Under the pieces are notes generated by a model, which ran no database searches, was not told where the DNA came from, and saw nothing but the letters and a program-made list of their open reading frames with translations. Shown in pieces: positions 1-64,000 of a stretch of 64,000 nt of DNA; the first letter of the stretch is position 1, and every line of letters begins with the position of its first letter. Made by a program: the position numbers and the translations under genes. The stretch is from Lacimicrobium alkaliphilum (GTDB taxonomy: Bacteria; Pseudomonadota; Gammaproteobacteria; Enterobacterales; Alteromonadaceae). The DNA is taken from assembly GCF_002591895.1 (NCBI RefSeq), contig NZ_NISX01000004.1, forward strand, positions 62,001-126,000. The letters are read 5' to 3'.

Positions 1-2183
1 TTAAAGCCAGGCAATGCGCTGGGCGATAATGCAAAACCGAAGGAGTAGGTATCAGATACTTCAGGATCCAGTTCCGGATTACCACCTGTAACCTGATTAT
101 ACTGTCCTGCAGGGCTTTCCAGTGCACCACTTTGGTACTGGTCTGCAGTCAGACCGGTATTCAGACACTGCTCCAGTGTCAGGTTACCACCCACACCACA
201 AGGGTCGGCCAACATATTAAACAGACCGATGCTTTGCGGGCGGAACAAGTCACGCACGTTACCGGCACGCACCGCACGCTGATAGCTGGCACGGAAACGA
301 ATGTCTTCGTTAATACCCCAGTCTAAAGCGTACTTATAGGTATTAGTAGTTTTGTCTGTGGAGTAATCAGAGTGACGGAAGGCCAGCTCTAAGGTCAGCT
401 CGTCAGCGAACTCTTTGGCTTCAAGCAGTGGAATATCCAGCTCACCAAACACCTCGGTTACGCTGTATGACCCCTCAACACCCTTGGTTGGGCCACCCTG
501 ACCGGCACCATCACCTGAAGTGAAACCAAAGTCAGGTTCCAGAATCAAGTGTTCACGACGATATTCGCTACCCAATACCACACCGACACCGGTAGAGGTA
601 CCTGGCACCATTACGCCGGCTTCGGTTAAATCACCAGTAACATAACCACTTACCTGTGTGGTCTTGGTATCACCACGGGCGTAAAGAGGCTTAATCAGAT
701 AATCCAGAGCAGACTGCGTTACACCGCCAGTTTCAAAAATATTCCAGGGCACACAGTTAGGATCGCTACCATCTACAACAGAACGACAAACCGGGTTGCC
801 GCTGTCATCTTCAACAACGTCCAGCGCGCGCTTAATGTTGGTGATTGACAGTTCGTTACGGTAAGTCTGTACATAGGCAACAGAGCCGTGGTTAGCGAAT
901 AAGTCATATGACCAGTTATCATCGATAATACCACGAACACCCAGTACTGCTTTCATTGAGGTGTGACGCAGGTCATCCTGACGAGGACCACCTTCGACGT
1001 TACGACGGCCAATGTAAGTACCTTCACTGAAATCATCTTTGGTCAAGCCACGGTCGTCACATAACAAACCAAACTGCTGATCAGACAGGAAAGGGTTACC
1101 ACAGAAGATTTTGTCAGTTACAAAGAAAGCACCGGAAGGGGCGATCTGAGCCACACTGCGGTCATCCATGTAGCTAACTTCTGCATAGACTTCGGCGTGT
1201 TCATTGATTTCATATTTACCCAGTGCACCCAGTGTTTTGCGATCATCGGGGCGCTGGTAATAGTTCAGCGGACCATAGTTATAAAGGGCAGTTCTGGGTA
1301 CAAACTGATCACCTTCGACCTGATAGTCAAAAGTATCAAAGTCGGTAATGCGGCCCTGAGGAATCGTACCGGAACCACCACAAACAAAATCATCAGCCGT
1401 GCCAAACAGGGCACAGGAGCTGTAATCACGCTCTGAAAGTCTCAGCGACTGGATGTCACGGAAAGTACCATACATGGTCACATTACCGCGGCCATCAGCA
1501 GTATTAGCACCCACCATAAAGGAGAAGTCATTAGCGTGACCATCACGAACATGGCTGGTTGGCAGATCATAACCATCACCACGGACGATATCCTGAATAG
1601 TGCCATTGTCGTTATTATGCTGATAGAAGCTGTGCTGGTAATCGAAGTTAAAACCTTCGAAATCATCCTTAAGGATAAAGTTAACCACACCGGCAATCGC
1701 ATCAGAACCGTAAGTTGCAGAAGCACCACCGGTCAGCACTTCGATACGCTCAATCAGCGTAGCAGGAATCTGGTTAACATCGGGGGCAATACCACCGGCG
1801 CCCGGAGAACCAGAAGGCAGGCGACGGCCATTAACCAGCACCAGTGTACGAGTAGAGCCGAGGTTCCGCAGGTCCAGCGTTGCTGTACCTGTTGAACCAT
1901 TTGCCAGGTTACCGGTTTGCGCAGCGAACAGCGCTGGCATATCGTTAAGGATATCTTCCACACGGGTCATACCGGTGATGGCAATATCAGCGGCCGTGAT
2001 TTCTGTGATAGGGCTGGCGCTAACCATGTTTACACGTTGGATACGTGAGCCCGTAATTGAAATTTTCTCTACTGATTCAGCGCCTTCTTGCTGCGCCATG
2101 GCAACAGGAGTGAAGGCTGCGGTAGCAGCACCCAGAGTCAGTGCCGTACGCACTGCTCCAGCTAATCTGGATTTTGTATACAT
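1..2183 (-). CDS. TonB-dependent outer-membrane receptor (C-terminus cut by window edge)
   Basis: The frame is open from an ATG at 2183 through the window edge, so about 727 residues are visible and the barrel's C-terminal part is missing. The N-terminus is a signal peptide ending in an AMA|QQ-type cleavage site. A TonB-box-like stretch (VEKISITGSRI) follows, then a plug domain with the typical LRNLGSTRTLVLVNGRR motif, and then a long beta-barrel-like region. The visible end (DTYSFGFALSP) matches the late-barrel motif of this family. A GGGAGA ribosome binding site lies 6 nt before the ATG. Receptors of this kind import siderophores, sugars or peptides using TonB energy. The substrate cannot be read from the sequence, and I saw no Fur box upstream. 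Confidence 0.93.
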   Translation of the reverse strand, partial: MYTKSRLAGAVRTALTLGAATAAFTPVAMAQQEGAESVEKISITGSRIQRVNMVSASPITEITAADIAITGMTRVEDILNDMPALFAAQTGNLANGSTGTATLDLRNLGSTRTLVLVNGRRLPSGSPGAGGIAPDVNQIPATLIERIEVLTGGASATYGSDAIAGVVNFILKDDFEGFNFDYQHSFYQHNNDNGTIQDIVRGDGYDLPTSHVRDGHANDFSFMVGANTADGRGNVTMYGTFRDIQSLRLSERDYSSCALFGTADDFVCGGSGTIPQGRITDFDTFDYQVEGDQFVPRTALYNYGPLNYYQRPDDRKTLGALGKYEINEHAEVYAEVSYMDDRSVAQIAPSGAFFVTDKIFCGNPFLSDQQFGLLCDDRGLTKDDFSEGTYIGRRNVEGGPRQDDLRHTSMKAVLGVRGIIDDNWSYDLFANHGSVAYVQTYRNELSITNIKRALDVVEDDSGNPVCRSVVDGSDPNCVPWNIFETGGVTQSALDYLIKPLYARGDTKTTQVSGYVTGDLTEAGVMVPGTSTGVGVVLGSEYRREHLILEPDFGFTSGDGAGQGGPTKGVEGSYSVTEVFGELDIPLLEAKEFADELTLELAFRHSDYSTDKTTNTYKYALDWGINEDIRFRASYQRAVRAGNVRDLFRPQSIGLFNMLADPCGVGGNLTLEQCLNTGLTADQYQSGALESPAGQYNQVTGGNPELDPEVSDTYSFGFALSPSALPGF

Positions 2184-2541
2184 GTTTTGTCTCCCTGGAC
2201 CACCAAAATGTTAGTGACACATTTTTTTAGTGATTATTGTTTACCGCTTTTGCGGCTTCTTATTTAAAGAGGTAGTGAGCCTCTACGTTGATAATACACA
2301 CAGCTCTGATGCAGGGTCAATACAGATTGGAAAGTCAGTTGGGAACATTCTGCGAATCAGATTGTCGTCCCACGCACTTATGTAAAGTTATTGTTACTAT
2401 ATAGCATCCCGGAATGACCGAAATACATCGCTTTCATCGTCATTTTCCTGCTGTTGCCCAAATAATTTACATTTTGTTCGCCTGTCTTGGGCGGACCACT
2501 TTCAGCTCTGGCGTATCCGGTTGTTGAAGAAAAACACTCAC
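2184..2541. other. Gene-free stretch between kynA and the TonB receptor gene
   Basis: This 358 bp stretch lies between the 3' end of kynA and the start of the receptor gene, both on the minus strand. It must hold the receptor promoter, but I could not pick a confident -35/-10 pair. A small CCGC-TTTT-GCGG hairpin sits near 2242-2254 without a U-tract, so it is not a convincing kynA terminator. No small ORF with a family match was seen. Confidence 0.6.
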
Positions 2542-3636
2542 TCATTCCTTGCTAAGTACAAACCCCAGGTGTTTTTTTACATGGGCAGGCAACTGTGGAA
2601 GTGCCTCTTTGGGTAACAAAAACGTCGCCATATTGAAAAAGTCCTGAAAGATACGGTTAGTTTCTGTGGTGCGTTTGAGGTATTCATGCCCGGAAGATCC
2701 TCCGGTACCGATTTTACCACCCAGCATGCGCTGCACCATCATCGCATGGCGGTATCGCCAGATAGTAAGTTTCTCGTCAATCTCAGTCAGGCAGTGAATA
2801 AGCTGACAGGGCAGGTTAAAAAGCGGCTCTTCACTATATTGATTAATAAACAGCGCCGCCATCAAGGCTTTTTGCGATAGTCTGAAATGGCCATCTGCCT
2901 GCCACTGAGAATATTTCTTATCATCCCATAAGGTTGTAAACGTCTCTCGGGTACTTTCCAGCTCTTTTATTTCCTGACGCCGCTCTTTATCAGACAAGGT
3001 TGGGTTGCTGCGGATGATCTGCTCATCGCTGGCCAGCATTTTCTCAGTCGCATCGCGATAAAGTTGCCAGAACTTAAAGTCACCAAACTCCAGCAAAGGA
3101 AGACGCTCAAGCCAGGATTGCGTAAGTTCAAATAAGCTGGGCTTTTGTTCCAGTTGCTCGAGAAAGTCACGGTCTGACTGATTCAGCCTGTTATAAAAGG
3201 ACTGCTTATCAAAATCTATGCGGGTACCGCGCTTCAGACCCAGTGAAATTTCCAGCATTTTAAACTGAATGCTCTGAAAGCCCGACGCCGGTACAAGATA
3301 ATCTCGGAAAGATAAAAACTGCTGGGGGCTCATGGTTTCCATGATACCGATCTGGTCATTCAGCAGTTCCTGAATACTGATGACACGCTTTAGCCGGTGG
3401 ACAACGGTGGTTAATTGCTGATCTCTGACCTGCTGTTCACAGAACACGTCCATAACAGAGGACAACTCATGCAAAATCTGTTTAAACCAAAGCTCATAAG
3501 TCTGATGCACAATAATAAACAGCGTCTCTTCATGGGCCGGCGGCCCATATTTGCTGCTCTGCAATGCCTGTGCACCAAGTAATTTATCCAGTTGAAGATA
3601 CTCGCCATAGTAGACGGGTTGCTGATTTTTCTTCAT
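2542..3636 (-). CDS. kynA: Tryptophan 2,3-dioxygenase
   Basis: This haem enzyme opens the indole ring of tryptophan to N-formylkynurenine, the first step of the kynurenine pathway, in the cytoplasm. The 364-residue protein matches the family throughout: YGEYLQLDKLL near the start, HQTYELWFKQILHEL around residues 44-58, and WRYRHAMMVQRM with the haem-ligand histidine at about residue 297, followed by GKIGTGGSSG. Kynureninase and arylformamidase genes are not adjacent, so kynA stands alone. A TyrR-box-like site lies about 90 bp upstream. It faces a ComFB-like gene across a shared 192 bp intergenic region. Confidence 0.96.
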   Translation of the reverse strand: MKKNQQPVYYGEYLQLDKLLGAQALQSSKYGPPAHEETLFIIVHQTYELWFKQILHELSSVMDVFCEQQVRDQQLTTVVHRLKRVISIQELLNDQIGIMETMSPQQFLSFRDYLVPASGFQSIQFKMLEISLGLKRGTRIDFDKQSFYNRLNQSDRDFLEQLEQKPSLFELTQSWLERLPLLEFGDFKFWQLYRDATEKMLASDEQIIRSNPTLSDKERRQEIKELESTRETFTTLWDDKKYSQWQADGHFRLSQKALMAALFINQYSEEPLFNLPCQLIHCLTEIDEKLTIWRYRHAMMVQRMLGGKIGTGGSSGHEYLKRTTETNRIFQDFFNMATFLLPKEALPQLPAHVKKHLGFVLSKE

Positions 3637-3723
3637 TTTATTCCCCGATCATTGAACCGCTTCAGTCTAACATCTGTACCGGTAACAGTTGCCAGTATCA
3701 GAGTATTCTGTCTATCTTAGGAT

Positions 3724-3741
3724 TGTAGATAATTTGTTACT
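3724..3741. promoter_or_regulatory. Candidate TyrR box between kynA and the comFB-like gene
   Basis: The 18-mer reads TGTAGA-TAATTT-GTTACT. The TyrR consensus is TGTAAA-N6-TTTACA, so 9 of 12 positions match, including the key G at position 2 and C at position 17. It lies about 88-105 bp upstream of kynA. TyrR control of kynA is not classical, so this is inference from sequence similarity and from the other boxes near aromatic genes in this window. Confidence 0.35.
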
Positions 3742-3828
3742 GCATCGGCAGAGGTAACCATCACTCTGTCATTAGCCGCTTCAGGCCCGCGCCTGAGCGA
3801 CTGTAAAACAACTAAAAAAGGTCGGAAC

Positions 3829-4095
3829 ATGAAGTTGGACGATGATATTCACAATTACTATGAACACCTGGTACTGGAAAAGATTGAGCAGATGGGACTG
3901 GATAAAACAGAAAATCAGGATTACCTTGCCGATCTCTGTTGCCTGACGCTGAATCAGGTCCCCCCCAGATATATTCGCTATGAAGTGGACATGGCGTTTT
4001 ATGTATCCCCTAACGAGCGCCACCAGATGGAAATGAATGTGGCATCAGCGCTGAGTAAAGCCAAAGAATTTCTCGACAAAAAACGTCAGGAATAA
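3829..4095 (+). CDS. ComFB-family small protein
   Basis: The 88-residue protein resembles the late-competence ComFB family: an N-terminal helix with IHNYYEHLVLEKI, then LCCLTLNQVPPRYIRYEVDMAF, whose L-N-x-x-P-P-R-Y core is the family hallmark. Proteins of this family in cyanobacteria and Bacillus have been reported to bind cyclic di-GMP, so this could be a small second-messenger receptor; that role is inferred from the family. It appears monocistronic, is divergent from kynA, and is followed 16 bp later by the 3' end of the 4.5S RNA gene on the other strand. A GGTCGGAAC stretch just before the ATG may act as a weak ribosome site. Confidence 0.8.
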   Translation: MKLDDDIHNYYEHLVLEKIEQMGLDKTENQDYLADLCCLTLNQVPPRYIRYEVDMAFYVSPNERHQMEMNVASALSKAKEFLDKKRQE

Positions 4096-4110
4096 CAGAT
4101 AAATCAGGAG

Positions 4111-4223
4111 GGTGGCAGTCCTGCCAGCCACATCCCGGCACATGAGTTCTTTACTGCGGCTGCTCCCTTCCAGGCCTGACCGGGTTCATAAAGTATCATT
4201 GCGGGAGGACCAACAGGACCACC
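4111..4223 (-). ncRNA. ffs: 4.5S RNA (signal recognition particle RNA)
   Basis: Read on the minus strand, this 113 nt segment has the conserved SRP core GUCAGGCCUGGAAGGGAGCA with the GGAA tetraloop, the 5' segment UGUUGGUCCUCCCGCAA, and the 3' segment GUGCCGGGAUGUGGCUGGCAG. The two ends (GGUGG...UCCUG and CAGGA...CCACC) pair to close the hairpin. Length and order match the short 4.5S RNA of Gammaproteobacteria. It pairs with Ffh to target membrane proteins. Ends are set from the closing helix and may be off by a few bases. A good promoter lies directly upstream. Confidence 0.95.
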
Positions 4224-4256
4224 ATTGAAAGCCTGAGGTCATCTCAGGCGGCGCGC

Positions 4257-4285
4257 ATTATCTCTGAACCCTGAGATGGTTTCAA
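4257..4285 (-). promoter_or_regulatory. Sigma-70 promoter of the 4.5S RNA gene
   Basis: On the minus strand TTGAAA (4285-4280) is followed by a 17 bp spacer and GATAAT (4262-4257), then a GC-rich discriminator GCGCGCC, as in stable-RNA promoters. The mature 4.5S RNA 5' end lies about 34 bp downstream, leaving room for a processed leader. Confidence 0.75.
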
Positions 4286-4349
4286 GCCGCGTTCGGCGTT
4301 AAACGGGTAAAAATCCGATAACAATACCAATACAGGATTCAGATCGTCT

Positions 4350-5405
4350 TCAGACCCCGGCTAAAAAGCGTTGTTCGGCGATCTTATTCGCTTCAATATT
4401 GGTAGGAAGCCCCTGTTGTTCCGCTTTCTGATAAATTTCAGTTAATGTGTCTCCAAGCCCCTCAAGGTGCTTACGCAAGGCTTCGGCTGTGCTGCCCTGT
4501 TTCTGGTGATATATATCGATCACACCACCTGCGTTGATCACATAATCGGGCGCATACAGAATGCCTTTTTCCATTAACATCTGACCATGGCGCTCTTCGG
4601 CCAACTGGTTGTTTGCAGCGCCCGCGATCACGCTGGCTTTGAGCTGGCCAATTGAATGATCATTAATCGCAGAGCCCAGAGCACAGGGCGCAAAGACATC
4701 CACATCCAGCGCAAATATCTCATCAGGAGAAACCACTGTTGCACCGAACTGCTGAGCGGCCTTATCCAGATTGTCCGGGTAGATATCCGTTACATACAGT
4801 TTGGCGCCTTCTTTATGCAGATGTTCTGCAAGTCGGAAACCCACATGGCCTAACCCCTGGATCGCCACGGATACGCCTTTAAGGTCTGACTTTAGCTTAT
4901 GCGCTACAGACGCCTTCAACCCCATATAAACGCCGTAGGCCGTTGACGGTGCAGGATTGCCATCAGCAGGGCCACCATCATAACGGTACTTGGCATGTGT
5001 GCCGGCAATATAACTGCTGCGCTGCGCCATGGTCTTCAAATCACTGACTGCAATACCTGAGTCTTCGGCACTGATGTATTTGCCTCCAAGACTCTGAATG
5101 AAGTCGCCCATCGCTAACATCATGTCGCTTGATTTATCTTTGCGTGGATCACCGATAATGACCGATTTGCCGCCACCTAGCTTAAGGTTGGCCATAGCAG
5201 ACTTGTAAGACATTCCCTTAGAGAGTCTTAATACATCGGTCAGGGCTTCTGCGCTATTGGCATAGGGCCACATACGACACCCCCCCAAAGAGGGCCCAAG
5301 ATTGGTGTTATGAACGGCAATAATGGCTTTCAGACCACTTTTGATATCATGATAAAACGCCACATGTTCATGTTGGTCGTAGGCCGGATGATCAAAAACA
5401 GACAT
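4350..5405 (-). CDS. Leucine/valine/phenylalanine-type amino-acid dehydrogenase
   Basis: This is an NAD-dependent oxidative deaminase of the Glu/Leu/Phe/Val dehydrogenase family, converting a branched-chain or aromatic amino acid to its 2-oxo acid plus ammonia. From the ATG at 5405 it has 351 residues. The two family lysines fall at K68 (GMSYKS) and K80 (LGGGKSVI), the same numbers as in Bacillus leucine dehydrogenase. The Rossmann glycine motif is VAIQGLGHVG. A longer frame begins at 5447, but MSVFDHPAYD aligns with family N-termini, so I chose 5405. It is divergent from an Lrp-family gene. Leucine specificity is likely but not proven by sequence alone. Confidence 0.92.
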   Translation of the reverse strand: MSVFDHPAYDQHEHVAFYHDIKSGLKAIIAVHNTNLGPSLGGCRMWPYANSAEALTDVLRLSKGMSYKSAMANLKLGGGKSVIIGDPRKDKSSDMMLAMGDFIQSLGGKYISAEDSGIAVSDLKTMAQRSSYIAGTHAKYRYDGGPADGNPAPSTAYGVYMGLKASVAHKLKSDLKGVSVAIQGLGHVGFRLAEHLHKEGAKLYVTDIYPDNLDKAAQQFGATVVSPDEIFALDVDVFAPCALGSAINDHSIGQLKASVIAGAANNQLAEERHGQMLMEKGILYAPDYVINAGGVIDIYHQKQGSTAEALRKHLEGLGDTLTEIYQKAEQQGLPTNIEANKIAEQRFLAGV

Positions 5406-5619
5406 AAATATACCCACAAAGTTCTGGAAGCTAAAAGTTGCGCACATGGTAGCGCATGGCTTAGAGGATATGTCTTGCTATGTTAGAAGCCTGGTATCAG
5501 TTAGCGCAACTGGCGTAACTGAAACTGAACAATACTAGGATACACATCCTATTAAATTCCCTTGAAAAACAAACTTTTTTTCCGCATCCTTGGGCAACTT
5601 CATTATCTCACAGCCTTAT

Positions 5620-6087
5620 ATGAAACTAGACAAATTTGATCGGGAAATACTGCGCGTTTTACAAAGAGACGCCACCGTCTCTATGGCAGAACTCAGTCAG
5701 CGGGTAGGACTGTCTCACACCCCTTGTTGGCGCCGAGTTAAGAAACTGGAAAGTGATGGCATCATCCGTCGTAAAGTGACACTGCTGGACAATAAAAGGC
5801 TCAATCTGGGCGTCAGCGTGTTCATCTATGTGACCCTGAAAAATCATGATGAGGAATCGCTTAACAGTTTTGAAGCCTCGGTGCAGGATATTCCGGAGGT
5901 GGTAGAGTGCCACACCACCAGTGGTGAAAAAGATTATTTACTTAAAGTCGTTGTGGAAAGTATCGAAGAATATGAGCATTTGCTTAAGAGTAAACTGACC
6001 CACCTGCCAAGTGTTGACCATCTGAGTTCCACTTTTGCCCTCAAACAAGTGAAAAACACCACTGAACTGCCGATAAAGCAGTGCTGA
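5620..6087 (+). CDS. Lrp/AsnC-family transcriptional regulator
   Basis: The 155-residue protein has the family's N-terminal helix-turn-helix (LDKFDREILRVLQ, then SMAELSQRVGLSHTPCWRRVK) and a C-terminal RAM/ACT-like effector domain (VFIYVTLKNH, ECHTTSGEKDYLLKV). I chose the ATG at 5620 because MKLDKFDREIL matches family N-termini; an upstream TTG at 5590 would add ten residues, and neither start has a strong ribosome site. It is divergent from the amino-acid dehydrogenase across about 214 bp, an arrangement typical of a local activator that senses the enzyme's substrate. That regulatory link is inferred. Confidence 0.92.
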   Translation: MKLDKFDREILRVLQRDATVSMAELSQRVGLSHTPCWRRVKKLESDGIIRRKVTLLDNKRLNLGVSVFIYVTLKNHDEESLNSFEASVQDIPEVVECHTTSGEKDYLLKVVVESIEEYEHLLKSKLTHLPSVDHLSSTFALKQVKNTTELPIKQC

Positions 6088-6089
6088 GG

Positions 6090-6143
6090 GATTAGTGATG
6101 AATGCTGAGTGATGAATGCTGAGTGATGAGTGATGAGTGATTC
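6090..6143. repeat. Short tandem repeats, left edge of the four-helix-bundle element
   Basis: Copies of GTGATGAATGCTGA and GTGATGA follow one another directly after the Lrp-family stop codon. The same motif occurs inverted at 6486-6520, so the two blocks bracket the broken four-helix-bundle gene. Confidence 0.85.
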
Positions 6144-6498
6144 AGTGTGCTTGAGAGGTTTTGACAATACTGGTCAGTATTTTTACCAATTCTTCACACT
6201 CGTTCAGAAGTTCTGATATCTGAGACTCAGTCACTAACTCTGTAGCAAGCAATAACCGAAGCCAGTAATGAGATTCCCTGGCTTCCTTCCTTGCAATAGA
6301 CATTTTTGCGGTAAAATCCGCTTAGCTATGTCCCGCCTGAGCCTCTTCAATATTTGCACCTACAGACGTACCTGACCGCAGAAGCTGAGATGCCAATGTC
6401 CTCGATACACGATTCTGTTTATCCAGAAACAGGCACAATCGAACAAGTCTGACTGAAAACTGAAACGCTCTCTCCTTAACCCCTAATTCAGCATTCAT
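6142..6498 (-). pseudogene. Four-helix-bundle protein (23S rRNA IVP / Avd-like), interrupted by one stop codon
   Basis: From an ATG at 6498 the minus strand encodes a 118-residue protein of the four-helix-bundle (23S rRNA intervening-sequence protein) family, with a single TAA at 6324-6322 (codon 59). Before the stop: KERAFQFSVRLVRLC, ASQLLRSGTSVGANIEEAQAGHS. After it, in the same frame: ADFTAKMSIARKEARESHYW, then ELLNECEELVKILTSIVKT. The family usually has S-K-A-D-F at the break, so AAA or AAG to TAA is the simplest explanation. The rest of the frame is intact, suggesting recent inactivation. Related proteins are encoded in 23S rRNA intervening sequences and as Avd in diversity-generating retroelements; no reverse transcriptase is nearby. 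Confidence 0.85.
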
Positions 6499-6520
6499 AA
6501 TTAATCACTCAGCATTCATA
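6486..6520. repeat. Inverted copies of the short repeat, right edge of the four-helix-bundle element
   Basis: ATTCAGCATTCAT and CACTCAGCATTCAT are reverse complements of the GTGATGAATGCTGA units at 6090-6143. The inner copy overlaps the start codon of the broken gene. The block ends seven bases before the maiA stop codon. Confidence 0.8.
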
Positions 6521-6526
6521 ACTGCT

Positions 6527-7180
6527 TTACCCTGCGTCCGGTTGATTTTCCGGTAAAGCCTGTTCAAACGCAGTAAGCTGATTGCAGTTTGAAGCAATAC
6601 GAGATATCAGTGGATACTTATCGAGATCCACTCCAAAACGGGTCGCATTGTAGACCTGAGGCACCAGGCAAATGTCAGCCAGTGACAAGTCAAAGCCAAA
6701 GCAGTATTTTCCTGCTGTAGTTTGCAAACGTTCCTCAATGGCAGTAAACCCTTTTTCAATCCAGTGGCGGCACCACAATGACTTGTTTTCATCGTCGATG
6801 CCATGCTCCCGCTGAATATACTGTAGTACTCTGAGGTTTACCAAAGGCTGAATATCTGCCGCTATATCATAGGCCAGCGCACGCACTCTGGCTCGCTGCA
6901 ACTTATGTTCTGGCAGCAATGGCTGCCCGGAATCATAGCGCTCATCCAGATACTCGATAATCGCCAGTGATTGATTAAGAATAATATCCTCATCCTCATC
7001 CACCAGTGTCGGAACCAGCTCCGCTGGATTAAGGCGGGCGTAGGGCTGCTGATGCTGCTCGCCCCCCTCTTTGACCAGATGCACGGGAATAATCTCATAA
7101 TCCAGTTGTTTCAGATTTAGCGCAATCCTCGTCCTGTAGGTGGCAGAGGATCGCCAGTAACCATATAACTTAAGACTCAC
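6527..7180 (-). CDS. maiA: Maleylacetoacetate isomerase
   Basis: This 217-residue GST-fold enzyme (zeta class) uses glutathione to isomerise maleylacetoacetate to fumarylacetoacetate, the next-to-last step of tyrosine breakdown. The N-terminal thioredoxin-like domain carries the active-site motif YWRSSATYRTRIALNLK (serines at 11-12), and NPAELVPTLVDED and NQSLAIIEYLDE are the usual glutathione-site segments. A helical C-terminal domain follows with ADICLVPQVYNA. Its start overlaps the stop of fahA by four bases, so the two are translated from one message. The broken four-helix-bundle element lies immediately downstream. Confidence 0.96.
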   Translation of the reverse strand: MSLKLYGYWRSSATYRTRIALNLKQLDYEIIPVHLVKEGGEQHQQPYARLNPAELVPTLVDEDEDIILNQSLAIIEYLDERYDSGQPLLPEHKLQRARVRALAYDIAADIQPLVNLRVLQYIQREHGIDDENKSLWCRHWIEKGFTAIEERLQTTAGKYCFGFDLSLADICLVPQVYNATRFGVDLDKYPLISRIASNCNQLTAFEQALPENQPDAG

Positions 7181-8193
7181 GAGCGGTACTCTTTAACCTG
7201 CTGATCGATAGCACCAAAAATACTTTCACCGTTCTCATCCAGCATTTCTATGCGAATACGATCATCAAACTTCATAAACTCAGTACTGGGCTTACCGTCT
7301 CGAATAGTCTCAATCATCCGTACCTCGGCAATACAGGAATAACCGACACCTCCTTCTTCGATAGACGTACCATGTTCCGTCCCCTGCTTATTGGATACAG
7401 TACCGGATCCGATAATGCTTCCGGCACTCAGGTTACGTGATTTGGCAGCATGGGCGATCAACTGACCGAAATTGAAAGTCATGTCTTCGCCAGCCTGAGG
7501 CTTACCAAAAGGCTTTTCGTTATAGGTAGACAACAATGGCAAATGGACTTTAAAGTCTTGCCAGTAATCACCCAGCTCATCTGGCGTTACAGCTACAGGA
7601 GAGAATGCTGATGAAGGTTTGGACTGAAAGAAGCCAAATCCTTTCGCCAGCTCTCCGGGAATGAGCCCGCGAAGGGATACATCATTAACCAGCATCATCA
7701 AACGCACATGATTGCCCGCCTCCTGTGGTGAAACGCCCATGGGCACATCGCCTGTTACGACCGCCACTTCGCCCTCAAAATCGATACCCCATTCGTCACT
7801 GGGCATCAGGATGTCTTCCATTGGACCAATAAAATCATCGGAGCCGCCCTGGTACATCAGCGGATCGGTCCAGAAAGTTTCTGGCATTTCCGCGCCCCGG
7901 GCCTTTCTGACCAATTCAACATGGTTGACGTAGGCGCTGCCATCCGCCCACTGATAGGCGCGGGGTAACGGGGATTCGCATTCACTGGGATCAAAAGCAA
8001 TCACATCATCCAACTGTCCAATGCTCAGAGAGTGATAAGTGGCCTGTAAATGCATCGATACTGTATCCCAATTGTCCAAAGCAGACTGCATGGTTGGGGC
8101 AATATGGGTGACGGCTACGGCTGTTTTGAGATCTTTGCTGACAACAACCAATTGTCCGTCACGTGTACCATTTTTTAATGTTGCTAATTTCAT
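7177..8193 (-). CDS. fahA: Fumarylacetoacetate hydrolase family protein
   Basis: This enzyme hydrolyses fumarylacetoacetate to fumarate and acetoacetate, ending tyrosine catabolism. The 338-residue protein is the bacterial short form: a small N-terminal domain (MKLATLKNGTRDGQLVVVSK) and the FAH catalytic fold with metal-binding acidic residues in DFEGEVAVVTGD and the segment NDVSLRGLIPGELAKGFGFF, then GSGTVSNKQGTEHG. It is coupled to maiA by an ATGA overlap, which supports the assignment over other FAH-family hydrolases. A TyrR-box-like site lies about 325 bp upstream, at the end of tyrR. Confidence 0.94.
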   Translation of the reverse strand: MKLATLKNGTRDGQLVVVSKDLKTAVAVTHIAPTMQSALDNWDTVSMHLQATYHSLSIGQLDDVIAFDPSECESPLPRAYQWADGSAYVNHVELVRKARGAEMPETFWTDPLMYQGGSDDFIGPMEDILMPSDEWGIDFEGEVAVVTGDVPMGVSPQEAGNHVRLMMLVNDVSLRGLIPGELAKGFGFFQSKPSSAFSPVAVTPDELGDYWQDFKVHLPLLSTYNEKPFGKPQAGEDMTFNFGQLIAHAAKSRNLSAGSIIGSGTVSNKQGTEHGTSIEEGGVGYSCIAEVRMIETIRDGKPSTEFMKFDDRIRIEMLDENGESIFGAIDQQVKEYRS

Positions 8194-8517
8194 TGATTAT
8201 TCAGACTTCTTTTTCCAACTATGGATGTATTCAGGGTTTCCCACTGCCGGCACCGCTTGGGAATAGCCGGCATCAATGGCACCTCGTCGGTTAAGGTCCG
8301 CTGGCGCTCTAATCGGCGTTAAAAATCGCCAATGAGCCAGTGGGTAAACCCTGCAACTATGAAAGTATCACAACTTCAACAGACTCCTTAATGGTAAAAG
8401 AGTGCAATCCGAAGACGCCGTGACGTAGATTTAAATTGATATCCACATTCTCCCATTTACCCTGCGTGGAGGGGAATACAACAACGCAGGGTCAACAGCC
8501 TGCCTTGTCAACCTGAA
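8194..8517. other. Gene-free stretch between tyrR and fahA
   Basis: No coding frame with a family match was seen here. It should contain the promoter of fahA-maiA. A 9 bp perfect inverted repeat is at 8459-8492 and a TyrR-like box at its upstream end. No trace of hppD or hmgA, which often sit beside fahA, was recognised. Confidence 0.6.
8459..8492. repeat. Perfect inverted repeat between tyrR and fahA
   Basis: ACCCTGCGT (8459-8467) and ACGCAGGGT (8484-8492) are exact reverse complements separated by 16 bases. There is no U-tract, so it looks more like an operator or a weak tyrR terminator than a standard intrinsic terminator. Confidence 0.6.
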
Positions 8518-8535
8518 TGTATTCATACCTTTACA
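8518..8535. promoter_or_regulatory. Candidate TyrR box upstream of fahA-maiA
   Basis: The 18-mer TGTATT-CATACC-TTTACA matches TGTAAA-N6-TTTACA at 10 of 12 positions with a perfect right half and the key G and C in place. It overlaps the stop codon of tyrR and lies about 325 bp upstream of fahA. Confidence 0.5.
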
Positions 8536-10079
8536 GTCTTCTTGTTGATGCCATATTCACGCAGTTTATTGGCAATAGCGGTATGGCTGAGCCCCAGTTT
8601 CTTGGCTAATTGCCGGGTACTCGGGTAAGAGGGATATAAGCGGCGTAAAAGATCTTTTTCAAACCGTTTTACTTCCTGGTCCAGCGTTCCCTCTATCTGC
8701 TCGCTGAAATAACTCGGCGCACCCATACTGCTGGGCAGCTGCACGTCATCCCGACCCATTTCATCTTTTTCCAGCAGGCTCAGAGCCCGATAAAGCGCAT
8801 TTTCAAGCTGCCGGACATTGCCGGGCCAGGGATAGGACTGCAGGTAATCGACACAGGATTTATTCAGGGTCGGCGGGCGACGCCCCAACTTACTGCTTTG
8901 CTGTTTCAGGAAATATTCTGCCAAAGCAATAATATCGGATTTACGTTCACGCAAAGAAGGAATAGTCAGACTCAAAACATTTAGCCGGTAATACAGATCT
9001 TCCCGGAATTTACCTTCCTGTACCATCAGGCTGAGATCTTTTTGAGTGGTACTGATAATACGCACATCTACTTTCACTTCCCTGGCATCCCCTACACGCC
9101 TGAAAGACCCATCCTGTAAGACCCGCAATAGCTTGGTTTGCATTTGCAATGACATGTCGCCGACTTCATCAAGAAATAACGTGCCACTTTGTGCCTGCTC
9201 CAGCAAACCTACCTGACTCTGTTCATTGCCGTAACTGCCCGGACCACATCCAAATAACTCCTGCTCTGCTACTTCGTCGGGAATGGAAGCGCAATTCAAC
9301 ACCAAAAAGGGGTGCGTACCCCGCCGACTGGCCTGATGACAGGCTTTGGCGATCAGTTCCTTGCCAGATCCGGTTTCACCATAAAGCAAAATCGGCGCAT
9401 CCAGTTCGGCCATTTTCTTCGCTTCACGAACAACCCTTTTCATCTGTGCACTCTGTGCCTGTATCTGAGAAAACGAGTCACTACTGATTTGATTAAACGC
9501 CGTGAGTTGCTGCCCAAGCCTGTACTCAGATTTGAGCAATAACACAGTCCCGGCCAGAATCTCGCCACCCTCACCGTCTGAAACATTGATTGGCAGAATG
9601 TCGGCGAGAAAGTCCTGTTCGATAAATTTCACTTTATGGGTCTGGGCGTACACCTCTTTACCATCCATCCAGCGAACAAAATTAAACCCCTTCACCAGTT
9701 CCGTTATTTCCTGCCCGATCACTTCTTCATATTCACTTTCCAGGCTCGACAACACGGCTTCGTTAGCCAGCAGTACATACCCTCTGGTATCGATAGAGAA
9801 GACCGGGTCGGGCAATGTTTTTAACAATGCTTTGAGCTGATTTTGTTCGCGTTCAATAGGCATAAATGGAGTGGTTTTAACATCCTCCACCCCGTCTATC
9901 CGGCGAATCTTGGGCATCAAATGCTGAAACTCAGCGAAGTCTATATTGGGAAAATGAAGGAAAATCTTGCCGGACTTATCGATCTCTATTCCGCGCAGAT
10001 CAATCTCATACTCTACCAGAATATCTAATAAATCCTGGGTAATACCTAACCTGTCCTGACAACTTATTTCCAAACGCAT
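8523..10079 (-). CDS. tyrR: TyrR/PhhR-type regulator of aromatic amino-acid genes
   Basis: The 518-residue protein matches TyrR in length (513 in E. coli) and order: an N-terminal ACT domain (MRLEISCQDRLGITQDLLDIL), a PAS domain (about 80-190), a sigma-54-type AAA+ domain with Walker A GETGSGKE and LFLDEVGDM, and a C-terminal helix-turn-helix (STRQLAKKLGLSHTAIANKLREYG). The GAFTGA loop that contacts sigma-54 is replaced by GSYGNE, as in TyrR proteins that act with sigma-70. It should sense tyrosine, phenylalanine or tryptophan and bind TGTAAA-N6-TTTACA sites. Such sites occur near phhA, fahA, aroF, kynA and its own start. Confidence 0.96.
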   Translation of the reverse strand: MRLEISCQDRLGITQDLLDILVEYEIDLRGIEIDKSGKIFLHFPNIDFAEFQHLMPKIRRIDGVEDVKTTPFMPIEREQNQLKALLKTLPDPVFSIDTRGYVLLANEAVLSSLESEYEEVIGQEITELVKGFNFVRWMDGKEVYAQTHKVKFIEQDFLADILPINVSDGEGGEILAGTVLLLKSEYRLGQQLTAFNQISSDSFSQIQAQSAQMKRVVREAKKMAELDAPILLYGETGSGKELIAKACHQASRRGTHPFLVLNCASIPDEVAEQELFGCGPGSYGNEQSQVGLLEQAQSGTLFLDEVGDMSLQMQTKLLRVLQDGSFRRVGDAREVKVDVRIISTTQKDLSLMVQEGKFREDLYYRLNVLSLTIPSLRERKSDIIALAEYFLKQQSSKLGRRPPTLNKSCVDYLQSYPWPGNVRQLENALYRALSLLEKDEMGRDDVQLPSSMGAPSYFSEQIEGTLDQEVKRFEKDLLRRLYPSYPSTRQLAKKLGLSHTAIANKLREYGINKKTVKV

Positions 10080-10101
10080 AAAGACACCTCTGTCACTGAG
10101 T

Positions 10102-10119
10102 TGTAAACATTTTATGCCA
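10102..10119. promoter_or_regulatory. Candidate TyrR box in front of tyrR
   Basis: The 18-mer TGTAAA-CATTTT-ATGCCA has one perfect half-site and 9 of 12 matches overall, with G at position 2 and C at position 17. It lies 23 bp upstream of the tyrR start, a position suited to autorepression as known for E. coli tyrR. Confidence 0.4.
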
Positions 10120-10171
10120 TCTGTGCGGGGGAAAACAGCAAAATATCAACCCGCAACATGTCATCAGGCAA

Positions 10172-10199
10172 TAAAAAAGGAGCACCTGGTGCTCCTTTT
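10172..10199 (-). terminator. Intrinsic terminator of phhAB
   Basis: On the minus strand the stem AAAAGGAGCACC / GGTGCTCCTTTT is followed by a run of U. It lies 17 bp beyond the phhB stop and isolates phhAB from tyrR. Confidence 0.9.
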
Positions 10200-10215
10200 G
10201 CAATCACTTGCCCAC

Positions 10216-10557
10216 TCAGTTATCTGACAGCTCGTCTGTTTTAGCTGCACAGATAAAGTCATTCTTATGCAGGCCATTAATGGCATGGGTCCACCAGGTC
10301 ACCGTCACCTTGCCCCATTCCAGTAATATAGACGGATGATGGCCTTCAGATTCGGCCAGTTCACCCACCTTGTTGGCAAAGGCCATCGCCTGCCTGAAAT
10401 TCTTAAATTTAAATTCTCGTTCTAACTGCATCACACCATCAACGGCTTTGGGCGTCCAGTCAGGGATCTGCCCCATCAGTTGTTTCAGTTCATCATCAGA
10501 CACTTTAGGTGCGTCAGCATGGCATGCTTCACATTTTTGCTCAGATAATTCTGTCAT
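10216..10557 (-). CDS. phhB: Pterin-4a-carbinolamine dehydratase
   Basis: This 113-residue enzyme dehydrates the pterin carbinolamine formed by phenylalanine hydroxylase so the tetrahydropterin cofactor can be recycled. The catalytic region [21 protein letters not shown] carries the family's paired histidines. The extra N-terminal segment [16 protein letters not shown] is common in bacterial PhhB. It follows phhA by 19 bp in one operon and is closed by an intrinsic terminator. Confidence 0.96.
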
Positions 10558-10576
10558 ATTAATCTTCTCCTTCAGG

Positions 10577-11377
10577 TTAACTGGCCATTTTTTCTTTCGG
10601 TGGAAATTTCGGCTTGTGCAAACCCAGACCTTTGGCTTTTTCTACCAACGCCATAATGTCCATATCTGCAATCCCGAATAATTCATCAAGGCTATCTAAT
10701 ACGTAGTAAACCGGCTGCATAATATCAATGCGATAGGGCGTTCTCAGCGCCTCTACCGGATCCATCTCATGCCTGTCGGGTTTATCGCTTTCCAATGCAT
10801 ACAGTGTTTCGCCCGGAGAAGAGAGGATCCCCCCTCCATAGATTCTCAGATCACCGTTTTGGCGGAGCAGCCCGAATTCGACGGTGAACCAGTAGAGTCT
10901 GGCCAGATAGACGCGGTCCTGTTTGCTCGCCGCATAACCCAACTTGCCATAAGTATGAGTAAAGTGGGCAAACGCAGGATTCGTCAGTAAAGGGCAGTGA
11001 CCGAAAATCTCATGGAAGATATCCGGCTCCTGCAGGTAGTCAAATTCTTCGCGGGTGCGGATGAAGGTAGCAACCGGGAAACGTTTATTTGCCAGCAGAC
11101 GGAAAAACTCATCAAAATTTATCAACGCTGGTACTTCCGCCACTTGCCAGCCGGTTTCACGCTCCAGCACCTGATTGACTTCTGCCAGTTGAGGGATTCT
11201 GTCTCTGGGCAAATCAATCAACTCAAGACCTTGCATATATTCATCACAGGCGCGCCCCTGAATAATCTCAAGTTGCCTGGTGACCAGGTCCCGCCAGACG
11301 GCATTGTCTTCATCACTCCAGTGGATAATACCCTTCTCGTCTGACTGACGGGATACATACTGGGTTGTCTTACTCAT
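10577..11377 (-). CDS. phhA: Phenylalanine-4-hydroxylase
   Basis: This iron and tetrahydropterin-dependent enzyme hydroxylates phenylalanine to tyrosine. At 266 residues it has the length of the single-domain bacterial form, lacking the regulatory ACT domain of the animal enzyme. The metal site is visible as [11 protein letters not shown] (two histidines) and the glutamate in YWFTVEFGL. It is first in a phhA-phhB operon. A TyrR-like box lies about 100 bp upstream. In E. coli ycjF sits directly before tyrR; here phhAB lies between them. Confidence 0.97.
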
Positions 11378-11477
11378 AAATTCCTGCCACTTCGATAACT
11401 CGGCTTTAGTTGGACGTGAGTCTACTTAAATAGTGGCAAAGAAAAAGCAGTGTTGTCTTTTCAGGGTGCCGCAAAGG

Positions 11478-11495
11478 CGTAACATTATTTTTACA
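11478..11495. promoter_or_regulatory. Candidate TyrR/PhhR box upstream of phhA
   Basis: CGTAAC-ATTATT-TTTACA matches the TyrR consensus at 10 of 12 positions with a perfect right half-site. It is 101-118 bp upstream of the phhA start, suited to activation by TyrR/PhhR as in Pseudomonas phhA. Confidence 0.5.
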
Positions 11496-11526
11496 TGACT
11501 TCAGGGCCCATGACCTGCCGTAGCGC

Positions 11527-12552
11527 TCATTTTGTTGTCCCGGCCGATTCAGGTTCCATTTTCTTAAGTCGGCTGAGCACCTGAGAGGCAATTTTTCCGG
11601 TATTCGGAGCCGGCACCTGAATAAATGGCATTGGGCGGCACAAACGCGCTGCCTGAACGCCCATTCTGGCGGTCAGTACACCCGCTCCGAGACCTTGCGC
11701 CACGCGGCTTGACAACCTCGCAGTGAGACTGCCCCCCAGAGCCCAGGCAGAAGCGTCGGTGGCTAATTCACTGGCGCCAGCGTAGACAAGGTTATGGCAC
11801 ATTTTTCTGATTAATTTAATTCGTGCCCAATATCCGGTATCGACACCATAACTTCGACAGATCTGATTAATCATCTTAAGATTACGCCAGAGTACCAACA
11901 GCATATCCAGAAGCGCAAAGGGACTGACCGCAATAAGCACCGAAGATGCACTCGCTTCACGACCAATCTGATTTACTACTTGCTTGTCGATATCACTCAG
12001 CACCTGCTGTTCAAACAAAAGCATGATTTCTTTGTCAGAGTAATGGGGCTGAAGATTACCAAGCCAGGTGGTGACGCTGGTCTGTGCCGATTGAGGTAAC
12101 TGCCGCGCCAGTTGTAAACAATAGTCCCGAGCCTCACCAATTGCAGGGCTTTCGGCCAGCAAAGCCGAGGTCTGTTGCCATTGACTTCGCTGCTCCAGTC
12201 GTGCAAAAGCGCGCCACTCCTTTACCAGCGCAACACCCATCGCCAGGCCACCAAGTGCCAACAGGCTTAACCAGGCGACCCCAAACCATGCTCCCGTCTG
12301 AAAGGCGCTGTAAAGACTGACAAACAGCTGCGCGGTTGCCATCAGCGACAACAAAACCACAAACCAGAATAATTTCCCCGGGGCCGAAAAGTCATCTTCA
12401 GGTTCGGTCGCGTTTTCTTCAGAAGCGCTGTCAAAGTCTGCTTCTTCTATCTGTATTGCCGAACGTAATGAGTCAGGGTGTGAATTATCAGATTCACTCA
12501 CCGGGATATGCACAGCGGGATGCAGGCCGTTATTTTTAAGGTTTTGATTCAT
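11527..12552 (-). CDS. ycjF: YcjF family membrane protein (TIGR01620/DUF697)
   Basis: The 341-residue protein has an acidic, disordered N-terminus (to about residue 55), two close transmembrane segments (LFWFVVLLSLMATAQLFVSLY and WFGVAWLSLLALGGLAMGVAL), and a C-terminal DUF697 domain (SVLIAVSPFALLDMLLVLWRN). This is the YcjF layout. Its start overlaps the stop of ycjX by four bases. In enterobacteria ycjXF belongs to the phage-shock regulon and its exact role is unknown. The synteny here supports the same link. Confidence 0.92.
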   Translation of the reverse strand: MNQNLKNNGLHPAVHIPVSESDNSHPDSLRSAIQIEEADFDSASEENATEPEDDFSAPGKLFWFVVLLSLMATAQLFVSLYSAFQTGAWFGVAWLSLLALGGLAMGVALVKEWRAFARLEQRSQWQQTSALLAESPAIGEARDYCLQLARQLPQSAQTSVTTWLGNLQPHYSDKEIMLLFEQQVLSDIDKQVVNQIGREASASSVLIAVSPFALLDMLLVLWRNLKMINQICRSYGVDTGYWARIKLIRKMCHNLVYAGASELATDASAWALGGSLTARLSSRVAQGLGAGVLTARMGVQAARLCRPMPFIQVPAPNTGKIASQVLSRLKKMEPESAGTTK

Positions 12553-13967
12553 TGCACTTTATCGCTTAACAAAAATTCCAGTAACTGATCCATCCGGATA
12601 TGAGGAAGAGCCGACATAGCATCGCGTTTTGGCGGAGCAAAGGCGGGAAAGCTAAATTGCTGAGATTGCCAGAATTCCTTCCGTGGGCAGCATGACGGTA
12701 CATCCCCCGGATAAAGCATAATGGGTTTACCATCAAGGTCTCTGCCACGCAATACACTCAGCATGTTACCCTGGTATTCTGTTTTACCCACTTGTGAGGC
12801 CCTGATCGCCGCCAGGGCAGTCGTCTGGATCTTACTGCCCCGGTAAGTAATATCCTGGCGAGCACTGTGAACCATAGACTCCAGCAAACGAATTAAATTG
12901 TCCTGTTGATCAGGTGTAATATGGTCAGCCTTACTGGCGGCAAAAACCAGTTTATCGATACGTGAGGAGAACAATCTTCGAACCAGAGAGTTATTGCCAT
13001 AATCAAAGCTCTTTAATAACCAGTTAATCGCTTCCTGTAGCTCCTGAAAACTCTGTTCTCCACGATTCAGTGCAGACAGGCAATCGACCAGAATAATCTG
13101 GCGATCAAACTGCTTAAAATAGTTGTGATAAAAAGGTTTGATGACTTTTTCTTTATATTGTCTGAAGCGTTCAATAACCACAGCCAGATTCGAACCTTCC
13201 GGAACCCCCTTATCACCCTGCTTGCGAAGTGTTTCGGGTACAGGTACAAATTGCAGTATCGGCGCACCTTCAAGCTCTCCGGGCAACACGAAACGCCCGG
13301 GCTGAATCAGTTCCAGCCCAGCCCGTTTACATTGATGCAGATAACTTCTGTACGCATCGGCAAGCCCTTTAAGCTGCATTTCATCAGCGGCTGCCAGCCA
13401 GTCAGTCTGCTTTAGCTGAGCAACAAAGTCCGTCGCTAAGTGTTGACGCTCAGGTTGCTGAAGTTGTTGTTCACAGAACGCACTCCAACTGTCAAAGCCC
13501 ATTCCCAGTAAAGGCAAATCCAGCAGCCATTCTCCAGGATAATCAATAATATCCAGCACCAGAGTTGACGTATCGGCAAATAAACGCCGGAAGCGCTGTG
13601 CATGCTGATAGCGGATATTAATACGGATTTGACTGACCCCCCGGGTCGGCGCCGGCCACTGTGGGCAATCCTGATTAAGAGCTGACATGCCCTGTTCATA
13701 TTCGAACCGGGCTAACTGCAGGTCAGGTTGGGAGACTCGCTGAGCACCGACTAGCCGGCCCTGACGAGCAGGACTAAAAAACGGTAAATCAGCGCCATGA
13801 TTGGCTTCCAGTAATTGATTAACCAGTGATGTTATAAAAGCCGTTTTACCCGCTCCACTTAACCCGGTCACGGCGAGCCGTACATGCCGATCGGTTACTC
13901 TGGCGGCGGCCAACTGTGCCTTGCTACGAATTTTTTTTATCGTCTTTTGGTGCAAACCGGATGTCAT
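12549..13967 (-). CDS. ycjX: YcjX family P-loop NTPase (DUF463)
   Basis: The 472-residue protein is the YcjX ATP/GTP-binding protein. A P-loop GLSGAGKTAF lies near residues 35-44, with a switch-like VLDIIDYPGEWLLDLPLLG and a guanine-site-like VFAASKADHI further on. It is followed by ycjF with an ATGA overlap. YcjX is induced with the Psp proteins in enterobacteria, and here it lies just downstream of pspABC on the same strand, with about 95 bp between. A stress-linked membrane role is inferred from this context. Confidence 0.94.
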   Translation of the reverse strand: MTSGLHQKTIKKIRSKAQLAAARVTDRHVRLAVTGLSGAGKTAFITSLVNQLLEANHGADLPFFSPARQGRLVGAQRVSQPDLQLARFEYEQGMSALNQDCPQWPAPTRGVSQIRINIRYQHAQRFRRLFADTSTLVLDIIDYPGEWLLDLPLLGMGFDSWSAFCEQQLQQPERQHLATDFVAQLKQTDWLAAADEMQLKGLADAYRSYLHQCKRAGLELIQPGRFVLPGELEGAPILQFVPVPETLRKQGDKGVPEGSNLAVVIERFRQYKEKVIKPFYHNYFKQFDRQIILVDCLSALNRGEQSFQELQEAINWLLKSFDYGNNSLVRRLFSSRIDKLVFAASKADHITPDQQDNLIRLLESMVHSARQDITYRGSKIQTTALAAIRASQVGKTEYQGNMLSVLRGRDLDGKPIMLYPGDVPSCCPRKEFWQSQQFSFPAFAPPKRDAMSALPHIRMDQLLEFLLSDKVQ

Positions 13968-14062
13968 AGAATCCTTAAACTAACTGGAGGTGTCATTGTG
14001 AGGGCATCCTGCCCATCATCATGCCAATACCAAAGTGACATACTGAAGTCAGCAGAGTAAAG

Positions 14063-14494
14063 TTACAACTGGCTGATTTCGCGATTCAGCTGATACTGCG
14101 AGGACGTCACATACGTTTCCATTCTCCGAAGCCTTGTTTCGAGCCGGTCAAACTGGCCAACAATGTCGTGAAACGCTTGCTGGGGCGGCTCTCCGGATTG
14201 CCAGACCTTAGACTTCACTTCCACTGCTTCTGAAGAATCACTGTTCTGCCACCCCTTTCCGGAGGAGGATTGCATACTGCCCACAGAGAGGTGCTGGACT
14301 GGCTTCTTATCCAGAATAAACCAGGCCGCAATGTACGCCATAATGAAAAATGGACCGCCAGCCAGCAACACTGCTGAGATAAAAATGATCCTTACCAACC
14401 AGGCTTCCCAGCCAAAATAGGCAGCAACGCCGGCACAGACGCCGGCTACCTTGCCATTTTTACTGTCCCGGTAAAGCTGTCCTTTACTTTTCAT
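14063..14494 (-). CDS. pspC: Phage shock protein C
   Basis: PspC is an inner-membrane protein that with PspB senses envelope stress and recruits PspA. The 143-residue product has the PspC domain (QLYRDSKNGKVAGVCAGVAAYFGWE), one or two membrane segments (IIFISAVLLAGGPFFIMAYIA), and a C-terminal helical tail (FDRLETRLRRMETYVTSSQYQL). I chose the ATG at 14494, which overlaps the pspB stop as ATGA and has GGAGG 8 nt upstream. A GTG at 14509 would add five residues. Confidence 0.94.
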   Translation of the reverse strand: MKSKGQLYRDSKNGKVAGVCAGVAAYFGWEAWLVRIIFISAVLLAGGPFFIMAYIAAWFILDKKPVQHLSVGSMQSSSGKGWQNSDSSEAVEVKSKVWQSGEPPQQAFHDIVGQFDRLETRLRRMETYVTSSQYQLNREISQL

Positions 14495-14727
14495 GCTCTG
14501 TTCCTCCACTGCGGGGCCTCGGCATCCAGCAAGGCTTCAAGTGTCTGAATCCTTTCACTCATCACCTCCGCTTTCTTAGCCAGCTCTGTCAGGGCGGCAA
14601 ACTCTTCCTCTGACAGTCCCTGTGCTACCTGCTTCTTGCTTCGGTAATGCATAATCAACCAGATAGGCGCCACAAAGATCATAAAAATGATAATGGGCGC
14701 AACAATGATACCAATTACACCTTCCAC
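14491..14727 (-). CDS. pspB: Phage shock protein B
   Basis: This 78-residue protein has one N-terminal transmembrane helix (IIVAPIIIFMIFVAPIWLIMH) followed by a soluble coiled segment (SEEEFAALTELAKKAEVMSERIQTLEALL), the standard PspB architecture. It lies 18 bp after pspA and overlaps pspC by four bases. It acts with PspC as the membrane sensor of the Psp response. Confidence 0.94.
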   Translation of the reverse strand: MEGVIGIIVAPIIIFMIFVAPIWLIMHYRSKKQVAQGLSEEEFAALTELAKKAEVMSERIQTLEALLDAEAPQWRNRA

Positions 14728-14745
14728 AACACTCTCCTTAAACCG

Positions 14746-15429
14746 TTACTTTTTGCTGTTACCAGAGGGCTGTTTAGTCTTAACCTTTTTCTTCAGCGCC
14801 GCCAGCTCCTCATCAATCTTATCGCTGGCTTCGAGCTCGGCAAATTCATCAGCCAGGGTATTTTTACCTAAATCATAGGCTTCTACCTGGCTCTCCAGAT
14901 CATCTATTTTACGCTCATATCGCTCGAAACGCCCCATCGCATCATCGACTTTGCCACTGTCTAGGTTGCGCTTAATCTCCAGCCTGGACTGGGCTGTTTG
15001 CTGACGCATAATAATGGTTTTCTGACGGGCTTTCGCATCAGCCAGTTTTTCCTGCAATTGTCCGATTTCACTTTGCAGTTTACTGATTTGCTCTTCCACC
15101 AAAGTCAGTTCACGATTCAGCACTTCAACATGCTCATCGGTCTTTTTGCGTTCCATCAGCGCGGCACGGGCAAGATCTTCACGATCTTTACTCAACGCCA
15201 GTTCAGCTTTGTTTTCCCAATCCCTGGCCTGTAATTCTAATTTCGCAACCTGACTGACAATGTCTTTCTTGTTGGCCAGCGTCTTCGCCGAGGTAGAACG
15301 CACTTCCACCAACGTGTCTTCCATTTCCTGGATGATCAGACGTACCATTTTCTCTGGATCTTCAGCCTTATCCAATAAAGCATTAAGATTAGAGTTCACA
15401 ATGTCAGAGAATCGGGAGAAAATACCCAT
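14746..15429 (-). CDS. pspA: Phage shock protein A
   Basis: PspA binds PspF to hold it inactive and, on stress, coats and stabilises the inner membrane. The 227-residue protein begins with the amphipathic helix MGIFSRFSDIVNSNLNALLD and continues as long coiled coils typical of the ESCRT-III-like PspA/IM30 family. It heads the pspABC operon and is divergent from pspF. A sigma-54-like promoter lies about 70 bp upstream. Confidence 0.97.
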   Translation of the reverse strand: MGIFSRFSDIVNSNLNALLDKAEDPEKMVRLIIQEMEDTLVEVRSTSAKTLANKKDIVSQVAKLELQARDWENKAELALSKDREDLARAALMERKKTDEHVEVLNRELTLVEEQISKLQSEIGQLQEKLADAKARQKTIIMRQQTAQSRLEIKRNLDSGKVDDAMGRFERYERKIDDLESQVEAYDLGKNTLADEFAELEASDKIDEELAALKKKVKTKQPSGNSKK

Positions 15430-15495
15430 AATACTTACCTCTTTATCATTAAACTTGAGTGACCGGTCAATATGACCTCGTCTGATATCAGGTAT

Positions 15496-15511
15496 TCAAT
15501 AACCAGGCCAA
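15496..15511 (-). promoter_or_regulatory. Candidate sigma-54 promoter of pspABC
   Basis: On the minus strand TTGGCCTGGTTATTGA has the -24 TGGC and -12 TTG elements in the right register, 67 bp before pspA. The usual C after TTG is A here, so the match is imperfect. Sigma-54 control is expected because the divergent gene is PspF. Confidence 0.4.
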
Positions 15512-15635
15512 TCAGCAAACAAATATAACCCATTGATTTTAAGAAACTATTAATTTACTACCTTTTATCCTTCATCTAGAATATTATTTATATCAACCAC
15601 AAATTAGTCTTTTAGACCACTTTTTAAGGAACAGC

Positions 15636-16742
15636 GTGAGTCGTTTTCGTCAACAAGATAATCTACTGGGGCAGTCCAACAGCTTTTTAGAAGTGTTGGA
15701 ACAGGTATCGCAAATCGCCCCTCTGGACAAACCTGTTCTGGTAATTGGCGAGCGCGGTACAGGTAAAGAATTAATTGCTGCACGGTTACATTACTTGTCC
15801 AAACGCTGGGAACAGAGTTACCTGAAACTCAACTGTGCTGCTCTGAATGACAATCTGTTGGAGAGTGAGCTGTTTGGTTACGAGGCCGGGGCTTTTACCG
15901 GCGCATCTAAACGCCGCGAAGGCCGCTTTGAAACAGCCCACAATGGCACCCTGTTCCTTGATGAAATGGCCAATACTTCCGGCCTGATTCAGGAAAAGCT
16001 ACTGAGAGTAATTGAATACGGTGAGTTTGAGCGTGTAGGCGGCTCCCGAAGCGTCAAAGTGGATGTCAGACTCATTGCTGCCACGAATGAAGACCTGCCC
16101 AGTCTGGCTGAACAAGGCAGCTTTCGGGCAGACCTGCTGGACAGGCTGGCATTCGATGTCATAACGCTGCCACCGTTACGTGAGCGCCAGGAAGATATTC
16201 TGATGTTAGCGGAGCACTTTGCAATCAATATGGCTCGCGAGCTGGATATGGAGCTGTTCAGCGGATTTACCGAAAAAGCCAAACGCACCATGCTTAATTA
16301 TGAGTGGCCGGGAAATATCCGGGAGCTCAAAAATGCCGTGGAACGGGCGGTGTACCGATGCAACAACCCACATCTTCCGGTACATGAAATGGTTCTTGAC
16401 CCATTTGCCTCACCTTACCGGCCAAAACAGCATATAAAACAAAGGGTTCACAGTCACCCACATGCCACAGCTCAGTTCAGTGAACCCGAAACACCGCTAT
16501 CGGACGCAAAGCCACAACACACCAATGGATATATACAACCCGATTTTGATTTTCCGGTAGACCTGAAGAATCTGTCCCAGGATTTTGAAATTAAACTGAT
16601 TCGTTCTGCACTGGCAGACAGCCAGTTTAATCAGAAGAAAACGGCTGACAAACTCGGACTCACCTATCATCAGCTAAGGGGCTATCTGAAGAAGTACAAT
16701 CTGCTGGAGTCAGCCAACAGCGAACAGGAAAAATTACAGTGA
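15636..16742 (+). CDS. pspF: Psp operon transcriptional activator PspF
   Basis: PspF is a sigma-54 enhancer-binding protein that drives the psp operon. The 368-residue protein has no N-terminal receiver domain and begins directly with the AAA+ module: Walker A GERGTGKE, the sigma-54 contact loop GAFTGA, Walker B GTLFLDEMA, then a C-terminal helix-turn-helix (KTADKLGLTYHQLRGYLKK). The start is GTG at 15636, with AAGGA 6 nt upstream. A region near residues 265-320 is longer than in E. coli PspF (about 325 residues). Its end overlaps the GTG start of sapA, so sapABCDF may be co-transcribed with it. Confidence 0.96.
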   Translation: MSRFRQQDNLLGQSNSFLEVLEQVSQIAPLDKPVLVIGERGTGKELIAARLHYLSKRWEQSYLKLNCAALNDNLLESELFGYEAGAFTGASKRREGRFETAHNGTLFLDEMANTSGLIQEKLLRVIEYGEFERVGGSRSVKVDVRLIAATNEDLPSLAEQGSFRADLLDRLAFDVITLPPLRERQEDILMLAEHFAINMARELDMELFSGFTEKAKRTMLNYEWPGNIRELKNAVERAVYRCNNPHLPVHEMVLDPFASPYRPKQHIKQRVHSHPHATAQFSEPETPLSDAKPQHTNGYIQPDFDFPVDLKNLSQDFEIKLIRSALADSQFNQKKTADKLGLTYHQLRGYLKKYNLLESANSEQEKLQ

Positions 16743-18349
16743 GACGCCGTGTTCTCGTCGTGCTGGCCTTATCAATACTCAGCGGATGCCAGAAACCGGG
16801 GCAGAACTCTCTGCCCATGGAGGGGCTGGTTTACTGCTCCGAAGGAAGCCCCATCACCTTCAATCCACAACTGGATATATCCGGAACAACAGCGGATGCC
16901 ACGTCTCATCAGCTTTACAACAGACTTATCGACTTCGATCCTGAGACGGGTAAGCTGGTTCCGTCACTGGCCAGCAGTTGGTCGGTGAGCCGGGATGGGC
17001 TGACTTATGCATTTCAGTTACGTAAGCATGTTAACTTCCATCAGACCGCCTATTTCACTCCTACCCGCAGCTTTAATGCTAAAGACGTGTTGTTCAGTAT
17101 TAACCGCTGGTTTGATCCCAACCACCCATATCATCAGGTGTCTGGTGGCCGTTACCCCTACTTCGAAAGCCTTGGACTCCAGCAGATTATTAAAGAGGTT
17201 AGCCTGATCAATGGGTTTCGGGTGGAAATCAAGCTCAATTACCCGGACAGCTCTTTTCTGGCAACACTGGCCACTGATTTCGCCGTTATCCTCTCGGAAG
17301 AGTACGCCAGCCAGCTGATGACTGAAAATAGACCAGAATTGATTGACTCTCTTCCTATTGGCACAGGCCCCTTTAAGTTTCATCGCTACCGCAAGGATGC
17401 CTATATCCGATACAGTCGTCATGATGGTTACTGGGAAGGCAACCAATCTGTAGAACAACTGATTTACGATATAACCTCCCGAAGCTCACTGCGGCTGGCC
17501 AAACTGATTACCGGTGAATGTGATGTGATTGCCTATCCGGCCCAGACTGAACTGCAGGTCATCGAGGAGCGTTCAGACCTTTACCTGGAGGAGCGGCCCG
17601 GTCTGAATGTGGGCTTCTGGGCATTTAACACTGCCAGAGCTCCTTTCGATGATGCACGGGTCAGACGCGCTTTGGCCCTGGCCGTTGACAGAAAAACATT
17701 ACTGGATGCAATTTATTTTGATACAGCTGTGGCAGCAAAAAGCCTGCTTCCTCCCTCTTCCTGGGCCTATGATGATACGTTAGAGCAAAGTTCATATAAT
17801 CCGGTGCAGGCAAAAAAGCTGCTTCAGGAAGCCGGTATTGAGCCAGGTTTTACTATGACTATCTGGGCTATGCCCGTAGAGCGGGCATACAATCCAAATG
17901 CCACAAAAATGGCGGAGTTGATCAAGCACTATCTTGCTGATGTAGGCATTCAGGTACAAATTGTCAGCCACGAATGGAGTACCTTTCGCCGTCTGCTGCT
18001 AAAAGGGCAACATGATTCAGTGTTAATAGGTTGGTCTGCAGATAACGGTGACCCGGATAATTTTTACCGACCACTGCTGAGCTGTTCAGCCATTGCTTCT
18101 GGTAGCAACAGAGCGAACTGGTGCTCAGCTGAGTACGACAAACTGATTAATCTGGCGGTGAGAACGGCAGATGAATCCATTCGCATGAGCTACTATCAAC
18201 AGGCCAATCAAATACTGATGGATCAGGTTCCGTTGCTACCTATTGCTCATGCTTATCGCTTTCAGGCTTATCGTAAAGGCGTCAGTGGTTTACAGATAAA
18301 CCCCTTCGGTGGCATCAGCTTCGCTAATGTCAGCAAGGACAGGGACTGA
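16739..18349 (+). CDS. sapA: SapA-like peptide-binding lipoprotein
   Basis: This is the solute-binding subunit of a Sap-type peptide ABC importer (SBP family 5). The 536-residue protein starts with a lipoprotein signal (VLALSILSGC), so it should be anchored to a membrane through Cys16 rather than free in the periplasm. Family landmarks include YNRLIDFDPETGKLVPSLASSW and YEGNQ-type residues in GYWEGNQSVEQL. The GTG start overlaps pspF by four bases. In Haemophilus and enterobacteria Sap proteins are linked to antimicrobial-peptide resistance, though direct transport evidence is mixed. Confidence 0.93.
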   Translation: MRRRVLVVLALSILSGCQKPGQNSLPMEGLVYCSEGSPITFNPQLDISGTTADATSHQLYNRLIDFDPETGKLVPSLASSWSVSRDGLTYAFQLRKHVNFHQTAYFTPTRSFNAKDVLFSINRWFDPNHPYHQVSGGRYPYFESLGLQQIIKEVSLINGFRVEIKLNYPDSSFLATLATDFAVILSEEYASQLMTENRPELIDSLPIGTGPFKFHRYRKDAYIRYSRHDGYWEGNQSVEQLIYDITSRSSLRLAKLITGECDVIAYPAQTELQVIEERSDLYLEERPGLNVGFWAFNTARAPFDDARVRRALALAVDRKTLLDAIYFDTAVAAKSLLPPSSWAYDDTLEQSSYNPVQAKKLLQEAGIEPGFTMTIWAMPVERAYNPNATKMAELIKHYLADVGIQVQIVSHEWSTFRRLLLKGQHDSVLIGWSADNGDPDNFYRPLLSCSAIASGSNRANWCSAEYDKLINLAVRTADESIRMSYYQQANQILMDQVPLLPIAHAYRFQAYRKGVSGLQINPFGGISFANVSKDRD

Positions 18350-18350
18350 T

Positions 18351-19382
18351 ATGTTGATCGCCATTGCCCGCCGTCTTAATCTGTTAATCATAACGCTGTT
18401 TATACTTTGCCTGGCCTCCTATGTGTTGGCCTTTCTGTTTCCCGGTGATGCCCTGACTAATTTATCTGGTATCCCTGCGTTATCGGCTGATCAGTCCCAT
18501 CAGCTGCAGTTAATGTATGCGTTGAATGAGGGCTGGTTTAGCGGATTCTGGACTTACCTTAAGTTAACACTTAACGGTGACTGGGGAGTCAGTCTGAACT
18601 CTCAGACACCGATATTCGAAGATATTCTGAAACTACTACCCGCCAGTCTTGAGCTCAGTCTGTACGCTATGGTGATCTCTTTGGTAGTGGGTTTGCCTTT
18701 GGGCGTTCTGGCGGGGTTGAAGCACCGTTCCTACACCGACATGAGTATCCTCTCGGTGAGTCTGACCGGTTTTTCTTTTCCGGTGTTCTGGTTATCTCTG
18801 CTACTTATACTGATCTTTTCCCTGCAACTGGGATATCTGCCAATGTCTGGGCGTATCAGCCTGCTGTTTGATATCCCGCACAGTACCGGCTTTATACTGG
18901 TTGATATTTTACGCTCAGAGATGCCTGTTAAAGATGCCGCTTTGTTCGATGCACTTCGTCATCTTGTACTTCCCACCCTTTCACTGTCGATAGTGACTAC
19001 AGCTCTGGTCATCCGCCTGATACGTCGATCGGTAGTCACGGTTTATGCGAGCGACTTTATCAAGGCCGCTTACACCAAAGGCCTGAGTCACTCTCAGGTA
19101 TTCTGGCGCCATGGTATGAAAAACGCGCTTTTGCCAATTATGCCGCAACTCGCCATGCAATTTACCGTTTTGCTGACCAATGCCATGATCGTCGAAGTGA
19201 TTTTTTCCTGGCCGGGCATCGGTGAATGGCTGATACAGGCCATCTATCAAAGAGACTTTCCCGCGATTCGCGGCGGTATGCTTGCCGTATCTGCGGTAGT
19301 GGTAACCTTTACGATTTCAGTTGAGTTACTGGTACGCATACTGTACCCCCTGAATAAGAGGCAATTTTATGCCCAGACCTAG
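18351..19382 (+). CDS. sapB: SapB-like ABC transporter permease
   Basis: This 343-residue inner-membrane permease of the DppB/OppB family has an N-terminal helix (LNLLIITLFILCLASYVLAFL), a large periplasmic loop, and five further helices. The EAA-like coupling loop is visible as YTKGLSHSQVFWRHGMKNALLP. I chose the ATG at 18351, one base after the sapA stop with an AAGGACAGGGA ribosome region. A longer frame starting at 18309 lies inside sapA and is unlikely. Confidence 0.94.
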   Translation: MLIAIARRLNLLIITLFILCLASYVLAFLFPGDALTNLSGIPALSADQSHQLQLMYALNEGWFSGFWTYLKLTLNGDWGVSLNSQTPIFEDILKLLPASLELSLYAMVISLVVGLPLGVLAGLKHRSYTDMSILSVSLTGFSFPVFWLSLLLILIFSLQLGYLPMSGRISLLFDIPHSTGFILVDILRSEMPVKDAALFDALRHLVLPTLSLSIVTTALVIRLIRRSVVTVYASDFIKAAYTKGLSHSQVFWRHGMKNALLPIMPQLAMQFTVLLTNAMIVEVIFSWPGIGEWLIQAIYQRDFPAIRGGMLAVSAVVVTFTISVELLVRILYPLNKRQFYAQT

Positions 19383-20262
19383 TTTCTATCAGGAGGAATA
19401 CTATCCCTCTCCAATGCGCCACACCTGGACCGATTTTCAGCGCAACCATATTGCCCTGGCGGGACTTTGGTGCCTGTTATTCTTTATTGTTGCCGCATTT
19501 TTAGGACCATTTTTAGTACCTTATGGACCGCTTCAACAAAATACCGACATGCTGTTGCTGGCTCCGGCCTGGAACGTTAATGGCGACATAAGTCATCTTT
19601 TTGGTACAGACAGTCTGGGCAGAGACATTCTCAGCCGTATTATCCACGGGTGCAGAATTACGCTGGGAACCAGCGTAATATTGGTTTTAATTGCAATGCT
19701 GGTGGGCTGCAGTATAGGTGCATATGCGGGCATCAGCAGAGGGCTGCGGGCCAGTGTGATCAATCACCTGCTGGATGCCATAATGGCTATTCCTACGTTG
19801 TTGATTGCCATTATCATTGTCGCGATATTGGGAACCGGCCTGCTCAACAGCATGTGGGCGATAACACTGGCGTTGATACCACAGTTTATTCATCAGACCC
19901 GGGATCTGGTTCGCAGAGAGTTTCAGAAAGAGTACATTGTGGCGGCACGCCTTGATGGGGCCAGCAACCACAGGCTCCTGGTCAAAGACATTTTACCCAA
20001 TATGGTAGAGGTTCTTGTGGTGCAGGCCACGATGGCATTGTCTGTGGCCATACTGGACATTTCCGCACTGGGCTTTCTTAATCTTGGTGCCCAGTCTCCG
20101 TCGCCAGAACTTGGCACCATGTTGTCAGAAGCTCTCGACACAGCTTATGCGGCCCCCTGGAGTGTTGCACTGCCCGGTGCCGCTATCTTTTTGATGGTGC
20201 TGTCAATCAACCTGGTCGGGGATGGACTGCGCACCGCACTAAAAAACAGGTTGCTTCAATAA
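19369..20262 (+). CDS. sapC: SapC-like ABC transporter permease
   Basis: The 297-residue protein is the second permease (DppC/OppC family). It has an N-terminal cytoplasmic stretch, a first helix (IALAGLWCLLFFIVAAFLGP), the FGTDSLGRDILSRI motif, and a coupling loop ARLDGASNHRLLVKDILPN. It overlaps sapB by 14 bases, and its stop overlaps the start of sapD, showing tight translational coupling across the operon. Confidence 0.94.
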   Translation: MPRPSFYQEEYYPSPMRHTWTDFQRNHIALAGLWCLLFFIVAAFLGPFLVPYGPLQQNTDMLLLAPAWNVNGDISHLFGTDSLGRDILSRIIHGCRITLGTSVILVLIAMLVGCSIGAYAGISRGLRASVINHLLDAIMAIPTLLIAIIIVAILGTGLLNSMWAITLALIPQFIHQTRDLVRREFQKEYIVAARLDGASNHRLLVKDILPNMVEVLVVQATMALSVAILDISALGFLNLGAQSPSPELGTMLSEALDTAYAAPWSVALPGAAIFLMVLSINLVGDGLRTALKNRLLQ

Positions 20263-21257
20263 TGCCGATGCTGGACATTAAAAACCTCACTCTGGAAATT
20301 GATACTCCGATGGGTTGGGTCAGTGCGCTCGACAAAGTCAGTCTGAGTATTGATACCAGCGAAATTCGTGCTTTGGTGGGCGAGTCGGGTTCAGGTAAAA
20401 GTCTTATCGTAAAATCCATTGTCGGTGCCATTCCCGAAAGGTGGCGTGTGACGGCAGATCGGATGAACTGGAAAGGTAATGACTTACTGGGTATGTCAGG
20501 CAACCAGCGCCGGGCAATAACCCGAAACGAAATATCTGTCATTTTACAAAATGCGTCTGCTGCTCTGGATCCATCCGCTACCCTCAGAGAGCAGATTGAA
20601 GAGAGTATTCCTTCCTATCGGCTGACTAAAGGCTGGTTCTGGCAACGCAGGCAACAGCGACTCGATATTGCCATTCAGGAACTACACCGTGTAGGCATTC
20701 GTGATCATAATCTGTGTCTGTCCAGTTATGCTCATCAATTACCGGAAGACATCTGTCAGAAGTTCTCTATCGCCATGGCGTTGGTGTCCAAGCCCAAACT
20801 GCTGATTGCCGATAATCCTACAGTAGGCATGGAAACCACTACCAAAGTACAAATACTAAAGCTACTAACCAAACTGAATAAAACACAAGGGTTGAGTGTA
20901 CTCTTTGTCAGTCATGACTTATTGGCCATTGCTGCCATGGCCAATACGATGACCGTGTTGTACTGTGGTCAGACCGTAGAAAGTGGCAGTATAGAACAGG
21001 TCAAACGGCGCCCATTACACCCTTATACCAAAGCCCTGCTGGACAGCGCCCCCAGCTTCCGGCGGGACCTGCCTCCTAAGTCCCCACTGTCCTGTCTCGA
21101 CGGCACGATACCGACACTTCAGCATTTGCCGATAGGATGCAGACTGGGCCCCCGTTGTCCAAGAGCACAGAGAGAATGCGTAAAAATGCCGGCCACCAGA
21201 CACATTCATGGCCATTCTTATGCCTGCCACTTCCCGCTGCACAGAGATAAGCCATGA
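20262..21257 (+). CDS. sapD: SapD-like ABC transporter ATPase with degenerate catalytic motifs
   Basis: This 331-residue ATPase pairs with SapF to power the transporter. Walker A is intact (GESGSGKSL) and the H-loop is present (VSHDLLA). The Walker B region reads LLIADNPTVG: the catalytic glutamate normally after the aspartate is asparagine (GAT AAT CCT). The signature segment is LPEDICQK instead of LSGGQ-like; E. coli SapD, as I recall it, has LTEGECQK and ADEP. The C-terminal oligopeptide-transporter extension (PIGCRLGPRCPRAQREC) with its cysteines is normal. E. coli SapD is also reported to support Trk potassium uptake. Confidence 0.94.
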   Translation: MPMLDIKNLTLEIDTPMGWVSALDKVSLSIDTSEIRALVGESGSGKSLIVKSIVGAIPERWRVTADRMNWKGNDLLGMSGNQRRAITRNEISVILQNASAALDPSATLREQIEESIPSYRLTKGWFWQRRQQRLDIAIQELHRVGIRDHNLCLSSYAHQLPEDICQKFSIAMALVSKPKLLIADNPTVGMETTTKVQILKLLTKLNKTQGLSVLFVSHDLLAIAAMANTMTVLYCGQTVESGSIEQVKRRPLHPYTKALLDSAPSFRRDLPPKSPLSCLDGTIPTLQHLPIGCRLGPRCPRAQRECVKMPATRHIHGHSYACHFPLHRDKP

Positions 21258-22033
21258 ATAGTCTGCTTACCGTCAGCGGTTTGTCTTACCGTAAACAAAA
21301 AAGTGGCCTGTTCTCAAACCGGGAGCTATTCCGTCTATCGCCGCTGAGCTTTGAGCTCAAACGCGGTGAGACGATGGCCATAATGGGTGAGAATGGTTCA
21401 GGTAAATCGTTGTTGGCCAAATTACTGGTTGGCGTCTTGCAGCCTGAGGCTGGCAGTATATTGCTAAATGGGGAGCCCATGTGCGACAGCCGTCAGCAAC
21501 GGCGCTTCAGCGCCATACGAATGATATTTCAGCACAGTAAAGACTCCCTTAATCCCGGTCTGACTCTGGGGGGGCAGCTGGAAGAGGCTCTTATTCTCAA
21601 CACCAACATGTCTGCCACAGAGCGGAAAAGACAAATAGAGAATACTCTGGTTAAGGTGGGTATGTTGCCTGAACATCAGTACTTCTATCGCCACATGCTC
21701 TCTGAGGGGCAACATCAGCGAGCGGCTGTCGCACGTGCACTGATACTCGATCCTCAGGTTATCGTTGCCGATGAACCTTTTGCTGCACTCGACCCATCGG
21801 TCAGATCACAAACCGCAAATCTGTTGATGAACCTACAGCAACAATTAGGCCTGGGGTTTATATTTATCTCCCACAACCTCGGAATTGTCCGTCATATAAG
21901 TGATCGAATATTGGTTCTTGAGAAAGGAAAAGTGGTGGAGTCAGGTAAGACTGAAGTCATTTTTAACTGGCCAAAGTCAGAATATACCAAACGAACGATT
22001 CAGGCTCATCAGGAACTGATTTCGGGGCAATAA
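21254..22033 (+). CDS. sapF: SapF-like ABC transporter ATPase
   Basis: The 259-residue ATPase has full motifs: Walker A GENGSGKSL, signature LSEGQHQR, Walker B VIVADEPFAALDP with its glutamate, and the H-loop FISHNLG. It overlaps sapD by four bases and closes the operon, followed by a bidirectional terminator. With SapD's altered residues, SapF probably supplies the main competent Walker B in the heterodimer. Confidence 0.94.
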   Translation: MNSLLTVSGLSYRKQKSGLFSNRELFRLSPLSFELKRGETMAIMGENGSGKSLLAKLLVGVLQPEAGSILLNGEPMCDSRQQRRFSAIRMIFQHSKDSLNPGLTLGGQLEEALILNTNMSATERKRQIENTLVKVGMLPEHQYFYRHMLSEGQHQRAAVARALILDPQVIVADEPFAALDPSVRSQTANLLMNLQQQLGLGFIFISHNLGIVRHISDRILVLEKGKVVESGKTEVIFNWPKSEYTKRTIQAHQELISGQ

Positions 22034-22061
22034 TACCCGTTGTAATAATACCAGAATCGAC

Positions 22062-22093
22062 ATAAAAAAACGCTGCCGAAGCAGCGTTTTATC
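22062..22093. terminator. Bidirectional terminator between sapF and ppiD
   Basis: AAAACGCTGC-CGAA-GCAGCGTTTT forms a perfect 10 bp stem with A and T runs on both sides. It serves the convergent sapF (plus) and ppiD (minus). Confidence 0.92.
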
Positions 22094-22122
22094 ACTATGG
22101 CTTTATATCAATAACTCAACGA

Positions 22123-24036
22123 TTATTCTGTTGTCGGCTGCACCGCATAAACCTCAATATCGGCCTGAGATTTCAGGGCTTCGATAAAATCAGTGTATAC
22201 TCTCTGACCGCGTCCCTCAGACAACTGTTCTGAAAGCTGTCCAAGCATCGCAGACTCTGCTTCTTCAGCATTGTGAATATTGTCGACTCTGACAATCGCC
22301 ACATTACCATCAGCAGTATTAACCACTGTCATGTTCTCTTTCTGCTGTGCGGGTAACTTGAAGGCTTGTTCAACCGCAGCTGGCGGTAAAGCGGCGCCGT
22401 AACGCATCTGAGCTTCATATTCCTCCCAACTCAGAGACATCTGTGCAAGCATTTGCTCTGCTGTGTCGGTCTCACCGCTCTGATAATGGCCCAGCACCTT
22501 CTGCGCCCAGGTACGTGCAGCCTGTTGTGCTTTTTGGGCCTGAAGCTGCTCAAAAATCATCGGCTCAACTTCATCTAAAGGGCGAGTACGTTGTGGCTTA
22601 TGTTCCTCAACACGCATCACCACCAGATGTTCTGCGGAAACATCAATCACATCACTGTTAACTCTGTCTTCGATCAACTCAGCCGAAAAAGCCACATTTT
22701 GCATCTGATTCGAATCAAAAAGTTCGGGAGCTTCCGTACGGGAAAATAATGACGTTGACTGAATCGGCTGGCTGGCAAGTTCCGCCACCTCATCCAGGTT
22801 GTCTGGCATTTCAAAGGCCACCCGGGCTATCTGCTCGTGTAAATCATAAAACTCAGCGACAGCCTTATCACGCTGTACCTGAGCAAAAATTTCATCACGT
22901 ACCTCATCAAGACTCTGCACTTGTTCAGGCTTAATACCCGTTAGCTTTATCAGGTGAATACCGAACTCAGTGATAACAGGCTCACTGACAGCTCCTTCCT
23001 GCTGCAAGCCAAAGACGGCTTGTTCAAATTCGGGATCCATTACCTCAAGGCCAAACCAATCCAGATCACCACCATTCTCGGCACTGAATGTATCGTCAGA
23101 GTACTCTTGTGCCAGAGCAGCAAAATCAGCACCATCCTCTAATCTTTGCTGCAGCTCGCGGGCCAGCTCCATTTGCTTTTCAGTATTATCCCCATCCACT
23201 TCTAACAAAATATGCGACGCACGACGCTGCTCTTCTGTACGGTACTGCTCAGCATTTACCTGATAGTACTCCTCAAGCTCCGCTTCGTTGACATCAATCT
23301 GCGATAGCAAGTCATCTACTTTCAGCTCCACGTACCGCAGGGAGATCTTTTCCTGCGTATCAAACTGGGTAATATTAGCCTGATAGAAGGCATTTAACTC
23401 TTCATCAGTAATCTCGATTTCCTGCATAAAAGCGCTCGCAGGTACTGACAAATATCCCAAATCACGGGTTTGCCGTTGTAACCGGTACGCCAGTTGTGCC
23501 TCGCTATTCAGACTAAACTCAGTGCCAAGCACCGCTCTGACCACCTGCTGACGCGTCATGTCCTGACGCAAAATATCGCGAAAATCTTTAGGCTGCAGAC
23601 CATTCTGGCGAAGTATGGCCTGGTACCTGTCATTATTAAATGCACCAGCAATCTGAAAGCTTGGCGTCTCCAGAATGGCGTCTTTTACCTGCTGATCGCT
23701 GACCCGCAGGCCCAGATCTTCTGCTGTTTGCTCAACGAGCTTTTCGGCAATCAGACGATCCAGCAGGTTACGCCTGAATGTACGCATATATTCCGAATCC
23801 GCCATCATATCGATAAACGCATCCCCATACTGCTGCTCCATTCTGGCCCGCTCATTCTGGTAGGCTCGCTCTAAGCTCGCCTGACCAATATCTTCGCCAT
23901 TTACATTGGCGACTGGCTGATCACTTTTCGCATTCAGATAGCTGCCAACACCGGCCAAAGCAAAGGTGACAATCACCAGTCCCAGAATTATTTTGGCACC
24001 CAGCCCCTGGGATCCCTCTCTGATTCTTTCTAACAT
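22123..24036 (-). CDS. ppiD: Periplasmic chaperone PpiD (SurA-N and parvulin domains)
   Basis: PpiD is anchored in the inner membrane near the Sec translocon and helps proteins that emerge in the periplasm. The 637-residue protein has one N-terminal membrane helix (IILGLVIVTFALAGVGSYL), a SurA-like chaperone domain, and one parvulin domain (ASHILLEVDGD to GGDLDWFG). Length fits the family. It follows hupB downstream of lon, the same gene order as in E. coli. Confidence 0.95.
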   Translation of the reverse strand: MLERIREGSQGLGAKIILGLVIVTFALAGVGSYLNAKSDQPVANVNGEDIGQASLERAYQNERARMEQQYGDAFIDMMADSEYMRTFRRNLLDRLIAEKLVEQTAEDLGLRVSDQQVKDAILETPSFQIAGAFNNDRYQAILRQNGLQPKDFRDILRQDMTRQQVVRAVLGTEFSLNSEAQLAYRLQRQTRDLGYLSVPASAFMQEIEITDEELNAFYQANITQFDTQEKISLRYVELKVDDLLSQIDVNEAELEEYYQVNAEQYRTEEQRRASHILLEVDGDNTEKQMELARELQQRLEDGADFAALAQEYSDDTFSAENGGDLDWFGLEVMDPEFEQAVFGLQQEGAVSEPVITEFGIHLIKLTGIKPEQVQSLDEVRDEIFAQVQRDKAVAEFYDLHEQIARVAFEMPDNLDEVAELASQPIQSTSLFSRTEAPELFDSNQMQNVAFSAELIEDRVNSDVIDVSAEHLVVMRVEEHKPQRTRPLDEVEPMIFEQLQAQKAQQAARTWAQKVLGHYQSGETDTAEQMLAQMSLSWEEYEAQMRYGAALPPAAVEQAFKLPAQQKENMTVVNTADGNVAIVRVDNIHNAEEAESAMLGQLSEQLSEGRGQRVYTDFIEALKSQADIEVYAVQPTTE

Positions 24037-24372
24037 CTTGGTCTCTTAACTCCGATTTGCCTGACGGCAGACTGAAAATGGCAGTGATTATACCGTATTG
24101 TCGAGGTAAACAGAACGCCACACTTAGCCGAAATAACCGGTCGTACAATCGATGACAATTCGCTGTAAGACCATCATACGATCGCCCTGGACGACAGGAG
24201 TATGGGTTATTCAGAAACACCATGGCGTATGGAACGCCAGGGAACAGCTTTAGCTGGCCTGCGCAGCAGGTAAGCTATAGGGAAGTAGCTTATAATTACC
24301 TGTCAAGCCCAACTCTGGGCATCGCCGAAAAACGTTCCCGACATTTTCGGCATACCGTCCATCACTGGACAT
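24037..24372. other. Gene-free stretch between hupB and ppiD with small inverted repeats
   Basis: No gene seen. It holds a GGCGT-ATGGA-ACGCC inverted repeat (24224-24238) and an 8 bp perfect inverted repeat GCCGAAAA / TTTTCGGC (24324-24331 and 24344-24351). The motif CGGCATACCGTCCATC (24348-24363) recurs almost unchanged near the clpX terminator. The ppiD promoter should lie here. Confidence 0.55.
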
Positions 24373-24405
24373 AAAAAAAGCGATGAGTTAACTCATCGCT
24401 TTTTT
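24373..24405 (-). terminator. Terminator of hupB
   Basis: The stem AGCGATGAGT/ACTCATCGCT flanked by A and T runs forms a strong hairpin with a U-tract on the minus strand, 18 bp beyond the hupB stop. It could also work in the other direction. Confidence 0.92.
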
Positions 24406-24422
24406 CAGACACTGTTAGCTAC

Positions 24423-24695
24423 TTAGTTACAGGCATCTTTCAGCGCTTTACCCGCTTTGAAAGAAGGTACCTTGGCCGCAGCAATCTGGATGGTTGCACC
24501 TGTTTGTGGATTACGGCCACTGCGTGCAGCACGTTCACGTACAGAGAAAGTTCCAAAACCAACCAAAGCAACTTGATCACCGGATTTCAGTGCATCAGTA
24601 ACTGCATCGGTCAATGCGTCCAACGAACGACCAGCAGCAGCTTTTGAAATATCAGCACCAGCAGCGATCTTATCGATTAGTTGAGACTTATTCAC
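24423..24695 (-). CDS. hupB: DNA-binding protein HU-beta
   Basis: HU is a small nucleoid protein that bends DNA without strong sequence preference. The 90-residue product from the GTG at 24695 ([20 protein letters not shown]) has the HU fold and the DNA-arm segment [15 protein letters not shown] longer frame from 24797 adds 34 residues that match nothing. GGGGAT lies 7 nt before the GTG, which decides the start. It sits between lon and ppiD, as in E. coli, where this position belongs to hupB. Confidence 0.96.
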
Positions 24696-24929
24696 AATAT
24701 CATCCCCTTCATTTGTTATTATTTGTCTGTTTCGCACACTTGTTGCGAATTTGTTATAACAAGCCTGAATACTAACTTCAAGCCAAGACTTAGACACTTT
24801 AAATTATTAAGAACAGCTTAGATCCCTTTTGTGACAGGGCTTCAAGCCATTTCCTGTTCAAGGCTACCACAACCTATCCTGTAGGGAAGCCCTTACAGCG
24901 AAAAAATCAACAAAAAACACAGCAAAGCG

Positions 24930-27296
24930 TCATTTTTTCTGTTCTTCAGGCTCTACAGGCTCAAAGCCCTCAGGATTATTAGCCAGTGCCAGCACTAAAA
25001 CCTCATCAATCCATTGCACAGGATGAATATCCAGATCCTGTTTAACATTATCCGGAATTTCTTTCAGATCCCGTTCGTTCTCCTTCGGAATCATCACTGT
25101 CTTAATCCCGCCACGGTGAGCGGCTAATAACTTTTCTTTTAAGCCACCAATAGCCAGTACTTCACCGCGCAATGTAATTTCACCGGTCATAGCGACATCA
25201 CATTTTACCGGATTACCTGTCAGCGTAGACACCAGCGCCGTACACATAGCAATGCCTGCACTGGGTCCGTCTTTCGGCGTCGCCCCCTCAGGAACGTGCA
25301 CATGAATATCCCGCTTCTCGTGAAAATCTTTATTGATACCCAGTTTATCGGCACGGCTCCTCACCACCGTCATGGCAGTCTGAATGGACTCCTGCATCAC
25401 ATCACCGAGAGAACCTGTGAAGGTTGTCTTACCCTTACCTGGTACCGCTGCCGTCTCAATGGTCAATAAATCTCCACCCACCTGAGTCCATGCCAGACCG
25501 GTAACCTGTCCGATCTGATTGTTTTTATCCGCTTTGCCATAGTCAAATCGCTGGACGCCAAGATAATCGGACAGGTTGTCTCCAGAGACCACCACTTCTT
25601 TTACTGACTTATCAAGCAGAATGTTTTTCACCGCCTTGCGGCAAATCTTGGAAATTTCCCGCTCCAGACTGCGCACTCCTGCTTCGCGGGTGTAATAACG
25701 GATAACGCCGATAATCGCTGACTCTTCTATGATCAACTCACCCTTTTTGAGGCCGTTACGCCCCATCTGTTTTTCAATGAGGTGACGTTGAGCAATATTC
25801 AGCTTCTCATCTTCGGTATAACCAGACAGGCGAATGACTTCCATTCGATCCAGCAATGGACCAGGAATATTCATGCTGTTGGAGGTGGCAACAAACATCA
25901 CATCAGAAAGGTCATAGTCCACTTCGAGATAGTGATCACTAAAGAGACTGTTCTGCTCTGGATCCAATACCTCTAATAAAGCAGAAGCCGGATCGCCACG
26001 CATATCCGATGACATTTTATCGATTTCATCGAGCAGGAACAGTGGATTCTTAACCCCGACTTTCGCCATTTTCTGTACCAGCTTACCAGGCAGTGAGCCG
26101 ATATAAGTGCGCCTGTGGCCTCTTATCTCGGCCTCATCCCTGACACCACCCAACGCCATACGCACATATTTACGTCCTGTGGCCCTGGCAATGGATTGCC
26201 CCAATGAGGTTTTACCTACGCCAGGCGGACCAACCAGACAAAGTATCGGCCCCTTAAGCTTTCTGACTCGCTGCTGCACAGCAAGATATTCGATAATACG
26301 CTCTTTTACTCTTTCCAGCCCATAGTGATCGGCATCCAGAATCTTCTCGGCATTGGCAAGATCCTTTTTCACCTTGCTGCGCTTAAACCAGGGTACGGTC
26401 ACCAGCCAGTCGATATAACTACGCACGACAGTGGCTTCAGCCGACATCGGAGACATCATTTTCAGTTTCTGTAATTCTGCCGTAGCCTTTTTCTTAGCGT
26501 CGGCAGGCATTTTCGCTTCTTCGATTTTATTACTCAGCGCTTCAAATTCATCAGGAGCATCATCCATTTCACCCAGCTCTTTCTGGATGGCCTTCATCTG
26601 CTCATTCAGGTAATATTCGCGCTGGCTTTTTTCCATCTGCTTTTTAACCCGGGTGCGGATCTTTTTCTCCACCTGCAGCAGATCAATTTCACTTTCCATC
26701 AGCGCCATTAAATATTCCAGGCGTTCTCCAACCTGATCCATTTCCAGCACTTTCTGTTTCTCTGACAATTTGAGTGGCATATGAGCCGCCATCGTGTCAG
26801 CCAGCCTTGCTGCATCCTCAATACCATTAAGCGACGTCAGTACTTCCGGCGGGATCTTCTTATTCAGCTTCACATAGCCTTCAAACTGAGAGGTGGCGGA
26901 ACGAATCATGACTTCCTGCTCGGCCTCGTCGATTGGCTCATCGGTTTTTTTGAGCACCTCGGCAACAAAATATTCCTGATCCTGAAGATAGGTCTGGATC
27001 TCTCCCCGCACATTGCCTTCTACCAATACCTTTACCGTACCATCCGGTAATTTAAGCAATTGCAGAATCGTCGCTACGGTGCCTACCCGATAAATATCGT
27101 CAGTTTCTGGCTCATCCACCCCGGCGTCTTTTTGCGCCACCAAAAAAATTTGCTTGTCTTTGTCCATGGCAGCATCGAGGCACTGAATTGATTTCTCGCG
27201 CCCCACAAACAAAGGAATAACCATATGCGGATAGACCACTACATCCCGCAGTGCCAGTACCGGCATTTCGACCATTTCGGTCCGATCACTCGTCAT
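24930..27296 (-). CDS. lon: ATP-dependent protease Lon
   Basis: Lon degrades damaged and short-lived regulatory proteins in the cytoplasm. The 788-residue protein has the LAN substrate-binding domain ([23 protein letters not shown]), a coiled middle region, an AAA+ module with Walker [11 protein letters not shown], and a C-terminal protease domain with the catalytic serine in [11 protein letters not shown]. Length equals the usual family size. A sigma-32 promoter match lies 34-60 bp upstream, which fits Lon as a heat-shock gene. Confidence 0.98.
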
Positions 27297-27329
27297 AAGG
27301 AATCTCTTTACAGTTTCAATTGGCTAATA

Positions 27330-27357
27330 ATATGGGGATGGCGTCAGAAAGTTCAAT
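27330..27357 (-). promoter_or_regulatory. Sigma-32 (heat-shock) promoter of lon
   Basis: On the minus strand ATTGAA is followed, after 14 bases, by CCCCATAT, which closely matches the sigma-32 consensus CTTGAAA-N11-16-CCCCATNT. The -10 element ends 33 bp before the lon ATG. Confidence 0.8.
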
Positions 27358-27460
27358 CACTGACAGCGAATTCAGACATTGGCACCGGTTTATGGATGCA
27401 TAACAGTTCATCGCTACTCTCTGACTGTTCTTCGAACACGGCATACCGTACATCCTGTAT

Positions 27461-27485
27461 AAAAAAAGGCCCCGTTCGGGACCTT
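27461..27485 (-). terminator. Terminator of clpX
   Basis: On the minus strand AAGGTCCCG-AA-CGGGGCCTT (one G-U pair) is followed by TTTTTT. It lies a few bases beyond the clpX stop and separates it from lon. Confidence 0.88.
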
Positions 27486-27490
27486 CTCAG

Positions 27491-28768
27491 TTACTCAGAC
27501 GCCGCCTTCTTCTCTTTAGCATTGTCATAAATAAGAATGGGCTTGGATTCCCCGCGTATTACGGATTCGTCGATCACGACCTTACTCACGTTGTCCATGG
27601 ACGGTAAATCATACATGGTTTCCAGCAACACTCCCTCAACAATGGAACGTAACCCCCGTGCGCCTGTTTTGCGCTCCATCGCTTTAACGGCAATGGCATG
27701 CAATGCATCTTCACGGAATTCCAGTTCAGCGTTTTCCATGGCAAAGAGTGCACCATATTGTTTGGTCAGGGCATTTTTCGGTTCACGGAGGATCTGTATT
27801 AACGCGTCTTCATTAAGCTCTTCCAGCGTCGCTACCACAGGCAAACGACCAATAAACTCGGGAATCAGACCGTACTTAACCAAATCTTCAGGTTCAACCT
27901 GCTGGAACAGTTTACTCAGACCCATCATATCTGATTTGCTGCGTACTTCGGCGCCAAAACCAATGCTGGTACCGGTTTGTGCCCGCTGCTCAATAACCTT
28001 ATCCAGTCCGGCGAAAGCGCCACCACAGATAAACAGGATCTTTGATGTATCTACCTGCAAAAATTCTTGCTGAGGATGCTTTCTGCCTCCCTGAGGCGGA
28101 ACAGAAGCAACGGTTCCTTCAATAAGCTTCAGCAGTGCCTGCTGAACGCCTTCACCGGATACATCCCGGGTAATGGAAGGATTGTCTGATTTGCGTGAAA
28201 TTTTATCTATCTCATCGATATAGACGATCCCGCGCTGCGCCTTCTCTACATCGTAATCGCATTTTTGCAGCAGTTTCTGAATAATATTTTCTACATCTTC
28301 GCCCACATAACCGGCTTCAGTCAGTGTTGTGGCATCGGCCATGGTGAAAGGAACATCCAGAAAACGCGCCAGCGTTTCAGCCAGCAAGGTCTTACCGCTG
28401 CCGGTTGGCCCGATCAGCAATATATTACTTTTACCTAACTCCACACCCTCATGGACATCACCATTGCGCAGTCGCTTGTAATGATTATACACCGCTACCG
28501 ATAGCACTTTCTTGGCATGATCCTGACCGATAACATAATCTTCAAGGTGATGATGAATCTCATTCGGCTTGGGTAGCGCACTCTGCTTCTTCTTCGGTGC
28601 TATTTCTTTGATCTCTTCACGAATAATGTCATTACACAATTCAACACATTCGTCACAAATAAATACCGAAGGCCCTGCAATCAACTTACGGACTTCGTGC
28701 TGACTCTTGCCACAAAAGGAACAGTACAAGAGTTTGTTGTCACCTTCGCCGCTCTGATTATCGCTCAT
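27491..28768 (-). CDS. clpX: ClpXP protease ATPase subunit ClpX
   Basis: ClpX unfolds substrates and feeds them to ClpP. The 425-residue protein has the N-terminal four-cysteine zinc-binding domain (CSFCGK...[10 protein letters not shown]), Walker [16 protein letters not shown], Walker [11 protein letters not shown], and the IGFGAE segment that forms the ClpP-docking IGF loop. It lies about 100 bp downstream of clpP on the same strand. Confidence 0.98.
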
Positions 28769-28866
28769 TTACACTTTACCTCTGTCAGACTCAGGCATTA
28801 ATTACTCCCTAAGCTTACATCTATTCATCTCTATCGGCCAAATAATCCAATTGGATTAGCTACCAC

Positions 28867-29496
28867 TTACTTTTCTTTGTGGGCATCCAATCTGCTATTC
28901 AATACCTCGTCTACAAGACCATATTCCTTCGCTGATGTTGCACTCAGGAAATTGTCTCTGTCTGTGTCACGGGCAACTGTTTCATAGTCCTGCCCGGTAT
29001 GCTCTGACAACAGACGGTTAAGCTTCTCTTTTACAGACAGGATTTCTTTTGCATGAATTTCAAAATCCGATGCCTGGCCCTGAAACCCACCCAGAGGCTG
29101 GTGAATCATCACTCTGGAATTAGGTAAACAATAGCGCTTACCTTTTGCTCCGCCAGACAGCAGGAACGCTCCCATGCTGGCAGCCTGCCCCACACATACG
29201 GTACTGATATCCGGCTTGATAAAATTCATCGTATCATAGATGGCCATGCCGGCAGTAACCGATCCCCCCGGAGAATTGATATATAAAAAGATATCTTTGT
29301 CCGGATTCTCAGACTCAAGAAACAACATCTGAGCCACGATCAGGTTAGCCATATGATCTTCCACCTGACCAACCAAAAAGATTACCCGTTCTTTCAATAA
29401 GCGGGAGAAAATATCATAAGAGCGCTCACCCTTGGAGGTTTGCTCAACCACCATTGGTACGAGGGAGTTCATTGGTTCTAAAGACTTTTCCATCAT
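28867..29496 (-). CDS. clpP: ClpP protease proteolytic subunit
   Basis: ClpP forms the proteolytic barrel of ClpXP. The 209-residue protein has the catalytic serine in GQAASMGAF, the histidine in MIHQPLGG, and the aspartate in DTDRDNF. A short N-terminal propeptide-like segment precedes [16 protein letters not shown]. It lies between tig and clpX in the conserved tig-clpP-clpX-lon order. Confidence 0.98.
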
Positions 29497-29570
29497 GATT
29501 AACGTCTCACAAGTTACCGCCTGAGCACATCCTGTGTTTGCGGTTTGATTTTCGTCCCTGTAGAAATAAA

Positions 29571-29596
29571 AAATGCCCGGTACTTACCGGGCATTT
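29571..29596 (-). terminator. Terminator of tig
   Basis: AAATGCCCGGT and ACCGGGCATTT form a near-perfect stem with a T-run on the minus strand, between tig and clpP. Confidence 0.88.
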
Positions 29597-29637
29597 AATC
29601 AGTTGCTGACAGACTAAGTCAACGAACAAGAGCTAAA

Positions 29638-30939
29638 TCAGGCTTGCTTGTTCATTATGTCGTCAAATTTCTTTTTCACTTCCTTGACTTTGGCGCCAGC
29701 CAAAAGGCTTTCCACCGCCTGTTCTTCAAGGGCCAGGTTCTGCATTTGCTGCATCAGCTCCTGATTACTCTTGTAATAATTGATCACTTCCTGTGGGTCT
29801 TCATAAGCTGAAGCAGTGGTTTCAATCAAAGACTGCACCTTGGCTTCATCTACTTTGAGTTCTTTCTGCTTAATCACTTCACCAAGCAACAGCCCCACAG
29901 AAACTCTGCGGCGAGCATTTTCTTCGAACAGTTCGGCTGGCAGTTCAGGCATATTCCCCTGCTGCTGGTTACCAAAGCGTTGCAAGGCCTGCTGTCGTAA
30001 TTGATTAACTTCCTGGTCAACCAGCGCCTTGGGCAGGTCAATCTGGTTACTCTCAACCAGACCGTTGATAACCTGCTCTTTCACCTGGTTCTTCAGAGTC
30101 TGTTCCAGCTCACGCTGCATATTCTTGCGCACTTCATCGCGCAGAGCCTCGACGCCGCCCTCTTCCACGCCGAAAAGTTTGGCAAACTCATCATCAACTT
30201 TAGGCAGATCAAGACCTTCTACCTTTTTAATAGTGATGGTGAACTGAGCCGCTTTCCCTTTGAGCTTATCGGCATGATAGTCTTCAGGGAAGGTTACATC
30301 AGCAACCACTTCTTCGCCTGGTTTGTGGCCAACAATAGGGTCTTCAAAGCCTGGAATCATGCTACCTTTGCCCAACTCCAGCTGAAAGTCTTCTGCTTTA
30401 CCACCTTCAAACTCTTCACCGTCAATGGTACCAACAAAATCGACAGTCACACGGTCATCTTTCTTGGCTTTGCGCTTGCCTTCTTTCCAGTTGGCGTGCT
30501 GTTTGCGAAGGGTATCCATCATGTTGTCCAGATCCTTATCAGAAATCTCAACAACAGGCTTTTCAACTTTGATCTTATCCAGGTCTTTCACTTCCACTTC
30601 CGGATAAATCTCAAAAGACGCGACGAATTGTAAATCTTCACCGTCGGTGTCTTTCTTCAATTCGAACGCTGGCATACCTGCAGGATTCAGTTTTTCCTGA
30701 ACCACGGCATCATAAAAGTTGCGCTGCATGACCTCGCCCGCCACTTCCTGGCGCACTGCCTGACCAAAACGCTTTTTGATCACGTTCACAGGTACCTTAC
30801 CAGGACGAAAACCATTAATACGTTGGGTTTTAGCTAATTGTTGTAAACGTGATTTCACGGCTGTGTCGACTTTTTCAGCCGGCACAGTAATGGTAAGACG
30901 GCGTTCTAAACCTTGAGTCGTCTCAACTGAAACTTGCAT
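29638..30939 (-). CDS. tig: Trigger factor
   Basis: Trigger factor is a ribosome-bound chaperone with prolyl isomerase activity. The 433-residue protein has the N-terminal ribosome-binding domain (signature-like [18 protein letters not shown]), the FKBP-type domain ([19 protein letters not shown]), and a long helical C-terminal chaperone domain. Length is standard. It heads the tig-clpP-clpX-lon chain. Confidence 0.98.
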
Positions 30940-31368
30940 TCTTCTACCTCAACTTTGCCTGCTCGGCTTTGTGTAATATCACCCCACCGCCTTTGGACCG
31001 CAGCTCTCAAAGCTTTAGTAACGACCAAATGATGATGAATGAATTTAGGGCCTGATAAAAAGACGCAGTATTATACCGGTTGAGGCAAACTAATTCCAGC
31101 GAAAACATGCCCGGATGCGTATGCGAATTAAATCACATCTTGCTACCAAACCACAGAAGAGCCAGAAAAAGCTGACTTCACCACAGAGGCACAGAGAACA
31201 CAGAGAACACAGAGGTTTTAATGGCTAATGCCCTTTTCACTTCTCTGTGTCCCTCTGTGGTTAATAGTTTTTTTGTTCGTGCTTTTGGTGTGGTTCGTGG
31301 TCTGTTTTTTCTGTGCGGAATAACAAAAATCGATGGAGAGAAATGTATTACAAAGATTAAGCGGGGAA
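30940..31368. other. Gene-free stretch between tig and tRNA-His with CCACAGAG-type repeats
   Basis: The 429 bp contain the tig promoter region and an inverted-repeat element (31180-31263). A further GTGGTTCGTGGTCTG-like tract (31287-31304) resembles related CCACGAA repeats. Frames found in it, such as one on the minus strand at 31178-31447, run through the repeats and the tRNA and have no family match. Confidence 0.6.
31180..31263. repeat. Inverted CCACAGAGG repeat element, no gene inside
   Basis: The left arm begins ACCACAGAGGCACAGAGAA (31180-31198) and continues with further CACAGAG units. The right arm at 31240-31263 is its near-exact inverse (TTCTCTGTGTCCCTCTGTGG). Only about 25 bases separate the blocks. 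From memory, such repeats recur in many bacterial genomes and often border small orphan genes; here the centre is empty. Confidence 0.75.
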
Positions 31369-31445
31369 TGGGGTGGACGATGGGACTTGAACCCACGACA
31401 ACCGGAATCACAATCCGGGGCTCTACCAACTGAGCTACGCCCACC
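31369..31445 (-). tRNA. tRNA-His (GTG)
   Basis: The minus strand folds as a tRNA: acceptor GTGGGCG/CGTCCAC, D-arm AGCTCAGTTGGTAGAGC, anticodon GTG, T-arm with GGTTCAAGTCC, and encoded CCA. The extra G at position -1 (31445) faces discriminator C, the identity mark of tRNA-His. Confidence 0.97.
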
Positions 31446-31529
31446 ACTGAATAGATGTTTGCCGTCTATCTGTTCGGCGGATATTCATTTAGACTTGTTA
31501 CCTGTCTGGTTCGCCTGACAGGATTACTC

Positions 31530-31669
31530 CGTACGTCCTGTACTTCGCCTCTTCGAGGCCGCCTTGCGGCGTTCAAATTCGCTCCCGGCGAATTTGTATT
31601 TCGTACATCCTGTACTCCACCTCCCTGAGGCCGCCTTGCGGCGTTCAAATTCGCTCCCGGCGAATTTGT
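31530..31669. repeat. Tandem repeat, two copies with 72 bp period
   Basis: Copies at 31530-31597 and 31602-31669 are each 68 bp and nearly identical, differing mainly in the CTTCGCCTCTTCGAGG part. Each begins CGTAC(G/A)TCCTGTAC and contains two small hairpins: GGCCGCCTTGCGGC and AATTCGCTCCCGGCGAATT. They lie between tRNA-His and tRNA-Arg inside the tRNA transcript. Confidence 0.9.
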
Positions 31670-31698
31670 CGAACGGTTCTCATCCCTGCCTGGTTCGC

Positions 31699-31775
<77 letters not shown>

Positions 31776-31797
31776 TTTTCGAACCCGAAACAAGAAT

Positions 31798-31874
31798 TGG
31801 TCGGTGAGACAGGATTTGAACCTGCGACCCCTTGTACCCAAAACAAGTGCGCTACCAAGCTGCGCTACTCACCG
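31798..31874 (-). tRNA. tRNA-Pro (TGG)
   Basis: Minus-strand cloverleaf with acceptor CGGTGAG/CTCACCG, anticodon TGG, T-arm GGTTCAAATCC, discriminator A and encoded CCA; 77 nt. It is first in the Pro-Arg-His cluster. The C1 start and A73 fit tRNA-Pro. Confidence 0.97.
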
Positions 31875-31915
31875 ATTCTTGCTCGCAGCAACTTCGTGTC
31901 TGCTACGGGGCGCGA

Positions 31916-31944
31916 ATATTACCGACTTGGTATAAGAGCGTCAA
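31916..31944 (-). promoter_or_regulatory. Promoter of the tRNA-Pro-Arg-His cluster
   Basis: On the minus strand TTGACG, a 17 bp spacer and TAATAT are followed by a GC-rich discriminator CGCGCCCC, as in stringently controlled stable-RNA promoters. The -10 element is about 42 bp upstream of tRNA-Pro. Confidence 0.8.
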
Positions 31945-32173
31945 ACACTTTTTCACCTGAGCCTGTGCGTATGTCTATTTTTCCAGCGCATGGGTTAATT
32001 AAACATCATATCTCCCGCATAAGAGATGTAATAACGACAACACCACACCAATACATTTTGTCTTTATACGGGCCCATGTACACCAACCGGAGGCGGATCA
32101 ATTGCCCTCCCCCGGGGTTCATGGGACAATAACCGGCATCTAATCCATATCCTGAATCCAGATCATAATCATC

Positions 32174-33028
32174 ATGTCAGCACAGCTAATTAACGGAAAA
32201 CTCATCGCCCAGCAAGTTCGTCAGAAAGTAGCCAGCCAGGTCAAAGCTATTAAGGATGCAGGAAAAAGAGCACCGGGGCTGGCTGTCATTCTAGTGGGCA
32301 GTGACGCGGCTTCTCAGGTTTATGTAGGTAGCAAGCGCAATGCGTGTGAAGAAGTGGGCTTCGTTTCCCGCTCTTATGATCTGTCTGCGCGCACAACGGA
32401 GCAGGAACTGCTTAAACTGATCGACGAACTCAACGCGGATAAAGAAGTCGATGGCATCCTGGTTCAATTACCCCTGCCAGCCGGACTCAATGCTGAGGCC
32501 ATACTGGAGCATATTCATCCGAGCAAGGATGTGGATGGTTTTCACCCGTACAATATTGGTCGGTTGGCGCAAAGAATTCCTTCCCTACGCCCCTGCACAC
32601 CAAAAGGGATTATGAAAATGATCGAGTCTACCCGCAGGCCGGTTAAAGGCCTGGATGCAGTAATTGTGGGTGCATCCAATATTGTCGGGCGTCCCATGTC
32701 GCTGGAGTTATTATTGGCCGGTTGCACCACAACGGTGTGCCATAAGTTTACCCGTGACTTACAAGCCCATGTGGAGCGGGCTGATTTACTGGTTGTTGCA
32801 GTGGGCAAACCCGAGTTTATTCCGGGGGAATGGGTCAAAACCGGTGCGACAATCATCGATGTGGGTATTAACCGCCAGGATGATGGCACCCTGGTTGGCG
32901 ATGTTGCTTTTGAAGCCGCCTCTGAGCGGGCCGGCTGGATCACGCCGGTACCAGGTGGTGTTGGCCCCATGACCGTTGCCAGCCTGATTGAAAACACCCT
33001 TGAAGCTTATGTTAACTTTCACAGTTAA
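32174..33028 (+). CDS. folD: Bifunctional methylenetetrahydrofolate dehydrogenase / cyclohydrolase
   Basis: FolD interconverts 5,10-methylene-, methenyl- and 10-formyl-tetrahydrofolate using NADP. The 284-residue protein has the active-site region [14 protein letters not shown], with the catalytic lysine in GSKRNAC, the [11 protein letters not shown] motif, and the nucleotide-site signature [23 protein letters not shown] is near the end. It is followed two bases later by the DUF1415 gene. Confidence 0.98.
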
Positions 33029-33030
33029 GA

Positions 33031-33612
33031 ATGCCTGTGTATCAGGATGCTGAATTTATAAGACCCGTAAAGCGCTGGGTTGATACAGTGGTAATCGGGC
33101 TGAACTTCTGTCCTTTCGCAAGACTTGAGCAAAACCAGACGCGTTATTCGGTCTGCTATGATAGAAAGATAAAAACGGCTCTGGTCACACTGAAAACAGA
33201 GCTGGAATACTTGCAGGCACATCCGGGCATCGTCACCAGTCTATTGATCATGGCCGCAGGCTTCGATGATTTTAATCGATATCTGGAATTGGTTGAGCGG
33301 GCAAACGACTTTCTCGATCAGCAGGGGTATCGCGGTGACTTTCAGCTAGCCAGTTTCCACCCTCTGTATCAGTTTGACGGAGAGGCTGCCGATGACCCAT
33401 CTAATTATACCAACCGCGCCCCTTTCCCGGTTTTGCATCTGCTCAGAGAAAGTGAGATAGAGAGCGCACTGGCAACCTACAGGCAGCCTGAGAAAATTCC
33501 TCAGCGCAATATAACTAAAGCCAGGGAACTGGGCAGTCAGTCACTGCAGCAAAAATTGAACGACTGCCTCGAATATCAGGACCAGGATTATACCAATCCT
33601 CTGAAACCTTAA
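33031..33612 (+). CDS. DUF1415 family protein
   Basis: The 193-residue protein matches the DUF1415 family, with VKRWVDTVVIGLNFCPFA near the start and QLASFHPLYQFDGEAADDPSNYTNRAPFP in the middle. No catalytic role is established for the family as far as I know. The gene starts two bases after the folD stop, so it is probably co-expressed. No signal peptide or membrane segment is visible. Confidence 0.88.
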   Translation: MPVYQDAEFIRPVKRWVDTVVIGLNFCPFARLEQNQTRYSVCYDRKIKTALVTLKTELEYLQAHPGIVTSLLIMAAGFDDFNRYLELVERANDFLDQQGYRGDFQLASFHPLYQFDGEAADDPSNYTNRAPFPVLHLLRESEIESALATYRQPEKIPQRNITKARELGSQSLQQKLNDCLEYQDQDYTNPLKP

Positions 33613-33679
33613 GCCCCCGGCTTAACCAATCAGGCTATGATTGTCTCGCTCAGTGGTCTGTTTTTCACACCACCTGGCA

Positions 33680-34681
33680 TTATTCCATCCCCGTACCCGG
33701 ATTGACCGGTAACTTTTCCTCGGGTTCTGCCCCTTCTGCGATAAAGTCCGATGGCGACTTGAGCAACTGTTTCGAGGAAAAGCCTGAAATTTGATAGAAC
33801 CAATTCTGCCAATACGGTGATCCCGATTCCACCGACAGCGCAGCATAGTGAAGCTCGTCAGCCTTAGCCAGCTTCAGTGCAACCTGACGGCCGTCCTTCA
33901 ATACCATTTGAAATTCAGCTGCCGGTGTAAGGGTATCCCAGAAAGCGTTATCCGCATCAACCAGTTGCTCGAAACTGAGGTTGATGATATTGCTGACAAA
34001 ACTTTCAAGTACCCCTTCATACCTGAGTTGCTCACCCTCTTTCATCGGTTGTAACTGAAAACTCGCATCTGTTGTGTCGCGATAGATCTCCCAGTTATGA
34101 TTATCCATTCTGGCCAGGCTCACAACCTCATCCACACTGACATCCAGAATTGGCTGACGCATCCAGTCGCTGGCGCTGACGGGCAGTGACAAACTCTGAT
34201 CCACCAGCCAGGCCTGAGAACTGTTGGCAAAGCGCAGATAATGCCCTAAACCGCTTGAAGGCTTATTCCCCACCATCAGTTGCCAGGAATCCTCATCAGA
34301 GCTGATGCTTACTTCAGCGGCTTGTCCCTGTTCTGATTTTGCCAGGCCAAGCCGGTATAGCTGATCTTCGCGGTCAGTTTTTGGCTGCAGCTTGCGGGCA
34401 TTGACCACATCCTGAAGCAATGTCGCCAGCTTCTGTTGATCTACCGGATAGTGCCCATGGCTGCTCATACGCCAAAGGCCCTGATCAAGAACCACCTCTA
34501 TGTGCTCACCACTGGTAGTGAGCACGGTAATCTCGTTCACGGCATCAGCCGACTCTTGCAATTCCGGCACAAGTGGACCGTTCTGTAACTCGGTATTCTG
34601 AGGGTTGCCACTGAGCAGCAGATAACCGGCCAGCAAGCCCAGTAAACTAATGAGTAACAATGACAATAAATGTTTCTGCAT
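33680..34681 (-). CDS. DUF4340 domain protein of a GldA/F/G-like ABC operon
   Basis: The 333-residue protein has one N-terminal membrane helix (LLSLLLISLLGLLAGYLLL) and an extracytoplasmic domain with the DUF4340 pattern (ELQESADAVNEITVLTTSGEHIEVVLDQGLWRM). Its start overlaps the stop of the GldG-like gene by one base. DUF4340 proteins commonly follow GldG-like genes in ABC operons. Function unknown; probably an accessory on the periplasmic side. Confidence 0.82.
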   Translation of the reverse strand: MQKHLLSLLLISLLGLLAGYLLLSGNPQNTELQNGPLVPELQESADAVNEITVLTTSGEHIEVVLDQGLWRMSSHGHYPVDQQKLATLLQDVVNARKLQPKTDREDQLYRLGLAKSEQGQAAEVSISSDEDSWQLMVGNKPSSGLGHYLRFANSSQAWLVDQSLSLPVSASDWMRQPILDVSVDEVVSLARMDNHNWEIYRDTTDASFQLQPMKEGEQLRYEGVLESFVSNIINLSFEQLVDADNAFWDTLTPAAEFQMVLKDGRQVALKLAKADELHYAALSVESGSPYWQNWFYQISGFSSKQLLKSPSDFIAEGAEPEEKLPVNPGTGME

Positions 34682-36510
34682 TACAGGCTCCTCCCAGCAA
34701 AGGCCCGGAACAACCTGAACAGGCCACCGAGCAACAACACCAGCACTATCGGAGCCAGCGCAATATTAATAAACTTGAGTATCGTTCCAAGTTGCTCTAT
34801 ATCTTTGTCCAGCTGGTGACGAACTTCCCTCAGGGCCTTGCGAATATCGACTTTCTGCTGCATGAAATCGTCCAGCATCTGCTGTTGTTGCTGTGACAAC
34901 ACTAAAGCACCAGACTGCCCTCCTTGTTCCTGCAGTTGCGCCAGTTGCCGCTCTGTTTCTTCCAATTGTTGTTGTAGCCTTTTTTCCTGCTCACGAAACG
35001 ACTGCTCTGCCTTGACCGTTAGCTTTTCCACCACTTCAAAGGGACGAGAGAAAGTGCCTCGGCTACGAATGCTGATCAGTGCGTCGCTGCCACTCAGATT
35101 CTCTACAGCATTGGTGAGAAAGTCGCCGTTATTGGCGAACGGCGTGTAGATAGTCTGACCAAAAAAATTGGACTGGCTGACCCAGAATCGATCAGTAAGA
35201 AAATCGGTATCCCCTACCAGGATCACATTTAATGCCTCGGTCTGCAGCTGGTGTTCGCCTTTCTCCGTACCTTCCGGCACGGATTCAAAGGCTGACCGGG
35301 CCTCTCCTGACAAACGCACCGCCAGGGTATATCTGGACGCCTGCTCAAAGTCAGCGCTAAGCTGACTGACATCCCGGATCATGGCATAGCTACTGCTATC
35401 GATAACCGCCGCAGACTCCGATGAATACAATAAAGGTTGCCAGTCTGTAGGCGTGTTTTCCTGACGAGTGAAGTAGCCAAAAGACGCACCGTTCAGCATA
35501 TCCAGATCCCGGGTAATGACATCCCCCTCATCCAGCCGGCCCTGATCCAATCCCAGAAAGCCAAGATGCCGGGTAGTGCCAGTTTGCGTTCTAATCTCCA
35601 GACCAGCTGCAGCATCTAACACCACTTGCTGGTTTGAGAACTCTGCACCCCAGGCGCTGAGCAACTGACTCAGTTCAGAGCCGTTCGCCCCTCCCATCGC
35701 TGCCATAGGATCTGACTCGTGATGAGGATCAAGAAAAACTAATGCCTTGCCGCCATTAAGTACATACTGATCAATACTGTACAACATCGACTCGCTTAGG
35801 TTTTGTGGGTGTACTAACACCAGTACATTGGTATCAGCAGGAAGCCCGGCGGCATCGCTGCCCAGAGTCTCCACGTCATAGAGTTGCTGTAGCTGGGTAA
35901 AACTGGTCCATGGGGGATCAAAGCGACCTGTCATCGGATTTTGTCCACCCTGAACCGCCAGATCTGTCACCAGAGTGACGTTTACCGGTTGCGGATCACT
36001 GAGCTGGTAAAGCAGTTTGCTTAACTCATATTCCAGTGAGCTCTCCTTCTGCGGGTCGAAAAAGGCAATAGTCCTCTCATCATCATAGGCATTGCGCGCT
36101 GCCAGTCCGAGATAAACAGAATCGCCCGCAGCACCTATTGTTGCGGCAGTCAGACCAAACTGACTGGCCTGATCCTCAGCCTCAGAAAAAGGTTCCGGAT
36201 CAATCTTGTGCAACACCAGTTTATCCCCGGCAAGACTACTATATTCCTCCAACAGACTCTCTACGCGGTTGGCATAATTTCGCAAACTGGTCATGCCTTT
36301 GGAAGCTTTGTCCGAATAGAAAAAGTACAAATGAACAGGTTCATCCAGTTCCTTCAGAATTTGCTTGCTACCAGCGGACAGAGAATAAACCCGATCCTCA
36401 GTCAGATCAGCCCGAAAGCCTCCCATCAACTGATTATTCAGCAACACCAGAACAAAGAAAACCAGCACCAATAATACTGCCGCCAGCATAGAAGAAAGCT
36501 TATTACTCAT
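34681..36510 (-). CDS. GldG-like ABC transporter auxiliary protein
   Basis: The 609-residue protein has membrane helices near both ends (MLAAVLLVLVFFVLVLLNNQL and IALAPIVLVLLLGGLFRLF). A large extracytoplasmic part resembles the Gldg/ABC-auxiliary family (LTEDRVYSLSAGSKQILKEL; FLDPHHES). A long coiled coil, Q/E/L-rich, lies at about residues 500-580 before the last helix. It lies 6 bp after the permease gene. The substrate of this four-gene transporter is unknown. The name reflects resemblance to Bacteroidetes GldG and does not imply gliding. Confidence 0.85.
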   Translation of the reverse strand: MSNKLSSMLAAVLLVLVFFVLVLLNNQLMGGFRADLTEDRVYSLSAGSKQILKELDEPVHLYFFYSDKASKGMTSLRNYANRVESLLEEYSSLAGDKLVLHKIDPEPFSEAEDQASQFGLTAATIGAAGDSVYLGLAARNAYDDERTIAFFDPQKESSLEYELSKLLYQLSDPQPVNVTLVTDLAVQGGQNPMTGRFDPPWTSFTQLQQLYDVETLGSDAAGLPADTNVLVLVHPQNLSESMLYSIDQYVLNGGKALVFLDPHHESDPMAAMGGANGSELSQLLSAWGAEFSNQQVVLDAAAGLEIRTQTGTTRHLGFLGLDQGRLDEGDVITRDLDMLNGASFGYFTRQENTPTDWQPLLYSSESAAVIDSSSYAMIRDVSQLSADFEQASRYTLAVRLSGEARSAFESVPEGTEKGEHQLQTEALNVILVGDTDFLTDRFWVSQSNFFGQTIYTPFANNGDFLTNAVENLSGSDALISIRSRGTFSRPFEVVEKLTVKAEQSFREQEKRLQQQLEETERQLAQLQEQGGQSGALVLSQQQQQMLDDFMQQKVDIRKALREVRHQLDKDIEQLGTILKFINIALAPIVLVLLLGGLFRLFRAFAGRSL

Positions 36511-36516
36511 CCTGTC

Positions 36517-37251
36517 TTACTCCGCTTTTTTCTGTTCAACTGCAAGCAAGCCTGCATAAAGCCAGACACCGATAACGATGACAAAATAGCCCACATCATC
36601 CAGTGCTATAACGCCTTTGGCCATGGACTCAAAATGCGTCAGAAAACTGAATGAAGCCAGCGTATCCAGCAATAGTGGCGATAACCAGCCGGTAAAAGCA
36701 TCAAGAACGATGCTGCTGCCGCTGAGAACAAACACAAAACACACCACGATGGCCAGGATAAAGGCAACCACCTGACTTTTTGTCAATGCCGACATACATA
36801 TTCCAATGGCCAGAAATGCCCCCGCCATCAGCCAGCTTCCCAGGTATGCCGCAATGATTATGCCGTTATCCGGACTCCCCAGGTAATTCACCGTCAGCCA
36901 GAGTGGGAACGTCAGGAGCAAAGCCAGCCCCAGCACTGCCCAGGCTGCAAGGAACTTGGCCAACATAATTTCCAGGATGGTTACCGGCAGGGTCATCAAC
37001 AACTCAATGGTGCCGCTCTTACGCTCTTCTGACCAACTGCGCATCGCAATGGCGGGTACCAGAAACAGATATAACCAGGGGTGAAAATTAAAAAAGGGTA
37101 GCAAATCCGCCTGCCCTCGCTCATAAAGGTTACCGATATAAAAGCTGAAAACACCGCTTAACATCAGAAAGATAAGAATAAAAACATAGGCCACCGGGGT
37201 TGCGAAAAAGCTCGAAAATTCCCGGCGAAATAAGGTGATGACATTAGCCAT
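36517..37251 (-). CDS. ABC-2 type permease (GldF-like)
   Basis: The 244-residue protein has about six membrane helices and the ABC-2 permease pattern: an N-terminal FRREFSSFFATPVAYVFILIF, RSWSEERKSGTIELLMTLPV, and later helices. It overlaps the upstream ATPase gene by one base and forms an operon with the GldG-like and DUF4340 genes. Confidence 0.9.
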   Translation of the reverse strand: MANVITLFRREFSSFFATPVAYVFILIFLMLSGVFSFYIGNLYERGQADLLPFFNFHPWLYLFLVPAIAMRSWSEERKSGTIELLMTLPVTILEIMLAKFLAAWAVLGLALLLTFPLWLTVNYLGSPDNGIIIAAYLGSWLMAGAFLAIGICMSALTKSQVVAFILAIVVCFVFVLSGSSIVLDAFTGWLSPLLLDTLASFSFLTHFESMAKGVIALDDVGYFVIVIGVWLYAGLLAVEQKKAE

Positions 37252-38174
37252 TATGCACTTACCTCTTCTGTCATTTGTCTGAAAACATCATCCAGCCGCC
37301 CTTGCTCCTGATACAGCGTATCGACCTGCAACCCACGATCGCGAATGTAAGCGGAGACGGCAGGCATCAGGTCCTGCTGACCTTCAGGAAATAATGTTAC
37401 CCTGCCATTGTGTCGATCCACCTCCATGTCTTCTACGCCTTCCAGTTCAGCGAGCCCGGAGATATCTGTCAGTTGTGTAAAGTGCAAACTGATAGCCTGG
37501 TAATAGCGGGACTTTTTCTGCAAATCTGCCGGGCTGGCATCAAACAGCATTTTGCCTGCGGCAATGATCATGGCCCGGTTACAGACCGCGGTAACTTCCT
37601 CAAGAATATGGGTGGAAATGATTACAATTTTATCTTTGGAGAAATTCTTGATCAGTTCGCGTACCTGATGCTTCTGATTGGGATCCAGCCCATCTGTAGG
37701 CTCATCGAGGATAAGAATATCCGGATCATGAATAATAGCCTGAGCCAGACCGACACGGCGTTTAAAGCCTTTAGACAGATTTTCTACCGGGCGCCTTAGC
37801 ACCTCTTCCAGTTGCACCAGTCTGATCACCTCTCTTATGCGGTCTTTCCTGTGCTGGCCTTTAAGCCCCCGTATATCTGCGATAAAGCTGAGGAACTCCA
37901 CCACTGTCATATCACCATAGGCCGGTGCACCTTCAGGCAGATAACCTATCTGCTTCTGAATCGCCTTGCTGGATTTGTCCATCGCCATATCACTGATTCG
38001 GATCTCCCCGTTGCTGGGAGTCAGAAACCCGGTAAGCATCTTCATGGTGGTGGATTTTCCGGCGCCATTGGGACCAAGGAAGCCCACCACATCGCCCGCT
38101 CTGACTTCAAAAGACAGTTTATCAACGGCGATGAAATCGCCAAATGCCTTGCTGAGATTCGTTACTGAGATCAT
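37251..38174 (-). CDS. ABC transporter ATP-binding protein (GldA-like)
   Basis: The 307-residue ATPase has Walker A GPNGAGKST, signature LSKGFKRRVGLAQ, Walker B ILILDEPTDGLDP and the H-loop ISTHILEEV, followed by a C-terminal extension of about 90 residues common in ABC-2 exporter ATPases. It is the first gene of the four-gene operon. Confidence 0.94.
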   Translation of the reverse strand: MISVTNLSKAFGDFIAVDKLSFEVRAGDVVGFLGPNGAGKSTTMKMLTGFLTPSNGEIRISDMAMDKSSKAIQKQIGYLPEGAPAYGDMTVVEFLSFIADIRGLKGQHRKDRIREVIRLVQLEEVLRRPVENLSKGFKRRVGLAQAIIHDPDILILDEPTDGLDPNQKHQVRELIKNFSKDKIVIISTHILEEVTAVCNRAMIIAAGKMLFDASPADLQKKSRYYQAISLHFTQLTDISGLAELEGVEDMEVDRHNGRVTLFPEGQQDLMPAVSAYIRDRGLQVDTLYQEQGRLDDVFRQMTEEVSA

Positions 38175-38332
38175 AGGATTCCTTACATGATCAAAGAGTT
38201 AAGTACCTATATACAGAGCATATAAACATGTGCAGACACATGCTCTGTATTTAGACACTCGCACCGCTGGAATATGGGCACCGATGTTAATAATTCAAGT
38301 CTGTCCGGGGTACCTCAAAACACCGTGGTAAA

Positions 38333-38360
38333 AAAAAGCCGCGAAAAATATCGCGGCTTT
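38333..38360 (-). terminator. Terminator of the peroxiredoxin gene
   Basis: AAAGCCGCGA and TCGCGGCTTT form a 10 bp stem with a T-run on the minus strand, 15 bp after the peroxiredoxin stop. Confidence 0.92.
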
Positions 38361-38374
38361 ATCAATACCTTAAC

Positions 38375-38980
38375 TTATAGCTCTTTGTTGTGCTCGGACA
38401 GATATTTGGCTACACCTTCAGTGCTCGCCTGCATACCCTCTTTACCTTCCTGCCAGCCTGCAGGGCAAACTTCACCGTGCTCTTCATGGAAGTTCAGTGC
38501 ATCCACCATACGCAGCATTTCGTCTACGTTACGGCCAAGCGGCAAATCATTGACCACCTGATGACGCACATTACCTTCTTCATCAATCAGGAAAGAACCA
38601 CGCAGGGCCACACCAGCTTCTGGATGCTCAACATCGTAAGACTGGCAGATTTCATGTTTAATGTCTGCCACCAATGGATACTTAACGGCACCGATACCAC
38701 CGTCATTCACAGCTGTATTACGCCATGCGTTGTGACTGAACTGTGAATCAATAGATACACCAATCACTTCGACGCCCCGTTTTTTAAACTCATCATAACG
38801 TTTGTCAAAAGCAATCAGCTCAGAAGGACAAACAAAGGTAAAGTCCAGCGGATAGAAGAAAATGACCGCCTTCTTTCCTTTGATGTTTTCTTTCAGATTG
38901 AAGTTTTCAACAATCTCACCATTGCCCAGAACAGCAGCAGCAGTAAAGTCAGGGGCAGGACGACCAACTAGTACACTCAT
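38375..38980 (-). CDS. Typical 2-Cys peroxiredoxin (AhpC/Tsa type)
   Basis: The enzyme reduces hydrogen peroxide and organic peroxides. From the ATG at 38980 it has 201 residues, with the peroxidatic cysteine at 51 in FYPLDFTFVCPSE and the resolving cysteine in HGEVCPAGW near residue 170. The GGAG ribosome site precedes MSVLVG with good spacing, so I preferred it over the ATG 12 bases upstream. No ahpF is adjacent. It is transcribed alone, with its own terminator. Confidence 0.95.
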   Translation of the reverse strand: MSVLVGRPAPDFTAAAVLGNGEIVENFNLKENIKGKKAVIFFYPLDFTFVCPSELIAFDKRYDEFKKRGVEVIGVSIDSQFSHNAWRNTAVNDGGIGAVKYPLVADIKHEICQSYDVEHPEAGVALRGSFLIDEEGNVRHQVVNDLPLGRNVDEMLRMVDALNFHEEHGEVCPAGWQEGKEGMQASTEGVAKYLSEHNKEL

Positions 38981-39155
38981 CATTTTCTCCATTTTCTTCG
39001 TTGTAGAACGAGTAACAAAGCACTGTTTGCCACTCTTTGCATAAGACTATCTAAAGTATGGGCAATTAAGACAATTCCAAGGGAAAAAATTCGTTAAAGG
39101 CAGAAAAAATTGTGCTCGATTGATGCTGCGGCCGATAAAAAAGCGATCAATTGGG

Positions 39156-39186
39156 TTGCCATAATGCCAAATAGCAATTATTATCA
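39156..39186 (+). promoter_or_regulatory. bfd promoter with overlapping Fur box
   Basis: TTGCCA (39156-39161), a 17 bp spacer and TATTAT (39179-39184) form a good sigma-70 promoter. A Fur-box-like sequence at 39172-39186 reads, on the minus strand, TGATAAT-A-ATTGCTA against the 7-1-7 consensus TGATAATnATTATCA. It covers the -10 element, which fits repression by iron-loaded Fur. Confidence 0.7.
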
Positions 39187-39212
39187 TTAGCAATGATGCA
39201 GGAGAATGATTA

Positions 39213-39407
39213 ATGTTTGTGTGTCTTTGCCACGGTATAACCGACAAACAAATCGCCGAGACTGTCCGTGAACAGGGCATCGGTAATATGCGCGAGCTGC
39301 GTAAACAGCTTGGCGTAGGCAGTCAGTGTGGCAAATGTGTACAACTGGCCCAGCAGGTTGTCGATAATACCATTATCGACGAATCGTTATTCAAAGAGGT
39401 TTGCTGA
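39213..39407 (+). CDS. bfd: Bacterioferritin-associated ferredoxin
   Basis: Bfd carries a [2Fe-2S] cluster and reduces stored ferric iron so that bacterioferritin can release it. The 64-residue protein has all four cluster cysteines: C4 and C6 (FVCLC) and C39 and C42 (SQCGKC). GGAGAATGA precedes the ATG. A Fur-box-like site overlaps the promoter. The bacterioferritin gene follows 114 bp downstream. Confidence 0.96.
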   Translation: MFVCLCHGITDKQIAETVREQGIGNMRELRKQLGVGSQCGKCVQLAQQVVDNTIIDESLFKEVC

Positions 39408-39521
39408 ACCAATAACATCGCCTGTGCGTAATCCTCTCAGCACCTCCCTTTTTTCGTTCTCTCAAGACAGTCGCTTTATACTTCTCTATACTAACCCTAT
39501 GAGTTTATTCAGGGTAACGTT

Positions 39522-39995
39522 ATGAAAGGTAATAAAGAACTGATAAAGCATCTGAACATCGTGCTGGGCGACCAGCTGATTGCCATCAATCAATATTTTC
39601 TGCACTCGCGGATATTTAAAAACTGGGGGCTGGACAAGCTCGCCAGCAAAGAATATCAACATTCAATCTGCGAAATGAAGCTGGCAGATGATCTGATGGA
39701 GCGAATCCTGTTTCTTGACGGTATGCCCAACTTGCAGGATCTCGGCAAATTACATATCGGTGAAGATACTTCAGAAATGCTCAAATGCGATATGAGTATT
39801 GAGCACAATGCCGTGTCCAGACTGCGCACAGCCATTGAATATGCCGAATCAATTCAGGATTATGTTAGCCGGGATTTGCTGGCAAAAGCTTTGGACAAAG
39901 AGGAAGAACAGGTGGATTGGCTGGAAACCCAGTTACTGCTTATCGGGCAACTAGGCATTGAAAATTATAACCAGTCACAGGTCGGTGAGGACTAA
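39522..39995 (+). CDS. bfr: Bacterioferritin-family protein with altered ferroxidase residues
   Basis: The 157-residue protein aligns end to end with bacterioferritin: INQYFLHSRIFKNWGL, ERILFLDGMPNLQDLGKL, IQDYVSRDLLAKAL. The haem-ligand methionine is kept (M52). Of the six di-iron ferroxidase ligands of E. coli Bfr, three are changed: E18 to Q, H54 to L and H130 to Q, while E51, E94 and E127 remain. This resembles the haem-binding, ferroxidase-poor subunit of two-subunit bacterioferritins, but no second bfr is in the window. Its neighbour bfd supports an iron-store role. Confidence 0.93.
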   Translation: MKGNKELIKHLNIVLGDQLIAINQYFLHSRIFKNWGLDKLASKEYQHSICEMKLADDLMERILFLDGMPNLQDLGKLHIGEDTSEMLKCDMSIEHNAVSRLRTAIEYAESIQDYVSRDLLAKALDKEEEQVDWLETQLLLIGQLGIENYNQSQVGED

Positions 39996-40008
39996 ACAAC
40001 AATGTCAT

Positions 40009-40040
40009 GGTGAGAAAAGCCAGCCCCGGCTTTTCTCACC
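40009..40040. terminator. Hairpin between convergent bfr and tyrA
   Basis: GGTGAGAAAAGCC and GGCTTTTCTCACC form a perfect 13 bp stem around AGCCCC. It lies between two convergent stop codons and probably ends both transcripts, although no long U-tract follows. Confidence 0.7.
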
Positions 40041-40048
40041 ACTACGCC

Positions 40049-41176
40049 TCAGGAACGATCATCATCAGCTTTTAACAGCAGCTTCTTACTCTCTACCAGG
40101 CTTTTCTTGGCAAAATCACCAAACCACTGGCCTATGTGGAAAAACTCTTTAATAAAGGTTCCTTTGTCCCCCGCTTCCAATACTTCAAGAGCGGCGTTGA
40201 AGCGATGTTGAAATCGTTTTAACAGTTCGACGCTGTCTTTGTTGTTAAAAATGATATCGGCGTACAGGTCCGGCGATTGGGCAAATAAACGCCCCACCAT
40301 CGCAAGTTCTAACCGATAAATAGGCGAACTGAACTGAATCAGTTGCTCCAGTGGCGGATTTTCGCCGGCCAGATGGGCGCCATATACGAACGAACAAAAA
40401 TGGCGCATCACCTGAATAAAAGACATCGCATCGTCATGTTCTTTCGCCGTGGACTCATTAAGAATGGCACCCCAGCTCTGCATTTGTTCCAGTAGCCACT
40501 GATAGCGCTCGGGATAACGACCATGACAGACCACCACCACCTGCTTAACCAGGCTTGACACATCAGGACCGAACATGGGGTGCAAGCCCAGCACCGGACC
40601 AGAGTGCACCTCTAACATAGCGTTTAACGGCGCGGCTTTGGTACTGGTTATATCTGCCAACAAACAGTCAGAGGGTAAATCAGACAAACGTTGAATGACC
40701 TGTTCAGTAAGCTTCATCGGAACCGAAACCAGGACCAGACCCGCATCACAAAAAATCTCTGCTGACCTGTCCCAGTCGTCTTTTTCCAGGGCTTCTGCCT
40801 GGTAGCCACTGCGCTCAAACATCTCCAGGAATACTGAACCCAGGGCACCATGGCCACCAATAACAACTACTTTGCCGAGATCCGGCTTTGTGCACTGATA
40901 ACGCACATGCTGTGTCTGGTACGACTCACGCATGATGCGCCTTAGCAGGTCCTCTATCAAATCCGGTGACAGCCCCAACGCGTCGGCCTCAGCCCGGCGC
41001 TTTTGCAATAGCTGCGCTTCACGGGCTGGCACGTAAATCGGCAAGCCGACCCGGCTTTTAATTTCCCCCACCTGTTTGGTCACTGCCAGCCGCTTACCCA
41101 GTAACGCCACCAACTCGCTATCCAGCGCATCAATTTGCTGACGCAAGTGAGCAAGAGGATCCGAATCCATGGTCAT
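40049..41176 (-). CDS. tyrA: Bifunctional chorismate mutase / prephenate dehydrogenase
   Basis: TyrA turns chorismate into prephenate and then 4-hydroxyphenylpyruvate, the last committed steps to tyrosine. The 375-residue protein has an N-terminal AroQ mutase domain ([20 protein letters not shown]) and a C-terminal NAD-binding dehydrogenase ([30 protein letters not shown]). Length fits the E. coli fusion (373). It follows aroF by two bases, giving the same aroF-tyrA operon as in E. coli. Confidence 0.97.
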
Positions 41177-41178
41177 GA

Positions 41179-42270
41179 TTATACCGCCCGCTCCATTTTT
41201 CTCATTCGCATCGGCAGCACGGTAATCAGCTTATCGCGGATTTTCTTCAGCAACTGTGCGGTTCCCTGCCAGTCGATACAGGCGTCGGTAATCGACACGC
41301 CATAGTCTAAATCCTTTAGCTGTTTGCCCTCACTGCTCTGATTTCCCTCGTTGAGATGACTCTCCAGCATAATGCCAATGATGGACTCATTCCCTTCGAG
41401 GATCTGATTCATCACATTAGTGGCCACCAGAGGCTGGCGACGATAATCCTTATTGGAATTCGCATGACTGCAATCCACAACCAGACCGGCACTGAGTCCG
41501 GCTTTGTTCATTTGTTCCTCACACTCAGACACACACACCGAATCATAGTTTGGTTGTTTGCCGCCACGCAGAATAATATGCCCGTCAGGATTTCCCTGAG
41601 TCTGAATCATGCTCACCTGCCCCTGCTTATTAATACCCATAAAACTGTGCCCCGAAGCAGCAGATTTAAGTGCATTAATAGGGATATCCAGACTGCCGTC
41701 CGTACCGTTTTTAAAGCCTACAGGCATAGACAGCCCACTGGCCATCTCCCTGTGTGTTTGTGACTCTGACGTTCTGGCACCGATAGCGGCCCAGGCGAAT
41801 AGCTCAGATAAATATTGCGGGCTGATAGGATCCAGAGCTTCGGTAGCGACAGGTAACTGTAGTTCAGACAGCCAGATCAGTAACTCTCTGGCCTTACGCA
41901 ATCCTGTCTCAATATCGAAACTGCCATCCAGATGAGGATCATTGATTAGCCCCTTCCAGCCCACAGTAGTTCTTGGCTTTTCAAAATAGACCCGCATTAC
42001 GATGTACAGGCTGTCCTTGGTCTCTTCGTGCAGTTCTTTAAGCTTGAGGGCGTACTCTTTGGCGGCATCAATATCATGAATAGAACACGGACCACTGACC
42101 ACCAGCAGCCTGTGGTCCCTTCTGTGAATAATATCGGCAATCGTTTCACGAGACTGCTGGATAATATTCAGCGCAGTCTCACTGACGGGCAGTTCTTTTG
42201 CCAGTTCATCGGGAGTAATAATGACCTGTTCACCGGATACATGAACATTGTTAATGGCGTCTTTTAACAT
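41179..42270 (-). CDS. aroF: 3-deoxy-7-phosphoheptulonate (DAHP) synthase, class I
   Basis: This enzyme condenses phosphoenolpyruvate and erythrose 4-phosphate, the entry step of aromatic amino-acid synthesis. The 363-residue protein shows the class I core: [56 protein letters not shown]-like segments and [15 protein letters not shown]. Pairing with tyrA points to the tyrosine-sensitive AroF form; feedback type is inferred. A TyrR-box-like site lies about 120-136 bp upstream. Confidence 0.96.
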
Positions 42271-42695
42271 AGGAGAAAAACCTGTTTGTAAATGGATAAT
42301 AAAATAAAGAGTGGCAATAGAAAGTATGACACCGGCTGAGAAAACCGGCAGGAAAGATCAGCAATATCGGGATGTTTTCAATAAACTCCGTAACGTTTTC
42401 TTTACTTTCATATTTAAATGTATTTCTTTACAGGGATTGACTTTTTAACATTACCCGACTTGTTTGGCAAGCATTGCTACCCAAAAGTCCCGTAATTGCC
42501 CTGATGTGCACCAACAGGCAAGCGAATGTGCAGGTGTTCTGATGTTTTAACCCTTGATTGTATATATGCCGGGTTTTACCTTAAGCACAAAAGCACAGCA
42601 TCACCACGTGGCAAACTAAGGAATAGCAATGTAATCAATGGGCACCATGCTAGCTTGACGGTGATCTGGAGCGCATCATCAGCCCTGAGCGAAAA
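42271..42695. other. Gene-free stretch upstream of aroF
   Basis: This 425 bp region lies between the dnaJ-related stop and the aroF start, both on the minus strand. It holds a TyrR-like box at 42389-42406. No leader peptide rich in aromatic residues and no attenuator hairpin was recognised, and no further gene was seen. Confidence 0.6.
42389..42406. promoter_or_regulatory. Candidate TyrR box upstream of aroF-tyrA
   Basis: CGTAAC-GTTTTC-TTTACT matches the TyrR consensus at 9 of 12 positions, with G at position 2 and C at position 17. aroF-tyrA is a classical TyrR target in E. coli, which raises confidence. Confidence 0.5.
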
Positions 42696-43274
42696 TCAGA
42701 TAAGTTTCCGATAGGCATCATTCAGTTTGCGGGTTTTACTGACATCGCCTCCTTTGTCAGGATGGTGGCGATGAACAAGAATGCGGTACTGGCGGCGTAT
42801 TTGCTGCGGACTGGCATCTTTGGGTAAATCCAGTACCGCCAGAGCCTCACAACGCTCCTGTTCCGGTACAATTCCGCCCATGCGCTGCCAGAAACCATCC
42901 AGCAATGCGTTCACATCCTCTTTGCCGGTGCTGTTAAAATTGCTCCAGTCCAGATAGTACGCCGCCAGAGAATCTGATTCACTCAGCGCATTACACCCGG
43001 GTGTATAAGGGCGCAGACAAACAGACATGGCACTGATGACCAGGTCTGCCCGCTGGCTAAGGCGCAGCTGATTTCTGAGCCGGTATAGCTGATTAAACAG
43101 ATAAAAATGAGTCTGGAACAGGCACAAGGAATCACTGAGGTCGAGCCCGGCACTGAAGATCGCCACGTCAGGCTGCTTCAATACCGATATAAGCTTATGC
43201 TCACTTAGCCCCTGAGGGTACTTCAGCAGAAGCTCGTACAGGGGCTGGGTGATATCAGGGGCCTCAGTGTTCAA
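42696..43274 (-). CDS. DnaJ-related protein with C-terminal J domain
   Basis: The 192-residue protein has an N-terminal region of the DnaJ-related family (LYELLLKYPQGLSEHKLISVLKQP, then FLFNQLYRLRNQL-like helices) and a C-terminal J domain (LDLPKDASPQQIRRQYRILVHRHHPDKGGDVSKTRK) with the HPD motif that stimulates Hsp70 ATPase. It ends right after the J domain and has no zinc-finger or client-binding domain, so it is not a classical DnaJ. It follows the AbgT gene by about 25 bp. Confidence 0.88.
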   Translation of the reverse strand: MNTEAPDITQPLYELLLKYPQGLSEHKLISVLKQPDVAIFSAGLDLSDSLCLFQTHFYLFNQLYRLRNQLRLSQRADLVISAMSVCLRPYTPGCNALSESDSLAAYYLDWSNFNSTGKEDVNALLDGFWQRMGGIVPEQERCEALAVLDLPKDASPQQIRRQYRILVHRHHPDKGGDVSKTRKLNDAYRKLI

Positions 43275-43298
43275 TTAGTCTCCTGACTCCGCCACAAT

Positions 43299-44831
43299 TC
43301 AGGGTGCCGGATACACATAACTGGACTGCAAGCCGAGAGGAATCCCCAATGCCCAGTAAATCAGCAGAAATGCGGTCCAGGCAAGAATAATGCAAACCGA
43401 AAAAGGCAGCATTAATGACAACAACGTTCCGATACCGGTGCCTTTTACATAACGCTGGCAATAGACCACAACCAGAGGGAAGTAAGGCATCAGCGGAGTG
43501 ACGATATTAGATGAGGAGTCACCCAGCCTGTAAGCCGCCTGTGTCAGATCCGGTGAGATATTCAATTGCATCAGCATCGGTACAAAAATCGGCCCCAACA
43601 ATGCCCATTTAGCCGATGCAGAGCCGACGAACAAATTGACAAAAGCGGTCAGAAACACCAGGCCAACAATGGTCACCATACTGGGAAGTTGCAGGGTTTT
43701 GAGTAACTGCGCCCCCTCGATGGCCAGCAAAGCACCGAGATTGGACTTGCCAAAGGCATCGATAAACAGGGCACAGAAAAACGCCATTACCACATAATAG
43801 CTCATGCTGCCCATGGACTTGCTCATGGCCCCGATCACATCTTTACTGGAGGAAAAGGTACCGGCCAGATAGCCGTAAACCACCCCGGGTAATACAAACA
43901 ACAGAAAGATCAGCGGCACAATACTGTGCATCAGGGGCGCGGTAAAAGAGGCCAGGTCACCATCAGGGGCACGCAGTGGTGAGTCAACCGGCCACAACAC
44001 CACAACCAATAAAATGATTCCCGCCAGCATGGTCAGCCCGGCAATGCGCAACGCTGTCAGCTCTTTCTTACCCAGGTCTTCAAATTTGGGGATCTCATCC
44101 GGATCACCATCTACCTGAGTATTCTGTAATCTTGGCTCAATAACTCTGTCTGTCAGCCACCAGCCGAGCAAAATAATCAGTACACTGGAAGCACTGGTGA
44201 AAAACCAGTTATTCAGCGGATTAATCTGGATTTGCGGGTCGATAATCTGCGCGGCGCTCTGGGTAAAGCTCTGTAGCAAGGGATCAATTGCCGAAGGGAC
44301 AAAGTTGGCACTAAATCCTCCACTCACTCCGGCAAACGCCGCGGCGATACCTGCTAAAGGATGACGTCCCATAGCATAGAAAATCACCCCCGCCAGCGGG
44401 ATCACCAGCACATAACCGGCATCGGTGGCGGTATGACTGACAATCGCTACCAGAATAATAGAAGGTGTCAGCAGCATTTTCGGCGTAGAGTCGAGCATCC
44501 GCTTGAGTCCGGCATTGATAAAACCGGAATGCTCCGCCACACCGACACCCAGCATGGCAACCAGGACCACCCCCAAAGGTGCAAAACTGGTAAAAATAGT
44601 GACCATTCGTGACAGAAAATCGGCCAGATTTTCTCCGGTTAACAGGTTATTCACCACGACAGGAGCATCGGTTCTTGGATCGATTGCACTAAAACTGGAA
44701 CCTGAGAGCAGCGCCGATAACACCCACACAATGATCAGGCTGATCAGAAATATCACCGCAGGATCCGGTAACTTGTTTCCTACACGTTCGATCTTATCCA
44801 GCGCCCGGCTGGTCCAGTTAGTTGTGCTCAC
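43299..44831 (-). CDS. AbgT family transporter
   Basis: The 510-residue protein is a multi-helix inner-membrane transporter of the AbgT family, whose members import p-aminobenzoyl-glutamate or export sulfonamides. Landmarks are LDKIERVGNKLPDPAVIFLISL at the start, SHTATDAGYVLVIPLAG, and GDSSSNIVTPLMPYFPLV near the end. I chose GTG at 44831, with GGGAG upstream and MSTTNW-like family N-termini; the frame extends to 45029, but the extra 66 residues match nothing. It is divergent from a sensor diguanylate cyclase. No abgAB hydrolase genes are nearby, so the substrate is uncertain. Confidence 0.92.
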   Translation of the reverse strand: MSTTNWTSRALDKIERVGNKLPDPAVIFLISLIIVWVLSALLSGSSFSAIDPRTDAPVVVNNLLTGENLADFLSRMVTIFTSFAPLGVVLVAMLGVGVAEHSGFINAGLKRMLDSTPKMLLTPSIILVAIVSHTATDAGYVLVIPLAGVIFYAMGRHPLAGIAAAFAGVSGGFSANFVPSAIDPLLQSFTQSAAQIIDPQIQINPLNNWFFTSASSVLIILLGWWLTDRVIEPRLQNTQVDGDPDEIPKFEDLGKKELTALRIAGLTMLAGIILLVVVLWPVDSPLRAPDGDLASFTAPLMHSIVPLIFLLFVLPGVVYGYLAGTFSSSKDVIGAMSKSMGSMSYYVVMAFFCALFIDAFGKSNLGALLAIEGAQLLKTLQLPSMVTIVGLVFLTAFVNLFVGSASAKWALLGPIFVPMLMQLNISPDLTQAAYRLGDSSSNIVTPLMPYFPLVVVYCQRYVKGTGIGTLLSLMLPFSVCIILAWTAFLLIYWALGIPLGLQSSYVYPAP

Positions 44832-45067
44832 CGGAAGTCTCCCATATTTTTTTATTTTATTTATTGGTAACGGCCACAAAACTGCGGCCACGTCAGCTGT
44901 CTGGCAAGTTTGCCATAGACCATCTTCCATAGCCACAATCTCCATAAACTTGAGCAAAAGACTTGATTGAAAGCCGCTTAGATAACAGACTGGATAAAAA
45001 TACTTATAAAAACCTGAAATGACTTGCACCCTGATTTATCACTTTGCGTCTCTGGACAGTCGTTTTT

Positions 45068-46549
45068 ATGAAAGCGCTTAACTTTGTGGAATTAAGCTAT
45101 CCGGGCCTCTCGCGACAGGCAGTACTATTGTCCTTTTTCACATTATTGCTGTGTCTCTTTAGTAAGAATAACCAGGCTCAGCCCAGGGTTAGCAACGCCA
45201 ACCCAGGCAACGAACAGATACTCACCTACTGCGTAGATCCGGACTGGCTGCCTTATGAAGCCATTGAGCAGGGACAGCATACGGGAATGTCATCAGGGTA
45301 TCTGCAGAGGCTGAAGCAATACACCGGCCTGCAGTTACAGTTCAGACCAACCGGGTCATGGAAAGAAACCCTGCAACTGCTTCGTGAAGAGAAGTGTCAT
45401 CTCACTCCCATGCTCAACAAGAGTGAAGACAGAGAGCGTTTTTTAACATTCAGCGATGTATACCTCTATGCGCCAAATGTGCTGGTTTCCAGAAGAGAAG
45501 AGCCTTTTTTACAAGGGCTTGAACATATCGGTGACCGACGCCTTGCCATTCCAAAGGGGTATAGGCTACTGGAGTATGTTAAGCGGCATTTTCCTGATCT
45601 GGATGTTATAGAAGTGGACAGAGAAAATGCCGGCCTGATGGCCGTGGCCGATGGCAGGGCTGATGTGTTTGTCGGATCCCTGTATTCAGTCAATGCCTAT
45701 GTGCAGCAACAGGCGTTGCTGGATCTGAAAATAAATGGCTGGGCCTGGCCTCAGGATGAACTCCGCATGGCGGTAATTCCCCGCTATGCCTCGTTACTAC
45801 CTGTCATCAACGAGGCTCTGGCATCCTTCTCTGAAACCGATCACCTTGCGGTACAACAGCAGTGGAATAACGTCAGAATCATTGAGAAACAAGATTACAC
45901 ACTGACCCGAAGAGTGGCATTGATCACATTGATGATTATTCTGCTGTTGGCGGCATGGAACCTGATAATTCGCCGTTATAACCTCAAGCTGGAAGAGAAA
46001 AACGGCCAGCTGGAAAGTCTGAAAACCAAACTCGAAAATTCCAATCGTGAGTTAGAGTTTCTGTCTAATCATGATCCTCTTACCAAGCTCTACAACAGGA
46101 ACTTTTTTAACACCAGCATGCAGCCGGATAATCGTGCAGTGAGTGAAATTCAGCGTTGCAGTCTGATTCTTCTGGACATTGACCACTTTAAAGAAATAAA
46201 TGACGAGTACGGCCACAATGCCGGTGACAGTGTATTACAGGAACTGTCCAACGTGCTGAATCAATGCGTTCGGGAACAGGATGTTGTGGCCCGTTGGGGT
46301 GGGGAAGAATTTGTTGTTATGAGTCAGCAAGACAGCATTATTGATGCTAAAGCACTGGCCATGCGTATTGCCCAAAAGATCCAGAGCACAGAGTTTATTG
46401 TAAAGAAAACCATCACTTGTAGTTTTGGTATCGCCCGTTTGCAGGAACATGAGTCCATGACAGACTGTTTTGAACGCGCAGATAAAGCCCTCTATCAGGC
46501 TAAAGCAAAGGGGCGTGACTGTATTTGTATCAGCGAAGAACAGACCTGA
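45068..46549 (+). CDS. Diguanylate cyclase with periplasmic solute-binding-like sensor
   Basis: The 493-residue protein has an N-terminal signal/membrane segment (AVLLSFFTLLLCLFS) and an extracytoplasmic family-3 solute-binding domain (ILTYCVDPDWLPYEAIEQGQ; LAIPKGYRLLEYV; GRADVFVGSL). A second membrane helix follows near residue 295 (VALITLMIILLLAAWNLII), then a short coiled coil and a C-terminal GGDEF domain. The active-site motif is intact as RWGGEEF, so it probably makes cyclic di-GMP when a small ligand, perhaps an amino acid, binds outside. I chose the ATG at 45068 over an upstream TTG at 45044. Confidence 0.92.
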   Translation: MKALNFVELSYPGLSRQAVLLSFFTLLLCLFSKNNQAQPRVSNANPGNEQILTYCVDPDWLPYEAIEQGQHTGMSSGYLQRLKQYTGLQLQFRPTGSWKETLQLLREEKCHLTPMLNKSEDRERFLTFSDVYLYAPNVLVSRREEPFLQGLEHIGDRRLAIPKGYRLLEYVKRHFPDLDVIEVDRENAGLMAVADGRADVFVGSLYSVNAYVQQQALLDLKINGWAWPQDELRMAVIPRYASLLPVINEALASFSETDHLAVQQQWNNVRIIEKQDYTLTRRVALITLMIILLLAAWNLIIRRYNLKLEEKNGQLESLKTKLENSNRELEFLSNHDPLTKLYNRNFFNTSMQPDNRAVSEIQRCSLILLDIDHFKEINDEYGHNAGDSVLQELSNVLNQCVREQDVVARWGGEEFVVMSQQDSIIDAKALAMRIAQKIQSTEFIVKKTITCSFGIARLQEHESMTDCFERADKALYQAKAKGRDCICISEEQT

Positions 46550-46600
46550 GAGCGATGCCCGTAAATAAAGTTTAAGCTTTTTATCAAATAAGGACCAGTT

Positions 46601-47059
46601 ATGACAATTTGGGTCGATGCAGATGCCTGCCCGGTAGCCATCAAGGACATTCTGTTCAGGGCTGCCGAACGTACCCGGACAGACACTATTCTGGTGGCAA
46701 ATCAGCCCATGCGTACGCCTAATGGACGTTACGTACGCTCATTGCAGGTATCCAGCGGATTCGATGTAGCAGACGATGAAATTGTTCGCCGTGCACAAGC
46801 TGGCGACCTGATTATTACCAGTGATATTCCGCTGGCAGCAGAGGTGATTGAAAAAGATTGTCTGGTGTTGAGTCCGAGGGGGGAATGGCTGGATAAGAGC
46901 AATGTACGCCAGCGCCTTAATATTCGTGATTTCATGGATACCATGCGCGCCAGCGGCGCGCATACCGGCGGGCCGCCGCCATTAGGCCAGGCCGATAAAC
47001 AAGCCTTTGCCAATAAGCTGGATAGTTATCTGACCCGCACTAAGGCACAGGTCAAATAG
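46601..47059 (+). CDS. YaiI/YqxD family protein (UPF0178)
   Basis: The 152-residue protein matches the UPF0178 family, with the PIN-like N-terminus [39 protein letters not shown], and [20 protein letters not shown] near the end. The acidic residues suggest a metal-dependent nuclease fold, but no activity is established that I know of. It lies about 50 bp after the diguanylate cyclase gene on the same strand. Confidence 0.92.
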
Positions 47060-47107
47060 AGCGACTTCACCACTTAGATCGCGAAGAACCAAGAAAGATG
47101 GAAGGCG

Positions 47108-47123
47108 AATACAAGGATGTATT
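47108..47123. repeat. Small palindrome AATACAAGGATGTATT
   Basis: This 16-mer in the yaiI-lysR intergenic region resembles the TACATCC-TGTA core seen at 27448-27459, 31530-31543 and 31602-31615. It may be a worn copy of the same short repeat family. Confidence 0.4.
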
Positions 47124-47271
47124 GTCTCGCGAACCGAAGGGTGAAATAAAAGGAAAGCTCAATGGCCAGGCTACGCGGGTAATGCCAGTACAAAGCAAAG
47201 AGTAAGCCTATGCCCGCAGGCGTTGCTGCTTCAACCTGTTTGTCGGACTAAAGCCAGAGCTACCGTCTCCA

Positions 47272-48186
47272 TCATTCCTGTTGGGCGAAATAATTCAGCT
47301 CGCGGATACAGTGCTTGAGTACCGGGTTGAGAATGGTATTTTTGCCGTTGATGGCAAAAAACTCATGGTTGAAACGAAACGCATCACCGCCGATGGATAC
47401 CAGTCCGAGGCCCTGAGCATCCTTCTGCACCAGCGAGTCTGGCAGCAAACCGAGATAGTTTCCTGTGAGCACCGCTGACAAACAGCTTTCGAAGGAATCA
47501 GAGAAAGTGTGAATGGCCATGCGCTGTTGTTCATTAACATAATTTGATGAGGACAAACCCGTGATCCCAACCGAGGCATAGTCCTCCAGGCGCACAGAAT
47601 CCGGAAAATCATCGGTATATTTAGCCAACGGATGAGATTGATGGCAGTAAAGATGGCCCGCATTACTCACCCCCAAAGGGTGAAAGACCAGCGACTCAGG
47701 TTTGACCATATCATAACTGGAGACCACCAGGTGGCACTCTCCCGACAACGCCACATGCTCAATTTCATTATACAGACGGGTCTGAATATTAAAGTGAATA
47801 TCATCAAACTTCTGCATAGTGCTCTTTACTGCTTTACTCACCGCCTGAGATAACTTCAGTGGCAGGCTCGACATCAGCACCAGCGTAATATGCCCGGAGT
47901 AGTCGTCATGCAAACTCTTAAGATTGAATACAAAGTTATCGAAGGCATTAAAAATACGCTTGGTTTCCTGGAACACCACCTCGCCTTCTTTAGTCATTTG
48001 AAAACCACCGCGCCCACGATGGCAAAGCACCAGATCCAGACGCTCCTCGAGTTTCTTGATCGCAGCACTGATATTCGGCCGTTGCATACGCAGAACCGGT
48101 TCCGCAGCGGTAAAACCATTACAGGAGGCTACAGCGTAGAACACACGCAGCAGCTTGATATCGGATTCTTGTAGTCTGTTCAGCAT
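47272..48186 (-). CDS. LysR-family transcriptional regulator
   Basis: The 304-residue protein has the LysR N-terminal winged helix (ESDIKLLRVFYAVASCNGFTAAEPVLRMQRPNISAAIKKLEERL) and the effector-binding C-terminal domain (HITLVLMSSLPLKLSQAVSKAV; LVVSSYDMVKPESLVFHPLG). The target is unknown. It lies downstream of uvrB on the same strand with its own start and is not divergent from an obvious partner gene. Confidence 0.92.
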   Translation of the reverse strand: MLNRLQESDIKLLRVFYAVASCNGFTAAEPVLRMQRPNISAAIKKLEERLDLVLCHRGRGGFQMTKEGEVVFQETKRIFNAFDNFVFNLKSLHDDYSGHITLVLMSSLPLKLSQAVSKAVKSTMQKFDDIHFNIQTRLYNEIEHVALSGECHLVVSSYDMVKPESLVFHPLGVSNAGHLYCHQSHPLAKYTDDFPDSVRLEDYASVGITGLSSSNYVNEQQRMAIHTFSDSFESCLSAVLTGNYLGLLPDSLVQKDAQGLGLVSIGGDAFRFNHEFFAINGKNTILNPVLKHCIRELNYFAQQE

Positions 48187-48274
48187 AGGTCTCAGATCTT
48201 GTTATAGGTATGCCAAAACATACTACACCCGTTTTTACTGCAGATGCAAATGTTCTGCCCGGAGGCAGATTGTT

Positions 48275-50278
48275 TTACGACAAGGCCACCAACTGCCGGC
48301 GTAAGGCTTCAACCTCATCCCTCAGCGCAGCCGCCTGTTCAAACTCCAGGTTTTTGGCATGTTCGAACATTTGGCCTTCAATACTACTGATCTTTTTCAT
48401 GATCTCATCCGGCGAGCGTAACCCATACTTTTGTTCTGACTCCGCCACTTTGCGTCGCTTGTTTGACACCCAACTTCCGCCGAGATCCATCACATCGGTG
48501 ACGGATTTTTTCAGACTGGTAGGGGTAATGCCATGTTCCAGATTATGGGCTATCTGTTTCTCACGACGTCGCTGGGTTTCATCTATTGCTCGCTGCATTG
48601 ATCCGGTGATCACATCGCCATAAAGAATCGCTTTACCGTTAAGGTTTCTTGCCGCTCTGCCCATAGTTTGTATCAGGGATCGTTCAGAGCGTAAGAAGCC
48701 TTCTTTGTCCGCGTCCAGAATAGCTACCAGAGACACTTCCGGCATATCCAGGCCTTCCCGAAGCAGGTTAATACCTACCAGTACATCGAATTTCCCCAGC
48801 CGCAAATCACGTATAATCTCCATCCGCTCCACAGTGTCGATATCTGAGTGCAGATAGCGTACTTTGACGCCATGTTCGTCGAGGTAATCACTCAAATCCT
48901 CGGCCATACGCTTGGTTAATGTGGTGACCAGCACCCGTTCATCGACATTACTGCGCAGTTTGATTTCGGAAAGTAAGTCGTCTACCTGAGTGGCCACCGG
49001 CCTGACTTCAATTTCCGGATCGATCAAGCCTGTGGGCCGCACCACCTGCTCCACGATATCACCATTGGATTTTTCCAGTTCGTAATTGCCGGGCGTTGCC
49101 GACACATAGATTGTCTGCGGTGAAAGTGTCTCAAACTCATCGAATTTAAGAGGCCTGTTATCCAGTGCAGACGGCAGCCGGAAACCATATTCAACCAACG
49201 TCTCCTTGCGCGAGCGATCGCCTTTATACATTGCCCCAATTTGCGAGACCGTCACATGGGACTCATCAATGAACATCAGGCCATCGGCAGGAAAGTAATC
49301 GATCAGGGTCGGAGGGGGCTCGCCGGGATCTCTGCCGGACAAATAACGGGAATAGTTTTCTATTCCCGAGCAATACCCCAGTTCCAGCATCATCTCAATA
49401 TCAAACTGACAGCGCTGACTGATACGCTGCTCTTCGATAAGCTTATTCACTGATTTCAGCTGCTCACGGCGATCTGCCAGTTCAACCTTTATTCTCTCTA
49501 TGGCATCGAGAATTTTCTCTCTGGGTGTCACATAGTGAGTTTTGGGGAATACCGTGGCTCTCACCACGGAGCGCTCAACTGCGCCAGTGAGGGGATCGAA
49601 CAGACTGATTTTTTCAATCTCCTCGTCAAACAATTCTACCCGGATACCTTCACGCTCAGAATCGGCGGGAAAGATATCGATCACATCACCACGAACCCTG
49701 AACGTCCCCCGCTCAAAATTCACATCATTGCGGGTATACTGCAACTCTGCCAGACGGCGCAGGATATCCCGCTGATCCATCAGATCGCCCTGGCGCAAAT
49801 GCAGCAACATCTTCATGTACGATTCCGGATCACCCAGACCATAAATAGCTGAAACACTGGATACGATCACTACATCGCGTCGCTCCATCAGCGCTTTAGT
49901 CGCCGAGAGTCGCATTTGCTCTATATGATCATTAATAGAAGCATCTTTCTCGATAAAGGTATCGGTTGTAGGCACATAAGCTTCTGGCTGGTAATAGTCA
50001 TAGTAGGAGACAAAATATTCCACCGCGTTATTGGGGAAAAACTCTTTCATCTCTCCATACAGCTGTGCAGCCAATGTTTTGTTATGGGCCAGGATCAGTG
50101 TTGGGCGTTGCACTTCATTGATAACACTGGCCATGGTGAAGGTCTTACCAGAACCTGTTACTCCGAGCAATGTCTGGCTCGCCAGGCCGTCATTCAACCC
50201 CTCAACCAGTGCCTCGATGGCCCTGGGCTGATCGCCAGCCGGTTTATAGGATGATACCAGTTCAAATCCTCTGCTCAT
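48275..50278 (-). CDS. uvrB: Excinuclease ABC subunit B
   Basis: UvrB is the damage-verifying helicase-like subunit of nucleotide excision repair. From the ATG at 50278 it has 667 residues. Walker A is GVTGSGKT, the beta-hairpin region is [21 protein letters not shown], with helicase motifs to [12 protein letters not shown] and a C-terminal UVR motif ([21 protein letters not shown]-like). The ATG overlaps the stop of the upstream MATE gene (ATGA) with AGGAAG in front; a longer frame to 50344 lies inside the MATE gene. I saw no LexA box (CTGT-N8-ACAG) upstream of either gene. Confidence 0.97.
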
Positions 50279-51654
50279 GAAGTCGCTTCCTGAACGTTTT
50301 GACAATGGAGTGTCTGTTCGTATTGTAATCGCCGCCGAAACCACAAAAAAGCCACACAGGCAGTGATAAGGTTGGCCAGCACACCAGCCCAGAACATACC
50401 GGCCAGGTCATACACCAGGCTGCCAAGATAAGAGACAGGCACAAAAAACACAAACAGACGCAATATACTCAGCCACAGAGCACTCATTGGCCGGTGCAAC
50501 GCATTAAACGAAGAGTTGGTCAGAATAATCACACCTTGCAGCCCATACCCGAGCGGTACGATCAGCAGAAAAAGCTGGATCAGTTCTGCCACTTTCTTTT
50601 CCTCGGCAAAGGCCATGGCAATATAGGGAGAGGCCAGCCATAACACCACAAATATTAAAAGTTGCCAGGCCAACACGAAACCGATGCACAGCATGTAGGC
50701 CTGGCGCACACGATGCACTTTACCGGCACCATAATTCTGGCTGATAAAGGGCGGCAAACTCATGGACAGGGCAAGAATCACAATGGATGCGATGGATTCC
50801 AGTCGATTTCCCACTCCCCAGGTGGCCACCGCCTCAGCACCATAGGTGGCCACAATCGCGGTAAGAATACCGTTAGCCAGAGGTGTGAGCATATTTGCGC
50901 CAGCGGCAGGCAACCCAATTCTGAGTATCTCGGTACTGGTCTGCCTGAACTCAGGCAGAGTTAACAGTCTGGGCAAAATCAACTGACGTTTATGCACCAG
51001 CAAATAAAGTATATAGATACAACCGCTGCCCCAGGCGATCATAGTGGCAATCGCCGCGCCCTGAATCCCCATTGCCGGAATCGGGCCAAAACCGAAAATC
51101 AACAACGGATCCAGAGCGGCATTGATGAGCCCTCCGGCGGCCATGATAATACTCGGTGTCTTAGTGTCACCGGCAGCACGCAGCACTGAGTTACCCACCA
51201 TGGGAAAGGCCAGAAACACTCCGGCAAGGTACCAGATATGCATATAATCTTTTATATGCTCCATCTGTGTGTTGCTGGCACCCATCAAATTAAACACAGG
51301 CTCAATGGTCAGAAACCCTATCAATGCCAGACTGCCTACTAATAGCAACGACAACATCAGTGCGCCGGTACCAAACTCTCTGGCCAGATGAGACTTTCCC
51401 GCGCCCAGATAGCGGGCTATCGTTGCCGATGTGCCAATTCCCAGGCCAATATTCAGGCTGATCAAAGTAAAAGTAACGGGAAACGTAAAACTGATAGCCG
51501 CAAGTTCCTCTGTACCCAACAGACTGACAAAAAACGTGTCTACCAGACCAAAGGTCATCAGCATGATCATGCCCAGAATCATCGGCACAGTCATACGGCG
51601 CAACGTGCCGGGAATAGAGCTGTTCAACAGGTCTGGTTTATTGGTCTGGGTCAC
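50275..51654 (-). CDS. MATE family efflux transporter
   Basis: The 459-residue protein has about twelve membrane helices in two repeated halves, typical of MATE exporters that use sodium or proton gradients to remove cationic drugs: [31 protein letters not shown] at the start, [22 protein letters not shown], and in the second half [29 protein letters not shown]. It ends by overlapping the uvrB start by four bases, so the two are translationally coupled. Confidence 0.94.
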
Positions 51655-52424
51655 TGGGTCACTCTTGAGATTAACGGAGGAGCGATATGATAGGTGACTG
51701 CAGATAAGAAAACCATGGCTGATCGACCGACGGGTTAATCAGAGTGTTACAGATAGTTACTCCTCCCTGCCACAAAACACCAGGTTCAGCGGATTAAAAA
51801 GCTGATATACAGGAATTTTTATCCATAGGCAGAACAAATAACTAACAAGTCAATGGAATAATCGAACAGTTGTTGAGCGATTTATTCAGCCACAAGGAGA
51901 AACGCTTGTATATATTTGTTTTAATTGGCTTTTTATTTATTTCTTCCTATTCTGATAAATGACTATTGACAGCAACAAGATAAGTGCTTCCACTTTATTG
52001 AGAGTTTCATCAACATAGTTATCCACAGATTTAGTGGATAACTTCTTACTCGCCAATGATTGTGCCTGTTGTGCCTGAATGTGGACAAAATTTTGTAAGT
52101 CAGCACTAACCTTATGTGCCGGATAGCAATGTTACGTTTTTGTTAAAGGCTGTTTATCCATACAGATGACAAGCAGATTATAATATCAAAATAGAATAAC
52201 TATCGTTGTTGATATACGCATCTAAAGAGTGACCTGTTTCCACTTTCTGACCTGCTTATCATCGCCAATTTCCACATTATTGGTCAGCAAACAGACAGAA
52301 AAGCATAAAGGGATAAAAATAATCGCATCCGCTGTTGACAGTAACAGATGGCCTCATTAATATTCGCCTCCGTTGAAAACAGCGCCAAATGTATTTGTTG
52401 TTTCTTTTCAGCGTGAATTTCTGC
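51655..52424. other. 770 bp gene-free stretch with DnaA-box-like cluster
   Basis: No coding frame with a family match was seen. The first part carries the MATE-uvrB promoter. Five DnaA-box-like 9-mers occur between 51819 and 52162. An AT-rich tract lies at about 51905-51960. The last 100 bp should contain the promoter of the tRNA-Asn array, which I could not pin down. Confidence 0.6.
51819..52162. promoter_or_regulatory. Cluster of five DnaA-box-like sites
   Basis: TTATCCATA at 51819-51827; TTATCCACA (perfect consensus) at 52019-52027; TTATCCACT on the minus strand at 52033-52041; TTGTCCACA on the minus strand at 52080-52088; TTATCCATA at 52154-52162. The second and third are part of a perfect 10 bp inverted repeat AGTTATCCAC / GTGGATAACT. 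No dnaA, dnaN or mnmG gene is near, so this is not evidently oriC. Confidence 0.5.
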
Positions 52425-52501
52425 TCCCCCTTAGCTCAGTTGGTTAGAGCGACGGACTGTTAATCCGCAGGTCCCCCGTTCGAGTCGGGGAGGGGGAGCC
52501 A
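52425..52501 (+). tRNA. tRNA-Asn (GTT), copy 1
   Basis: Cloverleaf with acceptor TCCCCCT/AGGGGGA, D-arm AGCTCAGTTGGTTAGAGC, anticodon GTT in CTGTTAA, T-arm CCGTTCGAGTCGG, discriminator G and encoded CCA; 77 nt. Confidence 0.97.
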
Positions 52502-52526
52502 AATTCCTTCCACTACACATTACGAT

Positions 52527-52603
52527 TCCCCCTTAGCTCAGTTGGTTAGAGCGACGGACTGTTAATCCGCAGGTCCCCCGTTCGAGTCGGGGAGGGGGAG
52601 CCA
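52527..52603 (+). tRNA. tRNA-Asn (GTT), copy 2
   Basis: Identical to copy 1 over all 77 nt. It starts exactly 102 bp after it, and the spacer is also repeated. Confidence 0.97.
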
Positions 52604-52628
52604 AATTCCTTCCACTACACATTACGAT

Positions 52629-52705
52629 TCCCCCTTAGCTCAGTTGGTTAGAGCGACGGACTGTTAATCCGCAGGTCCCCCGTTCGAGTCGGGGAGGGGG
52701 AGCCA
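52629..52705 (+). tRNA. tRNA-Asn (GTT), copy 3
   Basis: Identical to copies 1 and 2 and again offset by 102 bp. The array reads in the same direction as rnfABCDGE, which begins 158 bp downstream. Confidence 0.97.
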
Positions 52706-52862
52706 TCTACCAGCACCATTCCATAGAAAAGTCAGATTAGTGTGCATATTTCTGCACAGAATCACACAGAATAACCCCAATAATATCAAGTTGTTAATCA
52801 GTACATAAATACGGATAATGGTGCCCCTTTTTTAATGCTCTGATAAGGCTGTGTACTAAGGC

Positions 52863-53444
52863 ATGACTGAATACTTGCTGCTGCTCATCGGCACGGTGCT
52901 GGTAAACAATTTTGTGTTGGTGAATTTTCTCGGTTTATGTCCCTTTATGGGCGTATCAAATAAACTGGAAACCGCCATTGGCATGTCTATGGCCACGACT
53001 TTTGTACTGACACTGGCATCTCTGAGCAGTTACCTGATTGAGCACTATATTCTGATCCCCCTGGATATCGGTTACCTGCGAACGCTGAGCTTTATCCTGG
53101 TCATCGCTGTTGTTGTGCAATTTACCGAAATGGTCGTGCATAAAACCAGTCCCACACTCTACCGCTTGCTGGGCATCTTCCTGCCGCTGATCACCACCAA
53201 TTGTGCGGTACTGGGAGTGGCTCTGCTGAACGTGCGTGAACAACATAACTTTGTTGAATCTGTCATCTATGGTCTGGGCGCCGCACTGGGCTTTTCACTG
53301 GTACTGGTTTTGTTTGCCGCCATGCGCGAACGGCTTGCTGCCGCCAATGTCCCTGCCCCCTTTAAAGGTGCTTCAATTGCCATGGTTACGGCAGGCCTGA
53401 TGTCACTGGCCTTTATGGGCTTTACGGGTTTGGTTAAACTCTGA
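52863..53444 (+). CDS. rnfA: Electron transport complex subunit RnfA
   Basis: RnfA is an integral membrane subunit of the Rnf complex, which moves electrons between NADH and ferredoxin coupled to ion flow (or, as Rsx, resets SoxR). The 193-residue protein has six membrane helices, the start [30 protein letters not shown], and the second half-repeat [17 protein letters not shown] with the conserved cysteine. Its stop overlaps the rnfB start (TGATG). Confidence 0.97.
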
Positions 53445-53998
53445 TGTCGGTATTAGTTGCTCTTATCGCCATAGGTGCTCTGGCCTTAGTGTTCGGGCTA
53501 ATTCTTGGTTATGCAGCCGTGCGTTTTAAAGTAAAAAGCGACCCGCTGGTGGACCAAATCGATGCAATTTTACCGCAAACCCAATGCGGGCAATGCGGTT
53601 ACCCCGGATGCAGGCCTTATGCCCAGGCCATCGCTGAGGGCGATGAGATCAATAAGTGCCCTCCTGGCGGTGAAGCAACAATCAGACATCTGGCTGATTT
53701 AATGGGTGTAGAAGCCAAACCACTGGATAGCGCTCATGGAGAAGAAGACAACAAGAAAGTCGCCTACATCCGTGAAGATGAATGTATTGGCTGCACAAAA
53801 TGTATCCAGGCATGCCCGGTAGATGCCATCGTCGGCGCGTCAAAGCAGATGCATACTGTATTGATTGAAGAATGCACCGGCTGCGATCTGTGTGTGGATC
53901 CCTGCCCCGTTGATTGTATTGATATGGTGCCATTGAAACCTACGGTCTCATCCTGGCGCTGGCAGTTAAACAGTATTCCGGTAAGAAACGTAGAGTAG
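53444..53998 (+). CDS. rnfB: Electron transport complex subunit RnfB
   Basis: RnfB is an iron-sulfur subunit. The 184-residue protein has an N-terminal membrane helix ([22 protein letters not shown]), a four-cysteine cluster domain ([18 protein letters not shown] with C in NKCPPGG), and two 4Fe-4S ferredoxin motifs ([16 protein letters not shown] and [16 protein letters not shown]). All cysteines expected are present. Confidence 0.97.
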
Positions 53999-54025
53999 TC
54001 ACCATCTGATTTAATAGGATTTCCA

Positions 54026-56110
54026 TTGCAGTCACTGATAGAAAAAATTCGCCAGGGCAGCTTCTCCGACTTTCCGGGAGGAATCCGTCCGCAACAGTTT
54101 AAAGAACTGTCTAATCAGAGTCCTGTTTCGCGCCTGCCGTTACCGGAAAAGCTGTTTATACCCGTAAAACAGCATATTGGTGTGGAAGGCCAGATAAAGG
54201 TGGCCATCGGTGATAAGGTCAGTAAAGGTGAGGCTCTGACTCAGAGTATGAATCCATTTGCCGTGCCGGTGCATGCCTCTACATCAGGTGAGATCACTGC
54301 AATTACCGAGCATGTTTCCGCGCACCCTTCCGGACTGCCAGAGATGACCATTGAGCTGACCCCCGATGGTGAAGAACACTGGGCAGAACTAACACCCATG
54401 CTGGATTACCGCCAACAGCCTAAAACCAAAGTTTTGGAGGCAATCTGCCAGGCGGGTATCAGTGGTCTTGGGGGCGCCGGTTTTCCGACTCACATCAAGG
54501 TTACGCCCAAAAAGGATATAGAATTCCTGATCATTAATGGCGTCGAGTGTGAGCCCTATATCAGCGCCGATGATCGCCTGATGCGCGAGCATAGCTGGCA
54601 AATACGCCAGGGGATAGACATTCTCTGCCACCTTTTAAACCCAAAGTATGTATTGATCGCCATCGAAGACAACAAGCCTCAGGCGATAAACGCCATGAAG
54701 GTGGCCTGTCAGGAAAACCCTGATTACATTATATGTTCGATACCCACGAAGTATCCTGCCGGAGGTGAGAAGCAGCTGATTCAGGTGCTTACTGACAGAG
54801 AAGTGCCCTACAATGGTCTGCCGGTGGATGTCGGTATAGTGATGCAGAATGTGGCTACCTGCTATGCCATTGCCGACGCCATTTTCACCGGCAAACCCCT
54901 GTTGCAAAGAGTCGTAACGCTGACCGGAAAAGCGTTGCAAAAACCGGGCAATGTCTGGGGGTTGTTAGGCACCCCGGTGTCACATCTGCTTGACCATGCG
55001 GGGTATACGCCTGGTAAGCGGAAAAAATTGATTATGGGTGGCCCGATGATGGGCTTCGAACTGGCCTCACCCGAAATACCGGTTGTGAAAATCACCAACT
55101 GTATCCTCGCTCCGGATGACAAGGAAATGCCTGAAGCTGCAGACGAACAGCCCTGCATACGTTGCAGTGCCTGTGCCGATGCCTGCCCTGCCGAACTGTT
55201 ACCGCAACAGCTCTTCTGGCACGCTCAGGCTAAAGAGCTGGATAAGGCCAAAGACTATAATCTGTTCGATTGCATTGAATGCGGGGCCTGCGCGTATGTC
55301 TGCCCCAGCAAAATTCCGCTGGTACATTACTATCGTATTGCCAAAGCAGAAATACGCACCGAGGAAGACGAAAAACAAAAAGCTGACAAAGCCCGGGAAA
55401 GATTCGAATTCAGAAAACAACGTCTGGAACAGGAAAAAGCTGAACGCGAAGCCCGTCATCAAAGAGCCAGTGAGGCCCGAAAAGCTGCGATGGATAAGGA
55501 TGGTGGCGATAGCCGTGCCCGTGTAGCAGCAACCCTTGCCAGAGCTAAAGCGAAACAAAATAGTGACCAATCTTCAACAGAAGCCACCGATAAAGTGGCT
55601 GCCGCAGTAGCTCGGGCAAAAGCGAAGAGGCAGGCAACCCAAAAAAGTGCCCCCGAACCGCATCAGACCGACAACACTGAACAGGATGATAAAGCCGCCA
55701 AAGTAGCAGCCGCCGTGGCCCGGGCAAAAGCGAAGAAGCAGGCAACCCAAAAAAGTGCCCCCGAACCGAATCAGACCGATAGCACTGAGCAGAATGACAA
55801 AGCCGCCAAAGTAGCCGCTGCTGTGGCCCGGGCAAAAGCGAAGAAACAGGCAACGCAACAACGTGCCCCTGAATCAACACAGACCGATAGCAATGAGCAG
55901 GATGATAAAGCCGCCAGGATAGCCGCCGCTGTCGCCCGTGCAAAAGAAAAGAAAAACAAGCGGAGCATTGATAAGCCTGAGCCTGAACAAACGCACCAGG
56001 ACATCGATACACCGATGATCACCGCTGATAACGATAAGAAGCAAAAAGTAGCCGCCGCCATTGCCAGAGCCAAGGCCAAAAAAGCCCTGAAGGATAACAA
56101 CTCATCATGA
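54026..56110 (+). CDS. rnfC: Electron transport complex subunit RnfC with repeat-rich tail
   Basis: RnfC is the peripheral NADH- and FMN-binding subunit. The 694-residue protein shows [18 protein letters not shown] near the start, [15 protein letters not shown] (nucleotide site), [17 protein letters not shown], and two 4Fe-4S motifs ([17 protein letters not shown] and [17 protein letters not shown]). After about residue 440 comes a charged coiled coil and an Ala/Lys-rich tail with three exact-length 36-residue repeats. The start is TTG at 54026, with AGGA 8 nt upstream; no better ATG fits the conserved N-terminus. It overlaps rnfD by four bases. Confidence 0.96.
55592..55915 (+). repeat. Three 108 bp tandem repeats inside rnfC
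   Basis: Units at 55592-55699, 55700-55807 and 55808-55915 each encode 36 residues of the form [12 protein letters not shown](R/K)QATQ, followed by a Q/T/D/E-rich linker ending DDKAA or NDKAA. Two partial VAAA(V/I)ARAK units follow. Copies one and two are nearly identical at DNA level, suggesting recent expansion. Confidence 0.93.
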
Positions 56111-57183
56111 AGCTGTCTTTGACCAGTTCCCCTCACCAGTATCATCAACGCAGCACTGCTCAGTTAATGCGACTGGTTTGTTATGCCACGTTGCCCGGTT
56201 TTGCAGCACAATTGTGGTTTTTCGGCTGGGGCACGCTGATTCAGTTTGTTATCGCCGCTACCGTAGCACTGGCTACCGAAGCGCTGGTTCTGGAAATCCG
56301 TAAAAAGAACTTTGAGAAAGCATTGTCTGATTGCAGTGCCTTACTGACGGCATTGTTACTGGCTTTGTGTCTACCCACACTGGCCGAGTGGTGGGTAGCG
56401 GCCATCGGGGCGTTTTTTGCAATTGCGATCGTCAAACAATTATATGGTGGCCTCGGATTCAACCTGTTTAACCCGGCAATGGCCGCTTATATAGCGTTGC
56501 TGGTGTCTTTCCCGGTCGCCATGACCGCCTGGCTACCTCCCCAGGAGCTGGCCGCCAGAGGCTATGACTTTGTCGACGCCTGCTATCTGGTTTTGACCGG
56601 ATTCACCGCTGAAGGGTATAGCCTGAATCAGATCCGCAATCTGGCCGATGGCTTTACCATGGCCACTCCGCTGGACAGTGTTAAAACCGATTTAGGTATG
56701 GGTCAGACCTATACCGAAGCGCTGACCAGTTCGCAATTCAGTGACGGGCTGGGCATCGGCTGGTACTGGATCAACCTGGCCTATCTGGCCGGTGGGCTGT
56801 TTTTAATCAAAGCCGGGGCGATTAAATGGCATATTCCGTTGAGTATGCTGCTCGGTATGGCACTTCTTTCCGGTATTCTGCATATCAGTAACAGCGATTT
56901 GTTTGCCTCCCCTGTTTTTCATCTTCTCAGCGGTGGCACCATGCTGGGTGCATTTTTTATCGCCACCGACCCCGTATCGGCGAGTACTACAGACAAAGGA
57001 AGATTAATTTTTGGTGCATCTATCGGTATCTGGATCATTCTTATCCGCACCTGGGGTGGTTATCCTGATGCGATTGCCTTTGCAGTGGTGCTGATGAATA
57101 TGGCGGTGCCTCTGATAGATTACTACACCCGCCCGCGGACCTACGGCCACCGCCAGGTGAAAAACAAGGTGAGTAAACCATGA
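56107..57183 (+). CDS. rnfD: Electron transport complex subunit RnfD
   Basis: RnfD is a membrane subunit with covalent FMN. The 358-residue protein has several membrane helices, the segment [23 protein letters not shown], and near residue 296 the [18 protein letters not shown] region that carries the FMN-linked threonine. It overlaps rnfC and rnfG by four bases each. Confidence 0.97.
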
Positions 57184-57836
57184 CGAAGAGCATGCAAAAA
57201 AATGGTCTGATTCTGGCGGCATTTGCTCTGGTCACGACAGGACTCATCGCAATAACTGATGTGTTCACCAGCCCGGTTATTCAACAACAGCAACGCAATG
57301 AACTACAAAAGACGCTTAACAGTATTATTCCGCCGGACTGGCATGATAATGACCTGGAACATGACTGCACCAGGGTGATTGCGCCTGAGTTACTGGGTAA
57401 CGCAGAGGAAAAAACCGTCTATCGCGCCAGACTTAACGGTCAGCCTCAGGCGCTGGCCATAGAGACCATGACACCCAATGGATACAGTGGTGATATCAGC
57501 CTGATAGTAGGCGTCGATATAGCTGGCAACGTCAGTGGGGTCAGAGTACTTCAACACAGAGAAACACCGGGACTGGGAGATAAAATAGAACGTCGTATTT
57601 CAGACTGGATTCTATCGTTTAATGGCAAATCCCTGACTCAGGAGAATCACAAAAACTGGGCTGTGCGCAAAGACGGTGGCGATTTTGATCAATTTACTGG
57701 TGCTACCATTACGCCCAGAGCGGTAGTCAACGCCGTAAAGAACACTCTGGAGTTTGTGGCTGGCCGTCAGGAAGCGCTGTTTCTGGCTGACAATCAATGT
57801 GGGCCACAAAGCATGTCGGAGAGCGAACATGAGTGA
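57180..57836 (+). CDS. rnfG: Electron transport complex subunit RnfG
   Basis: RnfG has one membrane helix ([21 protein letters not shown]) and a periplasmic FMN-binding domain. The 218-residue protein carries the flavinylation motif as [12 protein letters not shown], whose second threonine (in the S/T-G-A-T pattern) bonds FMN. Its end overlaps the rnfE start by 8 bases. Confidence 0.96.
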
Positions 57837-58521
57837 ATATAAAACGCTGTCTCATCAGGGACTGTGGAAGAACAATGCTGCGCTGGTGCAGTTACTGGGG
57901 CTGTGCCCGTTATTAGCTGTAACCGGCACGCTGATCAACGGACTCGGTCTGGGGCTGGCGACAACGCTGGTGTTAATTGGCTCCAACACCACGGTTTCTC
58001 TGGTGCGAAACTGGGTTCCCAATGAAATTCGCATTCCCATTTTCGTGATGATTATCGCCGCCTTTGTCACCATAGTGCAGCTTTTAATGAATGCCTTTAC
58101 GTTTAATCTTTACCAGTCGCTGGGGATTTTTATTCCGTTGATCGTGACCAACTGCGCCATCATCGGCCGCGCCGAAGCCTATGCGTCTAAAAATCCTATA
58201 AAATTCGCTGCCTTCGATGGACTGATGATGGGTATCGGGTTTTCAATGGTACTGATTCTGCTCGGTGCCATGCGCGAACTGCTCGGCTATGGCACGCTAT
58301 TCGTCGGTGCCGAGTTTCTGTTGGGTGACTGGGCCCGATCTTTATTAATCACGGTATTTCAGACCGAGCATAATTTCTTGCTGGCTATTTTACCGCCGGG
58401 CGCCTTTATTGGTATGGGGCTGTTGATCGCACTCAAGAATACACTCGACAAACGCTTTCAGGAACTGGCACGGGCGCCGGAAAAAGTCGTAGAACGTGCC
58501 CGGGTCACAGCAGAAAACTAA
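57829..58521 (+). CDS. rnfE: Electron transport complex subunit RnfE
   Basis: RnfE is a six-helix membrane subunit homologous to RnfA. The 230-residue protein from the ATG at 57829 shows [20 protein letters not shown] and [22 protein letters not shown], with the conserved cysteines in both. A longer frame from 57754 lies inside rnfG and was rejected. nth follows 10 bp later. Confidence 0.96.
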
Positions 58522-58531
58522 AGGTCAGGCT

Positions 58532-59167
58532 ATGAATAACCTCAAACGCAGAGAAATGCTCACCCGCCTGCGCGATGATAACCCCCATCCGACGACGGAA
58601 CTTCATTACACAACCCCGTTTGAATTATTGATCGCCGTCATCCTCTCGGCTCAGGCAACCGACGTGGGAGTCAATAAGGCTACTGCCAGGCTATACCCGG
58701 TAGCCAATACTCCTGAAAGTATTCTGGCGTTAGGTGTTGAAGGGCTGAAAGAGTATATCAAGACCATTGGCCTGTTTAACGCCAAAGCTGAGAATGTGAT
58801 CAAAACCTGCCGCATTCTGATTGAACAACATGACTCAAAGGTTCCGGAAGACAGAGCGGCACTGGAAGCGCTGCCCGGTGTAGGCCGAAAAACGGCCAAT
58901 GTGGTGCTCAATACGGCATTCGGCTGGCCCACCATTGCTGTCGACACCCATATCTTCAGAGTCAGTAACCGGACGGGTCTGGCCAAAGGCAAAAATGTTA
59001 ATGACGTCGAGCAGAAACTACTGAAAGTGGTACCCAAAGAATTTAAAGTGGACGTGCACCACTGGCTGATCCTGCACGGCCGCTACATTTGTGTAGCCAG
59101 AAAGCCCCGTTGCGGTGCTTGTCTGATCGAAGATCTGTGTGAGTTTAAAGAAAAGACAGAGCTCTGA
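58532..59167 (+). CDS. nth: Endonuclease III
   Basis: Nth is a DNA glycosylase and AP lyase that removes oxidised pyrimidines. The 211-residue protein equals E. coli Nth in length and shows the helix-hairpin-helix [14 protein letters not shown], with the catalytic lysine in GRKTAN and the catalytic aspartate in AVDTHIFRV. The four-cysteine iron-sulfur loop is near the end (C in [20 protein letters not shown]). The start at 58532 follows GGTCAGG. Rnf-nth linkage is conserved in Gammaproteobacteria. Confidence 0.98.
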
Positions 59168-59177
59168 AGGAGAACCC

Positions 59178-59561
59178 ATGCGACTACTACATACCATGCT
59201 AAGAGTAGGAAACTTACAACGTTCAATTGAATTCTATACTCAGCTATTCGGCATGGAATTACTGCGTCAGTCAGACAACCCCGAATATCGCTACACACTA
59301 GCCTTTGTCGGTTATGGGGATGAGAAAGACCATACCGTGCTCGAGTTGACCTATAACTGGGATAAAGAGAGTTATCAGCTGGGCGAAGCCTTTGGTCATA
59401 TCGCCATTGGCTGTGAGGATATTTATACACTGTGCAACAAACTCAAGTCTCAGGGCGCCGATGTATATCGAGAGCCCGGTCCGGTTAAAGGCGGCAGCAC
59501 TGAGATTGCCTTTGTCCGTGACCCCGATGGTTACGCTATCGAACTGATTCAGCGTCAATGA
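59178..59561 (+). CDS. gloA: Lactoylglutathione lyase (glyoxalase I)
   Basis: GloA turns the methylglyoxal-glutathione adduct into S-lactoylglutathione. The 127-residue protein has all four metal ligands of the nickel-type enzyme: H5 in RLLHTM, E in [10 protein letters not shown] in FGHIAIG and E in YAIELIQ. AAGGAG precedes the ATG at 59178. Its stop overlaps the glpQ start by four bases. Confidence 0.97.
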
Positions 59562-60532
59562 AAAGTCCGCTAACAATGAGCCGGTTATGGGCGCTGAGCA
59601 TTGCCTTATTCAGTCTCATTAGCATAGCCGAACCGCTGGTTATTGCCCATCGTGGTGCGTCAGGCTATCTGCCGGAGCATACCTTGGAAGCGGCCATTCT
59701 CGCCCATGCTCAGGGTGCCGATTATATTGAGCAGGATCTGGTGCTGAGCAAAGAGGGTATCCCCGTGGTACTGCACGATATCCATCTGGATACTGTGACC
59801 GATGTGGCCCGGCACTTTCCTGACAGAGCCAGAGAGGACGGTCGCTTCTATGTCATCGACTTCACGCTGTCAGAGCTTAAGCGTCTGCGTGTGCATGAAC
59901 GCCGGAATCTGCAGGGGCAGCAGGTGTATCCGAATCGCTATCAGGGCGATGGCAGCTTTCGTATTGCCACGTTCGGTGAACAACTGGCGCTGATCCGCGA
60001 ACTTAACCGCAGCACCCAGAAGCAGGTAGGCTGGTACCCGGAGATCAAGGCGCCGGCCTTTCATCGTAAGGAAGGCCTGGATATCAGCAAAATCGTGCTG
60101 ACCCTGTTACGTGAACACAATCTGGATCGCCGCGATGCCAGGATTTTTTTACAGTGCTTTGATTTTTCAGAGATAAAACGACTACGCACTGAGCTGGGAG
60201 CGAGGCTGCCGATTATTCAGCTGATCGGTGAAAATTCCTGGCAGGAATCAGCTACCGATTATACCTACCTGCAAAGCGTTGCAGGGCTTAAAGACATTGC
60301 CCGCTACGCCCAGGGCATCGGCCCCTGGTTGCCTCAACTGGTCGACACCCGCACCGGAGAGCCGTTACCACTGGTCCGGCATGCTAAAACAGCCGGACTG
60401 GCGATACATCCTTACACTCTCAGAGTGGATGACCTGCACGGCGAGCTGACGTGGTCACAATGGCTCAGGGTATTACATGACCTGGGCGTAGACGGTGTTT
60501 TTACAGACTTCCCGGACCGTATACACCGATAG
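59558..60532 (+). CDS. glpQ: Glycerophosphodiester phosphodiesterase, periplasmic GlpQ type
   Basis: The enzyme hydrolyses glycerophosphodiesters to glycerol 3-phosphate and an alcohol. The 324-residue protein has a signal-like N-terminus ([17 protein letters not shown]) and the TIM-barrel active site [32 protein letters not shown] and YPEIKAP. It is coupled to gloA by a four-base overlap. It is convergent with motY, only 13 bp between stops. Confidence 0.95.
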
Positions 60533-60545
60533 AGAGAATCTGAGT

Positions 60546-61409
60546 TTAAAGTCTGTCCATCCTGATCACCACGCGGCGGTTTTTTGCGCGGGAGAATTCA
60601 TTGTCGTTTGGTGCAATATGGCGACGCTCACCATGACCTGTAACCTCAATCCTGTCATCAGGCACCCCCAAGTCAGCAAAATAGGTTTTCACCTTTTCTG
60701 CACGACGCACGGAGAGCTGTTCATTATGCCAGCGACCACCGTAGCTGTCGGTGTACGCGTCGAGCAACACCAGCTCAAGTTCCGGATCTTCTTTAAGGTA
60801 CTCACCAATCATATTCAGCTTCTTTTTTGACTGGCGGGTAAATTCATCAGAATTTTTTTCATAGGTCAGCACTGAGTAGGCGATATCCTCAAAGCTGAAC
60901 GGCAACAAATTCGCCACACATCGGGAAAAATTATAATACTGTTTCACAAAATTACTGGCATTCAGCCCTACCGCCACTTTGTCATAAGGGTTGTACCAGT
61001 CCTGATAATAAATTGTTGGCCAGTACCCTTTCTCCAGTTCAGACAAAATCGTCCAGGCCGCCTGCTCTGGCAAGTCGCCGTTAAATTGCTTACGAATAGG
61101 CATATCGGCAATTTCTTTTTGCATAGCACCGGGCATCCAGGAAGGCGGTATAGAATAGACCGCCGCCACCCCGTACTTTTTTGGCAACCGCTGCATCGCC
61201 AGTTCAAATTCCAGATTCAGTTCTTTACTGGCCTGGCTGGTAAACAACGCATCACCGTAACCCGGGATGGTATGGCTCAGGGTGCATTGCAGACGGGACT
61301 GGTTGAGTAACTGCCATTGTGAGTTGTTCACTTTGGCCGCATAGTGCCGGATACTGGCAGAGGTTGGCAAAACCAGCATTGCCATCAGCACCACAATACA
61401 CTTTTTCAT
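60546..61409 (-). CDS. motY: Sodium-type flagellar motor protein MotY
   Basis: MotY forms the T ring around the polar flagellar basal body and anchors the sodium-driven PomAB stator, as known in Vibrio. The 287-residue protein has a signal peptide (CIVVLMAMLVLPTSAS), the MotY N-terminal domain (LQCTLSHTIPGYGDALFTSQASKELNLEFEL), and a C-terminal OmpA-like peptidoglycan-binding domain (LVLLDAYTDSYGGRWHNEQLS; GHGERRHIAPND). The N-terminal domain separates it from generic OmpA proteins. It is divergent from rnt. The cell is therefore probably motile by a sodium-driven polar flagellum. Confidence 0.93.
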   Translation of the reverse strand: MKKCIVVLMAMLVLPTSASIRHYAAKVNNSQWQLLNQSRLQCTLSHTIPGYGDALFTSQASKELNLEFELAMQRLPKKYGVAAVYSIPPSWMPGAMQKEIADMPIRKQFNGDLPEQAAWTILSELEKGYWPTIYYQDWYNPYDKVAVGLNASNFVKQYYNFSRCVANLLPFSFEDIAYSVLTYEKNSDEFTRQSKKKLNMIGEYLKEDPELELVLLDAYTDSYGGRWHNEQLSVRRAEKVKTYFADLGVPDDRIEVTGHGERRHIAPNDNEFSRAKNRRVVIRMDRL

Positions 61410-61576
61410 GCTTTTTCCTGTTATCTGCAGAGGAACTCAGCCCGTGATTACACACAGGTGATTGATTACACTATAGTCAGTATACTCATCTTATCGGCAA
61501 CAGCGACCGTCACTTGATGGCAAAATTGCCCCGGAATTGACATAATGCCGCGCCCCACAGTTGCTAAAAGGTCACA

Positions 61577-62212
61577 ATGACAGCGCCACATACACAACTC
61601 AAGCACAGATTCAGAGGTTATTTTCCGGTCGTTATTGATGTAGAAACCGCGGGCTTTAACCCTCGCACAGATGCCTTACTGGAGATCGCTGCGGTAACAC
61701 TAAAAATGGACGACCAGGGCTTACTGCAAAAAGATCAGACCTTTCATCATCATATTCATCCTTTTGAAGGTGCGAATCTTGAGAAAGCGGCACTGGAATT
61801 TAATGGTATCGATCCTGACTGTGCGTTGCGTGGGGCCATCGAAGAAACCGATGCAATGAAAGACCTGTGTAAACAGATCCGCAAGCAACAAAAGCAGGCG
61901 GACTGTCAGCGCTCAGTCATCGTGGCGCATAACGCCGCCTTTGATCAGAGTTTTGTTAATGCCGCCATCGAGCGCTGCGCTATCAAACGCACCCCCTTCC
62001 ATCCTTTTGTTTCGTTTGACACCACCAGCCTTGCGGCTCTGGCTCTGGGACAAACCGTACTGGTAAAAGCCTGTCAGGCAGCAGCGATTCCTTTTGATCA
62101 GAATGAAGCCCACTCGGCCCTGTATGACGCCTCAAAAACTGCGGATCTGTTTTGCATGATCGTCAATCGCTGGCAACAACTGGGGGGCTGGCCGCTCTCA
62201 GACCCGGCCTGA
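61577..62212 (+). CDS. rnt: Ribonuclease T
   Basis: RNase T trims 3' ends of tRNAs and other stable RNAs. The 211-residue DEDDh exonuclease shows [22 protein letters not shown] (D and E), [12 protein letters not shown] (D) and [11 protein letters not shown] (H and D). Its stop is followed directly by the trmO ATG. Confidence 0.97.
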
Positions 62213-62971
62213 ATGGACAAACGAATGACAACACCTGATCCGGGCTTATTGACTTTACCTGATGCTCTGCAGCCACTGGGCATAATCCACACCCCCTATA
62301 AACAGAAATTTGCCATTCCCCGCCAGCCCGGTCTGGTTAAAGAGGCAGTGGGTGAAATTTACTTTTTTGCGCCCTTTAACGACATCAACTGTTTTCGTGG
62401 TATTGAGCAATTTTCCCATCTGTGGATACTGTTTCAGTTTCATCAGACCCTAAACAAGGGCTGGAAGCCAACTGTACGGCCACCGAGACTGGGGGGCAAT
62501 CAGCGTGTCGGCGTTTTTGCCAGTCGCAGTACCCACAGACCTAATGGTATCGGCCTGTCGGTGGTGGAATTTGAAAGCCTGAGCAGCCATCAGGGCCAGG
62601 TTTGTTTAAAGGTTAAAGGTGTGGATTTGCTCGATGGCACACCGATAATAGACATCAAACCTTACCTGCCCTACGCCGATGCACATCCAAACGCTGTTGG
62701 AGGTTTCGCCAGCGATCTGCCCTCATCTGTTGCTGTGCGTTTTTCGCCAGCTGCATTAACACAGTTACAGCAGTTCAGTGATGACCCTCAAAAAATGAAA
62801 AACCTGATTGAATCTGTACTGCAACAGGATCCACGTCCGGCCTACAAGGCCAGTCAATCCGGCCCTCAAGCTTTTGCTATATGTCTGGATAACCTCAACA
62901 TTCACTGGCAAAGTGTAGAAAATAGCATTGAAGTGACGGGCATTGAGGTCATTTGTGCTGAAAAAGCATAA
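62213..62971 (+). CDS. trmO: tRNA (N6-threonylcarbamoyladenosine-37) methyltransferase TrmO
   Basis: TrmO adds a methyl group to t6A37 of certain tRNAs using S-adenosylmethionine. The 252-residue protein has the YaeB/TsaA fold: LQPLGIIHTPYKQKFAIPRQPG, FRGIEQFSHLWILFQFH and FASRSTHRPNGIGLSVVE. Length is close to E. coli TrmO (235). It starts directly at the rnt stop; a second ATG at 62225 is possible. proS follows, as in E. coli. Confidence 0.95.
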   Translation: MDKRMTTPDPGLLTLPDALQPLGIIHTPYKQKFAIPRQPGLVKEAVGEIYFFAPFNDINCFRGIEQFSHLWILFQFHQTLNKGWKPTVRPPRLGGNQRVGVFASRSTHRPNGIGLSVVEFESLSSHQGQVCLKVKGVDLLDGTPIIDIKPYLPYADAHPNAVGGFASDLPSSVAVRFSPAALTQLQQFSDDPQKMKNLIESVLQQDPRPAYKASQSGPQAFAICLDNLNIHWQSVENSIEVTGIEVICAEKA

Positions 62972-63074
62972 AAATCTGTTAACTATACTTCTGCCCTGAC
63001 GGGGGGACTGTTAGAATGGCGCCCGATTTTTGGTCAAGGTACCACACAGGGGTACCCATTATTGAGTGATGCCT

Positions 63075-64000
63075 ATGCGAAGCAGTCAGTATTTACTATC
63101 AACCAAGAAAGAAACACCAGCGAGCGCGGAAATTATCAGCCATCAGCTGATGATTCGTGCCGGTATGATCCGCAAGCTGGCTTCGGGTATGTATACCTGG
63201 CTCCCCAGCGGGCTCCGGGTACTTAATAAGGTTACCAACATTGTACGTGAAGAAATGGTCAGAGCCGGCGCACTGGAAATTTTGATGCCTATGGTACAGC
63301 CCGCAGACCTGTGGCAGGAATCCGGACGCTGGGACGAGTATGGTCCTGAATTATTGCGTCTTAATGACAGACACAAAAGGGACTTTGTATTAGGCCCTAC
63401 CCATGAGGAAGTGATCACCAATCTGGTAAAACGGGAAGTCAGCAGCTACAAGCAACTGCCCCTTAATCTGTTTCAGATCCAGACCAAGTTCCGCGATGAA
63501 GTCCGTCCCCGTTTTGGTGTGATGCGCAGCCGCGAATTTATCATGAAAGATGCTTATTCTTTCCACCTGACTCAGGAGTCACTGGAAACGTCTTATCAGA
63601 ATATGTTCCGGGCTTACTGTAACATTTTTGAGCGCATTGGCCTCAGCTACCGCCCCGTTATTGCCGACAACGGCTCCATTGGCGGCAGTATGTCACATGA
63701 ATTCCATGTACTGGCCGACTCCGGTGAGGATGCCATTGCCTTCAGTACCGAATCAGACTTTGCAGCCAATGTGGAGATGGCAGAGTTGACCCCCAGCAAC
63801 TCCGCTCCTGATGCTCCGCAGGGTGAAATGCATCTGGTAGAAACACCAAAGGCCACCACCATTGCTGAACTGGTTGAACAATTTCCTGTTGCGGTAGAAA
63901 AAACCGTTAAAACGCTGGTGGTCAAAGCCAGTGATAGTTGTGAAAGTGACCTGATTGCCTTACTGGTTCGCGGTGACCATGAGCTAAATGAAGTGAAAGC
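63075..64000 (+). CDS. proS: Prolyl-tRNA synthetase (N-terminal part, cut by window edge)
   Basis: ProS charges tRNA-Pro. About 308 residues are visible from the ATG at 63075: [20 protein letters not shown], class II motif 1 ([21 protein letters not shown] and [16 protein letters not shown]), motif 2 ([31 protein letters not shown]), then the start of the inserted editing domain ([26 protein letters not shown]). This is the bacterial long form with the editing insertion. The C-terminal part lies outside the window. Confidence 0.97.

Follow-up and report, generated by a model that had tools for sequence, protein, structure and literature searches.

Between the convergent genes lrp and maiA in the window, by which we mean the whole stretch of 64,000 nucleotides analysed, lies a gene for a small four-helix-bundle (4HB) protein, and this gene is enclosed by two arrays of 7-nt units that face each other, with the whole element (gene and both arrays) spanning positions 6081–6523 (Table 1). 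The gene matched the PF05635 profile with 86.9 bits and the TIGR02436 profile with 101.5 bits, in both cases over the full domain and against curated cut-offs of 33.8 and 24 bits respectively, and on the strength of these matches its product is assigned to the S23p/IVP family. It is the sole TIGR02436/PF05635 gene of the window's genome, which we label G000; G001 denotes a sister species of the same genus, and G002 also belongs to that genus. The profiles, together with the repeat counts given below, confirmed the view of the earlier note, made from the sequence alone, that a four-helix-bundle gene with inverted flanking repeats sits between convergent genes. Translation of the minus strand likewise agreed with its reading that the frame is whole except for a single TAA at codon 59, for which a sequencing error may be the cause.

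Table 1. Features of the element and its surroundings (window coordinates; for the IS3-family element, positions within the named G001 loci)
Feature	Position	Strand
lrp, host flanking gene, Lrp/AsnC-like regulator, convergent with maiA	5620–6087	+
Host-side edge TAAAGCAGT, inverted partner of ACTGCTTTA at 6521–6529	6074–6082	+
Left (lrp-side) array of 7-nt units, GTGATGA/ATGCTGA on the + strand	6081–6142	+
4HB gene (S23p/IVP, TIGR02436/PF05635), 118 codons, one in-frame stop	6142–6498	−
In-frame TAA, codon 59 of the 4HB gene	6322–6324	−
Right (maiA-side) array, approximately five 7-nt units in inverse orientation to the left array	6486–6523	−
Host-side edge ACTGCTTTA, includes the maiA stop codon (reverse strand)	6521–6529	+
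maiA, host flanking gene, maleylacetoacetate isomerase-like	6527–7180	−
IS3-family element sites in G001	L013 about 1827–3082; L190 about 1490–2745; L191 up to about 1523	

The repeat GTGATGAATGCTGA is present in two exact copies at 6095–6122 plus a third with two mismatches, and in two inverted copies at 6488–6522 with two and one mismatches respectively; these five matches in the block compare with 0.61 expected, and none of 100 shuffles reached five. The copies and their inversion, as described in the earlier note, are therefore real, but the 14-mer taken there for the repeat is actually two units of 7-nt arrays, for which the degenerate unit is RTKMTGA. A period-7 array of such strength is unique to this block within the 64 kb window. 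The left array supplies the last codon and the stop of lrp, the start codon region of the 4HB gene, ATGAATGCTGA, falls within the right array, and the pair of host-side edges at the junction is conserved in G001. When folded as RNA, the block gave a long stem (−152 kcal/mol, z −4.5), which the terminal inverted arms form around the ORF as in the IVSs of 23S rRNA. No transposase or reverse transcriptase was found within the block between lrp and maiA, an Rfam search gave no match in the block, and no rRNA was matched in window positions 1–20000, such that the element lies between two protein genes and not in 23S rRNA. An ordinary bacterial small SRP RNA gene is present at 4119–4215.

The corresponding maiA–lrp junctions of relatives were located via MaiA. 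The junction is without a 4HB gene in 11 genomes, i.e. the same-genus G002 and ten genomes of other genera, and in these maiA and lrp converge at a distance of 9 to about 330 bp. The block is an insertion at this junction, which bears out the earlier description of it as a compact insertion cassette. An intact copy of the gene is present in G001, at the same junction but in an orientation opposite to that of the window copy relative to both neighbours; the outer array edges are identical in the two genomes, and an IS3-type element in G001 has inserted at the array on the 5′ side of the 4HB gene. Between G000 and G001, the 4HB genes differ by 16 synonymous and six nonsynonymous changes (dS 0.234, dN 0.024, dN/dS 0.10), whereas the neighbouring genes display dS values of 1.65 (maiA) and 1.35 (fah); other ortholog pairs mostly lie at 0.6–2.1, and genes of the ribosomal region at 0.16–0.36. 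As the dS of the 4HB gene is so far below that of its neighbours, the gene was exchanged after the hosts had split, and the simplest reading is that it was swapped between lineages inside a common array site, in either orientation. The low dN/dS, although few differences were counted, indicates that the 4HB protein was under selection until recently, and this value and the intact copy at the same site in G001 agree with the recent decay proposed in the earlier note. The outcome that the note had set against its own proposal, a block at the same site in all relatives with normal divergence, is not what was found, given the 11 empty junctions and the low dS.

The opposite orientations in G000 and G001 might also be produced by a local inversion switch, in which the segment between the inverted repeats at maiA–lrp is flipped by host or site-specific recombination, the element having otherwise been in place for a long time. 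However, flipping alone would not leave the gene with a dS so far below that of its neighbours, for which exchange between lineages is needed, there is no recombinase gene in the block and the convergent context offers no obvious promoter to switch, and we consider this explanation very improbable. Compared with known IS and MITE elements, the block has no transposase and is bounded by periodic arrays instead of fixed terminal repeats; no precise duplication of a target site was found, as the intergenic regions diverge too fast for the exact ends to be defined.

The closest relatives of the window protein, with 60–74% protein identity, are found in Desulfobulbales-type bacteria, Lentisphaerae, a spirochaete, Verrucomicrobia, Chlorobi and Planctomycetes, and most of their loci visibly lie between inverted 7-nt arrays. 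The flanks of 100 4HB loci were compared with those of 228 control ORFs taken from the same loci. The median flank complementarity score was 20 for the 4HB genes and 10 for the controls, 77% of the 4HB genes scored above the 99th percentile of the controls for inverted flanks, and 7 was the best lag in 78 and 83% of the 4HB flanks as against 12–13% in controls. In an independent set of 30 gammaproteobacterial 4HB loci, picked by profile only, 80% were inverted and lag 7 was found in 27/30 and 24/30 flanks; a shorter-window test across about 130 4HB loci from many phyla gave lag 7 in 234 of 262 flanks (89%), with about 11–20% of 4HB flanks lacking clear arrays. The two arms of one locus agreed in their inverted consensus at 5.65 of seven positions, compared with 3.92 ± 0.10 for mismatched arms (74 loci). 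In addition, unit similarity tracks protein similarity (Mantel r 0.51, p 0.001), whereas the similarity of DNA 470–600 nt away barely does so. The unit sequences themselves vary widely among 4HB loci (GTAGGGA, CCGACTG, TTCTGAA, TGAGTTC and others) at a constant period of 7, and the window's own dialect is common to distant phyla, while the same-genus G002 has another. These comparisons show that array and gene belong together across phyla, and that the period of 7 is kept even where the unit sequence changes. A decaying orphan gene that was inherited vertically, with repeats flanking it by chance, would agree with the one stop in the frame, but not with the array architecture seen across phyla, the empty sites or the purifying selection between the two copies; we give it practically no credence, and regard it as refuted by the empty maiA–lrp sites and the 100-locus flank test.

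We then searched 59 genomes for three consecutive units of the window's dialect. Counting the cassette, G000 had nine places with such arrays and G001 had 11, but there were none in the 57 other relatives, among them G002, and a reversed control pattern gave no matches in G000 and G001. Most of these places are without a 4HB gene, such that the arrays are dispersed in the absence of the gene, and they tend to sit right after stop codons. Several gene-less arrays are inverted pairs around 25–60 nt; of five such pairs tested as hairpins, four folded better than shuffles and one no better. Unit numbers differ between G000 and G001 at orthologous sites, and at 12 orthologous junctions examined G002 had no array of the window's dialect. 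At three places in G001 the IS3-family element lies in or beside heptamer arrays, as if targeting the array hairpins. A second dialect, AGYYHTC, is present in G000, G001 and G002, whereas a gene of that dialect occurs in G002 alone, which indicates that arrays either persist after the gene is lost or arrive by another route; the strict expectation of a matching gene in the same genome for every solo array was rejected on this ground. Among 369 genomes of the class, a 4HB gene was found in 6/10 genomes with arrays and in 71/359 without (p 0.007, or 0.02 with G000 left out). No 4HB gene was detected in 4/10 array-bearing genomes, and this, together with the distribution of AGYYHTC, indicates that arrays can exist without a resident gene. 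The earlier note had also foreseen that the repeats might be widespread without the gene and unrelated to it. They are indeed widespread without it, but they are tied to it nonetheless, as arrays flank 4HB genes across phyla and dispersal of the window's dialect is confined to G000 and G001, the two genomes that hold this gene.

As a comparator, we examined GxxExxY genes (TIGR04256), the product of which we take to be a PD-(D/E)XK-like nuclease. All 30 of the 30 GxxExxY loci had inverted flanks built from short repeats, the unit being 9 or 8 nt long and seldom 7. In G000, both GxxExxY genes (L340/L390 and L389) have inverted 8–9-nt arrays of the dialects CACAGAG and CACGAAA, both of which are dispersed in the G000 genome. 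The design of inverted arrays is thus the same as for 4HB genes, but with another unit length and an unrelated protein family, and as the units are of 8–9 nt in the one case and 7 nt in the other, unit length follows the protein family. In the window, CACAGAG-type units, which share their dialect with the GxxExxY gene of G000 at C12, form a solo array at 31182–31214.

Arrays of this kind could be simple sequence repeats arising from polymerase slippage, at which 4HB genes only insert or recombine without making or spreading them. Slippage has been proposed for the abundance of heptamers in bacteria (PMC4692102), and it would suit both the differing copy numbers at orthologous sites and the arrays of one dialect without a matching gene. 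It does not, however, account for the same unit being present on both sides of the gene in inverted form, for units that follow the protein clade and not the host (G002 having the other dialect and distant phyla sharing that of the window), for the lack of window-dialect arrays in the 57 relatives without such a gene type, or for the GxxExxY units of 8–9 rather than 7 nt, and we consider it unlikely. The closest known repeats are the heptamers GGGAATC of Xanthomonas and GGGGAYT of Nostoc (PMC4692102) and the cyanobacterial STRR repeats. The heptamers resemble the window arrays in having 7-nt units, an intergenic position near stop codons and a variable unit number, and those of Xanthomonas also in their many inverted pairs. 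Xanthomonas genomes hold about 185 dispersed GGGAATC sites, with 70–75 inverted pairs, near stop codons and with no known agent (PMC4692102); the study reported neither a gene responsible for them nor any general association with mobile elements (PMC4692102). If these repeats are 4HB arrays, a GGGAATC-rich genome should hold a 4HB gene flanked by GGGAATC. More than one two-unit GGGAATC match was present in only one of 369 genomes (G583, 29 matches), and the 4HB gene of that genome, which had been identified earlier and independently, lies between inverted GGGAATC arrays, as predicted. In three further genomes (G303, G341 and G343), a 4HB gene has flanks of the dialect found scattered through its own genome.

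The intact ortholog from G001 superposed on 2rld with a TM of 0.88. Both 2rld and 2gsc, the latter being XCC0516 of Xanthomonas, match the 4HB protein and contain five chains in each entry, and S23p of 2gsc has been published as a homopentamer toroid (PMC4990558). In Coxiella burnetii, the 23S rRNA IVS has 428 nt, with an S23p ORF between inverted terminal repeats, a stem of −143 kcal/mol and removal by RNase III; three to four heptameric repeats (GACAGAT), variable between strains, precede the S23p start, and the ORF is decaying (PMC4990558). The IVSs of Coxiella and Leptospira thus share with the window block the protein family, size, inverted repeats and long stem, but the block lies between convergent protein genes and not in rRNA, and its identity as a 23S rRNA IVS was rejected because of this site. 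The heptamers were not presented in the Coxiella study as a general, inverted and dispersed feature (PMC4990558), unlike here. Our literature search, which covered few subscription journals, found no paper tying 4HB genes to heptamers generally, the Coxiella case being the only one, and within this coverage the gene–array system may be undescribed.

Avd of DGRs (4dwl and 8ub7) is a four-helix-bundle subunit of similar shape to the window protein, with a TM of 0.72–0.74, about 15% identity and a Foldseek E of about 0.06–0.1, and it was not found by sequence comparison with the 4HB protein. In contrast with a DGR, there is no reverse transcriptase, template or variable repeat between lrp and maiA, and identity with a DGR was rejected for want of the reverse transcriptase. 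The block might still be a non-autonomous retroelement, the Avd-like 4HB protein recruiting a reverse transcriptase encoded elsewhere that turns a hairpin RNA into DNA, and the fold similarity, the long stem of the block and the rRNA habitat in other bacteria (PMC4990558) would agree with this. Set against it are the marginal Foldseek values, the failure to find Avd by sequence and the block's lack of a reverse transcriptase, and we regard it as decidedly doubtful.

Another parallel is REPIN–RAYT, in which a gene is flanked by a dispersed repeat, inverted pairs are the likely unit and singlets are remnants (PMC3116915). Likewise, the window gene is flanked by a dispersed repeat, gene-less inverted pairs are scattered and the repeat type follows the resident gene. 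However, the block has degenerate 7-nt arrays and not a fixed palindrome, there is no HUH/Y1 transposase and the window protein is a four-helix bundle for which no catalytic activity is known; with PF05635 as the sole gene in the block and no RAYT, actual identity was rejected. We consider it probable, if only modestly so, that 4HB genes and their arrays form a REPIN–RAYT-like mobile system of repeat plus gene without a transposase, of which the 23S rRNA IVSs would be one habitat. The cassette would be a 4HB gene between inverted 7-nt arrays, the window block being one copy recently broken by one stop, and the arrays would also spread without the gene, for the most part to sites just downstream of stop codons and frequently as inverted pairs that form hairpins, like REPINs around RAYT. 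The constant period with changing unit sequence makes the geometry of the protein a candidate constraint. The homopentameric 4HB ring may bind single-stranded nucleic acid of the arrays, with each subunit contacting one 7-nt unit, and may promote array pairing, whereupon host recombination or repair would swap cassettes between array sites and might copy hairpins to new ones. In transcripts, the two arms would pair into a long stem that RNase III could attack, as in the 23S rRNA IVSs, and insertions could thereby be tolerable.

More tentatively, and with rather more doubt than conviction, we suggest that minimal mobile systems of this kind form a general class in bacteria, in which a small gene lies between inverted arrays of short units, the encoded protein dictates how long the unit is (7 nt with the pentameric 4HB, 8–9 nt with GxxExxY) and the arrays spread themselves, accounting for much of the unexplained heptamer content of Xanthomonas and Nostoc. 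S23p/IVP genes have hitherto had no known function, and the tie between gene and array offers their own arrays as a candidate substrate. Conversely, the over-abundance of heptamers has so far been ascribed to polymerase slippage, and the 4HB gene is a candidate agent; tying the gene family to heptamers makes both questions testable. A mobile gene–array system would also explain 4HB genes in rRNA, beside hsdR, near tRNA-Gln and between ordinary operons.

Carriage by phages or plasmids was considered and rejected, as only distant matches were found (25 plasmids, mostly from Nostoc, two phages and four weak full-length viral contigs). Several 4HB cassettes (L041, L046, L048, L049, L053, L055 and L056) are found immediately upstream of the type I restriction gene hsdR (Pfam HSDR_N), and at several hsdR loci translation apparently includes the 3′ array, which gives HsdR an HHSSF-type tail at its N-terminus. 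Others are directly upstream of tRNA-Gln in several gammaproteobacteria (L322, L328, L331 and L383, the last read by eye). A 1.5 Mb genome (G542:C1) displayed 11 weak PF05635 matches, seven of them identical in score, and on the Anabaena cylindrica plasmid pANACY.01 (L368) a 4HB gene occupies the space separating cas2 from cas1, on the opposite strand.

Follow-up and report, generated by a model that had tools for sequence, protein, structure and literature searches.

The DARS elements of Escherichia coli are built on a core of three DnaA boxes, I–III, in which box I faces opposite to boxes II and III and the spacing is identical at DARS1 and DARS2; head-to-head contact between DnaA molecules on this core frees ADP (excerpts of PMC5742627, PMC10380432 and PMC8682772). 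Chromatin immunoprecipitation has placed DnaA at the double box cTAATACACAtggTTATCCACAg of E. coli DARS1 (excerpt of PMC11317965), and the DnaA residues R227, D269, R285, L290, R334, R399 and T435 have been tied to DARS function (excerpts of PMC4245941 and PMC5742627). DARS1- and DARS2-like sequences are found in many proteobacteria (excerpt of PMC10380432). Since such sites have been reported so widely, what is new in the locus described here is its layout, not its core.

LexA as well as DnaA acts as a repressor of uvrB in E. coli. DARS1 overlaps the promoter uvrBp3, the order being DARS1, then the LexA box, then uvrB, and interference between LexA or RNA polymerase and DARS1 has been suggested (excerpts of PMC6015884). 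Read-through transcription controls datA (excerpt of PMC10950094). Our search of the open literature, to which the two primary DARS1 papers do not belong, yielded no description of DARS1 in Alteromonadaceae, of a LexA promoter upstream of DARS1 or of a DARS core at the dapE locus.

The locus and its DnaA boxes

The window, by which we mean the whole 64-kb stretch of DNA analysed, comprises positions 62001–126000 of contig C34 in a genome of 4.30 Mb and 51 contigs. The original prediction had pointed to five DnaA-box-like sites between 51819 and 52162 and proposed a site that titrates or regulates DnaA, by analogy with datA. The sites and their surroundings are as follows (strand in brackets).

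48275–50344 (−): uvrB, an open frame with Pfam UvrB domains, whose homologous part begins near 50275 and abuts the MATE stop
50275–51654 (−): MATE-family transporter gene (Pfam MatE), between the DnaA-box site and uvrB
51655–52424: gene-free stretch between the MATE gene and the tRNA-Asn array
51819–51827 (+): TTATCCATA, first of the five boxes originally listed
52007–52015 (+): DnaA box III, TCATCAACA, weak, with two mismatches; a double box with box II, 3 bp apart
52019–52027 (+): DnaA box II, TTATCCACA, perfect consensus
52033–52041 (−): DnaA box I, TTATCCACT, opposite to II and III, 14 bp from the start of box II
52080–52088 (−): accessory DnaA-like box, TTGTCCACA, 61 bp from box II
52095–52110 (−): palindrome GTTAGTGCTGACTTAC, GTTAGT-N4-ACTTAC, between the LexA box and the core
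52142–52172 (−): probable SOS promoter of the MATE–uvrB unit (−35 TTGTCA, LexA box, −10-like TTTAAC)
52150–52165 (−): LexA operator, CTGTATGGATAAACAG in its minus-strand reading, CTGT-N8-ACAG; contains the 'DnaA box' of 52154
52425–52705 (+): three identical tRNA-Asn(GTT) genes, adjoining the DnaA-box site

All five sites are found where they had been placed: TTATCCATA at 51819 (+), TTATCCACA at 52019 (+), TTATCCACT at 52033 (−), TTGTCCACA at 52080 (−) and TTATCCATA again at 52154 (+). The perfect box does lie within a 10-bp inverted repeat (AGTTATCCAC at 52017–52026, GTGGATAACT at 52034–52043). The cluster is the densest of the window, with five sites of at most one mismatch in 344 bp, whereas any other stretch of that length in the 64 kb has two at most. 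For the 770-bp gap, 0.55 sites are expected under a first-order Markov model. The genome-wide count that had been proposed as a check comes to 1591 sites with at most one mismatch to TTATCCACA over 4.30 Mb, or about 0.13 per 344 bp.

Do the five boxes form one unit? The cluster is real, but the part of it that is conserved consists of three boxes, one of which, box III, the original prediction had missed. The box at 51819 is absent from both same-genus relatives and is, to judge from that comparison, probably not part of the element. The 'box' at 52154 is kept within the genus but lies inside CTGTTTATCCATACAG, a LexA operator. Both are probably incidental. The accessory box at 52080 is kept in the same-genus loci and in G016, is degenerate in G007 and is lost further out.

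It had also been remarked, correctly, that no replication genes lie nearby; the telling neighbour is uvrB, two genes away. On the other side the tRNA-Asn genes start about 400 bp past the core and are directed away from it, with Rnf-type genes beginning beyond the array. Searched at gathering thresholds, Rfam gives only the three tRNAs, and an RNA element was rejected. A mobile or plasmid origin was rejected as well; none of 77 plasmid records covers most of the query, and among the matches listed only the tRNA part is covered.

A core with the geometry of DARS1

The three-box core is laid out exactly as E. coli DARS1 is: its boxes stand in the same order, face the same ways and are 14 and 12 bp apart. 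In K-12 MG1655, DARS1 reads TTATCCACT (+), TTATCCACA (−), TAATACACA (−), the first two boxes starting 14 bp apart and the last two 12 bp; on its reverse strand the window has TTATCCACT, TTATCCACA, TCATCAACA at identical intervals, likewise oriented with respect to uvrB. Scored against a 23-position core pattern, the site reaches 23/23 and the next best place in the 64-kb window 17. The best scores in 20 shuffled 64-kb sequences were 14–17 (one strand, at positions where one of two triplets matched). The site is also the sole exact box I/II pair in the whole genome. That the site is a chromosomal regulator of DnaA is very probable, and we hold with considerable confidence that it would prove to be the Alteromonadaceae counterpart of E. 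coli DARS1. The earlier guess of a regulatory site thus stands, while the type matches DARS1 and not datA.

In the complete same-genus genome G002, the distance between dnaA and the site is 0.309 of the chromosome, compared with 0.339 in E. coli. Over the 11 complete relatives measured (the window's own genome is in 51 contigs) this distance ranges from 0.309 to 0.464, so the chromosomal position is only loosely kept.

How might such a site act? ADP-DnaA would bind boxes II and I head-to-head, with box III assisting or stimulating the pairing, and contact between the two AAA+ domains would loosen the ADP. The apo-DnaA would then leave and take up ATP, so that more initiation-competent ATP-DnaA might become available. 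DnaA bound to these boxes probably also represses the MATE–uvrB unit or acts on it as a roadblock. The DnaA of this genome is identical to that of E. coli at 366 of 462 aligned residues; it keeps R227, D269, R281, R285, L290, R334, R399 and T435, and has Q in place of E21.

Conservation among relatives

The original prediction had named conservation in close relatives as its own test, and the three-box core withstands it. Sequences preceding the MATE gene in 30 genomes were stacked, gap-free, on box II. Among the 26 of 30 loci that could be stacked, conservation is confined to a stretch from about −12 to +24, and the flanks carry close to 0 bits; because the anchor was picked by the box I/II pattern, conservation at the positions of that pattern is partly a product of the choice of anchor. 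Box III and the surrounding bases are free of that choice. The ACA of box III, which played no part in choosing the anchor, is kept in 26, 26 and 25 of the 26 loci, counts that are not independent, the loci being related by descent. Four loci (L020, L026, L028 and L030) were without an anchor; L020 and L028 score 19 and 20 of 23 on the core pattern, and G030, the genome of L030, has a core 3.1 kb upstream of uvrB.

Does the association with uvrB extend further? Among 59 genomes, 58 of them relatives and one that of the window itself, 47 have a box I/II pair with at most one mismatch, and 2 of the 59 match the reversed-pattern control. uvrB could be located in 57 of the 59, and by the strict pattern the pair lies at most 6 kb upstream of it in 40, in the expected orientation in 38. 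Two of the 40 (G019 and G041) have near-palindromic pairs that match on both strands. Seven of the remaining 17 have a weaker or unlisted core scoring 19–22/23 (G003, G009, G010, G034, G039, G044 and G054). Eight have no core upstream of uvrB that reaches 19/23 (G028, G031, G036, G037, G040, G047, G055 and G056); G046 and G050 hold too little sequence upstream of uvrB. By family, 33 of the 35 genomes from the window's own have the core upstream of uvrB, the exceptions being G028 and G031, as do 14 of 20 testable genomes of other families, with six exceptions, a tally that leaves out G046, G050, G052 and G057. DARS1 and uvrB are paired far outside the enteric bacteria, and it is the three-box core that selection has kept.

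The immediate neighbours are more variable. In the window's family a MATE gene separates core and uvrB, as it does in three genomes from other families (G048, G049 and G053); families with the core directly before uvrB are without it. The distance from core to MATE gene varies from 294 to 808 bp among family loci with a core, and in several other families the core lies 283–848 bp directly upstream of uvrB. tRNA-Asn adjoins the site in 26 of 30 Alteromonadaceae loci and in 11 of 18 further loci scanned. The tRNA array is thus an old neighbour and no evidence for datA.

A LexA operator upstream of the core

Close copies of CTGTATGGATAAACAG stand upstream of the genome's own lexA (CTGTATGGAAAAACAG) and recA (CTGTATGGTTATACAG). 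Is the operator a regular companion of the core? Among 57 MATE loci, 55 have a core score of at least 19; leaving aside five duplicates, the two without a core and L084, which is too near a contig end, spacing could be compared in 49. A CTGTN8ACAG with at most one mismatch ends 106–109 bp upstream of the core in 34 of the 49, and at 99 bp in L018. The same motif occurs in 70 of 4207 control windows, which overlap one another. The 15 loci without a LexA box at 106–109 bp (L007, L008, L017–L025, L027–L029 and L072) belong mostly to more distant genera, and 12 loci of other families and E. coli, scanned in the same way, have none at that distance.

Aligned on the LexA box, 36 loci read TTGA..aCTGTN8ACAGTgtTTAA.AAAa.TGtAAC on the MATE strand. 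We read this consensus as a probable SOS promoter pointing through the DARS1 core to MATE–uvrB; the −35/−10 spacer is long, at 19 bp, so its direction is one that we infer. Given this distance between LexA box and core (106–109 bp), transcription from the likely SOS promoter of the MATE–uvrB unit would run across DARS1. By lying just downstream of an SOS switch, the core may couple DNA repair to when the chromosome is copied.

Between operator and core, 36 of the 49 loci carry the palindrome on the MATE strand, with at most three mismatches and at 68–70 bp upstream of the core. Its exact form is present at only two places in the genome (reversed control, 0), the other copy overlapping the end of an unrelated small open frame. 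Its half-site resembles GTGAGT, the half-site of SlmA. SlmA halves abut, however, and here they are 4 bp apart, so we do not assign the palindrome to SlmA.

Two further candidates were discarded. The motif CTGTTGACAGTAACAG at 52332–52347, also CTGTN8ACAG, was rejected as a LexA site: a likely tRNA-Asn −35, TTGACA at 52335–52340, overlaps it, and by eye a TAATAT (52358–52363) follows 17 bp on, as in a likely tRNA-Asn promoter. Among the 57 loci this motif recurs only within the genus (L001–L003 and L064, a duplicate of L003). A small reading frame through the leader was dropped on inspection by eye, because the spacings (106–109) do not differ by multiples of three and the residues show no conservation.

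Other DnaA-box loci of the genome

A second DARS-type three-box core, ATATCCACACTATCTGTGGATAACCTTGTTAAGTA, scoring 21/23, is present outside the window (G000 C1:191276; 1501–1535 of L035). It sits between PTS IIA-like and patatin-like genes, so named by eye, near dapE. Second cores of 14 relatives all score at least 21/23 and all lie beside homologues of dapE and yffB, 12 of them also beside a patatin-like gene and 10 beside a IIA-like gene; the 14 were chosen for having a second core, so that these figures speak for a shared place, not for frequency. In four complete genomes the second core lies 0.44–0.48 of the chromosome from dnaA.

The rppH–mutH region, home of DARS2 in E. coli, holds no core here (L109, G000 C12). 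A dense cluster of DnaA boxes, three of them perfect, lies about 9 kb from dnaA (L094 13367–13596; G000 C5:43366–43595) and is probably oriC. For the window's own site an origin was rejected: dnaA and this separate cluster are on contig C5, and the window is on C34.

Alternative explanations

What else might the boxes be? A chance cluster of degenerate boxes in AT-rich DNA would agree with the incidental nature of the boxes at 51819 and 52154. But none of 3000 simulated sequences of the first-order model reached five boxes, and the core is kept across the family between flanks that are random, which already refutes chance for the core; we give this explanation practically no credence. The reading originally offered, a datA-like site that titrates DnaA or promotes the hydrolysis of DnaA-bound ATP, has in its favour several DnaA boxes in a gene-free stretch with tRNA genes adjoining. 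The check for an IHF site between the boxes, suggested at the outset, used the consensus given in an excerpt of PMC4585315, with E. coli datA as positive control. It recovered the perfect site in E. coli datA, and in the window no site with one mismatch or none begins between 51861 and 52411, the nearest one-mismatch sites being at 51737, 51795 and 51860. With no IHF consensus among the core boxes, a defining feature of datA is absent. The layout of the boxes differs too. The surroundings of datA (orn, tRNA-Gly, queG) are not those of the site, and queG, its neighbour in E. coli, maps to a different contig and has no box cluster by it. Location, box layout and the lack of an IHF site all speak against datA, whereas box geometry and uvrB synteny fit DARS1; we consider a datA-like function very improbable.

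A more serious alternative is that the boxes serve solely to let DnaA switch the transcription of MATE–uvrB, and recharge no DnaA. The uvrB synteny and the LexA operator 108 bp upstream would suit it, as would E. coli, where DnaA and LexA repress uvrB at a promoter, uvrBp3, that DARS1 overlaps (excerpt of PMC6015884). However, a repressor site needs no exact three-box, 14/12, head-to-head geometry. This geometry is kept although the distance to the MATE gene varies by hundreds of base pairs and that gene separates core from uvrB, and a second core of the same geometry exists at an unrelated locus. We regard a mere switch as unlikely, and favour a DARS1 counterpart.

Could this DARS1 counterpart be gated by the SOS response? 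In one branch of Alteromonadaceae the LexA box, palindrome and core, in near-fixed arrangement, might form an SOS-gated module. The SOS promoter would fire through the core, so that damage would sweep DnaA off DARS1, stop recharging and delay replication while uvrB is made; DnaA on DARS1 would conversely roadblock the repair operon, and a basal level of recharging would come from the second core, at the dapE/patatin-like locus. We put this forward tentatively and consider it rather improbable. The placement of an SOS promoter on the other side of DARS1 offers a natural case for testing whether DNA damage and the recharging of DnaA are coupled.

Comparison with known systems

The closest relative is E. 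coli DARS1, in the bioD–uvrB intergenic region. AGTTATCCACT-N5-TGTGGATAAC is identical in both; both sites lie upstream of uvrB on the same strand, and the E. coli double box cTAATACACAtggTTATCCACAg is directly comparable with aTCATCAACAtagTTATCCACAg of the window, that is, TCATCAACA-tag-TTATCCACA. They differ in that the window has a MATE gene between site and uvrB, tRNA-Asn genes in place of bio genes on the other side, and a weaker box III. The LexA operator is upstream of the core in the window and downstream, between core and uvrB, in E. coli. The DARS1 of E. coli further has a stimulatory flank of about 50 bp.

DARS2 of E. coli, in the rppH–mutH region, shares the three-box design of the core. 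Unlike the site in the window, which lies elsewhere and has no IHF site among its core boxes, it is near mutH and needs IHF and Fis, neither of which DARS1 requires for promoting the release of ADP from ADP-DnaA. datA resembles the window in its cluster of DnaA boxes beside a run of identical tRNA genes, but follows tRNA-Gly genes, whereas the window has tRNA-Asn genes directed away from the core. The expected effects are opposite: datA causes DnaA to hydrolyse its ATP, and DARS1 recharges ADP-DnaA.

The uvrB promoter region of E. coli (uvrBp1–p3) is alike in that LexA and DnaA sites jointly control uvrB, and each region has a LexA box overlapped by a DnaA-like box (excerpts of PMC6015884). 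The order is reversed, however, and the LexA promoter of the window would read through DARS1.
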